This document shows positions 1 through 64,000 of a stretch of 64,000 bases of DNA, one piece after another. The stretch spans positions 2,540,001-2,604,000 of the forward strand of contig NC_087077.1 in the NCBI RefSeq assembly GCF_026151205.1. The letters are read 5' to 3'. The notes under the pieces are model-generated. The model was given only the letters and a program-made list of their open reading frames with translations, searched no databases and had not been told where the DNA came from. Source of the stretch: Bolinopsis microptera. Lineage: Eukaryota > Ctenophora > Tentaculata > Lobata > Bolinopsidae. The position numbers and the translations under genes are program-made. Within the stretch, counting starts at the first letter, position 1; every line of letters starts with the position of its first letter.

Positions 1-1322
1 TCTGAGTAATAATGAGGTGAGTTGCACCGAAAACAAGTCTGGTTAAATGGGTTTTAGATTTGATTTTGAATCAAATAAAACTGTCCAAATAAATCAAATA
101 AAACTGATTTTGAGGTTTGCCTGGCCTTTGCCTGGTCATTCTTGTTCAATCCTCAGCTGAACAGTCTAACTCTAATACTAATGGACAGTGGTGTCTCACG
201 CACTGCAGCATACCATGTGAATAGCTTAGAATAGCAGTGAATATTGCACTGCATGACACATTCCATCCCCTGCACTTCAAATATACTAATTTCACGCGTT
301 CTTACACTCCACTTTCCGTCAAATCAGCTAATATTAGATCGTGCACTGTCTGTATTGGGTCACGTGAGAGTCACGTGTTTCTTATAATATATGTGAATAT
401 AATATGTGAGCATTATATGTGGATTGAATATATATGTGGACCAGCTTCTGTAAAAAGTATATGGCTGAGATGTGTGGAAAAAGTAAGGCTGTGAATGGTG
501 GCCTCTATAATATTGGAGCTCCTCACGGCGACATATTTACTGTAGTGAATGAATGGGCTAGTCCAGGGCAACTGCGAAAATTACTGATTGTGCTTGAACA
601 GGTTGCATTAGATTATCGATTAAAATTATCGTAAGTGCGATTTCGCGTGCAACTTATAGAGGCGAGCGCCCTAAAAGTATTCATCGTGTTATATTTTTCT
701 TGCAATCCATGAAATGATAATCTATGCTATCTGCTTATCAATTATAGTTGACGGGGTCAAGATCACATTTATTGGTTATCTGTGGCAATGAAAATCACGT
801 AAAGCATTAGAAGAAGCGCGTGATTTTAACTATAGGTAGTATTAAGACTATGGCATACCTCTTGATCTGCACACTTGTTACAATATATCACCGTTTTATT
901 ATGTACTTGTTCACCGTTTTGATTCACTTTTTCACCGTTTTTTCACACAGTGTAACACCACCTCATACTTCACAGTTTTGGTTCGTTGACGAAGATTCTG
1001 TTTACTCGAACAGTTCAATACTAAAAGCAGCATTATACTCCAGCAGCACCATGGATCACCCACCTGTAATGCACCTTCATACTTCCATATCGTTACCTAG
1101 ATTATCAGTTATTTTTAATTACTGAAGTTGTACTTTCATCTCATTTCAATCATTATCATATAACTATTATGTAATTAAATAATGTATTTAAATACGATTT
1201 TAAACAATTCACGGGTCAGACTGGACATGAAATTGTTTCGATAAAAAGCGATAGATCACCAAAATTAGGACTAGTCAGTAGTCAAGAGTTTCAACAAAAC
1301 TCATTAAAACATGATGTGACAG
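1..1322. other. Left edge: upstream intron or unresolved 5' exons of the dynein gene
   Basis: The first exon I can place starts at 1323 in phase 0, so earlier dynein exons exist. One open segment ending at 630 has a good donor (TATC|GTAAGT), but its phase (2) does not fit the exon at 1323, so either another exon lies between or it is not coding. No other supported feature is seen here. Confidence 0.3.
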
Positions 1323-4300
1323 GGCTGGAAGCTGCGTGTACAATACGACACAGTTCTAGCTGACATCGACGAGGCGTTGTCCAGACTGGAGCATGTCTGG
1401 AGGAAGGATATCAAGACAGAGCTCACTTCTAAACTTACCCAGAACTTGTACGTCAACATTGGAGATGGACCCTTGATCAAGGTAGGAGTTAAGTTAGTTT
1501 TCTTATTTGGAACATGTTGAAAGTTCAACTGTAATAAGGTGGCCTCTTTTTTAAGATGTAGGGAGGCTTGATTGATTTGATTCACTATCTTTTACTGTTG
1601 TTTTACTTTTAAGGATTTGTTCATCTTGATGACAAACTAACCAGGTCAATCTGGATCACTCGTTGCTGCTGGTACTGAAGGAGGTACAGTTCATATCAGA
1701 TCCTGACAAGATTCCTGTCACTGTGCAAGCTCTTCTTGACCAAGTGGGTACCATAATTTCTAATGTTTTATAATTGAATCCACCGGGGAAAATTCCGAAA
1801 TGATATTCCTGCCGGAATCGACCGGATATCCGGCTGATACCGGATTAGCCCAGATAATGGACGATTTTAATCCGTTATCGTTTTTTAATAAACACCAGAA
1901 ATTAGCTGACGGATATCAAAATTAAAAGAATTGTAAAAAATATGCTGCTATTTTGGTTTTTTATAATGGTTCATTTATTGACTCTTTATTATTGATAATA
2001 TCAAACGGCCAAAAAGAGTATCAATAGGCCAAAATAATATCAAATGGCCAATAAATGTACTGCTAATGGACGGAATTCAAACTAATCAGCCTACCCCGGG
2101 GCTTGTTATGAGATTATCCTGAACTTGCTTAATCTTTTACATTCCGTAACTTGCTTGATCAAAATGTCATCAAAACATCATAGATAATGGAACCACCACA
2201 TATATACATGTAACGCGTTATTAATTCTATCACGAAACGTCAGTTCCATATTAGCAACAGTGCCGTGTATTTTCTAAGCTGTTGAGAAGGATATCTAATC
2301 TCTAATGACAGTGCTGAGTTACCAATCACATTCCTGACCATCCTCATTTGTATTGTCAAGTTCATTCCTTGTTCGATATCAAATTATCTCATACGGGAGG
2401 AAGTATATTAAATCAGGGTATTTTTGCTATTGTGTTTAGATGACTCCTCGAGGTAGCCTCACCACTCTTAAATCAGGGCATTTCTCAATCTACTCAACTA
2501 AATATTAGGGAAGTTGGTCGTTTAGCTCCGGACAGTCTATGCAACGTCTATGCAACGTCCGTGCAACAACAAAAGAACCGTCTATGCAACGTCTATGCAA
2601 CGTCCCTGCACAATGAACACTCTATGCACACTCCCTGCACGGTCAGTCTATGCAACGTCTATGCAACGTCTATGCAACGTCCCTGCACAGTACCATATGA
2701 ACACCGGCTACTAGCCGGCTACTAGCCGGCTAGTAGCCACTTTTGTAATAACAGCTCCTCAACTTCACATTAACAACCGGCTACTAACCGGCACTTGAAA
2801 AGTGGTCACTAGCCGGCTACTAACCGGCTACTAGCCGGCTAGTGACCACAAAGTGGCTACTAACCGGCTACTAAGCGGTCACTAGCCGGCTATTAGCCGA
2901 GCTCTAAAGCAGACCTATTAGTAGCCGGTTCTAAACCGGCTAGTGACCGGTTAGTAGCCGGTTAGTAGCCACTTGGTGGTTACTAGCCGGTTAGTAGCCG
3001 GTTAGTAGCCGGCTAGTGACCGCTTTCTAAGTGCCGGCTAGTAGCCGGTTTGGAACCGGCTACTAGTAGGTCTGCTTTAGAGCTCGGCTAATAGCCGGCT
3101 AGTGACCGCTTAGTAGCCGGTTAGTAGCCACTTTGTGGTCACTAGCCGGCTAGTAGCCGGTTAGTAGCCGGCTAGTGACCACTTTTCAAGTGCCGGTTAG
3201 TAGCCGGTTGGTAATGTGAAGTTGAGGAGCTGTTATTACAAAAGTGGCTACTAGCCGGCTAGTAGCCGGCTAGTAGCCGGCTAGTAGCCGGTGTTCATAT
3301 GGTACTGTGCAGGGACGTTGCATAGACGTTGCATAGACGTTGCATAGACGTTGCATAGACTGACCGTGCAGGGAGTGTGCATAGAGTGTTCATTGTGCAG
3401 GGACGTTGCATAGACGTTGCATAGACGGTTCTTTTGTTGTTGCATGGACGTTGCATAGACGTTGCATAGACTGTCCGGAGCTAAACGACCAATGCAAGTT
3501 GCCAAATATTATTATCGGATCAAACCGGTGGGACATGTCGTATGACATCGGTTTGACGTATGACACAGGTTTGTCCTATGATCTGACTATTATCTCACTA
3601 ATCATCCCCTCCTGACCTCGTGACTCTGCTAGCTACCATCACGTGACTATGAGATAGTAACTGTATCTCCTCATCATGATACTGGATCATAAACCCAAAT
3701 CTACGATAGAGTAGCATCAAATGGTTTGTACGGAGTACCGTGCCAAATTCGAACGAACAGCGAGTTTAATCTCATAGGCTCGAACAGTAAAATAAGCAAG
3801 TGTGATTAGGACAATAATCGGGTTGATTCCGGTTCTAAAATTGATATCCGGTCTGGTTGAAAAAATCTGATACTAATAAAGTACTAGAATTGATATCTTA
3901 TAATGTTATAGAAATTGCCTAATATTTCGACATGTATCTTTTACCTAAATTCAAACTTTGACTATTGTCTGATATGATCAGTTTCGTAAAAGTACATACA
4001 ATAATTCAGGTGGATACGAACACTCTGAAAGTGACAGCAGCCAGACTGGAAACCATCGCCACTCACTACAACAAACTCCGCAGTAGGATCAGACCCCACG
4101 AGGAGCAACTCTTTACTGCTAAGATAGCTCAGATTGAGACTTTGTTGAGACAAGGTATTTGCTAAGATAGCTCAGATTGAGACTTTGTTGAGACAAGGTA
4201 TTTACTGCTAAGATAGCTCAGATTGAGACTTTGTTGAGACAAGGTATTTACTGCTAAGATAGCTCAGATTGAGACTTTGTTGAGACAAGGTATTTACTGC

Positions 4301-5880
4301 TTAGATAGCTCAGATTGAGACTTTGTTGAGACAGGGTATTTGCTAAGATAGCTCAGATTGAGACTTTGTTGAGACAAGGTATTTGCTAAGATAGCTCTGA
4401 TTAAGACTTTGTTGAGACAGGGTATTTGCTAAGATAACTCAGATTGAGACTTTATTGCTCCCTAACCTAATCTACAGTTGAATCGAACTAGTCTTAGTTT
4501 GTTCTTATAGTTGAGTGTTTGTATTTTAACATAGGCTTTTTCAGGAAAAGAATCTCTAACGTGGAAGAGTCTAGAAACAGATGATTTTATCGAGGAAGCA
4601 ACATCCCTGCTGTTGGAGGACTGCTTCAAGAAGTTACAGGCAGTCCAAGCAGCACAGAGTCAGATAGAAGCTAAGGTGGCACACTGGCATGGGTACTTGT
4701 GTCAGAGCCTCTTTACCAGTGACCAGTCCTGCTTTATTGAGGATTGGATCGTAAAACAGAAAGAGGTTTGTGGAATTTAGATTTTACTTGCCTTCATGCC
4801 TCGTTCAGTTTAATGTCAGAGGGTTGGAGTAACGATCTTTAGGAATCTATATTTCTATTTATTCACCCTTCGAACTCATTATCTACCTGCCTAATATTTT
4901 TATCGGAAGCTAAACATAACGATCATTTAATTCCCTGGTACGTTGAATGATAAGCAGTTTTTAACAGATGTTAATGATGGTCAGGTATCAGAAGGATATG
5001 CAGTGTTAGCCAACATGTACGGAAGTAAGATTAGCAGTGTGGTGAAGGAGGTCCACAAGTTGCTGCAGGTGTCCGAGAACAGTCCAGCTTGGCAGAGTTA
5101 CACTGCTTTCCTTGATAATCTTATCAGCACAGGTAATATAATGTGTGACAGCGTAACACTTTAATAATCGGTGACATTTTCAAACTATGTGACACTTGCA
5201 TTGGCAAGGCTATGCTGCATTCTACCACTCTGTAATACCTTAGAGATAATCTACAATGTGTAACATCATCTCTCTACAGTCTGTAACTGTGTGACACTGT
5301 AACACTGTAACACTGTGTACTGTCACACTGTAACACTTAATTTAAAGTAAATGTTACACACCCCTGGGCCCTGAACCCCACCTTGTCCAGGTCTGGTAGC
5401 AGCAATGAGGGACGCTCTGACACAGCTCTACAACCTGATAGCACTGACTGACCCAGAGGATAAACCTAAGATACTGGTCAGAGTGGAGCTAGTGGGGGGT
5501 ATGGTACAGTATCATCCTCCCATTGATAAGGAGTCTGCTGATATCAGTGTCCAGGCAAGTTGGGTCGTACTTGCTATTTTGTTGTTCTGTTCATTTTTTG
5601 TAGCATTTATTGATTATTCGTAATTATATATTATGGCAATTGCATGATTCCATCACAATACTTTTACTGACATAATTCAAAATGTTCAGGAGATGGTGTT
5701 TAACTGGGTAACCCAGATGGTAGATTACTGCGAGCTGATACCACGTCTGGTTCCAGACTGTGAGTCATACGCCAAGGTTATCGAGCAGACCCCAGAGATT
5801 GTGGACCTCATTAATAGTATCAGGGGTGTCATGGACGATAACCACCAATCCTGCCAGCTACTTCAGGATAATTTCATGAG
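1323..5880 (+). CDS. Dynein heavy chain, stem region (DHC_N1), 7 exons
   Basis: Exons: 1323-1481, 1645-1743, 4010-4154, 4545-4765, 4967-5132 (an acceptor at 4985 is also in phase), 5391-5554, 5690-5880. The stem is the part of a heavy chain that dimerises and binds intermediate and light chains. Family motifs are VNLDHSLLLVLKEV, LTWKS after a phase-1 junction, and VELVGGMVQYHPPID followed by an IPRL segment. Phases run 0,0,1,0,1,0,2 without a break. The 5555 donor is GC rather than GT. The intron 1744-4009 holds a foldback element, and intron 4155-4544 is built from copies of its own 5' junction. The stem is the least conserved part of dyneins, so subclass cannot be read here. Confidence 0.88.
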
Positions 5881-8800
5881 GTACGAATTTGTTCTTAAAT
5901 TATATTATATCAATTGAGATTGAATTGAGAGTTTTTGTTAATTTAATTTTTGTTCATAATGAGTCGGAATTATTCTCTCTCTGACGACGGGGATCCTTTG
6001 AAGATTACTCTGAATGACTCATGAGTATAAGTCGCTGCAATCAATCGTCTGATGTTAATGAACCAGAGAAGTTTTTCCAATCAATGGCAGCTTGGACAGT
6101 TGGAAGCAATTTCAGAACTACGAAATTCGGGAAACAAATTTGTGAATATGTTTGAGCCCCGTTCGACCACGGTCAGTTTATAATAATAAATAAAACAGAC
6201 TATTTTGTATAACTATGTAAAGGAATCCTGGAACAACAACTTCAGTAATATTAATGATTTAAAACATCTCGAAATCTCACTAGCACGTGATACAGATATC
6301 ACAAAAAAATCACAACTTTAAAAACATTTTAACATTCAAGTCTGGCCCTAAGATCGCCATCGACAGATTACCGAGTTGCGTTACCATGGTTACCATAGTT
6401 ACCATGGTTACTAATAGAATTGCTGTATAAAAGCTACAAAATAGATAAAATTGCCCGGTAGCCTGGAAATAAAAGTTTCTTAGCTTTTGTGTCACAAGGT
6501 TGGATATTTTCAAGTTATGTTGTCGTTTTGTGAGAAATATCATTGTAAAATTTATTTTTCTTGTCCATGGATTGAAGATTCGTGTTTTAACCGCCGTAAA
6601 CAATGTTGGTAGTTTTAGTATCTGCGTTGATGAAGGCTATCATGGAGCAACAGGAAGTCGAGAGTTAGAGAAAGCTTCAATGTTAGAAGGAGTTCAGTTG
6701 GGACCGTTGAGTACTATTAATGCAACGTCCAGCTCGTTATACAGCACCTGCGGGTATTTGTGTTAAAAGTTTAATAGATTGGGAGTAGGATCATTGATGT
6801 TAAATTACATATTGTTTGTTAAAGATTTAAGATTGATATAAAACTAAATCGAAGGGATTTATGCTTACCAGTGAGTGTTGCTGCGGAACTACGGGACTAT
6901 GTGGGTTGGATTATTTGTCCTTCTGTTCAGCTTCAGTACTTATCAGTTGCTGTTCTTTTCAGTCTGAAGATGTTTCATGTTAGTGACTTTATGTCGTGAT
7001 CTTTAATTTCATAGCTATTGACAAGGAACAAGATTTTAGAATGTTAATCAGTCTAGTAAAATGTATTTCTAAAGAGAGATGATAGGATAATCTTATCACG
7101 TGTTGATCACGTGTCGATCATACTCAGTGTGGGAACTGGGATACTTGTCATCTTTCCTGACTTTGTTCTGTCAGTGATTGTTGATTGGTAACCTCTGGTT
7201 CTACGGGAAGGTTGTAGCTAGGTACTAAAATGTGTTAGAGTATTAGAGTGGTAACTTTTTGATAAAATATAATACTTTTGGTTCGTGTGCAGTGTGCACT
7301 GTGCATTGAATTTAGGAAGCAACCTGCACAGATACAAATTTTTGTCATGACCAGAAGAGCTTTCCAAAAGGAAATTGAACAATTATAATAATGACATAAA
7401 TTTTGGAAACATGAAAACGCACGGATCTTTAAAAGAATAAAAATAAATCACTAACGTAAAGAGTATTCAAACATAGGAATATTTTTTTAAACAGTAACAA
7501 AATTTAACTAATGTAATGAATAATGATTACAAGATGACGATGTGCACCAAAAATATAAATATAAAATATCCTCATATGCAGGGTGGGCCATAAAACACTA
7601 CCCATCCTTATCTCTTAAAATTGTTACAGCTCGCTGAGATCTTGATAATTATTTTAAAAACAAAAAGTGGTATAACTTACGTTCTGATAAATATTTTTGC
7701 TTCTAAATTTCACAGAATGTTAATAACAAGTAGCTAAACCTTTGTGGCAAGTTTTGTGTGATTGCGAGCTTCACTGAGCTTATTTGACCAATTTAGCCCC
7801 TGAGCGAGCTGGCTTGAATTTATCACCCAGAACTGTTTACATTGGTTAATAGGAACCACAAAAAAAATCCTGGGTAACAAAATAAAAAAAACAGCGATTT
7901 ATTCACGTTTTACCAATTCTATTCGCATGGATCCATCGCACATTCCATTCTCTCTATATTTTAACTGATAAGGACTATCACAGATGATCCTTCCTGCTTG
8001 TTTATTTCGTTCTTCTCACATGGAATGTGCGATGTATCATGGTGAATAGAATTGGTAAAACATAAATAAATCGGTGGTTTTTTAATTTTTTTACCCAGGA
8101 TTTTTTTTGGTGGTTCCTATTAACCAATGTAAACATTTCTGGGTGAGAAATTAAAGCTAGCACGCTCAGGAGCTAAAATTGTCAGACAAGCTCAGACTCA
8201 CAAAAAACTTGGCACGAAGTTGTGTCTAATTATGATTGACATTCTCTAAAAATTTGAAGCAAAATCGATTATTTAGCTAATCAGTGGTTTAGAGCACAAC
8301 ATAACTTGAGCTTTAGCGTACCTTACTCGGGATTATTACGACGGGTTTATTAACGACCGGTTAAAATATGGTTCGGGAAAAATATGGCGAAATTGCTCAA
8401 AACCCACCACATTTTCCCGGTCGCCATTTTACCGGTGTCCAACCTTTCAATTTTAGATTCAAAAATTTTGTCTCAGATGTAAATTTCCTTATTAGAGATA
8501 AGCAAGTTTAGAAATTTTCGCATTGCTAAAACTTGTGAAACATCAATAATTGTTGAAAGTAGACAGAAATAATGACTCGTGGTTAATCAAACTAGATGGA
8601 AAATAATTTTTAACATTTGAAGCGTAACAACCAGATCGATATTAAGATAAAGGGAGAGCTGTTTAGTCTTCCAATAAGTTGTAATCATCTTCGTTATCTT
8701 CATCTGGATCATCCCTTTCATCAGTTTTAATTAATTCAAGTTTTAATATAACTGTTACTTTTACTTTGAGTCCTATTTCATTATGTAGAGATAGGTAGTC

Positions 8801-11800
8801 AATACCTAAGAAATTAAAAATTGGCCTATTTAAATCAAATTTGACAATAAGGATATTCATATATGACAAGAATTGGGCAAAAAGGTGAATTTTTTGCAAT
8901 TTTAGCCAAATGAAGTCGAAAAACCTACAACAAGCGTCCCAATAGTCTTCTTTAGTGAATATAAGACAACGATTAAAATATGAGCACCCATACCTCTTGG
9001 GAACCCTAAAAGCTGAGTAGGCGGGTTTATTAACGACCGGTGAAAATGTGGTTCGGGAAAAATATGGCGAAATTACCCTAAACCCACCACTTTATCCCGG
9101 TCATAATAATCCCGAGTAAGGTATATCGGAATATGAAGATAAACAGAGTTGAACTGTTCAGCTATATTCTATGTAGTTGCAGTCTGGGAGCAGGAGGGAT
9201 CACTTTTTTGCAGCTCAGAGTTTTCCAAATGTAGTACCTTAGGTTCTTGACTCTTAAGATGTATATAATCGGATTGACTGTACTGTTTAATGGAACTGTA
9301 GACACTATTAAGAAGGAGTAAATTTCACGACAATAAGGAATATTCGAGCAAAGCCAAGGTAAAATTACGTATGTTTTACCTTCACTCCAAAAGTAGATAG
9401 AACTATCAATTCTTAGGATACAAAAGGGTACATTGAATAAGATGTATGCAACTGTTAGAATTAGTATAGTGATTGTTGCTTTTCTTTTGTTTCTCTTAGC
9501 TCGTGCTGCATTCTCATCACCAACTCTTGAAAAGCCCGAATTGCAGTAGGTCGAGTCAGTTGCCAGTTTTACGACTGATATCAAGCAACTGATGATTATT
9601 GCAACTAAAGGAAGAGCATAGAATATGGAGTCCAGAAATAAGATTTTGTATAGAAAAGTCTTGGAAAGCATAGAAAATGTCCAGCCGCATATGCCATACT
9701 TCAAAAAATATTCGTAGCTTATTCCAACCCACCAAGGGAGAGACTCCCAAATCATAATTATCACCAAATATACGACAACTGGAATGAGAACGTGTCGTTT
9801 TGACAGTTTTACGAACGACAACGAAAGAGAAATAGTTCGGCAAATACTCATCAGCCCGATTGAAAATATGGATAGTTTTTCCAGAATATACCACATATAC
9901 CCCCAAACGCTGCACAGGAAATCTACTGAAATGAAAAATTCTTTTCCACCTGATAATTGAGTCACCGCCATGGGAAGACAAAGCAAGCAGATCAACATAT
10001 CTACCATATTTATGATCATATACAAAAGATTCACATAGCTGTACTTGTTCTTGTTTTTCGCTAAGAAGTAGGAAAAAGAGAAGATGTTGGCCGGCACACC
10101 GAAACAGAAACAGAAAACAGCAGTGGCACCGGACGGCCAGTAAACGAAGGGAGATTCGGTGGTGTAAGATGAGCTAGTTGTGAAATAAATGTCTGTGTTC
10201 GAAGTTAAGTCATCCGTCATTCTGGGTCAGGGAGGTCTTTTTTTCGATCTTAGCTAAACAATAATTATTTAAAATTAGTTTTAAATTATAAAAATGTGTG
10301 TTATCGTATCTATGCTTTAGCAATTAAGAGGGACCGGTCACACAGAGAATAGAGAGATCCAAATGATGATATTACAAATCTTTGCCTTTTAAAAAGTATG
10401 GTTGCCTTATAAAATACGTTTGTATTTTTTTATCGAGTTCGACTAATTAAGAATTTATGATCAATATGGTCCGTTAATCGGTTTAAACTCCAAAGCTCAG
10501 CAGCAAAGATAAGAAGTGTCATACAGTAATGATTTAACCACAAAATATGCACTATATAATTTTGTCATTTTCTAACAAACTGTTTGCTTAATAAAGATGC
10601 ATTCACGAATTCATGGGCATTGTCAAGTGCCAGCTTTTAGTATGCACTTGTATAACAATTGTCGTAATCACATTGCAATATAGTGATACTGTTTAGAACT
10701 TATGTATCACTTATCGCATTACTTGGTTACTACTTACTAGTTACAGTAACCAACTAACTCATCCAAAGTTTAGGGGAGAAATATTATTGTATTGTGCAAC
10801 TTCAGAAAACTAGAAATATTATTTAATTGTTAGAATTCTAAGGTCGACATTGGAACAGTAAACAAAATATAAATGATTCTCACAGAAATAAACCTCGCTG
10901 TTCAATTTTAACACGGTACTCCGTACATACCAGTTGATGCTACTCTATCGTAGATTTGGATTCATAATCCAGTATCATGATGAGGAGATACAGTTGATAT
11001 CATAGTCACGTGATGGTAGCTAGCACGGGACGGGAGAGGATGATTAGTGAGATAACAGTCAGATCATAGGACAAACCTGTGTCCAACCAGTTTGATATGA
11101 TAATAATTTTTTGTTCAATTGACTGGGAAATATCCTGATTTAAGAGTGGCAGAGAGTGATGTAACTCAGTCGAATATTCTCATTATCCTGACTTAAGAAT
11201 CAAAGAAATTCCAAAACTTTCTCCCGTACGTTAGAAAATTTGATATTGAATAAGAAGTGAACTTGATAATACAAATGAGGATGTCCAAGAGCGTGGTTAA
11301 TAATTCAGGAGTGTGATCAATTACTTCTTCAGGTACAGCTATCTCTGGAACCATAACTCAACCATAACCCCTCCTTCAGGTACAGCTATCTCTGGAACCA
11401 TCACTCAACCATAACCCCTCCTTCAGGTACAGCTATCTCTGGAACCATAACTCAACCATAACCCCTCCTTCAGGTACAGCTATCTCTGGAACCATAACTC
11501 AACCATAACCCCTCCTTCAGGTACAGCTATCTCTGGAACCATAACTCAACCATAACCCCTCCTTCAGGTACAGCTATCTCTGGAACCATAACTCAACCAT
11601 AACCCCTCCTTCAGGTACAGCTATCTCTGGAACCATTACTCAACCATAACCCCTCCTTCAGGTACAGCTATCTCTGGAACCATTACTCAACCATAGCCCC
11701 TCCTTCAGGTACAGCTATCTCTGGAACCATTACTCAACCATAACCCCTCCTTCAGGTACAGCTATCTCTGGAACCATTACTAAACCGTAACCCCTCCTTC

Positions 11801-14800
11801 AGGTACAGCTATCTCTGGAACCATTACTCAACCATAACCCCTCCTTCAGGTACAGCTATCTCTGGAACCATTACTAAACCGTAACCCCTCCTTCAGGTAC
11901 AGCTATCTCTGGAACCATTACTAAACCGTAACCCCTCCTTCAGGTACAGCTATCTCTGGAACCATTACTCAACCATAACCCCTCCTTCAGGTACAGCTAT
12001 CTCTGGAACCATTACTCAACCATAACCCCTCCTTCAGGTACAGCTATCTCTGGAACCATTACTCAACCATAACCCCTCCTTCAGGTACAGCTATCTCTGG
12101 AAGGACGATGCACACCATACCTTCTCACAGTTCATCAGTGGTAAAAGCCTGCCTCTGTCATCTAGCTCCCACACAGTAAACTCGGAGGATATCAACCCCT
12201 CACCCTCCCGCCCAAATTCCATGCTCAGCAGTAGTGTGGTTCTCGGTAACGCTGAAAGGAATTTTCTAGCTCCTTCTGTTTCAACCGGTTTGTTTTCTGT
12301 TAAAAAAGAAAAAAAAAGTTGAATTACCGGTATGCATGTAATTTTATTGAATTTTTACCATTATAAATGGCACACTAAATTAAATATCTGTACACCATCC
12401 TATGTTCTGAGATTCTAAACTCTACGCTCAAGTTTCCTCAGGAAGCGGTTCCATAGGTCGTGTGCCGACTCTGGACGATTTCGACAAGAAGATATCCGCC
12501 TATCAAACTGCTTTCAACACCATCAACTCCAGTCCCGACGAATCAGCCATTGGGTGGCTATTTGTGGACATAAAACCGATAAAACAAGTGCTGCTCACCC
12601 ACGCTTCTCGCTGGGTGTATGTTTTTACAGAGTATCTGATAAACCAATGCACTAAGATGCTGGGAAGTATTGAGGAGTTTTTGTTGGATACGGAGCCGCA
12701 GATCGAAACTCTGATCAAGACACTGAGTGCGTCTCCTACTGATGCAGCTATTGCGCCATCGGCTTATATGAAGCTGGTTGAGCTCTTCAACAAGGTTTTT
12801 ATCTTACTCCTTATCCGTTATAAATGTCAGTCTTAGTATTTAAGCACAACTGTAATCCTAGGTAAATAACTTTCAAATCAATTAACAATCTTTTGAAATT
12901 TAATCCGCCCCATCAGCCAACATATTACACATAACACGTCTTTTGATATCGATGCAAAAATTCTTTAAAAACGCTAACTAAAGCTCATCACTAAAGCTTT
13001 TCACTAAAGCTTATCACTAAAGCTTTTCACTAAAGCTTATCACTAAAGCTTATCAATAAAGCTTATCACTAAAGCTTATCACTTAAGCTTATCACTAAAG
13101 CTTTTCACTAAAGCTTATCACTAAAGCTTATCACTAAAGCTTTTCACTAAAGCTTTTCACTAAAGCTTATCACTTAAGCTTATCACTAAAGCTTTTCACT
13201 AAAGCTTACCACTAAAGCTTTTCACTAAAGCTTATCACTAAAGCTTATCACTAAAGCTTTTCACTAAAGCTTATCACTAAAGCTTTTCACTAAAGCTTAT
13301 CACTAAAGCTTATCACTAAAGCTTATCACTAAAGCTTATCACTTAAGCTTATCACTAAAGCTTATCACTAAAGCTTATCACTAAAGCTTATCACTAAAGC
13401 TTATCACTTAAGCTTATCACTTAAGCTTATCACTAAAGCTTATCACTAAAGCTTATTATTTCAGGTTACCAGCAAACAACAGGAGTTCGACAGCAGGTTT
13501 GGGGTGGTTCGCAAGACTGTGGTTCTGTTAAACAAGTACAACTTCAGAATGGAAAAAGAGGAGTTCTTCTTGGCTGCACCCTCTAGGTAATACACTTTAA
13601 TTCGCTATAAGTTTAGTTGGACATATTTTGGATTTATATCTTTGTATTTTATAATCTTTTCTAAGTTTTCCCACAGACTTTGAAACTTCATTCCGAAATT
13701 TCTGTCACATCTTGACTGTTTAGATACTCATCACAGTTGTTTACTTTCTTTCTAAGGTAAACGATGAATGCTAATTTCGCTCATGTGTGTGTGTGCGTAT
13801 TGTAGTTATAACTTGATAACGACAGGTAGTGTGTACACGGTCCAACTCTGCTAATTACACGGCCCCATGCCTATTGAACAATGGAGAACCTTTTCAAGGT
13901 ACACCAGGTATCGTAAACAAGCTTCCCTCACATACTGAACATATGTCTAACAGTTCATTTATTCAGGTGGAGTAACCTGCGAGCTAAAGTAGTGCTGGCT
14001 AAACAGAGAATAGCCCCCAAAATGCAACTAAGATCCGAGCAAATATCACACGTAAGTTCGGTTATTGGTATGGTAATATTAGTAACTTTAGATTAACAGT
14101 AACTGCAACTCTGCAACAAAATATGCATTTGTGGGAACATTAACTGAATTAAGTCGTCCACAAAATTTGATCTCCTAGGATTTGAGGGAATTCGCAAGCC
14201 TATGCCAGAAATCTCGCGAAGAATTTGCCGGTTGTGAAGCATTCCTCCGAACTTGCAACTACCAAGATGCTCACGAATTGATCAAGCGGTTCAAAGTCAG
14301 AGTAACAGACTTGGAGGACCGGAGCAGAAACCTCGTGGAGCTCCAGGAACTTCTGGAGGCCCATATCGTGGATTTCACCTGTATTTCCGAGTTTAGAAGT
14401 GATATTGAGACTTTGGAAAAGGTAAGGGTGCGATTACATGTGGATTAGCTGATAACGTTAATTAGGTTACAGAAATTTTGCCAATGATTTTATTTTAAAT
14501 TTTTTTACATAAATCCTAAAAATCCAACAGAAACCAGCTAAGCACCTTAATATTTTCTCCAGGTATGGAACACGTCTAAAGGAATGAAAGCACACCACTC
14601 GCTATGGCGAAATGGGCAGTGGAAATCACTAAACTTGTCGTCTATATCACATGAGACCGAGTGCCAAATTCTGGAGTTGAAATCGTTACCCGAAAACGCT
14701 CATATATGGGATGTGTACTGTGGGCTTATGGAAAACATAAAACAGATCAAGGTCTTTACTCTTGAGTTTTTTAATTGAAATAACATCTTTCTATTCGGCA

Positions 14801-17800
14801 AGCTACTTTTCATTAGGTAGGACTGTTTGCCTTTTTAAAAAGTCACCCGTTTTCCGAGATTGTATATTTTCCCGTCCAGGCATGTGTACCGCTGATAAAG
14901 AGTCTATCTAATTCATCTATGAGACCGCGACACTGGAAAATGTTGGTTAGAACGCTCGGAGCACAACATACTATCATCCCTGATAGATTTCAAGAAGCTT
15001 CTTTGAAAGAGCTGATCGATCTTGGCCTTCTTAGTAAGTTAACCATGTTACACTGATCCTATTCATCTTTTTTAAGTACATTGTTGTATAATTAAATAGC
15101 CACTGTGATCACTTAAAATTGTACCCTTTCCTGGGTGCATCTGTATTGTGATAACGTTTCTTGCTATGCTTCAGAGCCCTACTTAAATTGGTGACACTTT
15201 TCAGATCAGGCCTTTTAACGGTTATCATATCTTAAAATTGGGAACATCTCGGATCGAAACTGAGCCGCGCTGTCAACATAGCGCCAAAACCCCTCAAAAT
15301 ATCGATTTCGTAGCCATGGAAACGGCGTGAAATAAGTGAAAAGCAAATTGATTTTCGCGCAACAGTCTAGTATTCCAAAATGCGCGCAATAAAACAATGC
15401 GCATGCATGCAGGAGCTGATAGATAGATATACTGCAGATATCGTTGATAGTGCATGTTTGGGTTTTTTCACCTTATCGCACGTAATGAATAAGCTCGTTA
15501 TGTTTCATATCTCCGTCATCCGAGAAGCTAGAACTCTCTTTTTTTCGGGTAAATGTAATTTGAATAGCCAAACACAATTTAATACAATTTGGCTCGATCC
15601 GAGTATATTATTCAAACTATCAAATAAATTAAAAAATTAACCTTCATTCGAAAAAAATTAACATGAATATTGTATGATTTGATATATTCCTCGAATGAGT
15701 GGTGATAGTAAGTCATACCAGAAATAATTACCTCAATCGGGCACTCAGTGACTGAGCTATAAAGACCAACGTCTGTATTCTGTAAACTGAATTTTGCCCC
15801 CTACCTGTCCCTGTGCTTTTTAAAGCATGAAAATCGATTGATCAGATCAAAAATTACGACCATTAGAATATTTCTAAAATTACACTACAAGTTTCTATTG
15901 CAAATCGCAATCCAGTTGTAACTCCTCAAAATTATTATTGATGATGACTCAAATTGACAACAATCATTCAAATATTGGACGAAAATCAAATTGGGCCCAA
16001 TTAAGGATGAAGGTGCCCAGTGATGCTAATATCGACTCTTATAAAATTTTGGGAGGTTTCTAAGAGTAACTAGAGTCGGTGTATCTTAAAGTAAGCGGGA
16101 GTAAAAGAAGGTTGTGGGATGATGTGGGCTGAAGAGGCCAGGGGTGAGGGGGGCTGAAGTACAATCTGAAGGTACCAAAAGGTAGCTAGAAGTAGCGAGG
16201 GAGATTGAGGTTGGCAGTACAGCAAGAGCTAGAGGTTGAGATTTTGTCATTCTTCCTACTTTATAATAGTAGTTATTTTAAAACTCACAATTTAATCCGT
16301 GAGAGCTATATTTAAGTTTCATTTTTATTAGCGGGAAAAATCAATCACAATTCTTAACATAACAAGAATTGCGCCCGTTTTTTGTGGTGGCGGACGCTAG
16401 ATTTCCATTCACTTCAAACACTTACCAATTCACTTCATAATATCATGCTTAAGATCTGAGAAACCATTTGTAATATGTGATTGGAATCAGTCGCCATAAA
16501 ATCAAGAACATTGACTTCATTACTTTCACATTTCATCTTTCCTTACCTTTCACTATTGCCTTTTTACAAAAGGGTGTGAATGGAAAAAATATAGATGAAC
16601 CAACTTCTTACCTTCCACAAATCGATTTCCCTCCTTTCGTAAGATACGGCAATCCAGAACGTTGAAGTTGAAGAATAGAATTAGATGTTTTTTAACATCA
16701 CGTTACACAGTTATTCCGCATCCCATCGCTCAGTTTATAAAATTGAATAGTAATGTTATTCGAGATGATTTTATCACGTGAAATTTGATTTATTTTTTCT
16801 ACCACATAAAGTTAAGTTTATAGTCTTGGTTTAATTTAGAGTAACTGATTATTAGATATGGATGTTTTAGGGTATGGATTTGGACACACATTTTGGAATA
16901 TTTGATTTCAGTGTAGAATTCAAGAGTCGAATGAAGGGGACAATTTTGGTTGCATAAATCATTATAGAAATAACCATACAGTAATCTTAAATTATATGAA
17001 TCACAAAATAAAGAGAAATATTCTATTGGGTTTACTCTTTACAAAATTCAGTGTTCCTTTGTGTCCACTTCACTAACAGCTGAATGGTAGCTTCTTTTTC
17101 ACTTTACGGATGAGGAAAGGTGAGCTCAAGCAACCTTCTAGAACTTCTATCGCTGCACAGGGGTCTCCGGTTTCTGAAAATGCTGCTATGGCTGCTTGGG
17201 TGCAGGCTTTCACACTGGCCTCTGCCTGATAAACACAGAGCATACCAACGACAACAAGAACGACGAGAAGTTTATTCATACTGAGATAGTGCTGTGATTG
17301 CTTTCAAAGTAAAACTGGAAATGATGAACTTCCTTTCTTCGGTGCGGTTTAAGTACTACTTGAACTTATCAAATCATGAGGATGTAATTATATCGATTTA
17401 ATTGTATTTGCACTTATCTGCAAAAAAAGAAGATTTGATAATAAGGGGTAACCGAATATGTTTCCATAGAAAAACGTGGTGCTTATTATTAAGGATTTTT
17501 TGATCTTTTCCTATCTCGACCGTTTGCATCGGATGTTGAACTGAAGGTGCGATTAGAGTGCTACCCCCGGTGGAAAATTCTCTTCAAATCAAATTTAACT
17601 GATTAACTTACCGAGGTGAAACTTTGCCCACGAAAGAATCAGATTTGGACAATAATTATAGAAAATTATTATGATTAGTATTAAGAAATCGTCAGTTCCA
17701 CGGGGCCTTATCATTTACAAAAGGCTTGCAAAAAAAGGCATTGGTAATTAGGCAATAATGGCAGTGAATGAAATCCATCGCCTAGTTGAAATATTGTTTG

Positions 17801-20800
17801 ATCAGGTAAACGATCCCAAATAATCGCACCCACGAATTAATGCAATGTGTCGAGCTATTCTCCTCAAATGCCGCTTAGAAATGTAAAAATGGAAATGTAA
17901 TAGGCTTCTTTCAAATATGTAGGCTTCACCAACTGAAAAGTATTGTAATCAATGATTTAGCTGGACACTACATTTTTAAATGGCTATATCAATATGCTAT
18001 CAATAATTTTTACCACAACCCAAAAACTGGGTCTAGTAGACCAAAATTAGTGTGTCCCTTTTTCCATCGAAAAAAATTTGAAATCTCAACACTCGGACTT
18101 TATAAGAGACTCGGCGAAAATTAATAGAGTTTCTCAAACATATGAAAGCCTTGAACGCCTTATCATTTTCCCGTTTCGCATGTTCAAACAATAAACATAA
18201 ACCGCACACTTGCACTTTGCGCGCGAAATTGTTGGACAAGTTGAGTTATTAAGGCTGCGTTTCATTTCTAACTTCAAATCCTGAACCTTGAACTTACTGT
18301 GATAAATTCTTACTCGGATAACTCCACAGATTACAAAGAAGAGGTATTGGTGATTTGCCAGCGTGCAGAGACAGACGTTCAGATGGAGTTCTCACTTCAG
18401 AACTGTGAAGAGGTGTGGCTAAGTAAGGTGTTTGAGCTGAAGACAATCACGCGTAAGAGAATAAATGTGAGTAATAAAAATTGAAAACCTGATTTTTAAA
18501 CGATTATTGACATCTTTAAATCTGTTTTTATAAAGAATCATAAATAAACGATATCCATATATGATATCGTTTAAATAAACGATATAATCGACAGTTGAAT
18601 CCTCCTACTATCCTAGACAATTTCCTAACAATTCTATAGATGTATGCCCAGGGTGATTCCGAGAGTAATGGTCGTGTGGAACTTGTAAAAACCACCCGGG
18701 ACTCTCAAGTTTTGGGTTCGTTCTCTGAAGGTAGATCCCGAGCGTTCTCCATCGCTAGTAAAGACAGTAAACTTACTGATCAGAACAGCTATAAGGTGAG
18801 ATCTTGAACCCTTTCTCTCACCTGCCTCTTCCCGGACTCCCCTCCTGATCCTAACCCCCCCCCCCCCCCCCTCATCCCACACTGCTTTAACCTTCCTATG
18901 AAATATTCTTCAGATATTGAAGATATCGGACGATCTGTTAGTTAACCCTGAATAATATCTTTGTCAGGAATCCGAGCCGGTGTCCATTCTGGCAGAAACT
19001 GACTCTATATTCGAGTGTCTGTGGCATCACGAGATGATACTGGACAGTATCATGAGCCCAGGCTCAGCGTTCAGTGACGATATCTGCAAGTGGCAGAAGA
19101 AGTTGCAGACAGTCGAGCTGGCTCTAAAGACGTGGGTGTCGGTACAGACCAAGTGGCTGGAAATGGAGGAAATGTTTTCCATGATAAATATTATTTTGTC
19201 TCTGAATACCCACGCTCGTGTGTACGCTCACGTGGATCTAGAGTTCACTCACATGATGAAGAGTGTCGGGGAGAATCCTAACATCGTACAGCAGTGCTGC
19301 AAACCTGGTTAGTTATATGTCGGATAGTATTGTCAAGGGGCGGCATGGATCACATCATAAATCCGGGTTGGGTCCGGGACCACGATATTGTCAAATACTG
19401 TACCAGTTCAAATCCCAGTGTCACCAAGTCTAGGGAGTGAGCTTAAGTGAGCTAAAGATATCATTGGATCTATCAACATTGCGCATCTGTGTAACGTGTT
19501 AAATATAATATAACATAGAGGTATACAAAATAATTTTCTACAGGAATTCTAGCTGCACTGAAGAGTATCTTAGAGAAATTAGAAACCTGTGAGCGAGCTC
19601 TCGTGGACTTCACGCATAAACAGTGCTCCAGATTTCCCCGGTTCTACTTCTTGTCCGCTAAAGACGTCTTCCACATCATGTGTCACGGTTAGTTCAACAC
19701 TTCCACAATCCACATCATGTGTCACGGTTAGTTCAACACTTCCACATCATGTGTCACGGTTAGTTCAACACTTCCACATCATGTGTCACGGTTAGTTCAA
19801 CACTTCCACATCATGTGTCACGGTTAGTTCAACACTTGCATGCCAGTAATATTAACTCACCAGTAATAATTCCTGGCTAGGGATAGTTACTGGCCAGGAA
19901 TAGTTAGGTGCTCAGCTTTTTATACATACTTGCCAATTCATGAGATCTTCATGGGCAATGTAATCATACTATTTATATTATTCGCTAATAAAGCTGCACA
20001 AACTTCACCATACCAATTGTGTTCATTAACATTCGACCTGAAAACTATAACGAGACTCATAACAAGACACTGTTTATAAATCTCACTCTAGTCTATAATC
20101 TAGTCTATAATCTAGTCTATAATCTAGTCTATAATCTAGTCTATACTCTAGTCCATACTCTAGTCTATAATCTAGTCTATACTTTAGTCTACACTCTAGT
20201 CTATACTCTAGTCTATACTCTAGTCTACACTGCTGAACAGTGAACACCTTCAGGACACGACCTAGTAGCGATGTCGTCCTACATCAGCAGGCTGCTTCCT
20301 GCCGTCTCCTCTCTCCAGATAGACCTGGACAGTGTGGCACAGCCCGTTACTGCACTCTCCACTGATATCGGGGAGACGCTCATCTTACAGGAGGTCTGTT
20401 ATCAAGCTGGCTTTTTCTAGATTTATATTTGTGATTTGGAAATTACATCTGAAATGATGGAAGTTTCAACCTAAATCTGGATTCTAAAGTCGACTAAGTT
20501 TGTGTTTTTATGGTATATTGTGCTGATATCATTATGGTTTTTATTCTCTTCACTGGTAAGCGGTTTGTTAATTAAATTTTGTATGTGGATTATCTCAGCT
20601 GCAATAATTTAAAAAATCAAATTTAGGGTGTTGATTATTTCCAATAATTCATTCGTTCTGAATAATCACGCTGTTCAGGCCATGGTCGTGGAAACATAAT
20701 GTGATTACGGTAATTAACGATGATAATTTGCTGGGAAATTCATGAAAAACATGTGATTATCACCTCATGGTGGTGAGGCAAAGCTTCATTATTTTATATT

Positions 20801-23800
20801 CAAATGGTGCAAGTTTGATAAGAGCATACGTGAGGGTTGAGAGTTCCTGGCTAAAATCTAAACTGGAAATTCATACAAATTTTTAAAAGGATTGTCTTCT
20901 ATCCGGGCCAAGTGATGAAGTGAATATGGGTTTATTTGAAAATATATTATTTTCATCCTGATTTTTTTGTGAAATTTGATTCTGAGATAACAATTGACCA
21001 ACAAGCTAGGGCCTGTGACCGAACTTATGAGTTCGGACAAAAATGACAGAGTTGTGAGCCAAAAACCATATGCCCATATTTGGGCATACGCACCAAATTT
21101 GATTGATTTTGGCCCATAAATTGCTCAAATATCAATATTTTTGAATGAAACCAACTTTATATAAAAGGTAAGCCTAAACTTCACATGTTCTCTATGATTA
21201 TCATCTCAATATCTACATTCTACCTAACTGCACTGTGAATTCTGTGTTCAAATAATCGCAAAAAAATGAACAAAATCGCCCATATCTCAGTTCGCGATAT
21301 TCGCGAAGCTGATTTTGATCAAAACCATAGAAATAAATAGGGTTGGGGGGGGCCAACCATATTAAAGTATATTAAAGTATATCCCCGGGTCAAAATCGGA
21401 AAAAATCCTACATTTTAATATACTTTAATATACCTACAATTAGAAGATTTATATTCTTCGTTAAGATTGACATGATGAACTATATTTTTCACTCAGATTC
21501 GCAAGCTAAGCCTGTTTTAGGACTAGTACATGAATTTCCATCCAGATTGGTCAAAAATTGGCTGAGCTATGAGCTTTAAAAAGTATGCCCATATTTGGGC
21601 ATACGCTTTTGACCAAATTCGCTTTTGACCAAATTCGATAAAATTTCAATATTTTTTAATGAGACTAACTCTATGTGAAAGATATAACTCAGTGTTTGTT
21701 GAATATAGTGGATACTAAGTAAAAAGACCTCCATGAACAAAATTGGGAAAATTGCACATAATATCTCGGTTCGGAATACTAGCCAAAATGACTTCATTAA
21801 AATTGAAATAACTCCATCAGTTTTCAATATTTTTTCAAGAACTTTTTGGAATAGATTAAGAATTGCATTTCAAGCTTATTTTGGGCAACAATTTTTGAAG
21901 TAGGCCTCCAAGGAGATAGGGATATTAAAGTATATTGTAGGTATATTAAAGTATATTAAAGTATATCCCCGGGTCAAAATCGGGAAAAATCCTACATTTT
22001 AATATACTTTAATATGGTTGGCCCCCCCCCCCCCCCCAGGGTTTCAATATTTTTTCATGAAATTTTCAGAATCAATGTAGAATTGCATACATGATTTCTC
22101 ATCTAAACAGTTCGAACTTCGATATCGTATCTTAGCAGTATTCCAACAACTAATCCGTCTTTATTTTCAGCCGGTGCCAACTGACTTTGAAATATTCGAG
22201 TGGCTATCCTGTCTGCTGGACATAATGAAGCTCTCGGTGACCGCTGACTTGAACGAAACTCTAAGAACTGCCGTGTTTGAGTTTGAGAATTTGAATGAGG
22301 AAAACTGGATCTTCCAGTGTTCTAGCGGTTAGTTTACCCATTTAAGTAGCTCAAAATTACCAAACAAAAATATGCATCATAATTATGTTATTATATGAAT
22401 TCAGCAGACATGTTACATTTTAATAATATAACTCCTAGTCCTCAGTTATTCACCGGTTATCTGATAACCAAATCATTACCTTCTCCCTCTCTTTGGTAAC
22501 CAAATCATTCCCTTCTCCCTCTCTTTGGTAACCAAATCATTCCCTTCTCCCTCTCTTTGGTAACCAAATCATTCCCTTCTCCCTCTCTTTGGTAACCAAA
22601 TCATTCCCTTCTCCCTCTCTTTGGTAACCAAATCATTCCCTTCTCCCTCTCTTTGGTAACCAAATCATTCCCTTCTCCCTCTCTTTGGTAACCAAATCAT
22701 TCCCTTCTCCCTCTCTTTGGTCCTAGTCCTCTTAGTCTCCAGCGTTCAATTAATGTTTACTGTTTACAGAAAGTGTGTTACTGGCAGTACAAATGCTGTT
22801 GGGGAAGAAGTTACGGGATTGTTGTCAAGCCATTGTTGATGGATCCAACAAAAGTGCTCTGTCAGAATTTGCTGAGGAATTAACTCATATGATAGGTAAA
22901 ATGAATATTTGGTAATTAACACTGCTGAACTCGCTTTTCTTATCCCTCTGGACTAATCTATCTGCCAACATTTCAAAACCCGATTTGATAGGCTTCCTTC
23001 GTTGGTAACAGCACTATAATACACTTCATGACCGGATGGTTTTCTAAACCACCCCTAACTGCTCCCAGGTCAACTCCAGCGGATCCTGCAGGCAGCCGGA
23101 GAAGAACTGAGACCTAAAGTAGTAGCCGAGGAGGATGTACCCCCGTCAGATGACGAGATTCCTCGGTCTGTCTCTCAGAATGTTCCAGAACGAAGCAGGA
23201 AAGGAACTCCTCTTCCTGCCTCTCCTGTTGTACAGCAGGTGGAGGAGGATGCTAAGAGCGAGGCTAGAAGCGAGGGTTAGTGATATTTTGTCGTCCGGTT
23301 CATCAGATTTGTAAATTTTCTATCATATTAAATATTTTAAACGCGGTGGGCTCAAAAAGCAGACACTAAATTAGCTGAGTGGTCAGCACGGAAAAGTCGT
23401 AGCAAAACACATTTTTGACTGAAAAAGATGATTCTATTAAGCAATCTTATAGAAAGGAAACTCCTTCCCACTGCATATTGGGACTTTACAATTTCGTCTG
23501 CATATTGGAATATCGCAGTAGTCCCACCTGGTAAACACACTACTTGTGTAACACCAGGGTCTCCCGCCTTTGTCAGGGGTCCTGTGGATTAGAACATGTT
23601 TCAAAAGTAAAATACGTTTCAGCCGAATGAAATATATATTGGGAATATTTATTTAGAAAGATACAAATAAAAGTAACGAATCTTTTCAACTAAACGATTA
23701 AAACGCAATGTTTCCTTATTTACTGAAACAGAACTGACCTGCAATAATTGTGATCCCCAATCCCAGCCCAACTGTAATCATCAGAATCATATCCGTGGAC

Positions 23801-26800
23801 GTGAGGGAAGTTGGAGCTCCAGTTCTGACAGGTGCTCCCTCCCACAGTTTCACTGACCTTGCCCCGGTAATCCTGCCCTAATCCGAAGTAACATTCCTGC
23901 TCCCACACGCACGCGGGTATATCCTCGCAGGTCTCAGTCTTTGTTTCGGAGACATAACAGAAGGGCTTGTTTCGCGCGCCTGTTGGGTCGGGGTTCCGAC
24001 AGAGGTTGTTGGGCTTGGCAAACTGTGCTAAAGAGGTTATGTTCCAGTTAATGCAGTCTCCTGACTGGGCTTTTGCAAAGTTTCCGCGGAAGGTTTTTCC
24101 ATTCTCCATGTAACAAAAGACGTCGTTTGTAAGGGCAGAAAAAGAACCAATAGCGGAAATATCAGACGTATTCCTTGCTTCAAAGCCTTCCTTAAGAATA
24201 CTAGAAGATCCCATTAACTCAACGTCTTCGTAGACCTTGAACTCCCCTCGAATGACCCTTAGCGAATTTACCGCCATATGTACCTTTAAACTGTTATCAT
24301 GGAACTTATAACAGTCCCCTCCAAACTCCACTTTCGAGCAGATCTCCATGACAGGCCCAACACAATCATCTTGAGATTTGGATCCTTCAGACAGAGTGTA
24401 AGCAGTTTTGGGACATGACACGCACTGCACTGCTCCTTCAACAGAGCTGTACTGGTCTCTAGGACACGCTCTGCAGGCCACAGGGTTCACGATGTTGCTG
24501 AACGTGCCCTGAGGACAAGGTGTGCAGACTTCAGACTGGTAGGCTAGATAGTGACCTAGTGGACAGTCGTCAGCTGAGGCTACCGAGACGAGTAGCAGAA
24601 CAGCTGTAATCAGCATCTCAACTGGGATAAATATGGAGCAGGGTGAAGCGGGGAGGATTCGGTGCTAGTTGCTACTAAGTATTTTGGTTTATAAATAATT
24701 GTACTGGCTAACATCACCTGTTTCCATAATTATTATAATATCGTCACGTGTATGTGTTAAGCTCGTTGTAACTGAGCTGCAGCGGTTTAGTGGCCGCACT
24801 AACTCACGTTACCGCTCTCGTTTACACCCAACCCCATAAATGTCGAAATATGGAACTTTGAATGACCTATTTAACCAATATCTAGATACGGTTTAATAAT
24901 TTGAAATAGAACTAAAGTTAAACCTCGAACGTACATTGCATCTGATGCTCTAAAATATTAATATGAGCTCTGAGAATGCGATACCACTGAGATATTCAAT
25001 ATCATACATAATATAGATAATAAATTCATCAATAATCCTTTTTTATCAATCATTTATTTGTTTCCTTATTATTAGCTTGAAGTTTTTACCAGTTTTAATC
25101 TGGTATGTTCGCAGGATGCCAGCTGGTACCACACCAACTGGAGAAAGTACGAAACCTCATCCTGAGTCTGTTGGGTCTACGAAACCTTACTAACAAGCTG
25201 ATTGAAGAACCAGCAAATCCCGACTCATTCACCCTCAAATCTCAACTGTGCTATGCCATGGTGGAGAATCAGCTTACTGTTTCTGTTCTGAACAAATCTT
25301 ACAAGTCAGTAAATTTTCTCTAAAGTTTTATTCAGTGGCCAGCACTTGTTCAGTTTATGTCACGTGGATTTGAAAATTTGTAGGAGCCATATTCGCTGTT
25401 ACCTCACTGCAGTCCGTTTTAAAGGATGTCAAATATTTGACCGGGAAACTTGTTCAGGTACGGGTACGAGTATCAGGGCACATGTCCTAAGATAGTCACT
25501 ACTCCTGATACTGACCGAGCCAGACTAGCACTCTTTGCTGCCTGCCATGCTTACAACGGAACCGTCCTCCTCAGTCATCGGGTATGTTGCTATTTATTCA
25601 AAGATTAAAGTACTGTGTTGCTAACGCAAGCTGTGGTTTTAAAATACTTCACAGTTCTGTGTAATATAATCTTCTCACATCAAGTTTTTGTGTCTATTTC
25701 ATTAAAATCTGGAATATTTCAAACAAAAAAGTGTAAATATGGACAATACCCATTAAAGACATCACACCAGGGGAGTGGTAAGACGGAGCTGACACGTGAC
25801 ATCAGCAGATGTCTGGGAGAGACCCTCTACATGTTCAGTGTTACTGCCAGCACCAGTCTGGAGTCTGTCCGGGACATCTGTCTTGGCATGGCCAGCTCCG
25901 GTGAGAGATTATTTACCTTTTGCAGATAATGCACCATCACAGTGTGATAAATATTCGATTGAAATATAATATTTTTGTAGGAGTTAGAACTTTTTTCATT
26001 ACAATATGAATAATTTAAGATAAACTTAAAATAATATCGTAAGCTTTGAACATAAGTGCGAAAATGTAACATTTGTAACATGTTTCTAATTTCACAATTT
26101 CACCCCCTGCCCACTGCCAGGTTGTCACGTGTGTTTAGAAGGAATGCCGTCTCTGGTACCGGGGGTGTTGTCCCTCCTAGTGGTCGCTGTCCGGGACATC
26201 ATGTCAGCTATCAGTCAAAAACACGACCATGTCAACGTTCTGGTTAGTATTATAACTGATTTTTTTTGTATACGCATTAACGTCCGGGACTCAGACCTGA
26301 GTTTAGTCATTTTCCGATACGAGATTGGGGACGGGTCCTATAAACAAACAAACAACGTCCGGGACGATAGATTTTGAAAATTAACTTCTACAATGCAACT
26401 CTGTTGAGAGTCTCATCTCGTTCAATACAGAGTATTTTGAAATTTCTGTACATTATAGCTTATTTGTTTACCATTGATATTGTTTGATTGCGCCGTAAAA
26501 ATAAATAACTGTTTTATTAAATAAGTGTTTTATCAAATACTTATTTCTAAAAATTCCCAATTAATTTGAAATCTGGTTCTGCAGGACCACGATGTACCTC
26601 TCACGCTAACCGGAAGATGTTTCGGTACCTCCCTCCCCACCCCTACTATCAACCTATCTGACATAACTCAAGGAGTGTTCCGTCTTGTCACTCTTACTCA
26701 ACCTGAGGAGCGCACTATCTACGAGGTAAGAATGTGCCATGTGGTGTGTGCTTTTCTAGAAGTATTTGTTACTGTGTTTCTAAGCATTTTTAGCATATTT

Positions 26801-29800
26801 CCGATTCATAAGCTAAAATCTTCCTGTTTTTCTATTATAGCTAACCTGCTACATTTGTTCACGCTATGCATGTTCCGCTGCAGGCACTTCTTTTGACACA
26901 CGGATTTGTGTATGCGGGAGGTCTCGCTACAAAGCTGGTCTCACTGCTAGAATCTTTCAAAGCGCTGGTACAGCCCTCTGTTTACTCGCTCAACAATGTT
27001 AAGGCCTGGTTCACTGACGCAGCCGATAGAAGGTTCGTATTTAACTATAAAACAATCGGCCTTACCTGATATATTGTTGGATCTTCAGGAACTTTAAATT
27101 CGTAATACTTTAATTTGCCGCCTTTTCCGCTTGAGCTCCACTCAATTCACGAACGCTTGATATTATCTTGAGTAGATCCCCCACCTACTAAACCCAGGGA
27201 GTACGTAGTAAAAGAAGACGAGATACCCACCCTAGCTGCAGAAGAAGAGGTGTTGCTGCTAGCAATCCGGGATATCCTGACTCCTCGACTTACTGAGGAT
27301 CATGTGGTTCTCCTTCAGCACCTCTTCTCTACATTCTATCCTGATGTCAACTTTAACAGGTACTCTCAGCTTTTTTGGAAACATTGTCAATAAAGCCCTG
27401 TTGTTGGTACAAAGGATACTGTTTTATGAGTGATTCCGCATACATGGCATACTGACAGTGAATAGCTTCTGTAATCTGTACAGTGTACATGATGATTTTT
27501 TTGGTATTTTTTTCTCGGTAATTAATGGAATATGTTGACTGTTGAGTGTGATAAAGACACCCGAATACTGAAATTATCGATAAAGCGACAGGTCTATCGA
27601 AGAAGATATGACGATGACAGAATCAAGGCTTCAAGTTGCCCTACAATCAACCAGTGACCTGATGGCACCCAACAAATCAGACACTGCAATATTTGTCGAC
27701 CCCAAAGAGGCCCTAGTGTCAGTTCTAAAAGAGAATGGAATCTGTCCGACCGTACCCATGATAGCTAAGCTTTCCCAACTCGCTCTGCTTCTATCCACCC
27801 AAAAAATCGTAAGTAAAACTAAAACATACTGTGTTACTCCTTGTTCAATCCATGGTGATTTATGACTTTGATACCAATCTTTGGACATCAAATCCCTACA
27901 ATCCCTCCCTTGATTTACTTGCTGAATTCACATACTCCCAGGTGATAGTTGTGGGTGAGGCTGGTTGCGGTAAGACCACCTGCATCAACACCGTCGGCCA
28001 AGCTCACCGTGTAATGGGGACTCCCGTCAACACCGAGACTGTTGTCACACACGCTCTGAAAACAGCGGATCTGTTCGGCAGCTATTCTGAGAGCTCCTCG
28101 TGGGAGGATGGCATGTTCACCCTGCTTCTAAAGCAGTTCAGTTCCATGAGTGAAGCTGAAGGGTACTGCTGGCTCGTCCTTGACGGACTGGTTACAACAG
28201 GTGCTTATCATAAATTGATACTTTTACCTCATGCCATCCTGTTTTTAATAATGGCGAAGTAGGCGAGCTGAACTTTCTGATTGTCTGAGTGTCCGACCTA
28301 TCACGTAAGAGAACCGCCCCATGCGACCACTCTTCGGCCAATCAGCTGTGAGTGGATGCGTGCGCGCGGCTCTTTCCCTCTCCTCGGCGTGGGAACAGTA
28401 GCACACTTGACTAGACACGCGATATTTAATCGGTCATATTTCTTAAATGATTTACTGATATCGTTATCTTGAGTTTATCGATTTCTTACACAGTGCTTGT
28501 TTCACGATAAATTTAGATAGACAAGGGGCGATTATTCCGTAATGGTATTGAAAGAGCTCTTTTATTATTTTTAGGAGCTTGTCAGTAAAATAAAATGTGC
28601 GGTTTCATACCTCAGAGTATCTTATGGGTTAACAAATTAAAATTAATCTTCATAGTTATGATTCAAATGGTACAATTATCCCGATTTTTAGGTCAGCTGG
28701 ACACGCTAACGACCATTCTACACTCTGACAATACTCTCCTGCTCCCCAACTCTGCAAGAGTTAAAGCCGGGGCAAATGTCCGGGTTATATGGGAGGTCAG
28801 TTTCTTAAGCTACCTAGCGAGAAGATGTAACGACGCGCCATTTTGATTATTTTCATAGTTTTCAGCTTAGTTTTAGATATCATTGACTTATATATGTTAC
28901 CTTTATACGGTTATGTTCATCAGGACCGGCTTGATAAAATTTATCCCTGCCCCACAAGTACCAGGAAACATTTCATCACAACCTTAACATTGTTTAGATG
29001 GAAGACTTGTCGAGTCTGTCCCCGACCACCTGTGCGACAGCCGGCATCTTCGTCATCGCCTCCGACCCTGATCTGTGGTGCCGCGTTCTGGAACGGGAGC
29101 TGTTCCTTCACGAGTCCGAGGAGTTGGTCAACACGGCCATCACTGTCCTGAGTGCAATGTCCAACTTTGTGAAGACTCATAAAGTGGAGCTAGCTGTTGA
29201 GATGACGTTGGAAAGTGTGGTCATGACATTCTGTGCCATAGTCTCGGTAATACTGAGTTTAATAATTCAGTGTTTTGTAAATTGTATCTTGAATTTGTCT
29301 AAGAATAACCGTGTACAAGAAATGGTTTATATATAACAACATTTTACTGTTGATGATAATTTATATATCCAATTACAATCTCATTTCCTCAGAGTTTACT
29401 ACAAGCGAACCCTCTTGAGACAGCTTTGGTGGAGAGCTTAGTGGTATTTGCAGCTTCCTGGGCATACGGAGGAATCCTAACGCCAGATTCGCAAACCAAG
29501 TTTAACGATTTCGTTCTGAAAACGTGGCCCTTCCCCCAAACCAACAACAGTTCTACAGTTAGTTAATGCACATTTAACTGGGAACACCTCTTGGAGTAGA
29601 AAATCATAATAATACTATGACTACTGATTACATCAATTAAATCGTTAAACTAAAACTGAATTATAGTTTAAATTACTTATAGCACCATCACTTTTTATGA
29701 GACGGATCAGTTCTCCGCTAAAACTTGCAGTTGATGGAAATAAAGCTAAAAGCTACTGATAATTAATTTTGAAAAATTGAACCACTCGGCTCCCTCCAAC

Positions 29801-32800
29801 CCCCCCCCCCCCCCCCCCCCCCCATGCCAGTTCATACCTCTATTTCAGATCTGGGACTGTACGTTGGGAGAGAGCTGTGTGCTACTCCCTGAAAGCCCGA
29901 CCTCTCCTACTGCTGGTCTTTCTAACGAGGTCAACACTGGTATTCCCTTCGTCCATACACATCGCATGAAGGTTGGTTGCAAAGACTGAACTTAAAGCTG
30001 AATACTTTTGGATTCTTGATAGTATTTGGTAAATGGTATTCGTGTTTTTCTGAATACTTATGAGTCTGAAGGATTTGTCTTGTACATATTCAATATTCAT
30101 GTGACTTCATGATGAAATCTTTGTCGAATTTTTCCTTAACAAAAACGCCCTTCTTCCACAGAGGTGTATAAGCGTAATGAATATGTGCACGAACGTACAA
30201 CGGCCCGTGTTGTTGGTGGGCGAGATGGGAGTGGGTAAAACACTTCTCATGAGGGAGAAGCTAAGGAACAGTCAGGCTTTAGAGGGCCTTCAAGTCACCC
30301 TCAATTGTGATAAGTAAGTTCGCTCTTGACATTTTAATCCCTAGAACTGAACACTATTTGAGGTAGATACAAAATTCAATATTCGACATTCTACAACTAA
30401 TTTAACCAATCTAAAGCTAAAAACAACCTCAGTTTCACCGATGGTTACGTGCTTAGTAACCGGTTACATGAGCACATGGAGTGGAAAGCAGCTAACTATT
30501 ACGATCCCAAAAACTCTCGATACCTTATATGTTTTATCGACAACCTCAACATGGCCAAGGTAGATTATCATTAGATTTGCTTGAGTGATCGTTTATGTGT
30601 ACTGCGAGCTGGTCTCAAGTCTAGACGCCATCATTTCATTTTCATTACAAAAACCCTGTGTAGTTATTGACTACTGATATCAAACACATTAAGGTTAGCA
30701 ACTTGAACCACTTTATTTTAATTATGTAATTATGTAATTATGTAATTATGACTTGTTATCAATACTACCCTAAAATCTCTACCCAGGTGGAAGGAGATGG
30801 GCAGATGACGGTGAGTGAAACAATCCGACAGCACATAGACCACACCTTCATATTCAACAAGTCCACCATGTCCCTGAACCACCTCCGCAACACCGTCTAC
30901 AACGTCACCTGTGGAATGAACCACAAACTATCCACCAGATTTACCAGACATTTCGCCGCTTTTGTTCTCCACTACCCAGAGTAAGTTTCGGATTTCGCTC
31001 TGTTTTTGTTTGGCCTTTGATGCCGAAAGTCCATTTTAGTTACAATTTCTGGTGTTACAATTATAGAATATTGAGTATAGGATGCTCTGATTATTAGAAA
31101 GCGCCCTTAATTTGCTGCTCTTCGAATCAGTGATTATATCATGTGAATTTCAAATGTATAACGTGGCATCCCCGGCAGGAAAGGAGCACTGGAGCACATC
31201 TTCACAGCAGTCACAAAGTCTAAACTATCCTCTTGCTCAATAAACTCGAGCAAATTCTCAGAACTGTCAGAGGATAGGCTTTCTCAGGAGGAGATAACGC
31301 AGGATCTTATCCATAGCATTCTTAGGATCACCATTGAAGTGCAGGACAGGTGATTAAATAATTGCATAATTACATAATTAAAATAAATTGGATCACCATT
31401 GAAGTGCAGCACAGGAAATCAGAGCGGGCGTAGTGTTGAAATAGCGAAATAAAATGGAGTGAAAACAAAAATTCGATAACTGCCTCGTGCCGCCGGTCTT
31501 GACATTTGAATCTTAAATCTTCGCTTATATTACGGCTTAGGATCCAATATTTTGATACGATAACGTACATTCTAGGATCGGGAATTGAGATGATGCAAAC
31601 TTTTTTTGGCTTAAAGTTAAATCATTATAATTTCACAATCTTCTCAGATTGAGAACGATGTACCTGCCAACTAAAGAAAGATGTCACTATCGGTTTAGTC
31701 TCCGAACTATATCAAACATCTTCAGAAACCTCCTTGTTTCTCTCAAACCTAAGGTACATGTGAACTTTAAGCAATTGTGTCTATGATTTAGTTCAGACAT
31801 TTATTTTCTTGATTTATGAACAATTATTTTATTATTCCTCCGATAATTCTTGTACGACCGTAGATATTCCAGGCTCTTTCGTCGTAGGAATGTTTTCAAT
31901 TGAATATAGATTATAGGGGGTGTTTCTATTCTAGGTACAATCTGTAATCTGTATCATCTCTATCTATTATCTATCCAATCTCTCTGTATTTTTCTGATCT
32001 CTGGTTGTCAGGACAACACAGCGAAGGACCTGCTCCTGTTGTGGAGTCACGAGATGTCGTGTGGGTACAGTTACAGGATGATAAACACAGTCGACAAGGA
32101 GAGATTCCAGCAGACCTTCGCCATGTCCGCCAAGAAACACTTCTCCAAGGATGACTACGTAAGTTCAGGGGGGGGGGCCCCCCCCAAGTTCAGCTTCGTT
32201 TTCATTCAATAATTTCAGTGTTCATTGAATAATTTGTTGAAGTAAGTTTAGCTTCGTTTTTTTTTTTGAATAATTTCAGTGTTCATTGAATAATTTGTTG
32301 AAGTAAGTTTGAAAGATTTTCATGATGATTACTGGTAACCCGAGAAAATAAGGGTACAAAATCTTGGTAGATAACAACAATTTCATAAAATTCAGGTGTC
32401 GGTGTGTACAGCAGTTGAACAACCGTTATTCAGCAGTATTGTGGGATCGGACGCTTACCACGGATACGAGGGTACATTTTATCTTCATATGAATCACGAC
32501 AAAATAAATTTGTTTTTTAATGAGAATAGGTTGACGGGGATTGGCCCTTTCACGGAATATTTTTGTTTATGATCGAAATTTTATTCCAGGATGAGCAAAA
32601 CTAAAACCACGCTGTAGAAATATATAGATGAATACATAATCAATGTATTCAAAAACAACTTCACTAGATACATTATATACATTATATACACTAGATACAT
32701 TATATACACTAGATACATTATATACACTAGATACATTATATACACTGACGATACATTATATACACTGACGATACATTATATACACTGACGCCCAGATTGA

Positions 32801-35800
32801 TACAACTGTGAACTATCTTGATGTCCAACTGTACCTAGATGAAGAAGGCCAGATCCAGTACTCACTCTATAGGAAGAAGACTGACGCTAGGCAGTATTTG
32901 AACACTACTAGCTTCCACCCTCCCCAAGTATTTGATTCGGTGGCATTCAGCCAACTGCTTAGAGTCATCAAAAGGAACTCTCAGGAACACACCAGCCTCA
33001 AAGACTTGGAAGATCTGAAGACCGACCTTTCTAGATGTGGGCACAACGCAGACAAATTGGACGAATTGGAGCCTTTAGCAGTAGAAAGAGCCTTGAGAAA
33101 TGCTAGTGCAGCACACAGAATAGCCCCTAAGAAGGAAAAGAGTGCAAGTTCCTTGGTGTTCACGACAAAGTACTTCAAAGAGGTGAAAAGTCTTAAATCC
33201 GTAGTACATGACATGAAAGAGGATATAGAGAGATTGATAGGTGATGTACGAATTATCTTTGCCCTGAAGAAACACGAGGCAATTAATGACTATGTCATAA
33301 AGAATAGATCTCTTAGCCGAGGATTTGCCCAACACCAATTTCGTACAGCATCCTCTCAATCATGTGGTGGTAAGAAATGTGGAACTTGTCCCCTATTATT
33401 TGAGAGTGGAAAGAAAGTAATGGTCAATGGAAAAGAAGTTATCCTGGACATGAGTTTGAGCTGTAGAGACAAAAATGTAATATATGTTGCCCAGTGTAGT
33501 ATTTGTACAGGTAGTAATTTAGGAGAGAGCACCTATTTTGGTCAGACAACCACTGAAGTGAGACAACGTTTTAATGGGCACAGGAGTAAATTTAAATTAG
33601 ATGCTGATAAGTCTTATACTAAATCAGCTTTATCGCAGCATTGCTTTAATGAACACCCGGAATTTATGAGTCTTATTAATTTTAAAGTTGCATTTGTCAA
33701 GAAGTGTCCAGCAATAGAACTTGATAGAGAAGAGCATCGATTAATTTCTATATTCAGAACTAATATTTTGGGGATTAATAGAATAAAAGTTATAAGATGA
33801 TAAGTTTAGTTATTTTTGTTGTGTAATTTATTTGCCTTCCGTAATTTTTGTCAGTATTTATGTTTTATTATGATTGGTGTCCCGTTAATTTTATTTAAAT
33901 TAAAATAAAAGATTTTTTTCCATACATACAAAAAATTTTTTGGGATTCTTGTTTTTAAGTCTGTTTTGTTTCTACCTATATATGAGCCTAACTTATTTCT
34001 ATTCAGGAGGTTCTCTCAAGATGATTTTTAATTCGAAGATTTCAAGAGCCTAAACTGTGTATGATTCGCCTCTCCAAACAAATCAAAAATTATATACACT
34101 AGATACATTATATACATTAGATACATTATATACACTAGATACATTATATACACTAGATACATTATATACATTATATACACTAGATACATTATATACACTA
34201 GATACATTATATACATTATATACACTAGATACATTATATACACTAGATACATTATATACACTAGATACATTATATACACTAGATACATTATATACATTAG
34301 ATACATTATATACACTAGATACATTATATACATTATATACATTATATACATTATATACACTAGATACATTATATACACTAGATACATTATATACATTATA
34401 TACACTAGATACATTATATACACTAGATACATTATATACACTAGATACATTATATACACTAGATACATTATATACATTATATACACTAGATACATTATAT
34501 ACACTAGATACATTATATACACTAGATACATTATATACATCAACACCCGATCTGTGACATTTGAAAGCACATGTTTAAAGATAACGGTCAAGATTCTGCA
34601 GGTAGTGAAGGTGCACTAAAAGAGTACCGGGCTATGCCGGACTCTGCCTCCGTCGTCATCAGGATGCAGCACAACATATCTGAGTTTGTCAAACACTTCG
34701 GCTCCATCAACATCGAACTTTACGAGGTAAATGGTTGAACTGATCTTTATCATTATCATGACATGCATTTGCTGTGTCCTCTTGAAAATAAATTATAATT
34801 TTCAGGACCAGGATCGCCTTATTAGGTTTTGCACTTCGAACCAGGACATTTACTTAAACTTTTAGACTTATTTACAGTTACTATAATTGGTATCTTTTTA
34901 TTATCACATTATCTCCAGAGCACGATTTCGCTGGTATCGCGCGTGTTGCATGTGTTGCAAAACCCTCACGACATAGGACACGTGCTCCTTGTTGCTGATG
35001 GCTGCGCGGATGTTGCCAACAAGGTTGCTGCAATCGCTGCCAGCATTCTCGGTATGTTATATAAAACTGTCTGACGTACTTTTTCGTAATTTTGCAACAA
35101 TTTAAGTTATAATATTACTTGGTTAAAAATACTCTATATTCAATTAATAATCGAGCGATATCCAAGGCCCAAGCTATCAAAACTAAACCCAACTCTCCCA
35201 GGTGCTGCCGTGGTTTCCCCTTCCTACTCTCCTGAGAATCCATCAAACTATTCCCTTGCTGATTTTTGTGCTGACTTCACCAGTGCCATAGTCGAAGCAG
35301 GAGTCAAGGTATCAACATTCAATCTTTCAACTTCCACTTCTATGCCGGTTTACTTGCAAATTAATCTTCATTTTCCATAACTATCCTTCTTGTCGCAGGG
35401 CAAAAAGATCATGTTTCTGCTTCAAGAACACGAGGCGGCGGATCCTGAGTTTCTAGTGCACGTTAGCGAGTATGTTTCGTCCTGTTCTGTCGCTGGGCTC
35501 TTCTCGGCGGAGGAGCAGGTCAACATCGGCAATTCCCTCAGATCTGATCTCACTCAAGCTGGGATTAGTTTCAACCACGAGATCGCTTTTCAATTCTTCT
35601 TGAAGTAAGTTTAAGGACATCGTAATTTCTAGAAATTCATCATAGCATAATTATAACTTTATTGAAGTTAACATTTTTAAGGTCGAATGAAAATTGTCAA
35701 ACTTACCTATTTCAGGAACGTACAAGAGAATCTAAGAGTAGTAATGACGACTTCAACAAACAACTGCCAGCTTTGGGAATGGTCGTCCCGGTATCCATCC

Positions 35801-38800
35801 ATGTTGAACTGTATCAATGTCATGTGGTTACCACACTGGGATAGCGTACAACTGCTCCATGTCTCCAAATATCATCTTGAGGGTTCGTCCTGATTTTATG
35901 AAATTGTTTCTTATAACAGTTTGAAATTTCTTATGTTTCTGATTTAATTCAGCTCAAAAATTTAGCGACCAATCGTTCTGAAAATTAAAAACTTCCTGCT
36001 CTTTAGATTAAATTCTCCCTGAATTATTTAATGTGATACTTCTACAGGTATAGAAGGTCAAACGGAAAAGGAAATTAATAATCTAGGCCATCTTCTGACA
36101 AACATTCACAAAGCAACATCTCCTTCCGGAAACTTCAACAACACCGATTTTGAGAACTTCGTCAAAAAGTTTGTCATATGGCCTCTATTTGTACTATTCG
36201 TAGTTTGTTATATCGTTTTTTCCTCTGCGGAATTTGAATTATCTGCCCTGTTTGTGGCATCTGTAATTTCATTCTCACGAAATACTTATAATGTAACTGT
36301 GCAGGTTCGTGGACATATTTCTTAAACAGGGGGTAATAGTGAAAGCTAAGCGGAAACACTTGGAACAGAGCTTGTCTTGTATTAGAAAAGTGTCATCTCA
36401 TGCAGGTGGGAAATTTGTTTTAATCTGTACAAATCAACTGTAAATTCCTATTGTGCTGAAAAATATAATACCGAAACAACTAGTTGATATGGATTCATTT
36501 TTATTAAAAATATGACACTTTCCGTACAGTAAGGTTCGATCGTAAAATAAAACATTGTAAGTAAAGCGAGAGCGTATACGCAAATCATAGTGGTTATATA
36601 GGGGAGGGGATCATTTTTTTGTCCATTTTTGTCCATGTGGCACCCTATATTTTTAAAGTGGACAAAAATAGGTTGGACAAAAATGGACAAACAATTTCAA
36701 AATATGTACATGGAAATACTCCGAGACGAAAGGGGAACTCACTTGCTTTTTGGGTTAAAATCGATTTCTCGACTGTTATCACCTTTCTAGATGCTTAAAA
36801 TATTTCGCCTTTATTTCACTCTTTACTTTTAAATGTAATAATGGTGTTTTGGGCCACTCCCTTTTCTAGAGTTTCGCGATCACTTGAATTTTTGTATTTT
36901 AGCCAAGGAAGATCGTAGAGACTATTTTGAAACACCAAAATGTGCCTAATAGCCATATTTATATACCACTTATGAAGCAACATATAATATATGTATCTAT
37001 TATCTTTAAATGCTTTTTTTTCGGAAATATGGACGAAAAACGGTTTTTGGCTTGACGCAGTTCATAATTTCCGTGCTTTTTTTGTGTTTTCCGCATAATA
37101 TAGAGAGGCATATTCATTATTCATGAATGTAAAATCTTGTCCTGACCAAACAGCGATTTGAGGAAGAGCTTCCAGGTTTATCAAAAATCCCTTTGTTATT
37201 TCCTTTTCTTAACATAATATAACCTATAGCTATCTACTGAGCTTCTGTTATCGGGTCGGCCCACAATAAGTTATTTGATATATTTACTTTAACTGTTAAC
37301 AGTTCGGTAAAAGTTCAGTAAATGGTTTAAAAAGTTCGCGGGGTTCGGCACCTTTCGAAGGTTTGTTGAGAATGTGGCAGTATCGAGATAGCCCGACCAC
37401 GGTCCGCGGACCACTGTCCGCGGACCACTGTCTGCGGACCACTGTCTACCAGATCATATTACTGTATAATAACAGTATCCCCTGAATCAAGCAACAGGTG
37501 TTTGTGAATAGTTGATTGGTTACCAGATCATATGAATGGTATGTATGGTATTTTGGATGCAATTAGTTACGACTAGAAATGATTGATGCAGTCTGATAAT
37601 AGTTATTCTTTATATATTGCATGATGTGAACTGATCTCGTAAGGTTGCTTAATCGTTTAATAAGCCTTGACACCACCGCTGATTGGAATTCGCGTGCGAT
37701 GATGTGAACCCTGCTTGACTCAGGGGATGATGTGAACCCTGCTTGATTCAGGGGATACTGTTATTATACAGTAATATGATCTGGTAGACAGTGGTCCGCA
37801 GACAGTGGTCCGCGGACAGTGGTCCGCGGACCGTGGTCGGGCTATCTCGATACTGCCGAGAATGTTTTCCCAACTAGGGGTCTTCCGATCTCCCCGAGTT
37901 AATGAAAGATGCATCGTATATTTGTATATCCCTCTTCTGAAATCTACTGAACTTCTGTCATTGAGAGAACCACCAGAATCTGCAGAGCACTGAGCACTAA
38001 CGCAGTGATAATAACAGAAGGTAGCGGTGCAAAGGCCACCATAGCTGTTCCAACTGCACCTCCAACCAAGTTCATAGCAAGCGAAACACTGGAGCCAAGA
38101 GCAAACATCTCCGCTCCGAAGTAATCTATGTCGTAGAGAATGTAACCTTTGGCCATACCAGTGACCCCATACAAGAACTTGACGATGAAGTTGGTTGTTA
38201 CAACTACTGCAAGATGATCCTGTGCAAGCATGCCTCCAAAACTCGCCACGTTCAGTATGGCAACTATCACTTGAAATTTGCGAAAATTGAATTTCTTCCT
38301 CGTGAAGTGCATGAATAACCGTCCGAGGATAGCTGCAAATGTGACGAGGGCCAGTAGCAGGAGTTCCTTTCCTTGAGTCACAGTCACTGAGCAGTCACTG
38401 TTTGGTTCGGCTTCCTTGGTCTTGAAGGCCTGGATTAAAGTGGGTACGAGAAGAATAGTGAGCCAGCCCTGGAAGAAGACCACAAAGCCGAACAACCCTA
38501 GTTTTGTAGTTCTGGCAACAAAATTTGGAACAGTCGCAGACACCGTTTCCTTCTCCTCCTTTTGGTTTTGCTCATTCACAGTTTGTCCCGTTTTCTGTCC
38601 TGATGTCAACGCGGAACTAAAGTGGAGCATGAAAATGGGTGGTATGAAGAAAGGTAATGATGTCAGAAGAATGAAAATCCTCCATCCTACCACATCTAAC
38701 AGCAGGTATCCCAGAATCGCCGACCACATTCCTCCGACACTGTACGTTATGAACAATGCCATCACCATCTCGTCAAGAACTTTCTTACTAGAGATCAGCT

Positions 38801-41800
38801 CAGCAATCAAGACGCTATGGACGGAAAAATTGAGTCCAAGAGAAAACCCGATAAGGGCTCTAGAAATGAGAAGTGTGGTGTAGTTAGCTACTATAGCACA
38901 GGCAACTGTGCTGATAGCGCTCAAATAGAGGGAAAACAGAGTCAAAACTCTACACCCAAACCTGCAAAAGATTAAATTTGTGTTGGAAAACGAAGCACTG
39001 AAGTAAGCTTTAACTTATCTGGGGACTCCAAGCTATTATGTTCATAAACTTAATAGAGATTCGGCGGAATGACAGGCTGAGCGCCGCCCAGTAAGCTTTA
39101 ACTCTCCGAAAATAAATATTAATGTTTTTCCGGTTTGTATGTCAGCTAGATCGATAAATTAATTTCTTAAGATAGCAAACCTGTGAGCCAATATTCCTGA
39201 GAAGGCGACAGCAACTGCTAAAGTGGAGTACTGTATGCAGTCCAGTATTGCTTCCTTCCATGGAGAAAGTTCAATTTCGCACGAAACTTGTTGTGTTATC
39301 ACTCCTGGATTAAAAATGGTGATTTCTAGTTTCTGATGATATGTTGTTGGGTTCAAGTTTTAAAAGTTTTTTAATGAAAGAAATTTGACTTTTTTCTAGA
39401 AAGCACCAAATGATCTGGGAATTCTTTAATTGGACGAACCAGGCAAATAGATTTCCATTCCATCTCCAAGGTTAATGACGACACCAAATATTAACAAAAG
39501 CTTATCCATTCTTGTCCACAGTTTTACTGGTTTGATTAAAGAACCAGTTTCATGTCTAATTTCAGGTTCGAGATCTGGATTAACCATCTTGTTCGAAATA
39601 AATAGTAAAATATTTGCTTCAGAATTCTAATAGAAAATCAGGATACAAAGATTAAAATTAACATCGATCTCGAGCAACTTTTTGAATGTTTTATCCCACT
39701 CAAATGATACAAAAACTTCATCACGTCAATTTGATCGGACCTGAGTGCAAGAGGTGCTAAAGTTTAACTTCTCAACTCCGTTAGGCTTTATAACTCTAGC
39801 AATTAAAAAGGCTAATTTCAACTGTTTCAGAAGTGCTAGAGGCCAGGCTGGCACGAGAAGCCACAGTTCTGATAGAGAAGGACGCTGGAGTAAACAACAT
39901 TCTTGTACAGCTGGGTCGAGATACTGCTATCATAGAGGCACACAAACTAATGCTGAAACAGCAGCAGGATAAAGTTGCCCAAATCCAACAGGTAACCTAG
40001 CCAGGTTTTCAGTTTATCTAGTCTAGGAATGAAAAGACAATATATTGTAGAATTTCAACGTTTTTACCCTTCGATCATAAGGGCTCAAAAAGCTTAAATA
40101 GTTAAAATAATTTTTTAAAAGCTTAAATAGTTATTTAATACAGGGTTTGCTATTTTTAATAGAAACTTCTGACCATAATCTTCCTCTAACGCTGAAGATC
40201 AAGATTATTATTCTTACAGGCTCTTCCTCAACTGGAGATACAGCGGAAGAGATTCGAATCTGACTCGAAGAACATAAAGCTGACAATAAAAGATACTCTG
40301 GGTCAGCTGACCTCTATCAGCTTGACAGAGCTGAGATCCATCAATAAACCGGACTCGCATATTGAGGATATTATTGTCGCCGTTATCATGTTATGTGAGT
40401 AGTGACCTATTCGTTGATTATGTTAATTATGTTAATTATGTTAATTATGTTAATTATGTTAATTATGTTAATTATGTTAATTATGTTAATTATGTTATTT
40501 ATGTTAATTATGTTAATTATGTTAATTATGTTAGTTATAACTTATATCTGCTAGCTGGTATGACTGTTGACAAATGTACAAATAATAAATGGAGAAATGT
40601 GCAATACTTTCTAAGGTTAATAACTAAGATCTCCTAAAAGATATGTCCAAATATTATTCTATAACAGATTCAAATTATAAATACAACGACTAATTTATAA
40701 CTATATGGTTACATTATTTAAGTTATTAATCAATCATGACTGTAATCGTGGACAGCATCTATACAACATCGAAATATGAAAATCTATGCAATGGCAAGAT
40801 AAATAATAACAAGTTATGTATTATCATGTGTATTATGTGTGCAGAATACACCTCATGATATGACTGATCACACTAAGCCTCATAGGTGAATGTGAATGAA
40901 TTGTTTGATTTTCTATTATTTTGATTGCCCTGTATTCTGTAACTTTGACTGAGATCGAGATTCGAGACCACTGTATATAAAGGATGTATCGACTTCCATA
41001 CTGAGCTTGAATTTAATTTTTAAGGCATCAATGACCTCTCTGATGAATATTTCCAGTCCTCCAAATATAAGATCATCAACATGGATCACTATGATCCCAC
41101 ACGGCTTATCATTTCTCTGTAAAAAGAAAAAGGATTCATCGTACACTGACACTGCTACACAAAGCTCTACTAGGCCTAGGGTATCTCTCATTTCGACATA
41201 CCACATTCTTGGGCCATCAACCAAGCCATAGATGCATTTTAGGAGTTTCCACAATTTACCAGATACCTCAACTCTCAGAGTAGTGAATACGTTGGCACGT
41301 GCCTGCATCTGTCAAGTTTATTCGATCTTGTGACTCACACGTGACTTTTTATTGACATTATATTATTACACTCGTTCAACTAATGTAAACTTAGCGTATG
41401 AGCAGCAAATTGCGGAACACGATATTCAGACCTTCAGAAGATCAGTGCGATTAGTTTTTTAATCGCACCAACTATGTTTTTGGTGTTTCTCAAAACAGTG
41501 CGATTATTTTATAATCGTACTCCCTGTCGTGTCACGTCTGGTCACAAGTTTCATTTAGCCCGGAGGAGAAGAAACCGGGGGAAAATCCGGTGCGGTAATG
41601 AAAAATATAAGTGGCCGTCAAATAGGCCAAAAGTGGAGATATTTAAGTTATTAATCGATCATGGCTGTATTCGTGGCATCTTTAATGTGTTGCAATCGCA
41701 AGATAAATGTTAATAAGATATCCAGGATAGACATTATATTCTGACTCCGTTTTACTCTCCCCAGTAAAATCGCCTATGGCTGACCTAACTTGGAACAAAG

Positions 41801-44800
41801 GAGGGAAGAGACTACTAGCCGGTATAGACCGTCTTATAGAGCTGCTCCACGGTTTCGACGAGAACCCCCTCCCTGACAAGGCCCTGGAGAGTGTGACGCA
41901 ACTGCTGGGAAGTCATGCTTTCAGCCCGGAGTACCAAGCCAAGGATCATTCCATCAGCTGTGTTCCTATACTCAGTCTTTGGGTTGTTGCAGTTGTCAAG
42001 TTAGTCTTTTATCGTGAGGTTATACTTTTATCATAGACCGAACAGTCTCTTCTTTTTAATTTGTTTCGGTAGGAGTACTTCTAGTATTGCTATATTTTCA
42101 AATTTGGCATTGATTCTGGAAATCGATATTTGATCACGTGACTTTCATTAATATTAACCATATTTCAGGTACCATGTCCATCTTCTGAACAAAGTGCAGC
42201 CAGCCATTGTTAGAGTTGATAAGGCTACACAGGCTCTTGATATTGCGAGGCAGAAGCTAGCTGTCATGGAATCCAAAATAAATGTGAGAATTTCTTCTGG
42301 AAGCGTTTTTAAACCTTTGAAAATAAAATATCATCTCGTCATAATATATCACCATCTTCAGGCTCCTAAACCTATCTTTCTAAATTTAAACCGGCCAAAC
42401 TTTACTAGGTTCTCCAAGAAAGGCTGGACGGTTTACAAGGCTCATACGAGCAAGCAACAATAGACAAGGACCACCAAAACAGTCAGACTATCCAAATGAG
42501 AGGAAGTCTGGCTGCTGCTGTCTCATTTACTGACGCTCTCAAGAACATGGAGAAAACGTGGAGTAACGAACTAGCCAGCATTCCTCTCCTCAAAGAGTTA
42601 GTTTTACGAATACCGCATTTCTTTTGTTAGCATTAAACATAGTGACGACAATTTTACCTCTATTTAATTGTCCATAGGCAAAAAAACCAGCTGATAGAAT
42701 TGCAAATATATATATACATATCACCGGAGACTCGCGGGCGGAACAAAATATTGCACGCGCACGCGCGTGCAATATTTCATATGTCCCCGAGGGCGCTAGC
42801 CCGAGGAGGACATATTTTCGTATAGCACGGAGGGCCCATAGGGCCCGAGTGCTATACGATTTTTCCGCCCGCGGGTCGAGGTGATGTGGATTATATCCAC
42901 CAGCGGGCGTATTACAGTTAATATATAATTTTATAAATAAACAATGGAGCTTGTATAAAAGTCAACTCTAGAAAAGGTCGCCACTAATTGTTGTAACCAT
43001 GGTAACACGTCACGTGTTCAATGTAAGCCAATCATAAAGGGCTGTGTCGTATATAGGGGCTGGAGATGCACTGCATTCCTGGGCCGTGGGAATAATGAAT
43101 GTAATGTCAGTGACGATGAATATCAATAATATAGGGGGATTATAGTGCTGATGTGTATTGTGTAGTGTGTTATAATAACTTTGATATATATACATATCAC
43201 CGGAGACTCGCGGGCGGAACAAAATATTGCACGCGCACGCGCGTGCAATATTTCATATGTCCCCGAGGGCGCTAGCCCGAGGAGGACATATTTTCGTATA
43301 GCACGGAGGGCCCATCGGGCCCGAGTGCTATACGATTTTTCCGCCCGCGGGTCGAGGTGATGTGGATTATATCCACCAGCGGGCGTATTACAGTTAATAT
43401 ATAATTTTATAAATAAACAATGGAGCTTGTATAAAAGTCAACTCTAGAAAAGGTCGCCACTAATTGTTGTAACCATGGTAACACGTCAAGTGTTCAATGT
43501 AAGCCAATCATAAAGGGCTGTCATGTCGTATATAGGGGCTGGAGATGCACTGCATTCCTGGGCCGTGGGAATAATGAATGTCATGTCAGTGACGATGAAT
43601 ATCAATAATATAGGGGGATTATAATAGTGCTGATGTGTATTATATGTAGTGTGTTATAATAACTTTGATATAAATCAAAGTATCATGTCATCTGCTCACG
43701 AGCTGCATGAGCAGCCCTACCGGATAAAAAAATAAAATGTATTATATATAGTCAGTGTAATAAGGAATTTCACATGGAGATGATACAGAAACTGAAAATA
43801 TTTTAGAGAACTCCGGGCTATATTGCTACTGGTCAAATTAAATGTCACTTGTTAGCGGGCTATATCATGAGCGGGCTGTAGAGATATCGGGCCCTTTGAC
43901 AGCGGGCTGGTGAGAGCCCGCTATGCGAAAAAGCGCACGCTGGTGGATATAAATCAAAGTATCAGCCCGCCCATGATATAGCCCGCTAACAAGTGACATT
44001 TAATTTGACCAGTAGCAATATAGCCCGGAGTTCTCTAAAATATTTTCAGTTTCTGTATCGTCTCCATGTGAAATTCCTTATTACACTGACTATATTATAT
44101 ACATTTTATTTTTGTGTCCGGTAGGGCTGCTCATGCAGCTCGTGAGCAGATGACATGATACTTTGATTTATATCAAAGTTATTATAACACACTACATAAT
44201 ACACATCAGCACTATAATCCCCCTATATTATTGATATTCATCGTCACTGACATTACATTCATTATTCCCACGGCCCAGGAATGCAGTGCATCTCCAGCCC
44301 CTATATACGACACAGCCCTTTATGATTGGCTTACATTGAACACGTGACGTGTTACCATGGTTACAACAATTAGTGGCGACCTTTTCTAGAGTTGACTTTT
44401 ATACAAGCTCCATTGTTTATTTATAAAATTATATATTAACTGTAATACGCCCGCTGGTGGATATAATCCACATCACCTCGACCCGTTGGCGGAAAAATCG
44501 TATAGCACTCGGGCCCTATGGGCCCTCCGTGCTATACGAAAATATGTCCTCCTCGGGCTAGCGCCCTCGGGGACATATGAAATATTGCACGCGCGTGCGC
44601 GTGCAATATTTTGTTCCGCCCGCGAGTCTCCGGTGATATGTATATATATAAGTCATAACATCTCTTCCCCAACCAGGCACCTGGAGGGCAGTGCAGCTAT
44701 AGCGGCCGCCTCCTCCGTCTACATGGGATCCTACCCCTACTCTCAACAACTGCTGTTACCTCCGGACAAGTGGTTACCGTGTCTCTCCGAGCATTCCATT

Positions 44801-47800
44801 TCTGTGAAGCTCAGTAATGATGAGGATCTCACTTCTAGGATTGTTTCCACCTTCCCTGGATACATAGGTAAATGCGTGCCAGTACTGCCTTTATTCGGTT
44901 AAGTCCGGCAATATTTTAAGAATATGGTTCCTTTTTTTATACTCTTTCTCGATGATCGAAATTCAAAGTACGATTTTTATATTAAGTATCACCCTTAAAA
45001 ACAGTAACCACGGTTATTACAGGACAAGATAAGAAAGTATCCTCGCCAGAGGACCTATCACTGAGTGAAATCTTCACCCTAATATCCGGGTCTAAGGATC
45101 TGTTGAGGTGGGATGTCGGACATGGTCCTACCCAGGGTCATCTTCTTGGTATCGTCTCGGCCCAGTTCTCTTCTGATGGGGTATGGAAATTAAATCTGAA
45201 ATATTCATCTTTTTTATAGTAATCAATTTTGATTGTGGTTTAATGTTTTGAGATGAATCTCTGTTAAACTAGCTAGTATTTGCATTACGATAGAAACGGT
45301 TCCTTAATTTCCTCACTTTTCCAGGAATACGCTCCCAAGTTTCCCCTTCTGATAGACCCCGATGGTATCGGATACCAGCGTATCCAAGAGTGGGAGAGTT
45401 CAAATAAACTCGTTACTATCGATATGAGTAACAGGTAAGAGGTTCAGATTCAACAATCAGCCTGCAATAAATCGTCGTAACTCTTTCTTGTAATATAGTG
45501 TCGTAATATTTATTGGATATTTTACAATTTATAAATTATAAGTGCCAACCCCCGCTAATCCGAAACAATGTTTCTTAAGACCCCATGTTATGTCGTGTCT
45601 CATAATCGTTGTTCTCAGCGAGTCACGTGCGATTGCAGCATTGGGTAGAGCAATCTCACTAGGGCTCCCGACCGTTCTTCTGAATATCGGAACTGATATA
45701 CCTCCCCTCATCTACCCTCTCTTTGAACAGCGGCGCCATATTGATGGAGATGGTTAGTCTAGATCTAAACCGAATATATTGCTAATTTATTAGTTATCTT
45801 GTTTAAATTAATTTATTTCATTTTTCTTTTCATTGACTGGCAATGTAATTGTGATTATTATCGGTTGTAAGACCCAACTCACCAGTCACCACCTCAATCA
45901 GTGGAGACAATAAAGCTAGGAGGACAAAAGTTCCAGTACAACAGAAAGTTCAGACTGTACCTCGCAACAACAGAGCCGGAGGAGTCTATCAGTCAGACTT
46001 TGCTGAGTTACACCCCTGTTATCCAGTTCACCCTCACTCCTCCCCTTGTGAAGGAGCTGTTACAAACTGCTCTACTGGCTATCGTAAGTTAACCCCCGCC
46101 CCTGATTTTATCGTTCTTATGGGTGGATTTATGGAAGGTTTCAACTTTAACTTCTGTAGCGATAATTCTTATCATTCTTATCATTCTTATCATTCTTATC
46201 ATTCTTTTCATTCTTATCATTCTTATCATTCTTTTCATTCTTATCATTCTTTTCATTCTTATCATTCTTGTCATTCTAGTCATTCTTATCATTCACACAT
46301 GCCAATTCGATTTATTTAACCAGTTTAAAATCCCCTCAGCTGTTCCCGGCGGTAGGGTGGGTACAACAAGCCGTGCCCCAGATGATATCGAAAGTGGCTG
46401 TGAAATTAGAGAACACCTGCAATCAGCTGAGAAAGAAACTGGGACAGAGTGTTGAGACTGAAATAGATGGGCTGAACAGTTTACTAACGCAGCAAGACCA
46501 GGTTTGTTTTTCGTTCTTCATCATTTTGTCTAAATCTTAACATTTATTCGGTCTTTATTGTCTTGTTATCTGTATTTCTGCTATAACCTCACTTTTAAAT
46601 ACACTCCAGCTGAACGAGACTCTTTCCAAATTGCTCCTCTGTAAGGAGAAATGTCTCCTCGTATCCGCCTCTCTTGCTCCCATTATCAACAGATGCTCCA
46701 CTCTCCACACCGCCATCCAATCCCTCTCCCATCTCAACAATAAGTACGCTGTCGCCTTTAAAACCTTCAAGTCTTGGATTGTTGATGCTATCGAGAAAAC
46801 TGAAGGTCCTCAAATTATAGCGGTAAGTGATATTTTATTCATTTTCATCAATTTCGTCAATTTACAGCGCTTCTTCAAAAAAAGTTGCGTAAATCTTTCT
46901 TTCGAATCTAAAAAAGATTAAAAGGAAAACAAGATAACGATCCAATAAATCCACAGACAAAACAAGGAGACCTCGACAAAATGTCAGAAACAGAAATGTT
47001 GGTCTTGTTGGAGAGTTTAATAATTCCAGATGATTCGAGGGTTGAGAGTATTCTCCAAACCGTTACTTCTGCTATCTGGGATAGCATATCCTCGTGAGTT
47101 ATATTTCTCTTGAGTTTCACGTACTTACTTTGGTTACTTTGGTGTGCTTCATAGAATCCTCTATCGGGTCATCAGAGTTGCTGACCACCCGGACAGCGAG
47201 ATCGCTGCCTTTATTCCACTCCAGTCCAGTAACGAGTTCCCATTTCGACAGCTGTATCCTGCCACTAGAACGTCGAACCAAAGAAATCAAAATTGATATT
47301 ATATCAAATTGTGACATTTGATCGCTTAGTTAAAACCATTAAAAATGGGAAATGAAATACCTTTAAACCTGTATTGTCTGTCAGGAGCATATTCAAGAGT
47401 GACTCCCTGATAGTAAGCGTGCTGTTCAGTGTGATGGTAGCAACAAACATCGAACGTCTACCCTACACTGTATTCCAAGTTCTCACTGATAGTAAGTCGC
47501 ATCATGGTTTCTCACTATCCCTCAATCATGATGACTAGTTAAATTATGATTTGTAATTGGATCGGCTAGAGATGAAATAGATAACCTAACACGACTTGAA
47601 GCGTTGGTTTTTGTCATCTTATCCCCTTGTTTCCTGAATTCACTCTCCCAAAATGTCAAGAAATCATTGATTCAGGTTTAGGAAGTGAAGATAACTCGCA
47701 AGATCTGGGGTAGTAGACCGGCCCGACTGGGTAGCTACTGAAGACGAGTGGCAGAAGATCTGTGCTTTAGAAGAGGTACCTGCCTTACAGGGACTCTCTC

Positions 47801-50800
47801 AGATGATTGATGTTAGCTGGAACGAGTGGTTGGAGGACTGGAAGTGTCAGCCTTCTCCTGGGATATGGCACGCTACAAGACCACAAGGTTGCTTTTTTAC
47901 TTGGGTTCTAAATGTAACTGTAAGATGCAAGGTTGACCCTACATTATATACTTAATTTAAATTTAATCAAACATGCCTAACCACCATATTCCGTGTAACA
48001 CATTTTCTACCACCCAGCTGAGGGTAGTTTCTACGACATCCTCATTCTGCACGTGCTGAGACCACTGCGCGTCAGAGAAGCTATGATCCACTACGTAGCC
48101 TCAGTGGAACCAGCCTTCTCCTCCCCCGCCAGGATGCTTTCCCTGAGAGACCTTGGTGCAGGGAAACCCCTTCTACTCATATACGACCATTGCCCCAACA
48201 AGCTCAACAACTACCTCGAGAAAAACTTGGTCAGTGTCGACTTCAAGAATGAAGTTTGTGCTTGTTTAGTTTTTAGATTTCACGATATAGTGAGATATGA
48301 AGATGTGATTTTTTCAAGACCCTTGGCAATATTTCATCGTTTAGCGAATTGTTATCTAAACAAATCTTAAACTGTCAATACGTAATAAATTAATACTCAC
48401 ATAAAATGTAACAGATAGAGAAGGAGAACCACGTGAACATGATAACAGTAGGGTCCAACACATCAGACCTGAACTCTGTCTTCACTGACGACGGATGTTT
48501 GGTGCTCCACAAGATACAACTGGGCAGTGAGGAGTGGTTATCTGTCCTGCACCAGCAGCTGGCTGTCCTCAACAGGAAGTTTGAACTTTCTTCTCAGGAT
48601 GTGATGGGATTGTTGAATGGTTTGGGGAGTTTAGGAAAGACGCCGACAGCTAAATCAGGTGTTAGTCGGTGTATTCTGACTGTTGAGAGGGAATCAAATC
48701 TTCACCAAGGTTTGTCTTACCAATTCATCAGACATTTCCTCCTGACCAGATTCGTGTCAATCTTTAGCAGTTTTTAGATATTCGTCAGTGATGAATGTGA
48801 TTAATCTACTAATTTCTCACCGATGTTTACTTGATAACCCAAATATATATTAGTCTTACCACCTAAAGCTACCTCGAAAGCTGAATCATTAAATATAAAA
48901 ACATCTCATATTATCCACGTAACCCTCTCTATATCAGGTTTGGTGAAGCTGTGTAACGTTGTGAGTGTGGACACACTCATCCCCCCAATTGACGTGCTCC
49001 ACCTACCATCCCTCTGTGCTTCTAACGCTCCGCCAATTGAACTATCGTGAGTTTATTTTGTACTGTCTCTACCATGTTTAGTGTTTACTGCCTCAGTTTC
49101 ATTTATTGCTACAGCTTCCTTAAGTTTGCTTTTTTTTCTCGATTATTTTTGCTTCGTGATAAATGCTAATGTTCTGCCTAAGTCCTAACGCTTTGATTGG
49201 GTCCGGTTCTATCCTAATTCCTTCAATTCCACAAACTTCATCCGGAATGTCTTAATTTTCCAGGACCAAGAAAATGCGAATAGCGATACTTCACAGTATA
49301 ATTCGACAATACTGGGCGGTTTACAAGGATCAGAACGAGATCAGTGTATCTGTAACCATGGCCCTGGAGGAGACGCAGGATATTATGGATATGCAGGATA
49401 TTGTTAATGTGCTGACACAGGTATTATTATTTGTAATCAGGTCCATTTTATTCAGTGGTTACCAATGATAAACCTCTTCTGTAGGTTATCGAATGTGCAA
49501 TTCATTATTGAACTGTTTTATGAACAAATAGAATATATAGACAGAGCATTTCAATGCTATCCTCTCGTGGGCTATCTTGGCCCAGCTTCTCTTTAAAAAA
49601 AAGAAAAAGAATATATAGAGTTCAGTGGAAACTGATAACTAATGGCAGTTCTTGGTCAGGTAGTTTACAGCAGTATGTTAAAATCACGACAAGAGAGGGA
49701 CCTGGTCATGTGTCTTACAGAGAGAATCTTTTCCGCTCCCAACTCCATCCTCTTAGATGCTACTGCCCCAAGTGAGTCTATTAATGTTGTTAGAAAGCAG
49801 CTCAAATAAAAAGAATTTGATGCAACTTGTCAGTAACATTATGATCGTCTTAAAAGCAGAAACAATGAAACAGTATTATACGTTACAACAGCTTCAAAAC
49901 ATTTTCTAGGCACGTGAGGTACCTGGACCAGTAAATATGTGCGAACTTCAATAACAAACATTTACCTAACCAGACAAAAATCTGTGCAGTGAAACTAACA
50001 TACTAACAATCTGTGCAGAAAAACTAACAAATCGTCAGTTCTTATACAAATTTCATAATAATTTTCACTGCTCGTCCCCAACGGATGTCTCAGCCTCCTC
50101 CTTGTCAGAAATTTTCCCAATAGCAATGTCAGATATCAAGTTCTCTGCTTTTGCTAAAACACTCATCATCTTAGAGAAGACTTGCGCTTTCTGGCGACCT
50201 GATCTGACTCCTGTACCAGGGAATTAATCCTCTCGTCTGTCGTGTACAGGGTTTTAATCAGCTTGTTGGGCAAATTCGTGGTCAAATCCTTTACCATGTA
50301 CCTCATAATGGCTTTCAGGAGTACATCAACCAACTGACCTCTAACAATACAGAAGTAATGGATTATCAACTTGAGGAGGAGTTCAGCTTCGTTGTTAGAC
50401 CTGGCTTCTGTTGTCGTTTTCTCTCCTTCAGCGTATCTGCCCATGAGTTTGCCGAATGCTGTAGAGTTGGACCCTGGTGTCTTCATGTATGTCAAGTTTT
50501 CAGCTTTTTTAGCCTCGGTGGCTTGCTTTGACTTCATTGCCTCCGCAGATCCTCTGAACATATCAGCGGCAACCTCGTATCTTTCAATAAACTCAGGGTG
50601 GTTCGTGTTTATGTAAGCGTGCTCGTTCGCGAGGTATTGCTTGATGAAAGTTTTTGTTTCTTTCATCTGATCTACGAGTATTTCGTTACAGATCTGCGTA
50701 ACCTCTGATGCAAGTGTGGGATGTCTCCCCAAGGTTCTAATTGCGATGAGCTCCAGTGATTTCTTAAGGCTTCCGTAAGACTTATCAATGGCACTAGTGG

Positions 50801-53800
50801 CAGGATTGTCTAGTAACTTGAGTTGCTTTGAAACCAGGCTGTTGAACACTCCATCAGGAATGAAAAGGGCTGGTTGAATTCCACCGGTGTTTTCTATTAG
50901 TTCCTTGATGTTGACAAGACCTTTATCCGCTTTTATGTTTGACAATCTTTCAATGCACTCGGCTTTGAAAACTTTGAAAAGTTCAGCTCCTGCAGAAAAT
51001 GTCCCTGTTTTTGTGCGTCCTCTGGCCGTTTCGCTGGCGTCATCTTCCGAATAGCTGAACTTTCCATCCATAGATTGAGTAATAGCTTCTGTAAACTGAC
51101 TGATTAAAGAGACCAGAGCTTGTCTTGGATCCACGGACTCTTCCCCTACATCTTCTAGAATAGACCTGTGTTTCGCTCGTTGCTCGGTTATCTTCTCTGA
51201 GACCTCCGGTAGTACCTTCTTCAGATGACTGATGAGGATGTCACAGAGCTGGCTGCTGAGATATCTTGTTCCCATTCTGTCTGCTAGATCAGGAAACGTC
51301 TCCTGGAAATACTGCTCCTCCATCTCCATGACTTCTTCAACAGGAACATTCATCTCCAGCATCTTGTTATTCTTGTTTATCACCCCAATCAAACCTAACT
51401 TCATACCAACCTTGCTACCTTCTAAAACCTCATGAGCTTCTTTACCTCGCTCCATGAGATCACATTTAGTTACAACAGCCAGGGTCCTAGACCCACTTTG
51501 ATCGACTTCCCGCGCCAGTTTCAAGGAATCAGAGTTGGCAATATCCACGTTCCCTGGAGAAACAGCCAGTATTATGCTGTTTGGCCGGCTGATGTAAGAA
51601 AGCACCATTTTCTCAATCTTACGGTCTATGTCTTTAGGCTGGTCCCCAATTGCTATTTTAGTTAGCCCAGGCAGATCAACTAAAGTCAAAGAGGGTGTTT
51701 TTGTGGAGTGTAACTTCAGGTGTATGGCCTTTTCATTGATGCCCTTATCTTTACCACATATCCTGTCAGTATCCGCTATAATCTCGTCTTGAACCCTCTC
51801 CATATCAGTGAAGACCTTATCTTCGGAATGTAAGAATTTAGCCCAAGTATGTCTCATCTCCCCTTCTATCTCCATCCCCTTATCTTCCTTTATCATCTGC
51901 AGGACTAGAGGTCGTCTTGTAACAATCCCAGATCCTCGAGGTAGGAAGTTCTGTTTAGCGATACTCTCCAGGACGCTGCTCTTGCCAGCACTCTGACTCC
52001 CTACTACTACGATCTGGGGGAGGTCTATGTCCTTGCATGATACTCCTGATGCTGTGAAGACATCTTGTAGTTTGTTTAGAGTCGCAAGGAACTTGTCCAT
52101 TATTGCTAGTAGGGGGTAAGATGAGTGGATAATTTGTATCTAAAGAAAATTGTACTGCAATAATTCACGAATACTTATCTGTCGTCATCGTTTTCATGGT
52201 TCAAGATTTACTTTATTACCATCGATATTTATCGCGTTTAAAACTCGACCCAAAAACGCTTGATGTGCAAACGACAGAGAAATACAATAGAGTAAACTCA
52301 AGTATTGAATTGATATCTCGTTATCAAAGCAGCCAACTAAACACTGCCAATCTTGTGACAAAAACGTATTATGTTTTGTCAGTCAAACTCTCGTTCAATT
52401 CACATGTCGAAGTAAGTTAGGCTGTCAAATCGTGTCACTTGTTTTTAATAAACCGACGTCCTGATACTCTGATATGCGGGACACATTCAGAATCACACTG
52501 CTTTAAAATAATTTAATAAGTTAACGAAACGAGTTATTCTCGTTGTAAAATAATGATAACACTTTTACTCTCATCCAAATACATCCCCAAAAAGTCACTT
52601 ATATTACTTATATTATTTCTGTTGCTACTGTATTATTTCTGTTCCTACTGTAACATTTTCGAGCAATGACCGCCTACTAAATACTGAATCCTTATAACCC
52701 GCAGTTCCATTACCAACATCAGATGCTTCCTGGGTGAAGTGGGTAGAAGATAATATTCCTATATCACTAGACTTTGTTGGTCTAAGTCAGAGTGTTATTG
52801 AGAACAAGATACTTGCAAGGTAAGCTGCTGTACTGAGCTATTAGTTAAACCTTCTTCAATTATTGATGTTTTTTAATATGACCTGACGTTGGGTAAATAG
52901 CATGTCCGATATAATGTGAAATATTTCAGGAATGCAGTGCTGTCAAAGAAGGTGGGTCACCTGATGGAGCAAACTGCGATAACACTATCCAGTCCTGTCT
53001 CTCCTCTAGTCCTCGTTCAGAGACGTATTGTTGGTGAGTTACACTTTTAGCTCAAATAATGGTTATTTCAAACCCAACATGACACTTATAATTTCTCACA
53101 TTTATTCAAAATCGCTGTAATTTGAAATGTTTTAATTAAATGGTATTCCTTCGTTTTAACCTCATTTAGCACTTTATACCATTTAAGTACAATAGTAACC
53201 CTCACATCTCCCATCTCAATCCTCAGAATACATGGAGGTACTACCACCAACCCTACCCGCCCGAGTACGCACTACCAAAGCTGTGGGAGGATCTGAACTC
53301 TACAAATACTGGCTATCACTGGAGATAGAGCATTATTCGGCAACACGTGACAAGATAGCACGTGACTTGAAGACCCTCCACGCTAAACTAATCCAGGGTT
53401 TCTCTACCCTGAGTGAGAAGGAGCTGGTTGTTTACCAGGCTATTTACAGGTCAGTGAAGTTTTTAATAATGTGCTTCTTTATCTTTTATCTCTCGCATTG
53501 ATATCTCACGTTTTGGGTTATTATGTGAGAAACAAAAATCCTGGCACAAATGTTATTTATTATAATTTGATTATACTTTTTTGTCTTCATGCAACCCTTT
53601 AATCTTTCAATTACAATCTATTCAGGAACCAGCCGCCACAAAGTTGGCTGTACGAGGCTGTGTCCCCGAACAAGCTAACCAACTTGTCGTGGATCAGAGT
53701 CCTGTTTGAAGCACGTGCCCAACTAATCACACTACACGAGGGAGGCAGTGGTATATGGGCTGGATGTCTGGCTGATCCTAGAGTTCTTCTTCATTCCTTG

Positions 53801-55405
53801 GTGCAGGAGAAATCAGAAGCAGATGGAATCCAGGTGTCGCAGGTTTGTTGAACTGGGAGAGTTAAGCACTATTGTCGTTTTGATTTGGGACAAATTTAGT
53901 CTACTTTATTCCCATCTTTAGCCTTAAAAAGGAGAGTTCAATATTTATCCGCAATTCAGGTGTCTTTAAAGATAAACCTGTTGGAAAATCTACCAGCTGT
54001 CGAACGAACCCAACTTGTTACTTTGAAGGGGGGAGTCCTTATTTCAGGTACTTTTTCTATACTTCTCATAAATGTTGATCTACAAATTTTGTTTTTTGTC
54101 ACTTTAGTGAACACGGTATCCAATTCTCATCGCTGATGTTCGACTAGGAATCAAACTAGTAGGAGCTGACTGGAACACTGAAAACCAGACGCTAAAAGAC
54201 GGAGCCGCCGAATATGCTCCCCACTTTGTCCACATCTACGCTTCCTCCGATGAAGTTTCCGGTTACACCTTTAACTGTCCCCTTTATCTGGACCAGCAGA
54301 GAACAGAGAGTGTGGTAGATTTCCAGCTGAGCTCCAAAACACCAATCTCTAACTGGTCTCTTTTAACTGTCAGTCTTGTGGTCGTGAGAACCAAACCTCG
54401 GTTTCAGTTGCATCATAACATCACCAAGTACAAGGCTTTCGACAGTTCATCTCTATTTGATGTGAGTTTAATAAATAATTAACGAAATTCTTTGAAATAT
54501 TCAAAACTGTAATCAATTTGGTGAAGTTATTTTCTGTCATTTTGGATTTTAAATGCAATAACCTCCCTCAGATCCAGTCAAAAGAGCACCTGTATGCTAA
54601 CAAGGCTTTAGTCAGAGCCTCATCGTTTGCAGTGCCCCGTACAGCTGCTCCAACTCCTTCCTCCAGACCCCATTCTGCCACCCCGCAGAAAAAATTTGAG
54701 CTATCATTACAGCCCCAATCACCCGTGCTCTTGCAGCCAACCCCTCCTTCTGGAAGTAAGCCTGGTAGTAGGAGGATATCTGTAGCCTCGCAAATTCTTG
54801 AAAGAAAATCCCACTCTCGATCAAGAAGTGGTTCTAGATCTGCTTCCCCACTTGCGTCCCTCGGGCGAACATCTAGCTCCCCAGCTAAGGCTGTTGGAGG
54901 GGAGTCGCCGCCTGGTTCGGAGAACGGAGATAAGACTCCTCCAGGAAGTCCTAAAGGAGAAGTTTCTGACGATGAGGTATCTCTTCCTCTACTCCCAGAA
55001 GAGAGTCAAACAGATATGTTAGCGGGAAAAGAGGTTGTCATAGTGACTCCTGTGTCCGCAGGGGTGATGGTACCTCCCGAGTTCTCAAATCTTAATACAG
55101 ATGAGGGGGTAAATCCTGTGAGTATCACGCCGAAATTAAAGACAGCTACTCCTCACGCTGTAGAATCTGTTCCACTCGATGCTCTCAGTGATGCAGGATC
55201 CGCTAAATCTGCTCCTGGTGTCGTGGGTGATCCAGTCAAGATCCTTTCTCCAGAAGTAAGAGATCAAAGTAAACCTCCAACTCGAGAAGCCCCAACTGGA
55301 GCTAAAGTAAACCTCAAACTCCAGCAGCCTCAACTGGAGCTAAGAGCAAACCTCAAACTCCTGCAGCTTCTACAGGAGGTCAGAGCAAACCTCAAACTCC
55401 TTTAG
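1323..55405 (+). CDS. Divergent dynein heavy chain, 76 exons, 5' partial (overview)
   Basis: Giant AAA+ motor subunit that would use ATP to move on microtubules or act as a ciliary/flagellar scaffold. I traced 76 exons by AG/GT borders; every junction keeps phase and the joined frame is about 4,380 codons with no stop until TAG at 55403-55405. Family landmarks appear in order: VNLDHSLLLVLKEV and SLTWKS in the stem, a VQTKW / F linker signature, AAA1 GSGKTE, AAA2 GEAGCGKTT, AAA3 GEMGVGKT, a coiled-coil stalk, KFRLYLAT in AAA5, and YTFNCPLYL near the C-terminus. About 450 N-terminal residues are missing and must lie left of the window. AAA1 Walker B and the AAA4 P-loop are degenerate, unlike standard cytoplasmic or axonemal chains, so I infer a DNHD1-like class (weak). 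The individual exons are listed in the regional entries that follow. Confidence 0.95.
1744..2321 (+). other. Dynein intron, no further feature
   Basis: Intron sequence between the exon ending at 1743 and the dispersed repeat. A CCGG-rich stretch near 1780-1850 and AT-rich sequence follow. I see no gene, RNA or clear repeat. Confidence 0.5.
2322..3745. repeat. Dispersed repeat, left copy, interrupted by a foldback element
   Basis: Two blocks, about 2322-2506 and 3504-3745, match the single block 10912-11319 in inverted orientation. Shared stretches include CATCCTCATTTGTATT, CACTCTTAAATCAGG, GCTACCATCACGTGA and CGGAGTACCGTG. In the right copy the two blocks are contiguous; here they are separated by the hairpin-forming element 2507-3503. 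No open frame of note. Confidence 0.85.
2507..3503. mobile_element. Foldback element with ~480-bp inverted arms and a 7-bp target duplication
   Basis: The outer part of each arm begins TTGGTCGTTTAGCTCCGGAC (2514) and ends with its complement (to 3492). The arms contain tandem CTATGCAACGT units; the inner part contains many CCGGCTACTAG units that are themselves palindromic. AAATATT flanks both sides (2500-2506 and 3504-3510). The paralogous site at about 11105 lacks the element. There is no transposase frame, so it is non-autonomous. Superfamily unknown. Confidence 0.9.
4117..4450 (+). repeat. Tandem array that copies the 3' end of a dynein exon with its 5' splice site
   Basis: Eight head-to-tail copies of a 43 or 46 bp unit start in the exon at about 4117 and run to about 4450. 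Each unit carries the exon end and donor, GAGACAAG|GTATTT; the first copy (junction 4154/4155) is the one that keeps the dynein frame. The 43- and 46-bp forms differ by three bases (tttgct versus tttactgct). Reading past the first donor meets TAA within the next few codons. The last two units have drifted. The array fills most of the 390-bp intron. Confidence 0.93.
5555..5556 (+). promoter_or_regulatory. GC-type 5' splice site (GC-AG intron)
   Basis: The exon 5391-5554 ends CAG and is followed by GCAAGT; the next exon begins after TTCAG at 5690. Using this GC donor joins the frame exactly (ISVQ|EMVFNW) and gives the family-expected sequence. No GT donor nearby gives an open frame. GC-AG introns are a known minor class with this strong CAG|GCAAGT consensus. 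Confidence 0.85.
7660..8320. mobile_element. Imperfect foldback (MITE-like), arms about 300 bp
   Basis: Sequence around 7820-7945 (ending CCAATTCTATTC) is complementary to 8035-8155 (starting GAATAGAATTGGTAAAAC), and weaker complementarity extends outward to about 7660 and 8320. Matched segments include ATCACCCAGAA and GGTTAATAGGAACCAC. The centre is near 7985. No coding capacity and no clear target duplication. Confidence 0.75.
8319..9122. mobile_element. Non-autonomous TIR element with inner direct repeats, probable TA target
   Basis: The ends are inverted copies of TACCTTACTCGGGATTATTA (8319 onward and complement up to 9122). Just inside, a block of about 85 bp starting GGGTTTATTAACGACCGG is present in direct orientation at 8343 and 9023, with about 90% identity by eye. 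TA at both tips would fit a Tc1/mariner-type TA duplication. An acidic 78-codon frame on the minus strand (8663-8899) matches nothing I know and is probably chance. Confidence 0.75.
9162..10220 (-). CDS. Rhodopsin-class (class A) G-protein-coupled receptor, intronless
   Basis: A 352-residue seven-helix receptor of the plasma membrane. The N-terminus is Ser/Thr-rich with no signal peptide. Helices lie near residues 30-52, 63-86, 102-124, 143-165, 192-218, 247-268 and 298-323. Asp74 in helix 2, the Cys103-Cys178 extracellular pair, FNVPFC in helix 6 and NPIIY (316-320) in helix 7 support class A. The usual DRY at the end of helix 3 is CRT (127-129), and helix 1 lacks the GN pair. The third inner loop is basic (RAKRNKRK). 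ATG at 10220 is the first in frame and gives a normal length. The ligand cannot be inferred; peptide-receptor-like is only a guess. It sits antisense in a dynein intron. Confidence 0.92.
   Translation of the reverse strand: MTDDLTSNTDIYFTTSSSYTTESPFVYWPSGATAVFCFCFGVPANIFSFSYFLAKNKNKYSYVNLLYMIINMVDMLICLLCLPMAVTQLSGGKEFFISVDFLCSVWGYMWYILEKLSIFSIGLMSICRTISLSLSFVKLSKRHVLIPVVVYLVIIMIWESLPWWVGISYEYFLKYGICGWTFSMLSKTFLYKILFLDSIFYALPLVAIIISCLISVVKLATDSTYCNSGFSRVGDENAARAKRNKRKATITILILTVAYILFNVPFCILRIDSSIYFWSEGKTYVILPWLCSNIPYCREIYSFLIVSTVPLNSTVNPIIYILRVKNLRYYIWKTLSCKKVIPPAPRLQLHRI
10912..11319. repeat. Dispersed repeat, right copy (inverted; uninterrupted site)
   Basis: Inverted match to 2322-2506 plus 3504-3745. 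It has no counterpart of the foldback at 2507-3503; the joint is near 11105 within AAAAAATTATTATCAT. About 30 bp (ACGCTCTTGG region) are present here but absent on the left. The copies differ by scattered substitutions. Confidence 0.85.
11333..12084 (+). repeat. 47-bp tandem array that copies the 3' splice site and exon start, 16 units
   Basis: Sixteen 47-bp units (752 bp) precede the real exon start at 12085. Each unit carries CCCTCCTTCAG|GTACAGC, the acceptor plus the first ~17 bases of the exon, so there are 17 acceptors in series. Only the last reads on into dynein (LWKDD). Units differ mainly at AACCATAAC / AACCATTAC and ACTCAACCAT / ACTAAACCGT. The AG|GT in each unit also resembles a combined acceptor-donor. 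Confidence 0.95.
12085..25304 (+). CDS. Dynein heavy chain, distal stem and linker (DHC_N2), 16 exons
   Basis: Exons: 12085-12245, 12442-12794, 13465-13586, 13967-14051, 14179-14421, 14563-14751, 14880-15033, 18330-18466, 18640-18795, 18968-19307, 19544-19687, 20254-20393, 22171-22327, 22770-22895, 23069-23275, 25115-25304. The linker is the mechanical lever above the AAA ring. Landmarks: YSYLWKDD at the start, RHWKMLVRTLG (14880 exon), YKEEVLVICQRAETDV (18330 exon), WVSVQTKWLEMEEMF (18968 exon) and RFPRFYFLSAKDVFHIM (19544 exon), all standard dynein signatures. Oddities: the exon 18640-18795 and the Pro/Ser/Glu-rich exon 23069-23275 insert low-complexity sequence, the latter where ordinary chains are compact. 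Phase is continuous throughout. Confidence 0.92.
12979..13456. repeat. 12-bp minisatellite (AAGCTTATCACT), about 40 units
   Basis: Tandem AAGCTTATCACT / AAGCTTTTCACT units, with rare CACTTAAGC and CACCACT variants, fill the intron 12795-13464 up to the polypyrimidine tract. Unlike three other arrays in this gene, the unit does not include a splice junction. The regular HindIII core makes it easy to score. Confidence 0.95.
15034..18329 (+). other. Dynein intron hosting a small antisense secreted-peptide gene
   Basis: A 3.3-kb phase-1 intron. Apart from the peptide gene at 17073-17279 I see only AT-rich unique sequence and a purine-rich stretch at 16080-16240. No transposon ends recognised. 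Confidence 0.6.
17073..17279 (-). CDS. Small secreted cysteine-containing peptide precursor, 68 aa
   Basis: The first ~21 residues form a strong signal peptide (MNKLLVVLVVVG... ending QAEA). The mature part of about 47 residues has four cysteines (26, 41, 50, 68) and a basic C-terminal stretch, RKVKKK (58-63), before a final Cys. Four cysteines would allow two disulfides. I do not recognise the family; a secreted signalling or defence peptide are both possible. Single exon; ATG at 17279 is the only start that leaves the signal peptide. No polyadenylation signal could be placed confidently. It lies antisense in a dynein intron. Confidence 0.65.
   Translation of the reverse strand: MNKLLVVLVVVGMLCVYQAEASVKACTQAAIAAFSETGDPCAAIEVLEGCLSSPFLIRKVKKKLPFSC
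18857..18874. repeat. Poly(C) tract of about 18
   Basis: Homopolymer in intron 18796-18967. It has no paired poly(G) and no flanking duplication, so it is not scored as an element end. Confidence 0.9.
19681..19838 (+). repeat. Tandem array that copies a dynein exon end with its donor, 5 copies
   Basis: The exon end and donor TGTCACG|GTTAGT at 19687/19688 recur at 19726, 19758, 19790 and 19822, the last three steps being exactly 32 bp. The unit contains about 16 bp of exon (CACATCATGTGTCACG) and 16 bp of intron. Any distal donor adds a TAG at once (GG-TTAG read as G, stop), so only the first supports dynein. Confidence 0.95.
20088..20233. repeat. 12-bp minisatellite (GTCTATAATCTA)
   Basis: About 12 units of GTCTATAATCTA with TACT and ACACT variants just upstream of the exon at 20254. 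No protein is implied by the VYNLVYTL-type frame through it. Confidence 0.93.
20394..22170 (+). other. Dynein intron with degenerate ~500-bp duplication and a poly(G)-ended element
   Basis: 20394-21050 holds nothing recognised. A segment starting TATGCCCATATTTGGGCATACG occurs at 21070 and again at 21583, each followed by related sequence (CAATATTTTT...ACCAAC, then ATGAACAAAAT, then ATATCTC), so the region is a diverged tandem duplication. The element 21345-22037 spans the second copy. Confidence 0.65.
21345..22037. mobile_element. Non-autonomous element with poly(G)/poly(C) ends, 6-bp target duplication
   Basis: Left end G8-CCAACC (21345), right end GGTTGG-C16 (22037), both flanked by AGGGTT (21339-21344 and 22038-22043). 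Just inside each end lies a ~75-bp near-palindromic block with CCCCGGGTCAAAATCGG at its middle and TATTAAAGTATATTAAAG arms, present in the same direct orientation at both ends. The interior resembles the sequence flanking it on the left. No transposase frame. Confidence 0.8.
22479..22720. repeat. 32-bp tandem repeat, about 8 units
   Basis: Units of TTGGTAACCAAATCATTCCC plus a 12-bp pyrimidine tail (TTCTCCCTCTCT) in intron 22328-22769. Each unit contains the palindrome TTGGTAACCAA and GGTAACC, but no exon sequence. Confidence 0.95.
23437..24616 (-). CDS. Secreted two-kringle protein with Cys-rich and crystallin-like domains, 340 aa
   Basis: Two exons: 23739-24616 and 23437-23581, joined phase 2 across CAG|GTCAGT ... 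CCACAG|GAC. The product has a signal peptide (1 to ~15), an ephrin-receptor/GCC2-GCC3-like Cys-rich module (18-85), a segment resembling a beta/gamma-crystallin fold (about 93-145, VNSLRVIRGEFKVYED), kringle 1 (168-236, ending CEDIPAC) and kringle 2 (242 to about 319). The second exon supplies the end of kringle 2: RPWCYTSS, then WDYCDIPIC. Without the splice the second kringle would be truncated. Extracellular; kringles bind proteins or glycans, and no protease domain is present. The crystallin call is the least certain part. Antisense in dynein intron 23276-25114. Confidence 0.88.
25458..27808 (+). CDS. Dynein heavy chain, AAA1 module, 7 exons
   Basis: Exons: 25458-25581, 25771-25900, 26121-26242, 26585-26725, 26884-27032, 27198-27359, 27592-27808. 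AAA1 is the main ATPase site of dyneins. YGYEYQG and the P-loop GSGKTE (25771 exon) are conserved. The expected Walker B segment CFDEFNRI reads VCLEGMPSL (26121 exon): the DE pair is E-G, so the catalytic Glu is missing. The usual GPAGTGKTE is shortened to HRGSGKTE at the exon junction. Downstream signatures VFRLVTL, EERTIYE and LLLTHGF.YAGGLATKLVSL are recognisable. The exon at 27198 uses the acceptor AACCCAG|GGA; the more upstream AG would bring a stop. Confidence 0.93.
27942..29971 (+). CDS. Dynein heavy chain, AAA2 module, 5 exons
   Basis: Exons: 27942-28200, 28692-28795, 28998-29246, 29393-29557, 29849-29971. P-loop GEAGCGKTTC, then LFGSYSESSSWEDGMFTLLLKQF, which matches the family pattern LYG...W.DGLF, and Walker B WLVLDG. 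Further matches: DNTLLLPNSARVK, LSPTTCATAGIFVI (the family TPATVSRAGI) and PDSQTKFNDFVL. AAA2 normally binds nucleotide structurally. Here it is closer to the family consensus than AAA1. The acceptor of the last exon follows a poly(C) tract. Confidence 0.93.
29799..29823. repeat. Poly(C) tract of about 25
   Basis: Lies 25 bases upstream of the acceptor at 29848 in intron 29558-29848, so it may serve as pyrimidine tract. No partner poly(G) or flanking duplication. Confidence 0.9.
30162..32471 (+). CDS. Dynein heavy chain, AAA3 module, 7 exons
   Basis: Exons: 30162-30313, 30433-30559, 30787-30980, 31179-31349, 31648-31753, 32012-32158, 32396-32471. AAA3 is a regulatory ATP site. Walker A GEMGVGKTLL is intact. 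The family FVDDLNMP Walker B segment reads FIDNLNMAK, with Asp to Asn at the second acidic position. Other landmarks: FTRHFAAFVLHYPE, the Q-ED-Q-like helix around 31179-31349, LPTKERCHYRFSLRTISNIF (family LP.P...HY.FNLRD.S..F) and DLLLLWSHE. The last exon is followed by an intron that received a Penelope-like element. A G10C8 insert sits 9 bases past the donor at 32159. Confidence 0.93.
32168..32185. mobile_element. G10C8 palindrome between 7-bp direct repeats (minimal poly(G)-ended insert)
   Basis: Ten G then eight C are flanked on both sides by AAGTTCA (32161-32167, 32186-32192). The two ends of the poly(G)/poly(C) element type seen at 21345 and 61015 would look like this if everything between had been lost. 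It starts 9 bases after the 5' splice site GTAAGT of the exon ending at 32158. Downstream, a ~57-bp unit with AATTTCAGTGTTCATTGAAT is duplicated. Confidence 0.6.
32664..32787. repeat. 18-bp minisatellite (ATACATTATATACACTAG), left part
   Basis: The same unit continues at 34089-34545 on the far side of the Penelope-like element. The last three units read CACTGACG instead of CACTAG. Confidence 0.93.
32788..34088 (+). mobile_element. 5'-truncated Penelope-like retroelement with GIY-YIG endonuclease
   Basis: An open frame from the left junction to the stop at 33798-33800 (about 335 codons, no ATG needed) encodes only the end of the RT region (VNYLDVQL, YRKKTDA) followed by a linker with CGGKKCGTC and a GIY-YIG nuclease core: VIYVAQC, YFGQT, then RQRFNGHRS. 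This is the layout of Penelope-like elements, whose nuclease cuts the target for reverse transcription. RT fingers and palm are missing. The 3' UTR of ~290 bp ends at the minisatellite, which flanks both sides. The intact frame suggests recent insertion. Confidence 0.88.
34089..34545. repeat. 18-bp minisatellite (ATACATTATATACACTAG), right part
   Basis: About 25 units, with shorter ATACATTATAT insertions. Long open frames on both strands through it are an artefact of the stop-free repeat. Confidence 0.95.
34602..36405 (+). CDS. Dynein heavy chain, AAA4 module, 7 exons (P-loop lost)
   Basis: Exons: 34602-34726, 34919-35051, 35202-35308, 35399-35604, 35716-35882, 36048-36168, 36305-36405. The fold is still readable: KEYRAM, IGHVLLVADG, KIMFLLQEHEAADPEFL, then VQENLRVVMTTST and MLNCINVMWLPHW (family FPALVNC.TIDWF..W). 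The P-loop that should follow GHVLLV as GVGGSGKQS reads ADGCADVAN, without the Gly-Lys-Ser/Thr, so nucleotide binding by the usual mode is unlikely. The last exons lead into coiled-coil stalk helix 1 (KAKRKHLEQSLSCI). Confidence 0.93.
36406..37375 (+). other. Dynein intron, mostly unique AT-rich sequence
   Basis: A short inverted repeat of TTTGTCCATTTTTGTCCA with its complement lies at 36615-36692. No gene or clear element in the rest of this stretch. Confidence 0.5.
37376..37857. mobile_element. Foldback MITE with ~117-bp terminal inverted repeats and 8-bp target duplication
   Basis: Arms 37376-37492 and 37738-37857 are nearly exact complements, starting GGCAGTATCGAGATAGCCC and holding tandem GGTCCGCGGACCACTGT units. 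GAGAATGT flanks both sides (37368-37375, 37858-37865). The 8-bp duplication fits hAT-type transposition, but the tip lacks the usual CA start, so the class is open. There is no coding sequence. Its right end lies 86 bp beyond the MFS gene's stop. Confidence 0.9.
37944..39587 (-). CDS. MFS transporter, SV2/SVOP-SLC22-like, 429 aa, 3 exons
   Basis: Exons 39440-39587, 39181-39304 and 37944-38961 join in phase (1, then 2) to 430 codons including stop. It is a polytopic membrane carrier. Exon 1 carries ATG at 39587 and helix 1 with GDGMEIYL, matching the DAMEMM motif of SVOP-type proteins. Exon 2 gives LSPWKEAILDC and GILAHRF, and exon 3 opens with GCRVLTLFSLYLS, completing the G.LAD..GRR loop 2-3 motif in degenerate form, then ISRALIGFSLGLNFS (helix 4). 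The first loop is short, unlike the long glycosylated loop of SLC22, and total length is below the usual 500, so loops are compact. Substrate unknown. Antisense in dynein intron 36406-39830. Confidence 0.85.
39831..42596 (+). CDS. Dynein heavy chain, stalk and microtubule-binding region, 5 exons
   Basis: Exons: 39831-39991, 40220-40394, 41765-41999, 42169-42283, 42409-42596. Coiled-coil helix 1 continues (LEARLAREATVLIEKDAG, then QQQDKVAQIQQ). The family ALP.L..A segment is ALPQLEIQRKRF, followed by LTELRSINKPDSHIEDII (standard lead into the tip). The 41765 exon with NKGGKRLLAGIDRLIELL and SWVVA-like end covers the microtubule-binding tip, and 42169-42596 returns as helix 2, ending KNMEKTWSNEL. 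Stalk length is near normal, so the tip could still bind a filament. Confidence 0.9.
40419..40530. repeat. 9-bp microsatellite (TTAATTATG)
   Basis: About 12 units directly after the donor region of the exon ending at 40394. Confidence 0.93.
40711..41712 (-). mobile_element. Degraded Ty1/copia-like reverse transcriptase fragment with flanking direct repeats
   Basis: A 130-codon minus-strand frame at 40916-41308 contains LWKLLKCIYGL, PRMWY and IIVIHVDDLIFGG, the copia RT pattern W.L.KALYGLKQ.PR.WY ... YVDDL with Tyr to His. It covers only palm motifs of RT; gag, integrase and RNase H are absent, and stops lie just upstream. Related direct repeats at about 40711-40814 and 41639-41712 (TTATTAATCRATCATGRCTGT) flank it and could be what is left of LTRs or of a duplicated target. 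Non-functional. Lies in a dynein intron, antisense. Confidence 0.75.
42729..42877. other. Predicted cloverleaf: closing stem plus three hairpins (copy 1)
   Basis: The stem GACTCGCGGGCGGA (42729-42742) pairs with TCCGCCCGCGGGTC (42864-42877), one G-U as RNA. Inside are three adjacent hairpins: 42747-42776 (13-bp stem, loop CACG), 42779-42815 (ATATGTCC arms) and 42818-42859 (TCGTATAGCAC arms). Together they form a four-way junction. Copies lie at 43205-43353 and, inverted, 44480-44628. Confidence 0.8.
42993..43056 (+). promoter_or_regulatory. Promoter-like block in the foldback: X-box, E-box, CCAAT, TATA
   Basis: In 64 bases: GTAACCATGGTAAC (42993-43006), a perfect palindrome that fits the RFX X-box, CACGTG (43011-43016), CCAAT (43028-43032) and TATATAG (43050-43056). 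Copies: X-box at 43469-43482 (E-box changed to CAAGTG) and 44351-44364 in the inverted arm. Sequence matches only; activity is not shown. Confidence 0.4.
44677..47887 (+). CDS. Dynein heavy chain, AAA5 module and start of AAA6, 10 exons
   Basis: Exons: 44677-44867, 45023-45180, 45325-45434, 45619-45752, 45902-46083, 46340-46501, 46610-46822, 46957-47093, 47385-47491, 47714-47887. AAA5 signatures: SAAIAAASSVYMGSYP (family L.AAFLSYLGPF), FPLLIDPDGIGYQRIQ, GLPTVLLNIGTDIPPLIYP (family PVLLENV.E..DP...P) and FRLYLAT. Family matches later are TSAIWDSISS joined to IFKSDSL, and DRPDWVATEDEWQKI. The 47093 donor joins straight to 47385 in phase; the open stretch at 47150-47330 is not an exon. At 47714 the acceptor GGGGTAG|TAGAC is needed, as the earlier AG leads to a stop. 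Confidence 0.9.
46160..46295. repeat. 9-bp microsatellite (TTCTTATCA)
   Basis: About 14 units of CATTCTTAT/CATTCTTTT in the intron 46084-46339. Open frames of (HSY)n or (ILI)n through it are spurious. Confidence 0.93.
48018..54461 (+). CDS. Dynein heavy chain, AAA6 and C-terminal domain, 11 exons
   Basis: Exons: 48018-48229, 48415-48709, 48938-49046, 49264-49420, 49660-49771, 52705-52819, 52930-53033, 53227-53449, 53626-53833 (or to 53842), 53960-54047, 54148-54461. Family signatures: LHVLRPLRVREAMIHYV (family LRCLRPDRV..A), KPLLLIYDHCPN (PLIFLLS.G.DP), CILTVERES (FRLWLTS.P), ELYKYWLSLEIEHYS, PQSWLYEA and YTFNCPLYLDQQR (Y.CPVYKT..R). AAA6 has no P-loop, as is normal. The 2.9-kb intron 49772-52704 holds the antisense DRP1-like gene. 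The DHC exon pair on either side of it joins in phase 1. Confidence 0.9.
50166..52100 (-). CDS. Dynamin-family GTPase, DRP1/DNM1L-like, intronless, C-terminus frameshifted
   Basis: Large self-assembling GTPase that constricts membranes; the DRP1 class divides mitochondria and peroxisomes. The 644-residue frame has G1 GSQSAGKS (34-41), switch Thr61, DLPG (142-145) and TKCD (211-214), then middle/stalk and GED regions, with no PH or Pro-rich domain. The start NKLQDVF and DLPQIVVVGSQS match DRP1 closely. A short B-insert lies around residues 520-560. The frame ends at TGA 50166-50168, but the next frame continues the GED helix for 35 more codons (50068-50172, KMMSVLAKAENLISDI) to TGA at 50065. 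One missing A in CTAAG would explain it. Being intronless inside a dynein intron suggests a retrogene, but I see no poly(A) trace. Confidence 0.9.
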   Translation of the reverse strand: MDKFLATLNKLQDVFTASGVSCKDIDLPQIVVVGSQSAGKSSVLESIAKQNFLPRGSGIVTRRPLVLQMIKEDKGMEIEGEMRHTWAKFLHSEDKVFTDMERVQDEIIADTDRICGKDKGINEKAIHLKLHSTKTPSLTLVDLPGLTKIAIGDQPKDIDRKIEKMVLSYISRPNSIILAVSPGNVDIANSDSLKLAREVDQSGSRTLAVVTKCDLMERGKEAHEVLEGSKVGMKLGLIGVINKNNKMLEMNVPVEEVMEMEEQYFQETFPDLADRMGTRYLSSQLCDILISHLKKVLPEVSEKITEQRAKHRSILEDVGEESVDPRQALVSLISQFTEAITQSMDGKFSYSEDDASETARGRTKTGTFSAGAELFKVFKAECIERLSNIKADKGLVNIKELIENTGGIQPALFIPDGVFNSLVSKQLKLLDNPATSAIDKSYGSLKKSLELIAIRTLGRHPTLASEVTQICNEILVDQMKETKTFIKQYLANEHAYINTNHPEFIERYEVAADMFRGSAEAMKSKQATEAKKAENLTYMKTPGSNSTAFGKLMGRYAEGEKTTTEARSNNEAELLLKLIIHYFCIVRGQLVDVLLKAIMRYMVKDLTTNLPNKLIKTLYTTDERINSLVQESDQVARKRKSSLR

Positions 55406-55983
55406 CCTCAATGGGAGCTAAGAGCAAACCTCAAACTCCTGTAGCCTCTACTGGAGCTCGGAGCAAACCTCAAACTCCATCAGCCTCAACTGGAGCTCAG
55501 AGCAAACCTCAATCTCCTGTATCCTTAACGGGAGCTCAGAGCAAACCTCAAACTCCTGTAGCATCTACTGGAGCTCGGAGCAAACCTCAAACTCCTGTAG
55601 CCTCTACTGGAACTCGGAGCAAACCTCAAACTCCTGTAGCCTCTACTGGAACTCGGAGCAAACCTCAAACTCCTGCAGCTTCTACAGGAGGTCAGAGCAA
55701 ACCTCAAACTCCTTTAGCCTCAATGGGAGCTCAGAGCAAACCTCAAACTCCTGTAGCCTCAACGGGAGCTCGGAGTAAACCTCAAACTCTTGTAGCCTCT
55801 ACTGGAGCTCGGAGCAAACCTCAAACTCCTGCAGCTTCTACAGGAGGTCAGAGCAAACCTCAAACTCCTGCAGCCTCTACTGGAGCTAAGAGCGAACCTC
55901 AAACTCCTGGAATTGTAAGTGGAGGTCAAAGCAAACCTCAAACTCCTGCAGCCTCAAAGGAAGCTCAGAGCAAACCTCAATAG
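54572..55983 (+). CDS. Dynein heavy chain last exon: Pro/Ser-rich tail with 13-residue repeats
   Basis: The exon starts at 54572 and encodes a disordered Ser/Pro/Lys-rich tail (RSRSGSRSASPLAS and similar) beyond the normal dynein C-terminus. From about 55266 a 39-bp coding repeat begins (SKPQTPVASTGAR type), about 18 units to 55983. In the given sequence the frame slips at 55304-55307 (GCTAAAGT where the repeat expects one more A) and meets TAG at 55403. The repeat frame reopens from there to TAG at 55981-55983, so the intact tail probably ends at 55983. Dyneins do not usually have such a tail. Function unknown; flexible or phosphorylated linker is possible. Confidence 0.8.
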
Positions 55984-58313
55984 GAGATTATAGTTTACCG
56001 AGTATACAACTTCTACTGATGATGAATGATAACGAAAGTAAGCTTCAAGATATTATGACTATGTTGGTGTGCCTTTGCCGGATTTTGGGTGAAAGAAAGG
56101 ACTAATCGATCGTAATTTAGTTAATCAGATAATTTTTGAACCAGACGTGGGTTTGAATTTGTTGTATTTGCATTCAGGAATGCATATTGCATAATCAATA
56201 ATGTAATATGTTGTTCAGTCAACATGTTCTGTTATCATCGTGTACAGTATACAATATTTGTACAGTATACACTATACAGTAAGCAATATTTGTAGAATGT
56301 ATGGTCAATGGTATTTGATAAAGATCAACTTTCATAAGCCAGTTTGTATAAAAGCCACTTTTATAAGTTTATAGTAGTGACCAAACTTTTTGTACAGTTT
56401 ATTTGTAAAACGTATTGAAGGGAGGTTGTAAACCTGTAAATAATTTGTCACATTTTGGTGACCGTTTCAGTGTACATTTTCATAGTTAATTTATTACACA
56501 CATTACATCAGTTATTCAATAGAAGCTTCTGCTTTGCTCTGTCGAGTTATTATCTCACAGTTTTAGTAAATTTCTATACTATACGTAAAATCGGCATGAT
56601 AACCAAGCTCGCTAATTTACAACATTTTTCATAAAAGTTGAATTTGTTATAATTTGAAATATTGTCGTTTTACTTTTCACTTTTAGTTTCACGAGGCACC
56701 CAACTTTTGAGTTAACTTTAATTGAAATTCAAATCCTTAACTCGAACTGAAACCAAACTTAATTAAACTTCACTGAAACATGAAACCAAATAAATATAAA
56801 ATCTAACGGATTTTCTGTAGAATTGCGAGCGTGGACTTGGAGCGTGCTAAATCACTCTACACTCGATCTTCGAGATTTTTTTTAAAAAGTTGATTTTGAA
56901 ACCAACTCGAACCGAAGTATTTTCGGACGCTGACTCTGCATTCCAATTCATCCCCATGACATTGTAAATAGGGTTAAACTTAAAATGCTCCCCTGGCAAG
57001 ATATCGACGAAAAACTTAACGGGTGATAAACGTAACATATTGGTTTCAAATATCAGGACCGTCGACGAGTCCAACTCGGCGCGCGTCCTGGTAGGTTATA
57101 AACCTCAAACCTACAACGAAAAACTGTCATAGCTCGATCACGTGATATGACCGTTTATTGTTTAATAAGGAAGTTGGTCTAATTTATCGTTAGGGTTTCG
57201 GCATATGCTTTTTGTCAGGGATGGGATCAGATTGCATGGAGAGATAGGGTTTCCGGTTTCCGGGTTTCGAATAGTGGTTCATATCAGGGTGCAGGGCCAC
57301 CTAGAGAATTGGTTGAACTCAGAGCAGTGCAGTGCGCGTGTATCGCGTTGTCCACAATTGTTAATGTTAATGAACTAGCCCGGCGCACGCTACTTCATAT
57401 CACTTGTGACTTGCTCTGGCCAAGTTAGCATTTCGGGCCTAGTTAACATGAACTTAACATTTCGAGAAGAAATCGGCGCGCGCTACTTCGACAAAATCTA
57501 AACGAGTAACATCCGTTAAGGTTACCTGGCGCCCCAATATATGTGCGCGGCGTTATTTTCAAGCTTTCTGAGTACGTGAGTACAATTAAATAGATTAGCA
57601 AGCTCTAGATACGTAAGTGTAGGCAGTGCGCCATCGACCGTAAGACGCGCGCGCTGACCATTGAATGGTTTTTTAGCTCGTATTTCGGCCAGCACATTAT
57701 TTCGGAAATAATCAAAAAGTTATAATACTTCCCATATAACAATTTTGTTGAAATTTGGTCAGCGTACGCAAACACTTATGTTTTACTGAACCTAATTTAG
57801 TTTGAGCAATTTCGATGGTCAGAATTTGAATTATCGACGAATTTATACCTATTTTGTCATTTTTAGACCTCTTATTCAAGGCCAATCTCTCACAACTAAA
57901 TTAGGTTCGGTGGGTAAGTATGATTGGAAGGTTCTGACAAATTTTCAGCATGATTCATGTTCAGGAACCGAAGATATGATAACATAATACGACAAAAGTC
58001 AACGAATTTGGTCAAATTACGCAAGTTTTACACCTAATTTTGCTCCAAAAGCCGCGCACCATCAAATATGGCACATAGGCGAAACTCACTGATCATTCCA
58101 AAAAGGTATGAAAAATTTGGTACTGTGAAAATTCTCACAGTCTCTAGAAAACAATGGTACAAAAATTTTGAAAATCCGAGCAAGTTTATTTTTATCGTGC
58201 ACCCCCTAGTAAGTGTAATAAACATTATTTGATACGCGGTCAGAAGTGAATCGCGCTACAACATATCAAATGTATAATCAGAATGGTGATTGATTAAACA
58301 TTAAATTGTATTA
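55984..58313. other. Intergenic region after the dynein gene
   Basis: AT-rich 3' flank followed by sequence with GC-rich words (GGCGCGCG). A block with GTCGACGAGT, CAACTCGGCGCGCGT near 57060-57085 recurs near 58966-58998, and a block GCGCTACTTCGA...CTAAACGAGTAACATCCGT near 57478 recurs near 58606. These mark a diverged dispersed repeat family. No gene recognised. Confidence 0.5.
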
Positions 58314-60030
58314 CATCGCGACCCCCAAAGCTAAATTGTAACCCTCTGTAGAAGTTCAACGATACAGGAGAACTGCGCACTCGTACGCAGCGGGTCACAA
58401 GTGATTGACGGATGTAATATGTATGATGATACTCATTAAATTTTGTTTGCATGTGGCGCGAATCTAAGAAGCAACTTTAAAACGATTACAATATTTGATT
58501 TTTTAAATAGCATAATTTTATAAATTGTGAATAGTTGAGGCAAAAAGGCTTTACGGGCTTTTTCTACTCTATACATTGACCATTGTTAATGATCGGGCCC
58601 GGCGTGCGCTACTTCGAAGAAATTTAGACGAGTAACATCCGTCAACTCTATACACTAAAGACTTGTATAACGTCGCGTCGTGACCCTCATTACAGTGGCA
58701 TTTTTACGATACAGAGGGAGCCGCGCACTCGTGCGCGGCAGGTCATACAACGTATGACATGAATAAAGGTCATACAACGTATGACAACTAAAAACAACAT
58801 ACAAATACATTTCTTATATATTTTTGACTGTAGAATTTTAACGGGTGATAGACGTAAAATATTTATTTCAAATATTAGAACTCTTGGCGCAAACTTTTCA
58901 GCCAATCAGCATCAAAGGCACTTTCTGCCACAATTGACTCGTAATTCGACCTACCAGGATCACCGTCGACGAGTGATCGAGTTCAACTCGGCGCGCGTTT
59001 TGGTAAGCTACAGATATGAAATAGAATTTAGTGGTTTCATTAGTTCTGAAATTATTCTTTTAATCTTTTTTAACCTGAGAAAGGAAACGTACATATTTAA
59101 TTTTGCATTACGTTTATAGACGAAAATAGACGAAAATAATTTTGTGCACTGCTTAGTGCTTTTTAATTTGTGTTTCCGCAGGTAAAATGGCAAATTACTG
59201 ATTTTACTCAAAATTTTGCTCTGACCAGAGCTTTGTCGCTTGCATGTTGCAGTAGCGCGAAACTTAATTGACGATGTCAATTCATCGCAGCTCGGCGAGG
59301 CACAGTATTGCATTTGCGTCGCCGATCTAGCAAGAAGCACAATTGAGTGCGCGGCGCTGCACAGTAACGCATACAGCATAGCGCTATAACGCAAAACAAG
59401 CGCGTCACGCAGTACACATATATACACATGGCTATGTGAACTCAAAGCTCACTGGAAGCCAAATTATGGAAAGAGGTCAAGGGCAGACCCCGTAAGAATT
59501 GGAAGTCCTGCGTACTCGAAGATGCTGCTAAGTTTACAGGTGTTAAAAACATCGACAACAACACAACAGAAGCTTTGGCTACCAACCGAGTACAGTGGAG
59601 ACATATGTTACGCCGCCAACGCGATGTGTGTGATGCAGGCCACTCCAACGACTAGGAGGAGACCTTACCATGTAACATGTATGTATGTGAACTCAAAATT
59701 TAGCAAACAATATTTTAAAAATTTGTTGAGGAAGTTAATTTTTCGCTTATCGAAAAATGTTGTATAAGCATTATATTTTATTTAAGTCGCTAAACATCAA
59801 AAATTAAGAATGTTAAAAAATTAAGCCAATTTCTTAATCATTAATTTTTTTCTGATAAAAATAAAAAATATTCACAATTTAGACTTTCGCGCGCATTTAA
59901 ATTTTGGTACTTTGATGCCATGACATTTTTGTATCACGTGGTGACCCCCACGGTCGCTTCACTATAGTAGAGTTTTGACGATACAGGGGGAGCCGCGCAC
60001 TCGTGCGCGGCGGGTCATACAAAGTATGAC
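58314..60030. repeat. Three copies of a hairpin-bearing module
   Basis: Copies near 58314-58402, 58676-58758 and 59941-60030 share GACCC...ACGATACAGGGGGAG, then a hairpin (GCCGCGCAC-TC-GTGCGCGGC in copies 2 and 3; CTGCGCAC-TC-GTACGCAG in copy 1) and GGGTC. Copies 2 and 3 go on with GTCATACAANGTATGAC, a second palindrome. Copy 1 keeps base pairing at several stem positions despite sequence change. Role unknown. Confidence 0.7.
59447..59683 (+). mobile_element. 5'-truncated LINE insertion with 14-bp target duplication
   Basis: TATGTGAACTCAAA flanks both sides (59433-59446, 59684-59697). Inside, an open frame of 67 codons (59452-59655) encodes the C-terminal tail common to many non-LTR reverse transcriptases: RGRPRKNW-like KGRPRKNWKSC, EALATNRVQWRHM, CDAGHSND then stop. 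The element ends in ATGT units, as LINE 3' ends often do. Only ~240 bp were inserted, with no frame damage, so it looks recent. Flanks are not genic. Confidence 0.88.
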
Positions 60031-60596
60031 AATATATTTTGTAATATGAATTAATTTAAATGTTTTTAATACGATTGTTAATTGACGATGTCAATTCATC
60101 TCAGCTCGGCGCGGCACAGTAGCGCATTTCGCTGATCTAGAGAGAAGCCTCATTGAGTGCGCGGCGCGGCACAGTAACGCATCGCGCTATAAATACGATT
60201 GTGGACAAAAATTATTTAAAAATTAACAAAAATTTTAGGCGCGCCGCGCATATTATATATATGTTCGCTAATTTACACCTTTGTATGAAAATCGAGCGCT
60301 AAAAACTACTGTTAAATTTTCACAAGATAACCTTCAGGAAGTTAGCATTAGCCTGAACTCTCTTCGCTTTTATCTTATTCAATTTTGTTTTACTTAAATT
60401 TTGTTTTACTTAATTAAACACACGTGTTCGGATTCTACGCCCAATCTACAAATGCAGTGCAGAGCTGTGGGACCAGTGGTAAAAGGATCACTTCTCTACT
60501 ACTCTGACTGAAATACTTTCCTCATGCAAACATTTCTTCTCCTTCTCATGGTCACTGCAGATCTTATCTAATGACTTAAAGGTGTTTGAGCCGTAG
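60031..60596. other. Intergenic, no gene seen
   Basis: Contains a second partial copy of TTGACGATGTCAATTCATC...GCTCGGCGCGGCACAGTA (60080-60125), related to 59270-59300. Otherwise nothing recognised. Confidence 0.45.
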
Positions 60597-62493
60597 TTAG
60601 GACTTGTCAAAGAATGTTCTTTCAAAGGGCACATACAGTCCAACAGCTGCACCGACGGGCTTCATCCTCGGTGTTGGTCGTCTTTGTAAATGAAGTTGGT
60701 TAAACAGACAGGAGTGCAGTTCTATCTTTGTTGTACACTTTGCTTTTTGGAGGAAGACCACATTGTGTACTCCATAGCATAGACTTATGATGTCTTGGAA
60801 CTCCTCCCTGTTTAGAATATAGTTGAGGTCCTTCAGTGGTAGTGTTGAGAGCCATGTTGAGGCTCCCTTCTCTCTTGCTTGGTCTACGTGGTTCTTTAGT
60901 TGATGATCTGACTTAGTACAGAGCATCTAGGACCTTTGAGGGAGAATATTCTCTTCTGTTTCCTCAGTTCTTTATTTTCTTTCATCTTGCCCAAATCCAG
61001 CTTGATGACGTCTGGGGGGGGGGGGGGGGGGGGGGGGGGGGCCAATGGCATAAATGGAGAAAATGGAGAATTACTCATAGGTTTTTCCATTTTCTCCATA
61101 GAAATAGTCTCCATTTTATGCCATTTTATGCCATTGAAAACCTGAAAAATTTAGAATTTCGAGAAAAATTATTTAAAAAAAAGATATTTTCCGCCAATAA
61201 TGAACAGGGTATCATGAAACATGGAGAAAAATGGTTTTTAGAAAAACTTTGAAAAATTTAAAAAAATTTTGACTTAGAAAATGTTCGGTCCGAGTCATTT
61301 TCGATACGTACCTCCCGTATCGAGAGCTCCCGATTCCGAGCTCGTGTTGCAAAGGGGAGGCCTGCCTTCCGAGATCGCATTACCTCGAGTCCAAAATTGT
61401 GTATCGAGGGGAAGGTGTGGACTTCGAAAAACCGAAAAAATATTTTCGGCAAATAATGAACAGGGTAGCATAAAACGTGGAAAAAAGCGGTTTTCAGAAA
61501 AAATTTGAAAAATTTTGACCGAAAAAATATTTTCGGCTTATAATGAACAAGGTAGCATGAAACGTGGAGAAAAGTGTTTTTCAGAAAATCTTTGAAAAAT
61601 TTTGACTTAGAAAATTACCCCTCGGTACACAATTTTGGACTCGAGGCTTCCCCCTGGTAATGCGATCTCGGAAGGCAGGCCTCCCCTTTGCAACACGAGC
61701 TCGGAATCGGGAGCTCTCGATACGAGAGGTACGTATCGAGAATGACTCGGGCCGAAAATTTTCTAAGTCAAAATTTTTCAAAGTTTTTCTAAAAACCACT
61801 TTTCTCCACGTTTCATGCTACCCTCTTCATTATTAGCCGAAAATATTTTTTTGGTTTTTCGGTTTACCGAAGTCTACACCTACCCCTCGATACACAAATT
61901 TGGACTCGAGGCTTCCCCCTGGTAATGCGATCTCGGAAGGCAGGCCGAGATCTCACTTCTCAGTGCCTATTACTCTCCCCTATTAGTATTACTCACTCCT
62001 GCTGTAGCCTGTAGAAATAACTTTACACTAGGCTTGAGTAATTATGAGTTTGCCTGAAGTGTGCCTCTACTAACCTAGTATAAGCATCTAGTATCCTACT
62101 ATGAGCTTTCATAAGCTTGTTACGCCCCTAGTAAGCGTAAATAAACATGTTAGGATGTCCAATTTAGGTGTTAAATGGTGTTAAAGATGAAATTTCGAAG
62201 ACAAAATTCATGGCATAAAATGGAGAAAATGGAGAATTACTCATGGGTTTTTCCATTTTCTCCATAGAAAAAGTCTCCATTTTATGCCATTTTATGCCAT
62301 TTTATGCCATTGGCCCCCCCCGTCTGGGTCTTGTTGGTTGATCAAATTCACGAGGTGATGTTCTGACAGGATTGATGATGCCTAGGCCGCTACATTGAAC
62401 AGGGAGTTCGAAGATATCTCTCGTGCTCTTGACTGGGCTACCAAGGAGGGCTGGTGCAGTGTATACTGTCTTCACATTTCTTTTCGTATACAA
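60597..62493 (-). pseudogene. Retroelement ORF relic split by a poly(G)-ended element
   Basis: Two minus-strand pieces, 62321-62493 (ALLGSPVKS, FELPVQCSGLGIINPV) and 60597-61014 (LGKMKENKELRKQK, AREKGASTWLSTLPLKDLNY, EFQDIISLCYG), match consecutive parts of a protein family encoded by animal retroelements (LPVR.GGLGI.NP ... KGASSWL..LPLKEHGF). The element 61015-62320 sits between them, and a 1-nt shift is needed to join the frames. Partial and decayed; the element class is not certain. Confidence 0.65.
61015..62320. mobile_element. Non-autonomous element with poly(G)/poly(C) ends inside a retroelement relic
   Basis: Left end G27-CCAATGGCAT, right end ATGCCATTGG-C7/8, flanked by (C)GTCTG (61009-61014; 62321-62326). 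A ~95-bp palindromic block (ATGGAGAAAATGGAG ... CCATTTTCTCCAT) lies just inside both ends in direct orientation. The interior contains an inverted pair, about 61281-61430 and 61620-61760, with CGAGCTCGGAATCGGGAGC-type arms, and part of a third copy to 61950. Same design as 21345-22037, different sequence. No transposase frame. Confidence 0.8.
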
Positions 62494-62832
62494 GTTTAAT
62501 CTGTTTCATTGGCCAAATTTGGAAGCTGAAATAAGCACTAATTTTTGTTGAAGGCATCTCTTAGAAGAATATTGTTGCTTAAAACGTATATTGAAATTTA
62601 GATTGTTTTGTAGTGGTTTAATATATAGTGTAGTAATATAAGTTCCAAAACGAAGAATACATTAAAACTTCAAACCCCACATTGCTGGGATCCCAGTCAA
62701 TTTTCATGACTTTTCTAATCGAAAATATTTCCTAAGTACCATTCTTTAACCACTGTAACTACCATAAAAACATGCAGTCTTTCACTTGTGTATCCATTCC
62801 ATTTGATTCCACTATTCAGTTAGGCCCCAGTT
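62494..62832 (+). other. Upstream region of dyskerin
   Basis: About 340 bp of AT-rich sequence between the retroelement relic and the DKC1 start. No TATA box or initiator stands out; a promoter is presumably here by position only. Confidence 0.35.
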
Positions 62833-63396
62833 ATGTTGGCTACAGAGACCAAAGTGGTCGAAGTTGGCAAGAAGCCAAAGGTAAAGAAAGAAAAAGTTGC
62901 TGAGAACGCTAATGTAGATGCAGATTTTGTCATAAAACCCTCGACCAAAACTCCAGCACTCGATACGAGCGAGTGGCCAATACTTTTAAAGAACTACGAC
63001 AGATTGAATGTAAGGACTGGACATTACACTCCGCTGACAGAGGGATATTCTCCTACTAAACGTCCTTTGGGTAATAAATCGCATGAAACTTTAACACTGC
63101 TTAAAAATATACAGTAAAAATGACTGCTAACAATTTAAGTTTTTTCCCTATGATCAACCCATGGAAGATGTTTTTTGTTCAGTAAACTGCTTAAAACAGA
63201 TTTATTAAAACATTTAAATATAACACTCTATTCTTGTGTGTAACACGACATATTACAGATCTTCACGTTAGAACTGGGTACATTAATTTGGACAAACCAG
63301 CCAACCCATCCTCTCACGAAGTAGTAGCTTGGATAAAACGTATACTCAGGGTAGAGAAAACTGGGCACAGTGGTACTCTGGATCCCAAAGTTACCG
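62833..63396 (+). CDS. DKC1: Dyskerin (H/ACA snoRNP pseudouridine synthase), first two exons, 3' partial
   Basis: Nucleolar enzyme of the TruB family that converts uridine to pseudouridine in rRNA and snRNA, guided by H/ACA RNAs, and part of telomerase in many animals. Exons 62833-63070 and 63259-63396 (phase 1) encode a Lys-rich N-terminus, then the dyskerin-like domain: [37 protein letters not shown], and the start of the TruB domain [19 protein letters not shown], then [17 protein letters not shown]. The catalytic Asp lies in the GTLDPKVTG motif and is present. The match to animal dyskerin is close. ATG at 62833 gives the usual short basic N-terminus. The next exon is not found before the window ends. 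Confidence 0.96.
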
Positions 63397-64000
63397 GTAA
63401 ATACTTAATATCTCCTTTATCACCCTACGCGCGTGGGGTGGACTCCTGGGGTGGACTTTTATTCAGCGCGTATTTTGTAGCCTGTTCAACTTGACGTTTT
63501 GAATCGTTACTATCTCAATGTCACAGATACACAGAATGTGAGGTGATCATCTTAAAGAGAAACGTCTCAGCTTTCACCTGGTGTAAAGTTTATCTTTGTT
63601 CTCAAAATATAGCTCGCTCAGTGTGCAACAGAAGTTGACATTACAATAACCACGTCCGCGACCGGTCGTCAGATACCGGAGTCTTGCACAAAATTGGGTC
63701 CCTGAATTAAAATTTTATGACACAGTTACGATGAACTAGTGTCTAGGGAAACATTTGGTGAAAATTTGAAGGGTCTACTGTTAATATTGCAAAAGTTATT
63801 GAAAACAAACTAGCTTAATCAGAAGTTTTTGGGAAAATTTCAAATTTTGTACGTAGTGGGGTCTACTGGGGTGGACTCTCGTGACGCACATCTGATGGCG
63901 TGGCTTTTTCAACAGCAGTCAGTACGGCCAATATCAGAGCACAAATTATTGTGAGTAAGACCTTAATGGTCAGCTATGAACCCCTCACTAGAATAGTAAC
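63397..64000 (+). other. Dyskerin intron 2 (to the window edge)
   Basis: No continuation of the TruB domain (expected CLIVC-type start) is seen up to 64000. A phrase GGGTGGACT...GGGGTGGACT occurs near 63435 and again near 63860. Dyskerin introns host H/ACA snoRNAs in some animals, but I could not identify box H and ACA with confidence. Confidence 0.5.

Follow-up and report, generated by a model that had tools for sequence, protein, structure and literature searches.

A tandem array of 17 splice acceptors before a short dynein exon of Bolinopsis microptera, probably a mirage-type minisatellite

The stretch of Bolinopsis microptera DNA analysed here (64,000 nt, the window) contains a divergent dynein gene, the host gene, with tandem arrays at or beside its splice junctions. 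The features concerned are given below; a slash within a motif marks the splice junction.

4117-4457, + strand: donor array in mirror image to the acceptor array, 7 donors with AAG or AGG before GTATTT, at 43/46-bp spacing
5690-5880, + strand: upstream exon joining 12085 in frame, its intron starting with GTACGA at 5881 (gene finder, homology)
11333-12084, + strand: sixteen 47-bp units with the extra acceptors (n = 16) at 11333, 11380 ... 12038
12085-12140, + strand: 56-nt exon, authentic dynein by homology and gene finder, starting at the 17th acceptor (YSYLWKDDAHHTFSQFIS)
12442-12794, + strand: downstream exon, joined in frame to 12140 after a 301-nt intron (gene finder, homology)
12977-13456, + strand: 13-bp repeat of 37 copies that stops 8 nt short of the acceptor of predicted exon 13465-13586
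19668-19837, + strand: second donor array, 5 donors CACG/GTTAGT at 32/39-bp spacing; the exon matches Pfam DHC_N2 (36.6 bits)

A word search of the whole window returned 17 copies of CAGGTACAGC, all inside the acceptor array, and each of the 16 spacings was exactly 47 bp. TRF reported a repeat at 11327-12102 with a period of 47, 16.5 copies and 98% matches. CAG occurs at 17/17 sites; the search word itself contains CAG, and the even 47-bp spacing indicates that none is missing inside the array. The unit consists of the first 18 nt of the exon plus 29 nt ending in the CCCCTCCTTCAG pyrimidine tract and CAG. Both the exon-derived 18 bases (GTACAGCTATCTCTGGAA) and the CCCCTCCTTCAG tract are invariant in 16/16 full units (11333-12084); differences between units are confined to a few positions of the intron-derived part, and these variants are ordered along the array. 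The initial annotation had described seventeen identical acceptors in a 47-bp series, each unit carrying the pyrimidine tract, CAG and the first bases of the exon. Series and unit content were borne out, and so was identity for the 16 acceptors from 11380 to 12085; the first does not share their full context, because its left side (AATTACTTCTTCAG at 11333) deviates. The first, second and last acceptors nevertheless received the same acceptor-matrix score of 10.2, which lies between the 75th and 95th percentile. A search of one assembly, skipping very common words, gave a single genomic match for the array sequence. The tandem array of 17 CAG/GTACAGC acceptors is confirmed in the assembled sequence.

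Exons were predicted with a home-made gene finder that combined splice matrices and Pfam anchors with the codon use of receptor frames and two long dynein frames of the genome. Because its model forces agreement of phase, such agreement is not independent support, for which we relied on the homology of joined peptides. At E≤0.001, the peptide joined over the 12085 junction matched 13 distinct PDB sequences, each of them named as a dynein heavy chain. The best match was the flagellar outer-arm dynein beta chain (E = 1.5e-21), and the two best alignments shown cross the junction NFMR/YSYLWKDD without a gap; several lower matches cover the part after the junction only. A Pfam search with a shorter peptide of 136 aa (exons 12085-12794) found no family. 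Since the joined peptide aligns ungapped over the junction to the outer-arm dynein beta chain, exon 12085-12140 is, judged by homology, real and starts at the last acceptor. Its donor lies at 12141, and the flanking introns measure 6204 nt upstream and 301 nt downstream. In the phase of this exon, the 17th acceptor is open and in frame and the 16th is open within the exon with the frame shifted, while the remaining 15/17 lead to a stop, at codon 8 in three cases and codon 26 in twelve. The claims of the initial annotation that 12085 is the start of an exon of a dynein gene, and that the last acceptor alone gives an open frame, thus agree with these results.

At the 4117-4457 array, 1/7 donors is open, namely the first (intron from 4155, joining exon 4545-4765), and the peptide over this junction gives a weak match to outer-arm dynein beta (1.6e-5) that is ungapped there. 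This weak match is also what supports exon A 4010-4154. The 19668-19837 array likewise has 1/5 donors that stays open, again the first (intron from 19688). The 13-bp x 37 array adjoins a junction and does not include it.

The survey was extended to nine stretches of dynein loci, a subset of those with Pfam matches and picked by these rather than by repeats, and to seven myosin loci. With the host gene (62 introns) it covered 306 exons, 289 introns and 606 junctions as called by the gene finder. Among these junctions, 20 rows were obtained, of which 7 were accepted (the host gene's three, B, D 22998, E2 2754 and M7). The remaining 13, which were ambiguous, weak or inside an exon, were not accepted: A 7110, A 8146, C 10324, D 4166, D 16443 (two), D 22758, E2 5843, E2 8498, F (two), M3 and G 5632, the last with three copies, in one of which the AG is broken. 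Accepted arrays thus occur in 4/227 predicted introns outside the host gene and in 7/289 overall (about 2%), with support that is uneven across the seven: for the D exon, the Pfam match falls below the cut-off and splicing in frame is predicted, and the evidence for A 4010-4154 is weak. At 3/7 accepted junctions the gene finder had chosen the wrong copy, which was corrected by homology and sequence.

The other accepted arrays lie in several genes. A DYNC1H1-like gene carries 19 acceptors before an exon, at 58/50-bp spacing and with CAG/TTGC units, of which 1/19 is open; its spliced peptide aligns over 108/108 residues, ungapped across the junction, with cytoplasmic dynein 1 heavy chain 1. In a DNAH2-like gene, 162 acceptor words with CAG/GACG units precede an exon, with 158 spacings of 29 bp and interruptions of 3356 and 1114 bp; 1/160 acceptors was open in the frame test, and the spliced peptide aligned over 196/196 residues without a gap, with X at the split codon. 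A myosin gene has 22 identical CAG/GTAGGA donors at 40-bp spacing 3' of an exon (1/22 open). In a further dynein, five donors, of which four are spaced by 30 bp and one is a variant, follow a predicted exon with a DHC_N2 match of 29.7 bits, below the cut-off, and the added 30-nt units contain no stop. Wherever the frame of an array was tested, no copy but the exon-proximal one (the last acceptor or first donor) stayed open. The introns holding the accepted arrays other than that before exon 12085 are at least 390 nt long by predicted exons; array growth itself lengthens an intron.

The pattern CAGGTAAGT-N16-46-CAGGTAAGT gave 497 matches versus 2 for its reverse. A few arrays account for many of these, and both 9-mers are too rare in the sampled loci (base counts of 3 and 2) for the comparison to be normalised. 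By eye, at least 14 distinct loci could be told apart among the matches listed. Nine loci were inspected: in three (L031, L033 and L034) a plausible coding exon runs up to the first donor, with a WD40-like hint below the Pfam cut-off in L031 as the sole Pfam hint among the three, and 5/9 had no plausible coding exon by coding score. At L030, nine CAG/GTAAGT words, spaced by 37 bp and accompanied by a pyrimidine tract, stand before a TAF2-like exon. The array in the host gene is therefore one of a recurring class in the B. microptera genome and not unique.

Receptors of the same genome yielded a separate observation. An iGluR ligand-binding domain (two halves joined) reached 224 bits with ML032222a structures and 192 with 4zdm, followed by the next group at 113; we take the first two to be from Mnemiopsis and Pleurobrachia, respectively, both ctenophores, which makes ctenophore proteins the closest to this one domain. 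Another receptor had no such ctenophore preference among the best 60 of 360 matches.

Introns are rich in minisatellites: 184/1890 random intronic 20-mers had a nearby copy at ≤3 mismatches. The same test gave 14 rows for 408 exon ends (204 exons, less a few ends too close to the end of a sequence). The true count is a little higher, since exon 12085 and the DYNC1H1-like exon had been filtered out for low coding scores. Repeat enrichment at junctions was thus rejected by this test; junctions were poorer than the intronic controls, not richer, and are therefore not special targets at that scale. Whole arrays behaved differently. Within 12 nt of donors, or overlapping them, lay 9/58 arrays versus 4.5 expected (p = 0.024), and for acceptors the figures were 11/58 versus 4.6 (p = 0.0045; 2000 placements each). 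This test covered the loci other than myosin and dropped arrays with <2.8 copies or a period of <9, as well as those with their centre inside a predicted exon, including the 43-bp and 30-bp donor arrays. Intron ends thus have a modest excess of arrays nearby, about twofold over random placement.

The 23-nt filler of the 47-bp unit had no match at ≤5 mismatches elsewhere in the 74-kb region. No loss of internal AG or GT, as a sign of selection for or against these sites, was seen in the profiled units, a comparison that has no power because few losses are expected and the search word includes the splice site. We infer that the array originated from a junction copy plus filler by tandem duplication and unequal exchange. 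In the simplest view, the duplication would have been undirected and tolerated as long as the exon-proximal copy was still used. Tandem duplication of AGGT is reportedly also how an intron was gained in the potato RdRp case. Intron gain of this type, as in the Rogers model (cited in PMC3087553), likewise multiplies AG/GT by a short tandem duplication; here, however, the intron pre-exists with the array at its edge, and no new intron is shown.

Minisatellite-like repeats over exon-intron boundaries have been named mirages in the lancelet Adh3, globin, troponin C and PGBD5 genes (PMC3087553, PMC3902484). According to these reports, RT-PCR suggests that regular splicing is undisturbed, and unit number varies by haplotype, with 6 and 3 units in the globin gene BflGb6. 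The ctenophore arrays are like the mirages described there in that the repeats hold part of an exon, the splice site and part of an intron, that acceptor and donor ends are both affected and that many units keep AG/GT. They differ in host phylum and in copy number, which is 17 in this array and reaches 162 in a sister locus, compared with the 6 and 3 of BflGb6. Moreover, regular splicing and length instability are reported for the lancelet genes, whereas the present array is known from the DNA of one assembly. Two features of mirages could be compared directly: the 47-bp unit spans an exon-intron boundary (18 nt of a homology-supported exon and 29 nt from the intron side), and the units retain their splice signals, as CAG at 17/17 sites shows. 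Given this match in architecture, which is a match of sequence features, we file the array as a probable mirage in a different phylum; it probably belongs to the kind already named in lancelets. In titles and abstracts, and in PMC12221973, no ctenophore report of such arrays was found, which is no proof of absence.

Our preferred explanation, with a probability of about 0.7, is a neutral junction-spanning minisatellite of the mirage kind, in which the last acceptor is chosen by exon definition and the array itself is probably functionless. CTTCAG and the first 18 nt of the exon, with 23 intervening nt as the source of the pyrimidine tract, recur in tandem and give the 17 acceptors. The last copy alone carries the exon body and is the one that the conserved protein requires. 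The spliceosome would pick acceptor 17 as the one nearest to the donor at 12141, across the 56-nt exon, and the upstream acceptors may be silent or used at a low level with their products degraded. In mammalian-type genes, splice sites are described as pairing across the exon where introns exceed about 250 nt and across the intron where they are shorter (PMC9225289). As both introns flanking the exon are longer than this, exon definition is the economical account, and choice of the last copy by exon definition is most likely, by analogy with the other animals, mammalian systems, from which the rule is taken. Against this account stands the median of the predicted introns in the dynein loci: at 248 nt it falls on the border to intron definition, under which the first acceptor or last donor, the opposite copy, would be preferred. 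Proximity also governs choice between competing sites in cis, as described for the work of Reed and Maniatis and for minigenes with two identical donors (PMC9225289). The present sites are in cis as well, and the exon-proximal choice would correspond; the difference is that these arrays are natural, of up to 162 copies, and lie in endogenous genes.

The proposed reading might extend to the lineage as a whole. Arrays of identical sites would then be widespread in this ctenophore lineage and tolerated in essential genes through a strict exon-proximal rule of its spliceosome, together with self-correcting re-splicing in GT-bearing arrays (host-gene and TAF2-like), a possibility that we regard as doubtful.

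Recursive splicing points, or zero-length exons, are known as single sites dispersed in long introns. The 47-bp units resemble them in that a pyrimidine tract and CAG are followed by GT, so that a used acceptor would regenerate a donor, but they stand 17 in series directly before the exon and the donor is weak. In a ratchet of this type, an upstream acceptor would be used first, AG/GTACAG would be regenerated and the new donor would be spliced onward to the last acceptor, errors being self-correcting. This could take place in the host gene because CAG/GTACAG, present in every unit behind a 6.2-kb intron, regenerates a weak donor, with a score of 5.9 in a matrix from the predicted junctions of the genome (25th percentile 5.7, median 7.6) and of 5.4, versus 8.5 for the authentic donor, once joined to the real upstream exon. 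The likeness to recursive-splicing points noted in the initial annotation therefore holds as far as re-splicing is possible, and is weakened by a donor that lacks G at +5 and scores close to the lower quartile of those predicted. As a general solution ratcheting is not supported: the DYNC1H1-like (CAG/TTGC) and DNAH2-like (CAG/GACG) units have no GT after AG, which makes it impossible there. It is most credible in the TAF2-like gene, whose nine CAG/GTAAGT words are textbook ratchet sequence; for the host gene we consider it improbable.

Two functional explanations appear more improbable still. Internal acceptors might lower mRNA levels through nonsense-mediated decay in a regulated unproductive splicing, consistent with the stop after 15/17 acceptors, the frameshift after one and the single open copy elsewhere (1/19, 1/160, 1/7, 1/5 and 1/22). 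However, arbitrary repeat sequence yields stops by chance, the 30-nt units of the further-dynein donor array are stop-free, and array sequences are unrelated among several genes and so do not suggest a shared regulatory role. Equally improbable is that extra copies of branch point and pyrimidine tract help a very short exon to be recognised after a long intron. Each unit does add one CCCCTCCTTCAG tract, and arrays are in excess within 12 nt of acceptors (11/58), but donor arrays would require a separate reason, and a single acceptor already has the score of 10.2. An artefact of assembly collapse or expansion, or a dead gene without constraint, is very improbable: although the gene is divergent and its array known from assembled sequence, the variants among units are ordered, homology to outer-arm dyneins persists in joined peptides from two parts of the gene, and similar arrays occur in strongly conserved genes.

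The array in the dynein gene thus most probably represents a neutral mirage-type minisatellite whose last acceptor is selected by exon definition. Such arrays mislead gene prediction, as with the wrong copies chosen at three of the seven accepted junctions, and they would carry mirages beyond lancelets. Choice between identical neighbouring splice sites has so far been studied with artificial duplications, for example minigenes with two identical donors (PMC9225289). In the genome of B. microptera, series of 5 to 162 near-identical acceptors or donors occur naturally within conserved genes, so that the proximity rules of exon and intron definition, first-AG scanning and ratcheting would all be testable in one organism.

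The window carries the following antisense open frames:

23720-24664, minus strand, long open frame with a kringle/ephrin-receptor-like domain (domain match)
37944-39014, minus strand, long open frame with a major facilitator domain (domain match)
50166-52139, minus strand, long open frame with a dynamin domain (domain match)
9162-10226, minus strand, open frame of 354 aa, without a match in a Pfam search

The frames at 23720-24664 and 37944-39014 are flanked by predicted dynein exons and apparently represent nested genes. The 354-aa frame sits within the 6.2-kb dynein intron that ends in the main acceptor array. A 476-bp unit is tandemly duplicated at window 42708-43685 (two copies, 96% matches).

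Elsewhere in the genome, dynein genes with long stop-to-stop frames (L006-L007, 3703 aa; L008-L009, 3357 aa) occur alongside many-exon dyneins. At L001:7807-8016, the 12-bp unit TTCTTTGTACAG, an acceptor-like word, is repeated 17.5 times in tandem, with a predicted dynein exon 129 nt downstream. At L017:1408-5824, about 230 copies of a 19-bp unit start at a predicted donor; this locus and the DYNC1H1-like exons fall within one stretch of C12.

Two further stretches contain series of CAG|GTAAGT words. L034:731-2522 (G000 C10:1534501-1537700) holds 39 exact words, most spaced by 32 or 64 bp, 3' of a plausibly coding exon for which a Pfam search gave no match. In L030:826-1158 (G000 C8:7268001-7269900), nine words with a pyrimidine tract recur every 37 bp, immediately followed by a TAF2-like exon (Pfam TPR_TAF2_C, 2.8e-14). 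The L030 words are a textbook ratchet sequence, repeated in series.
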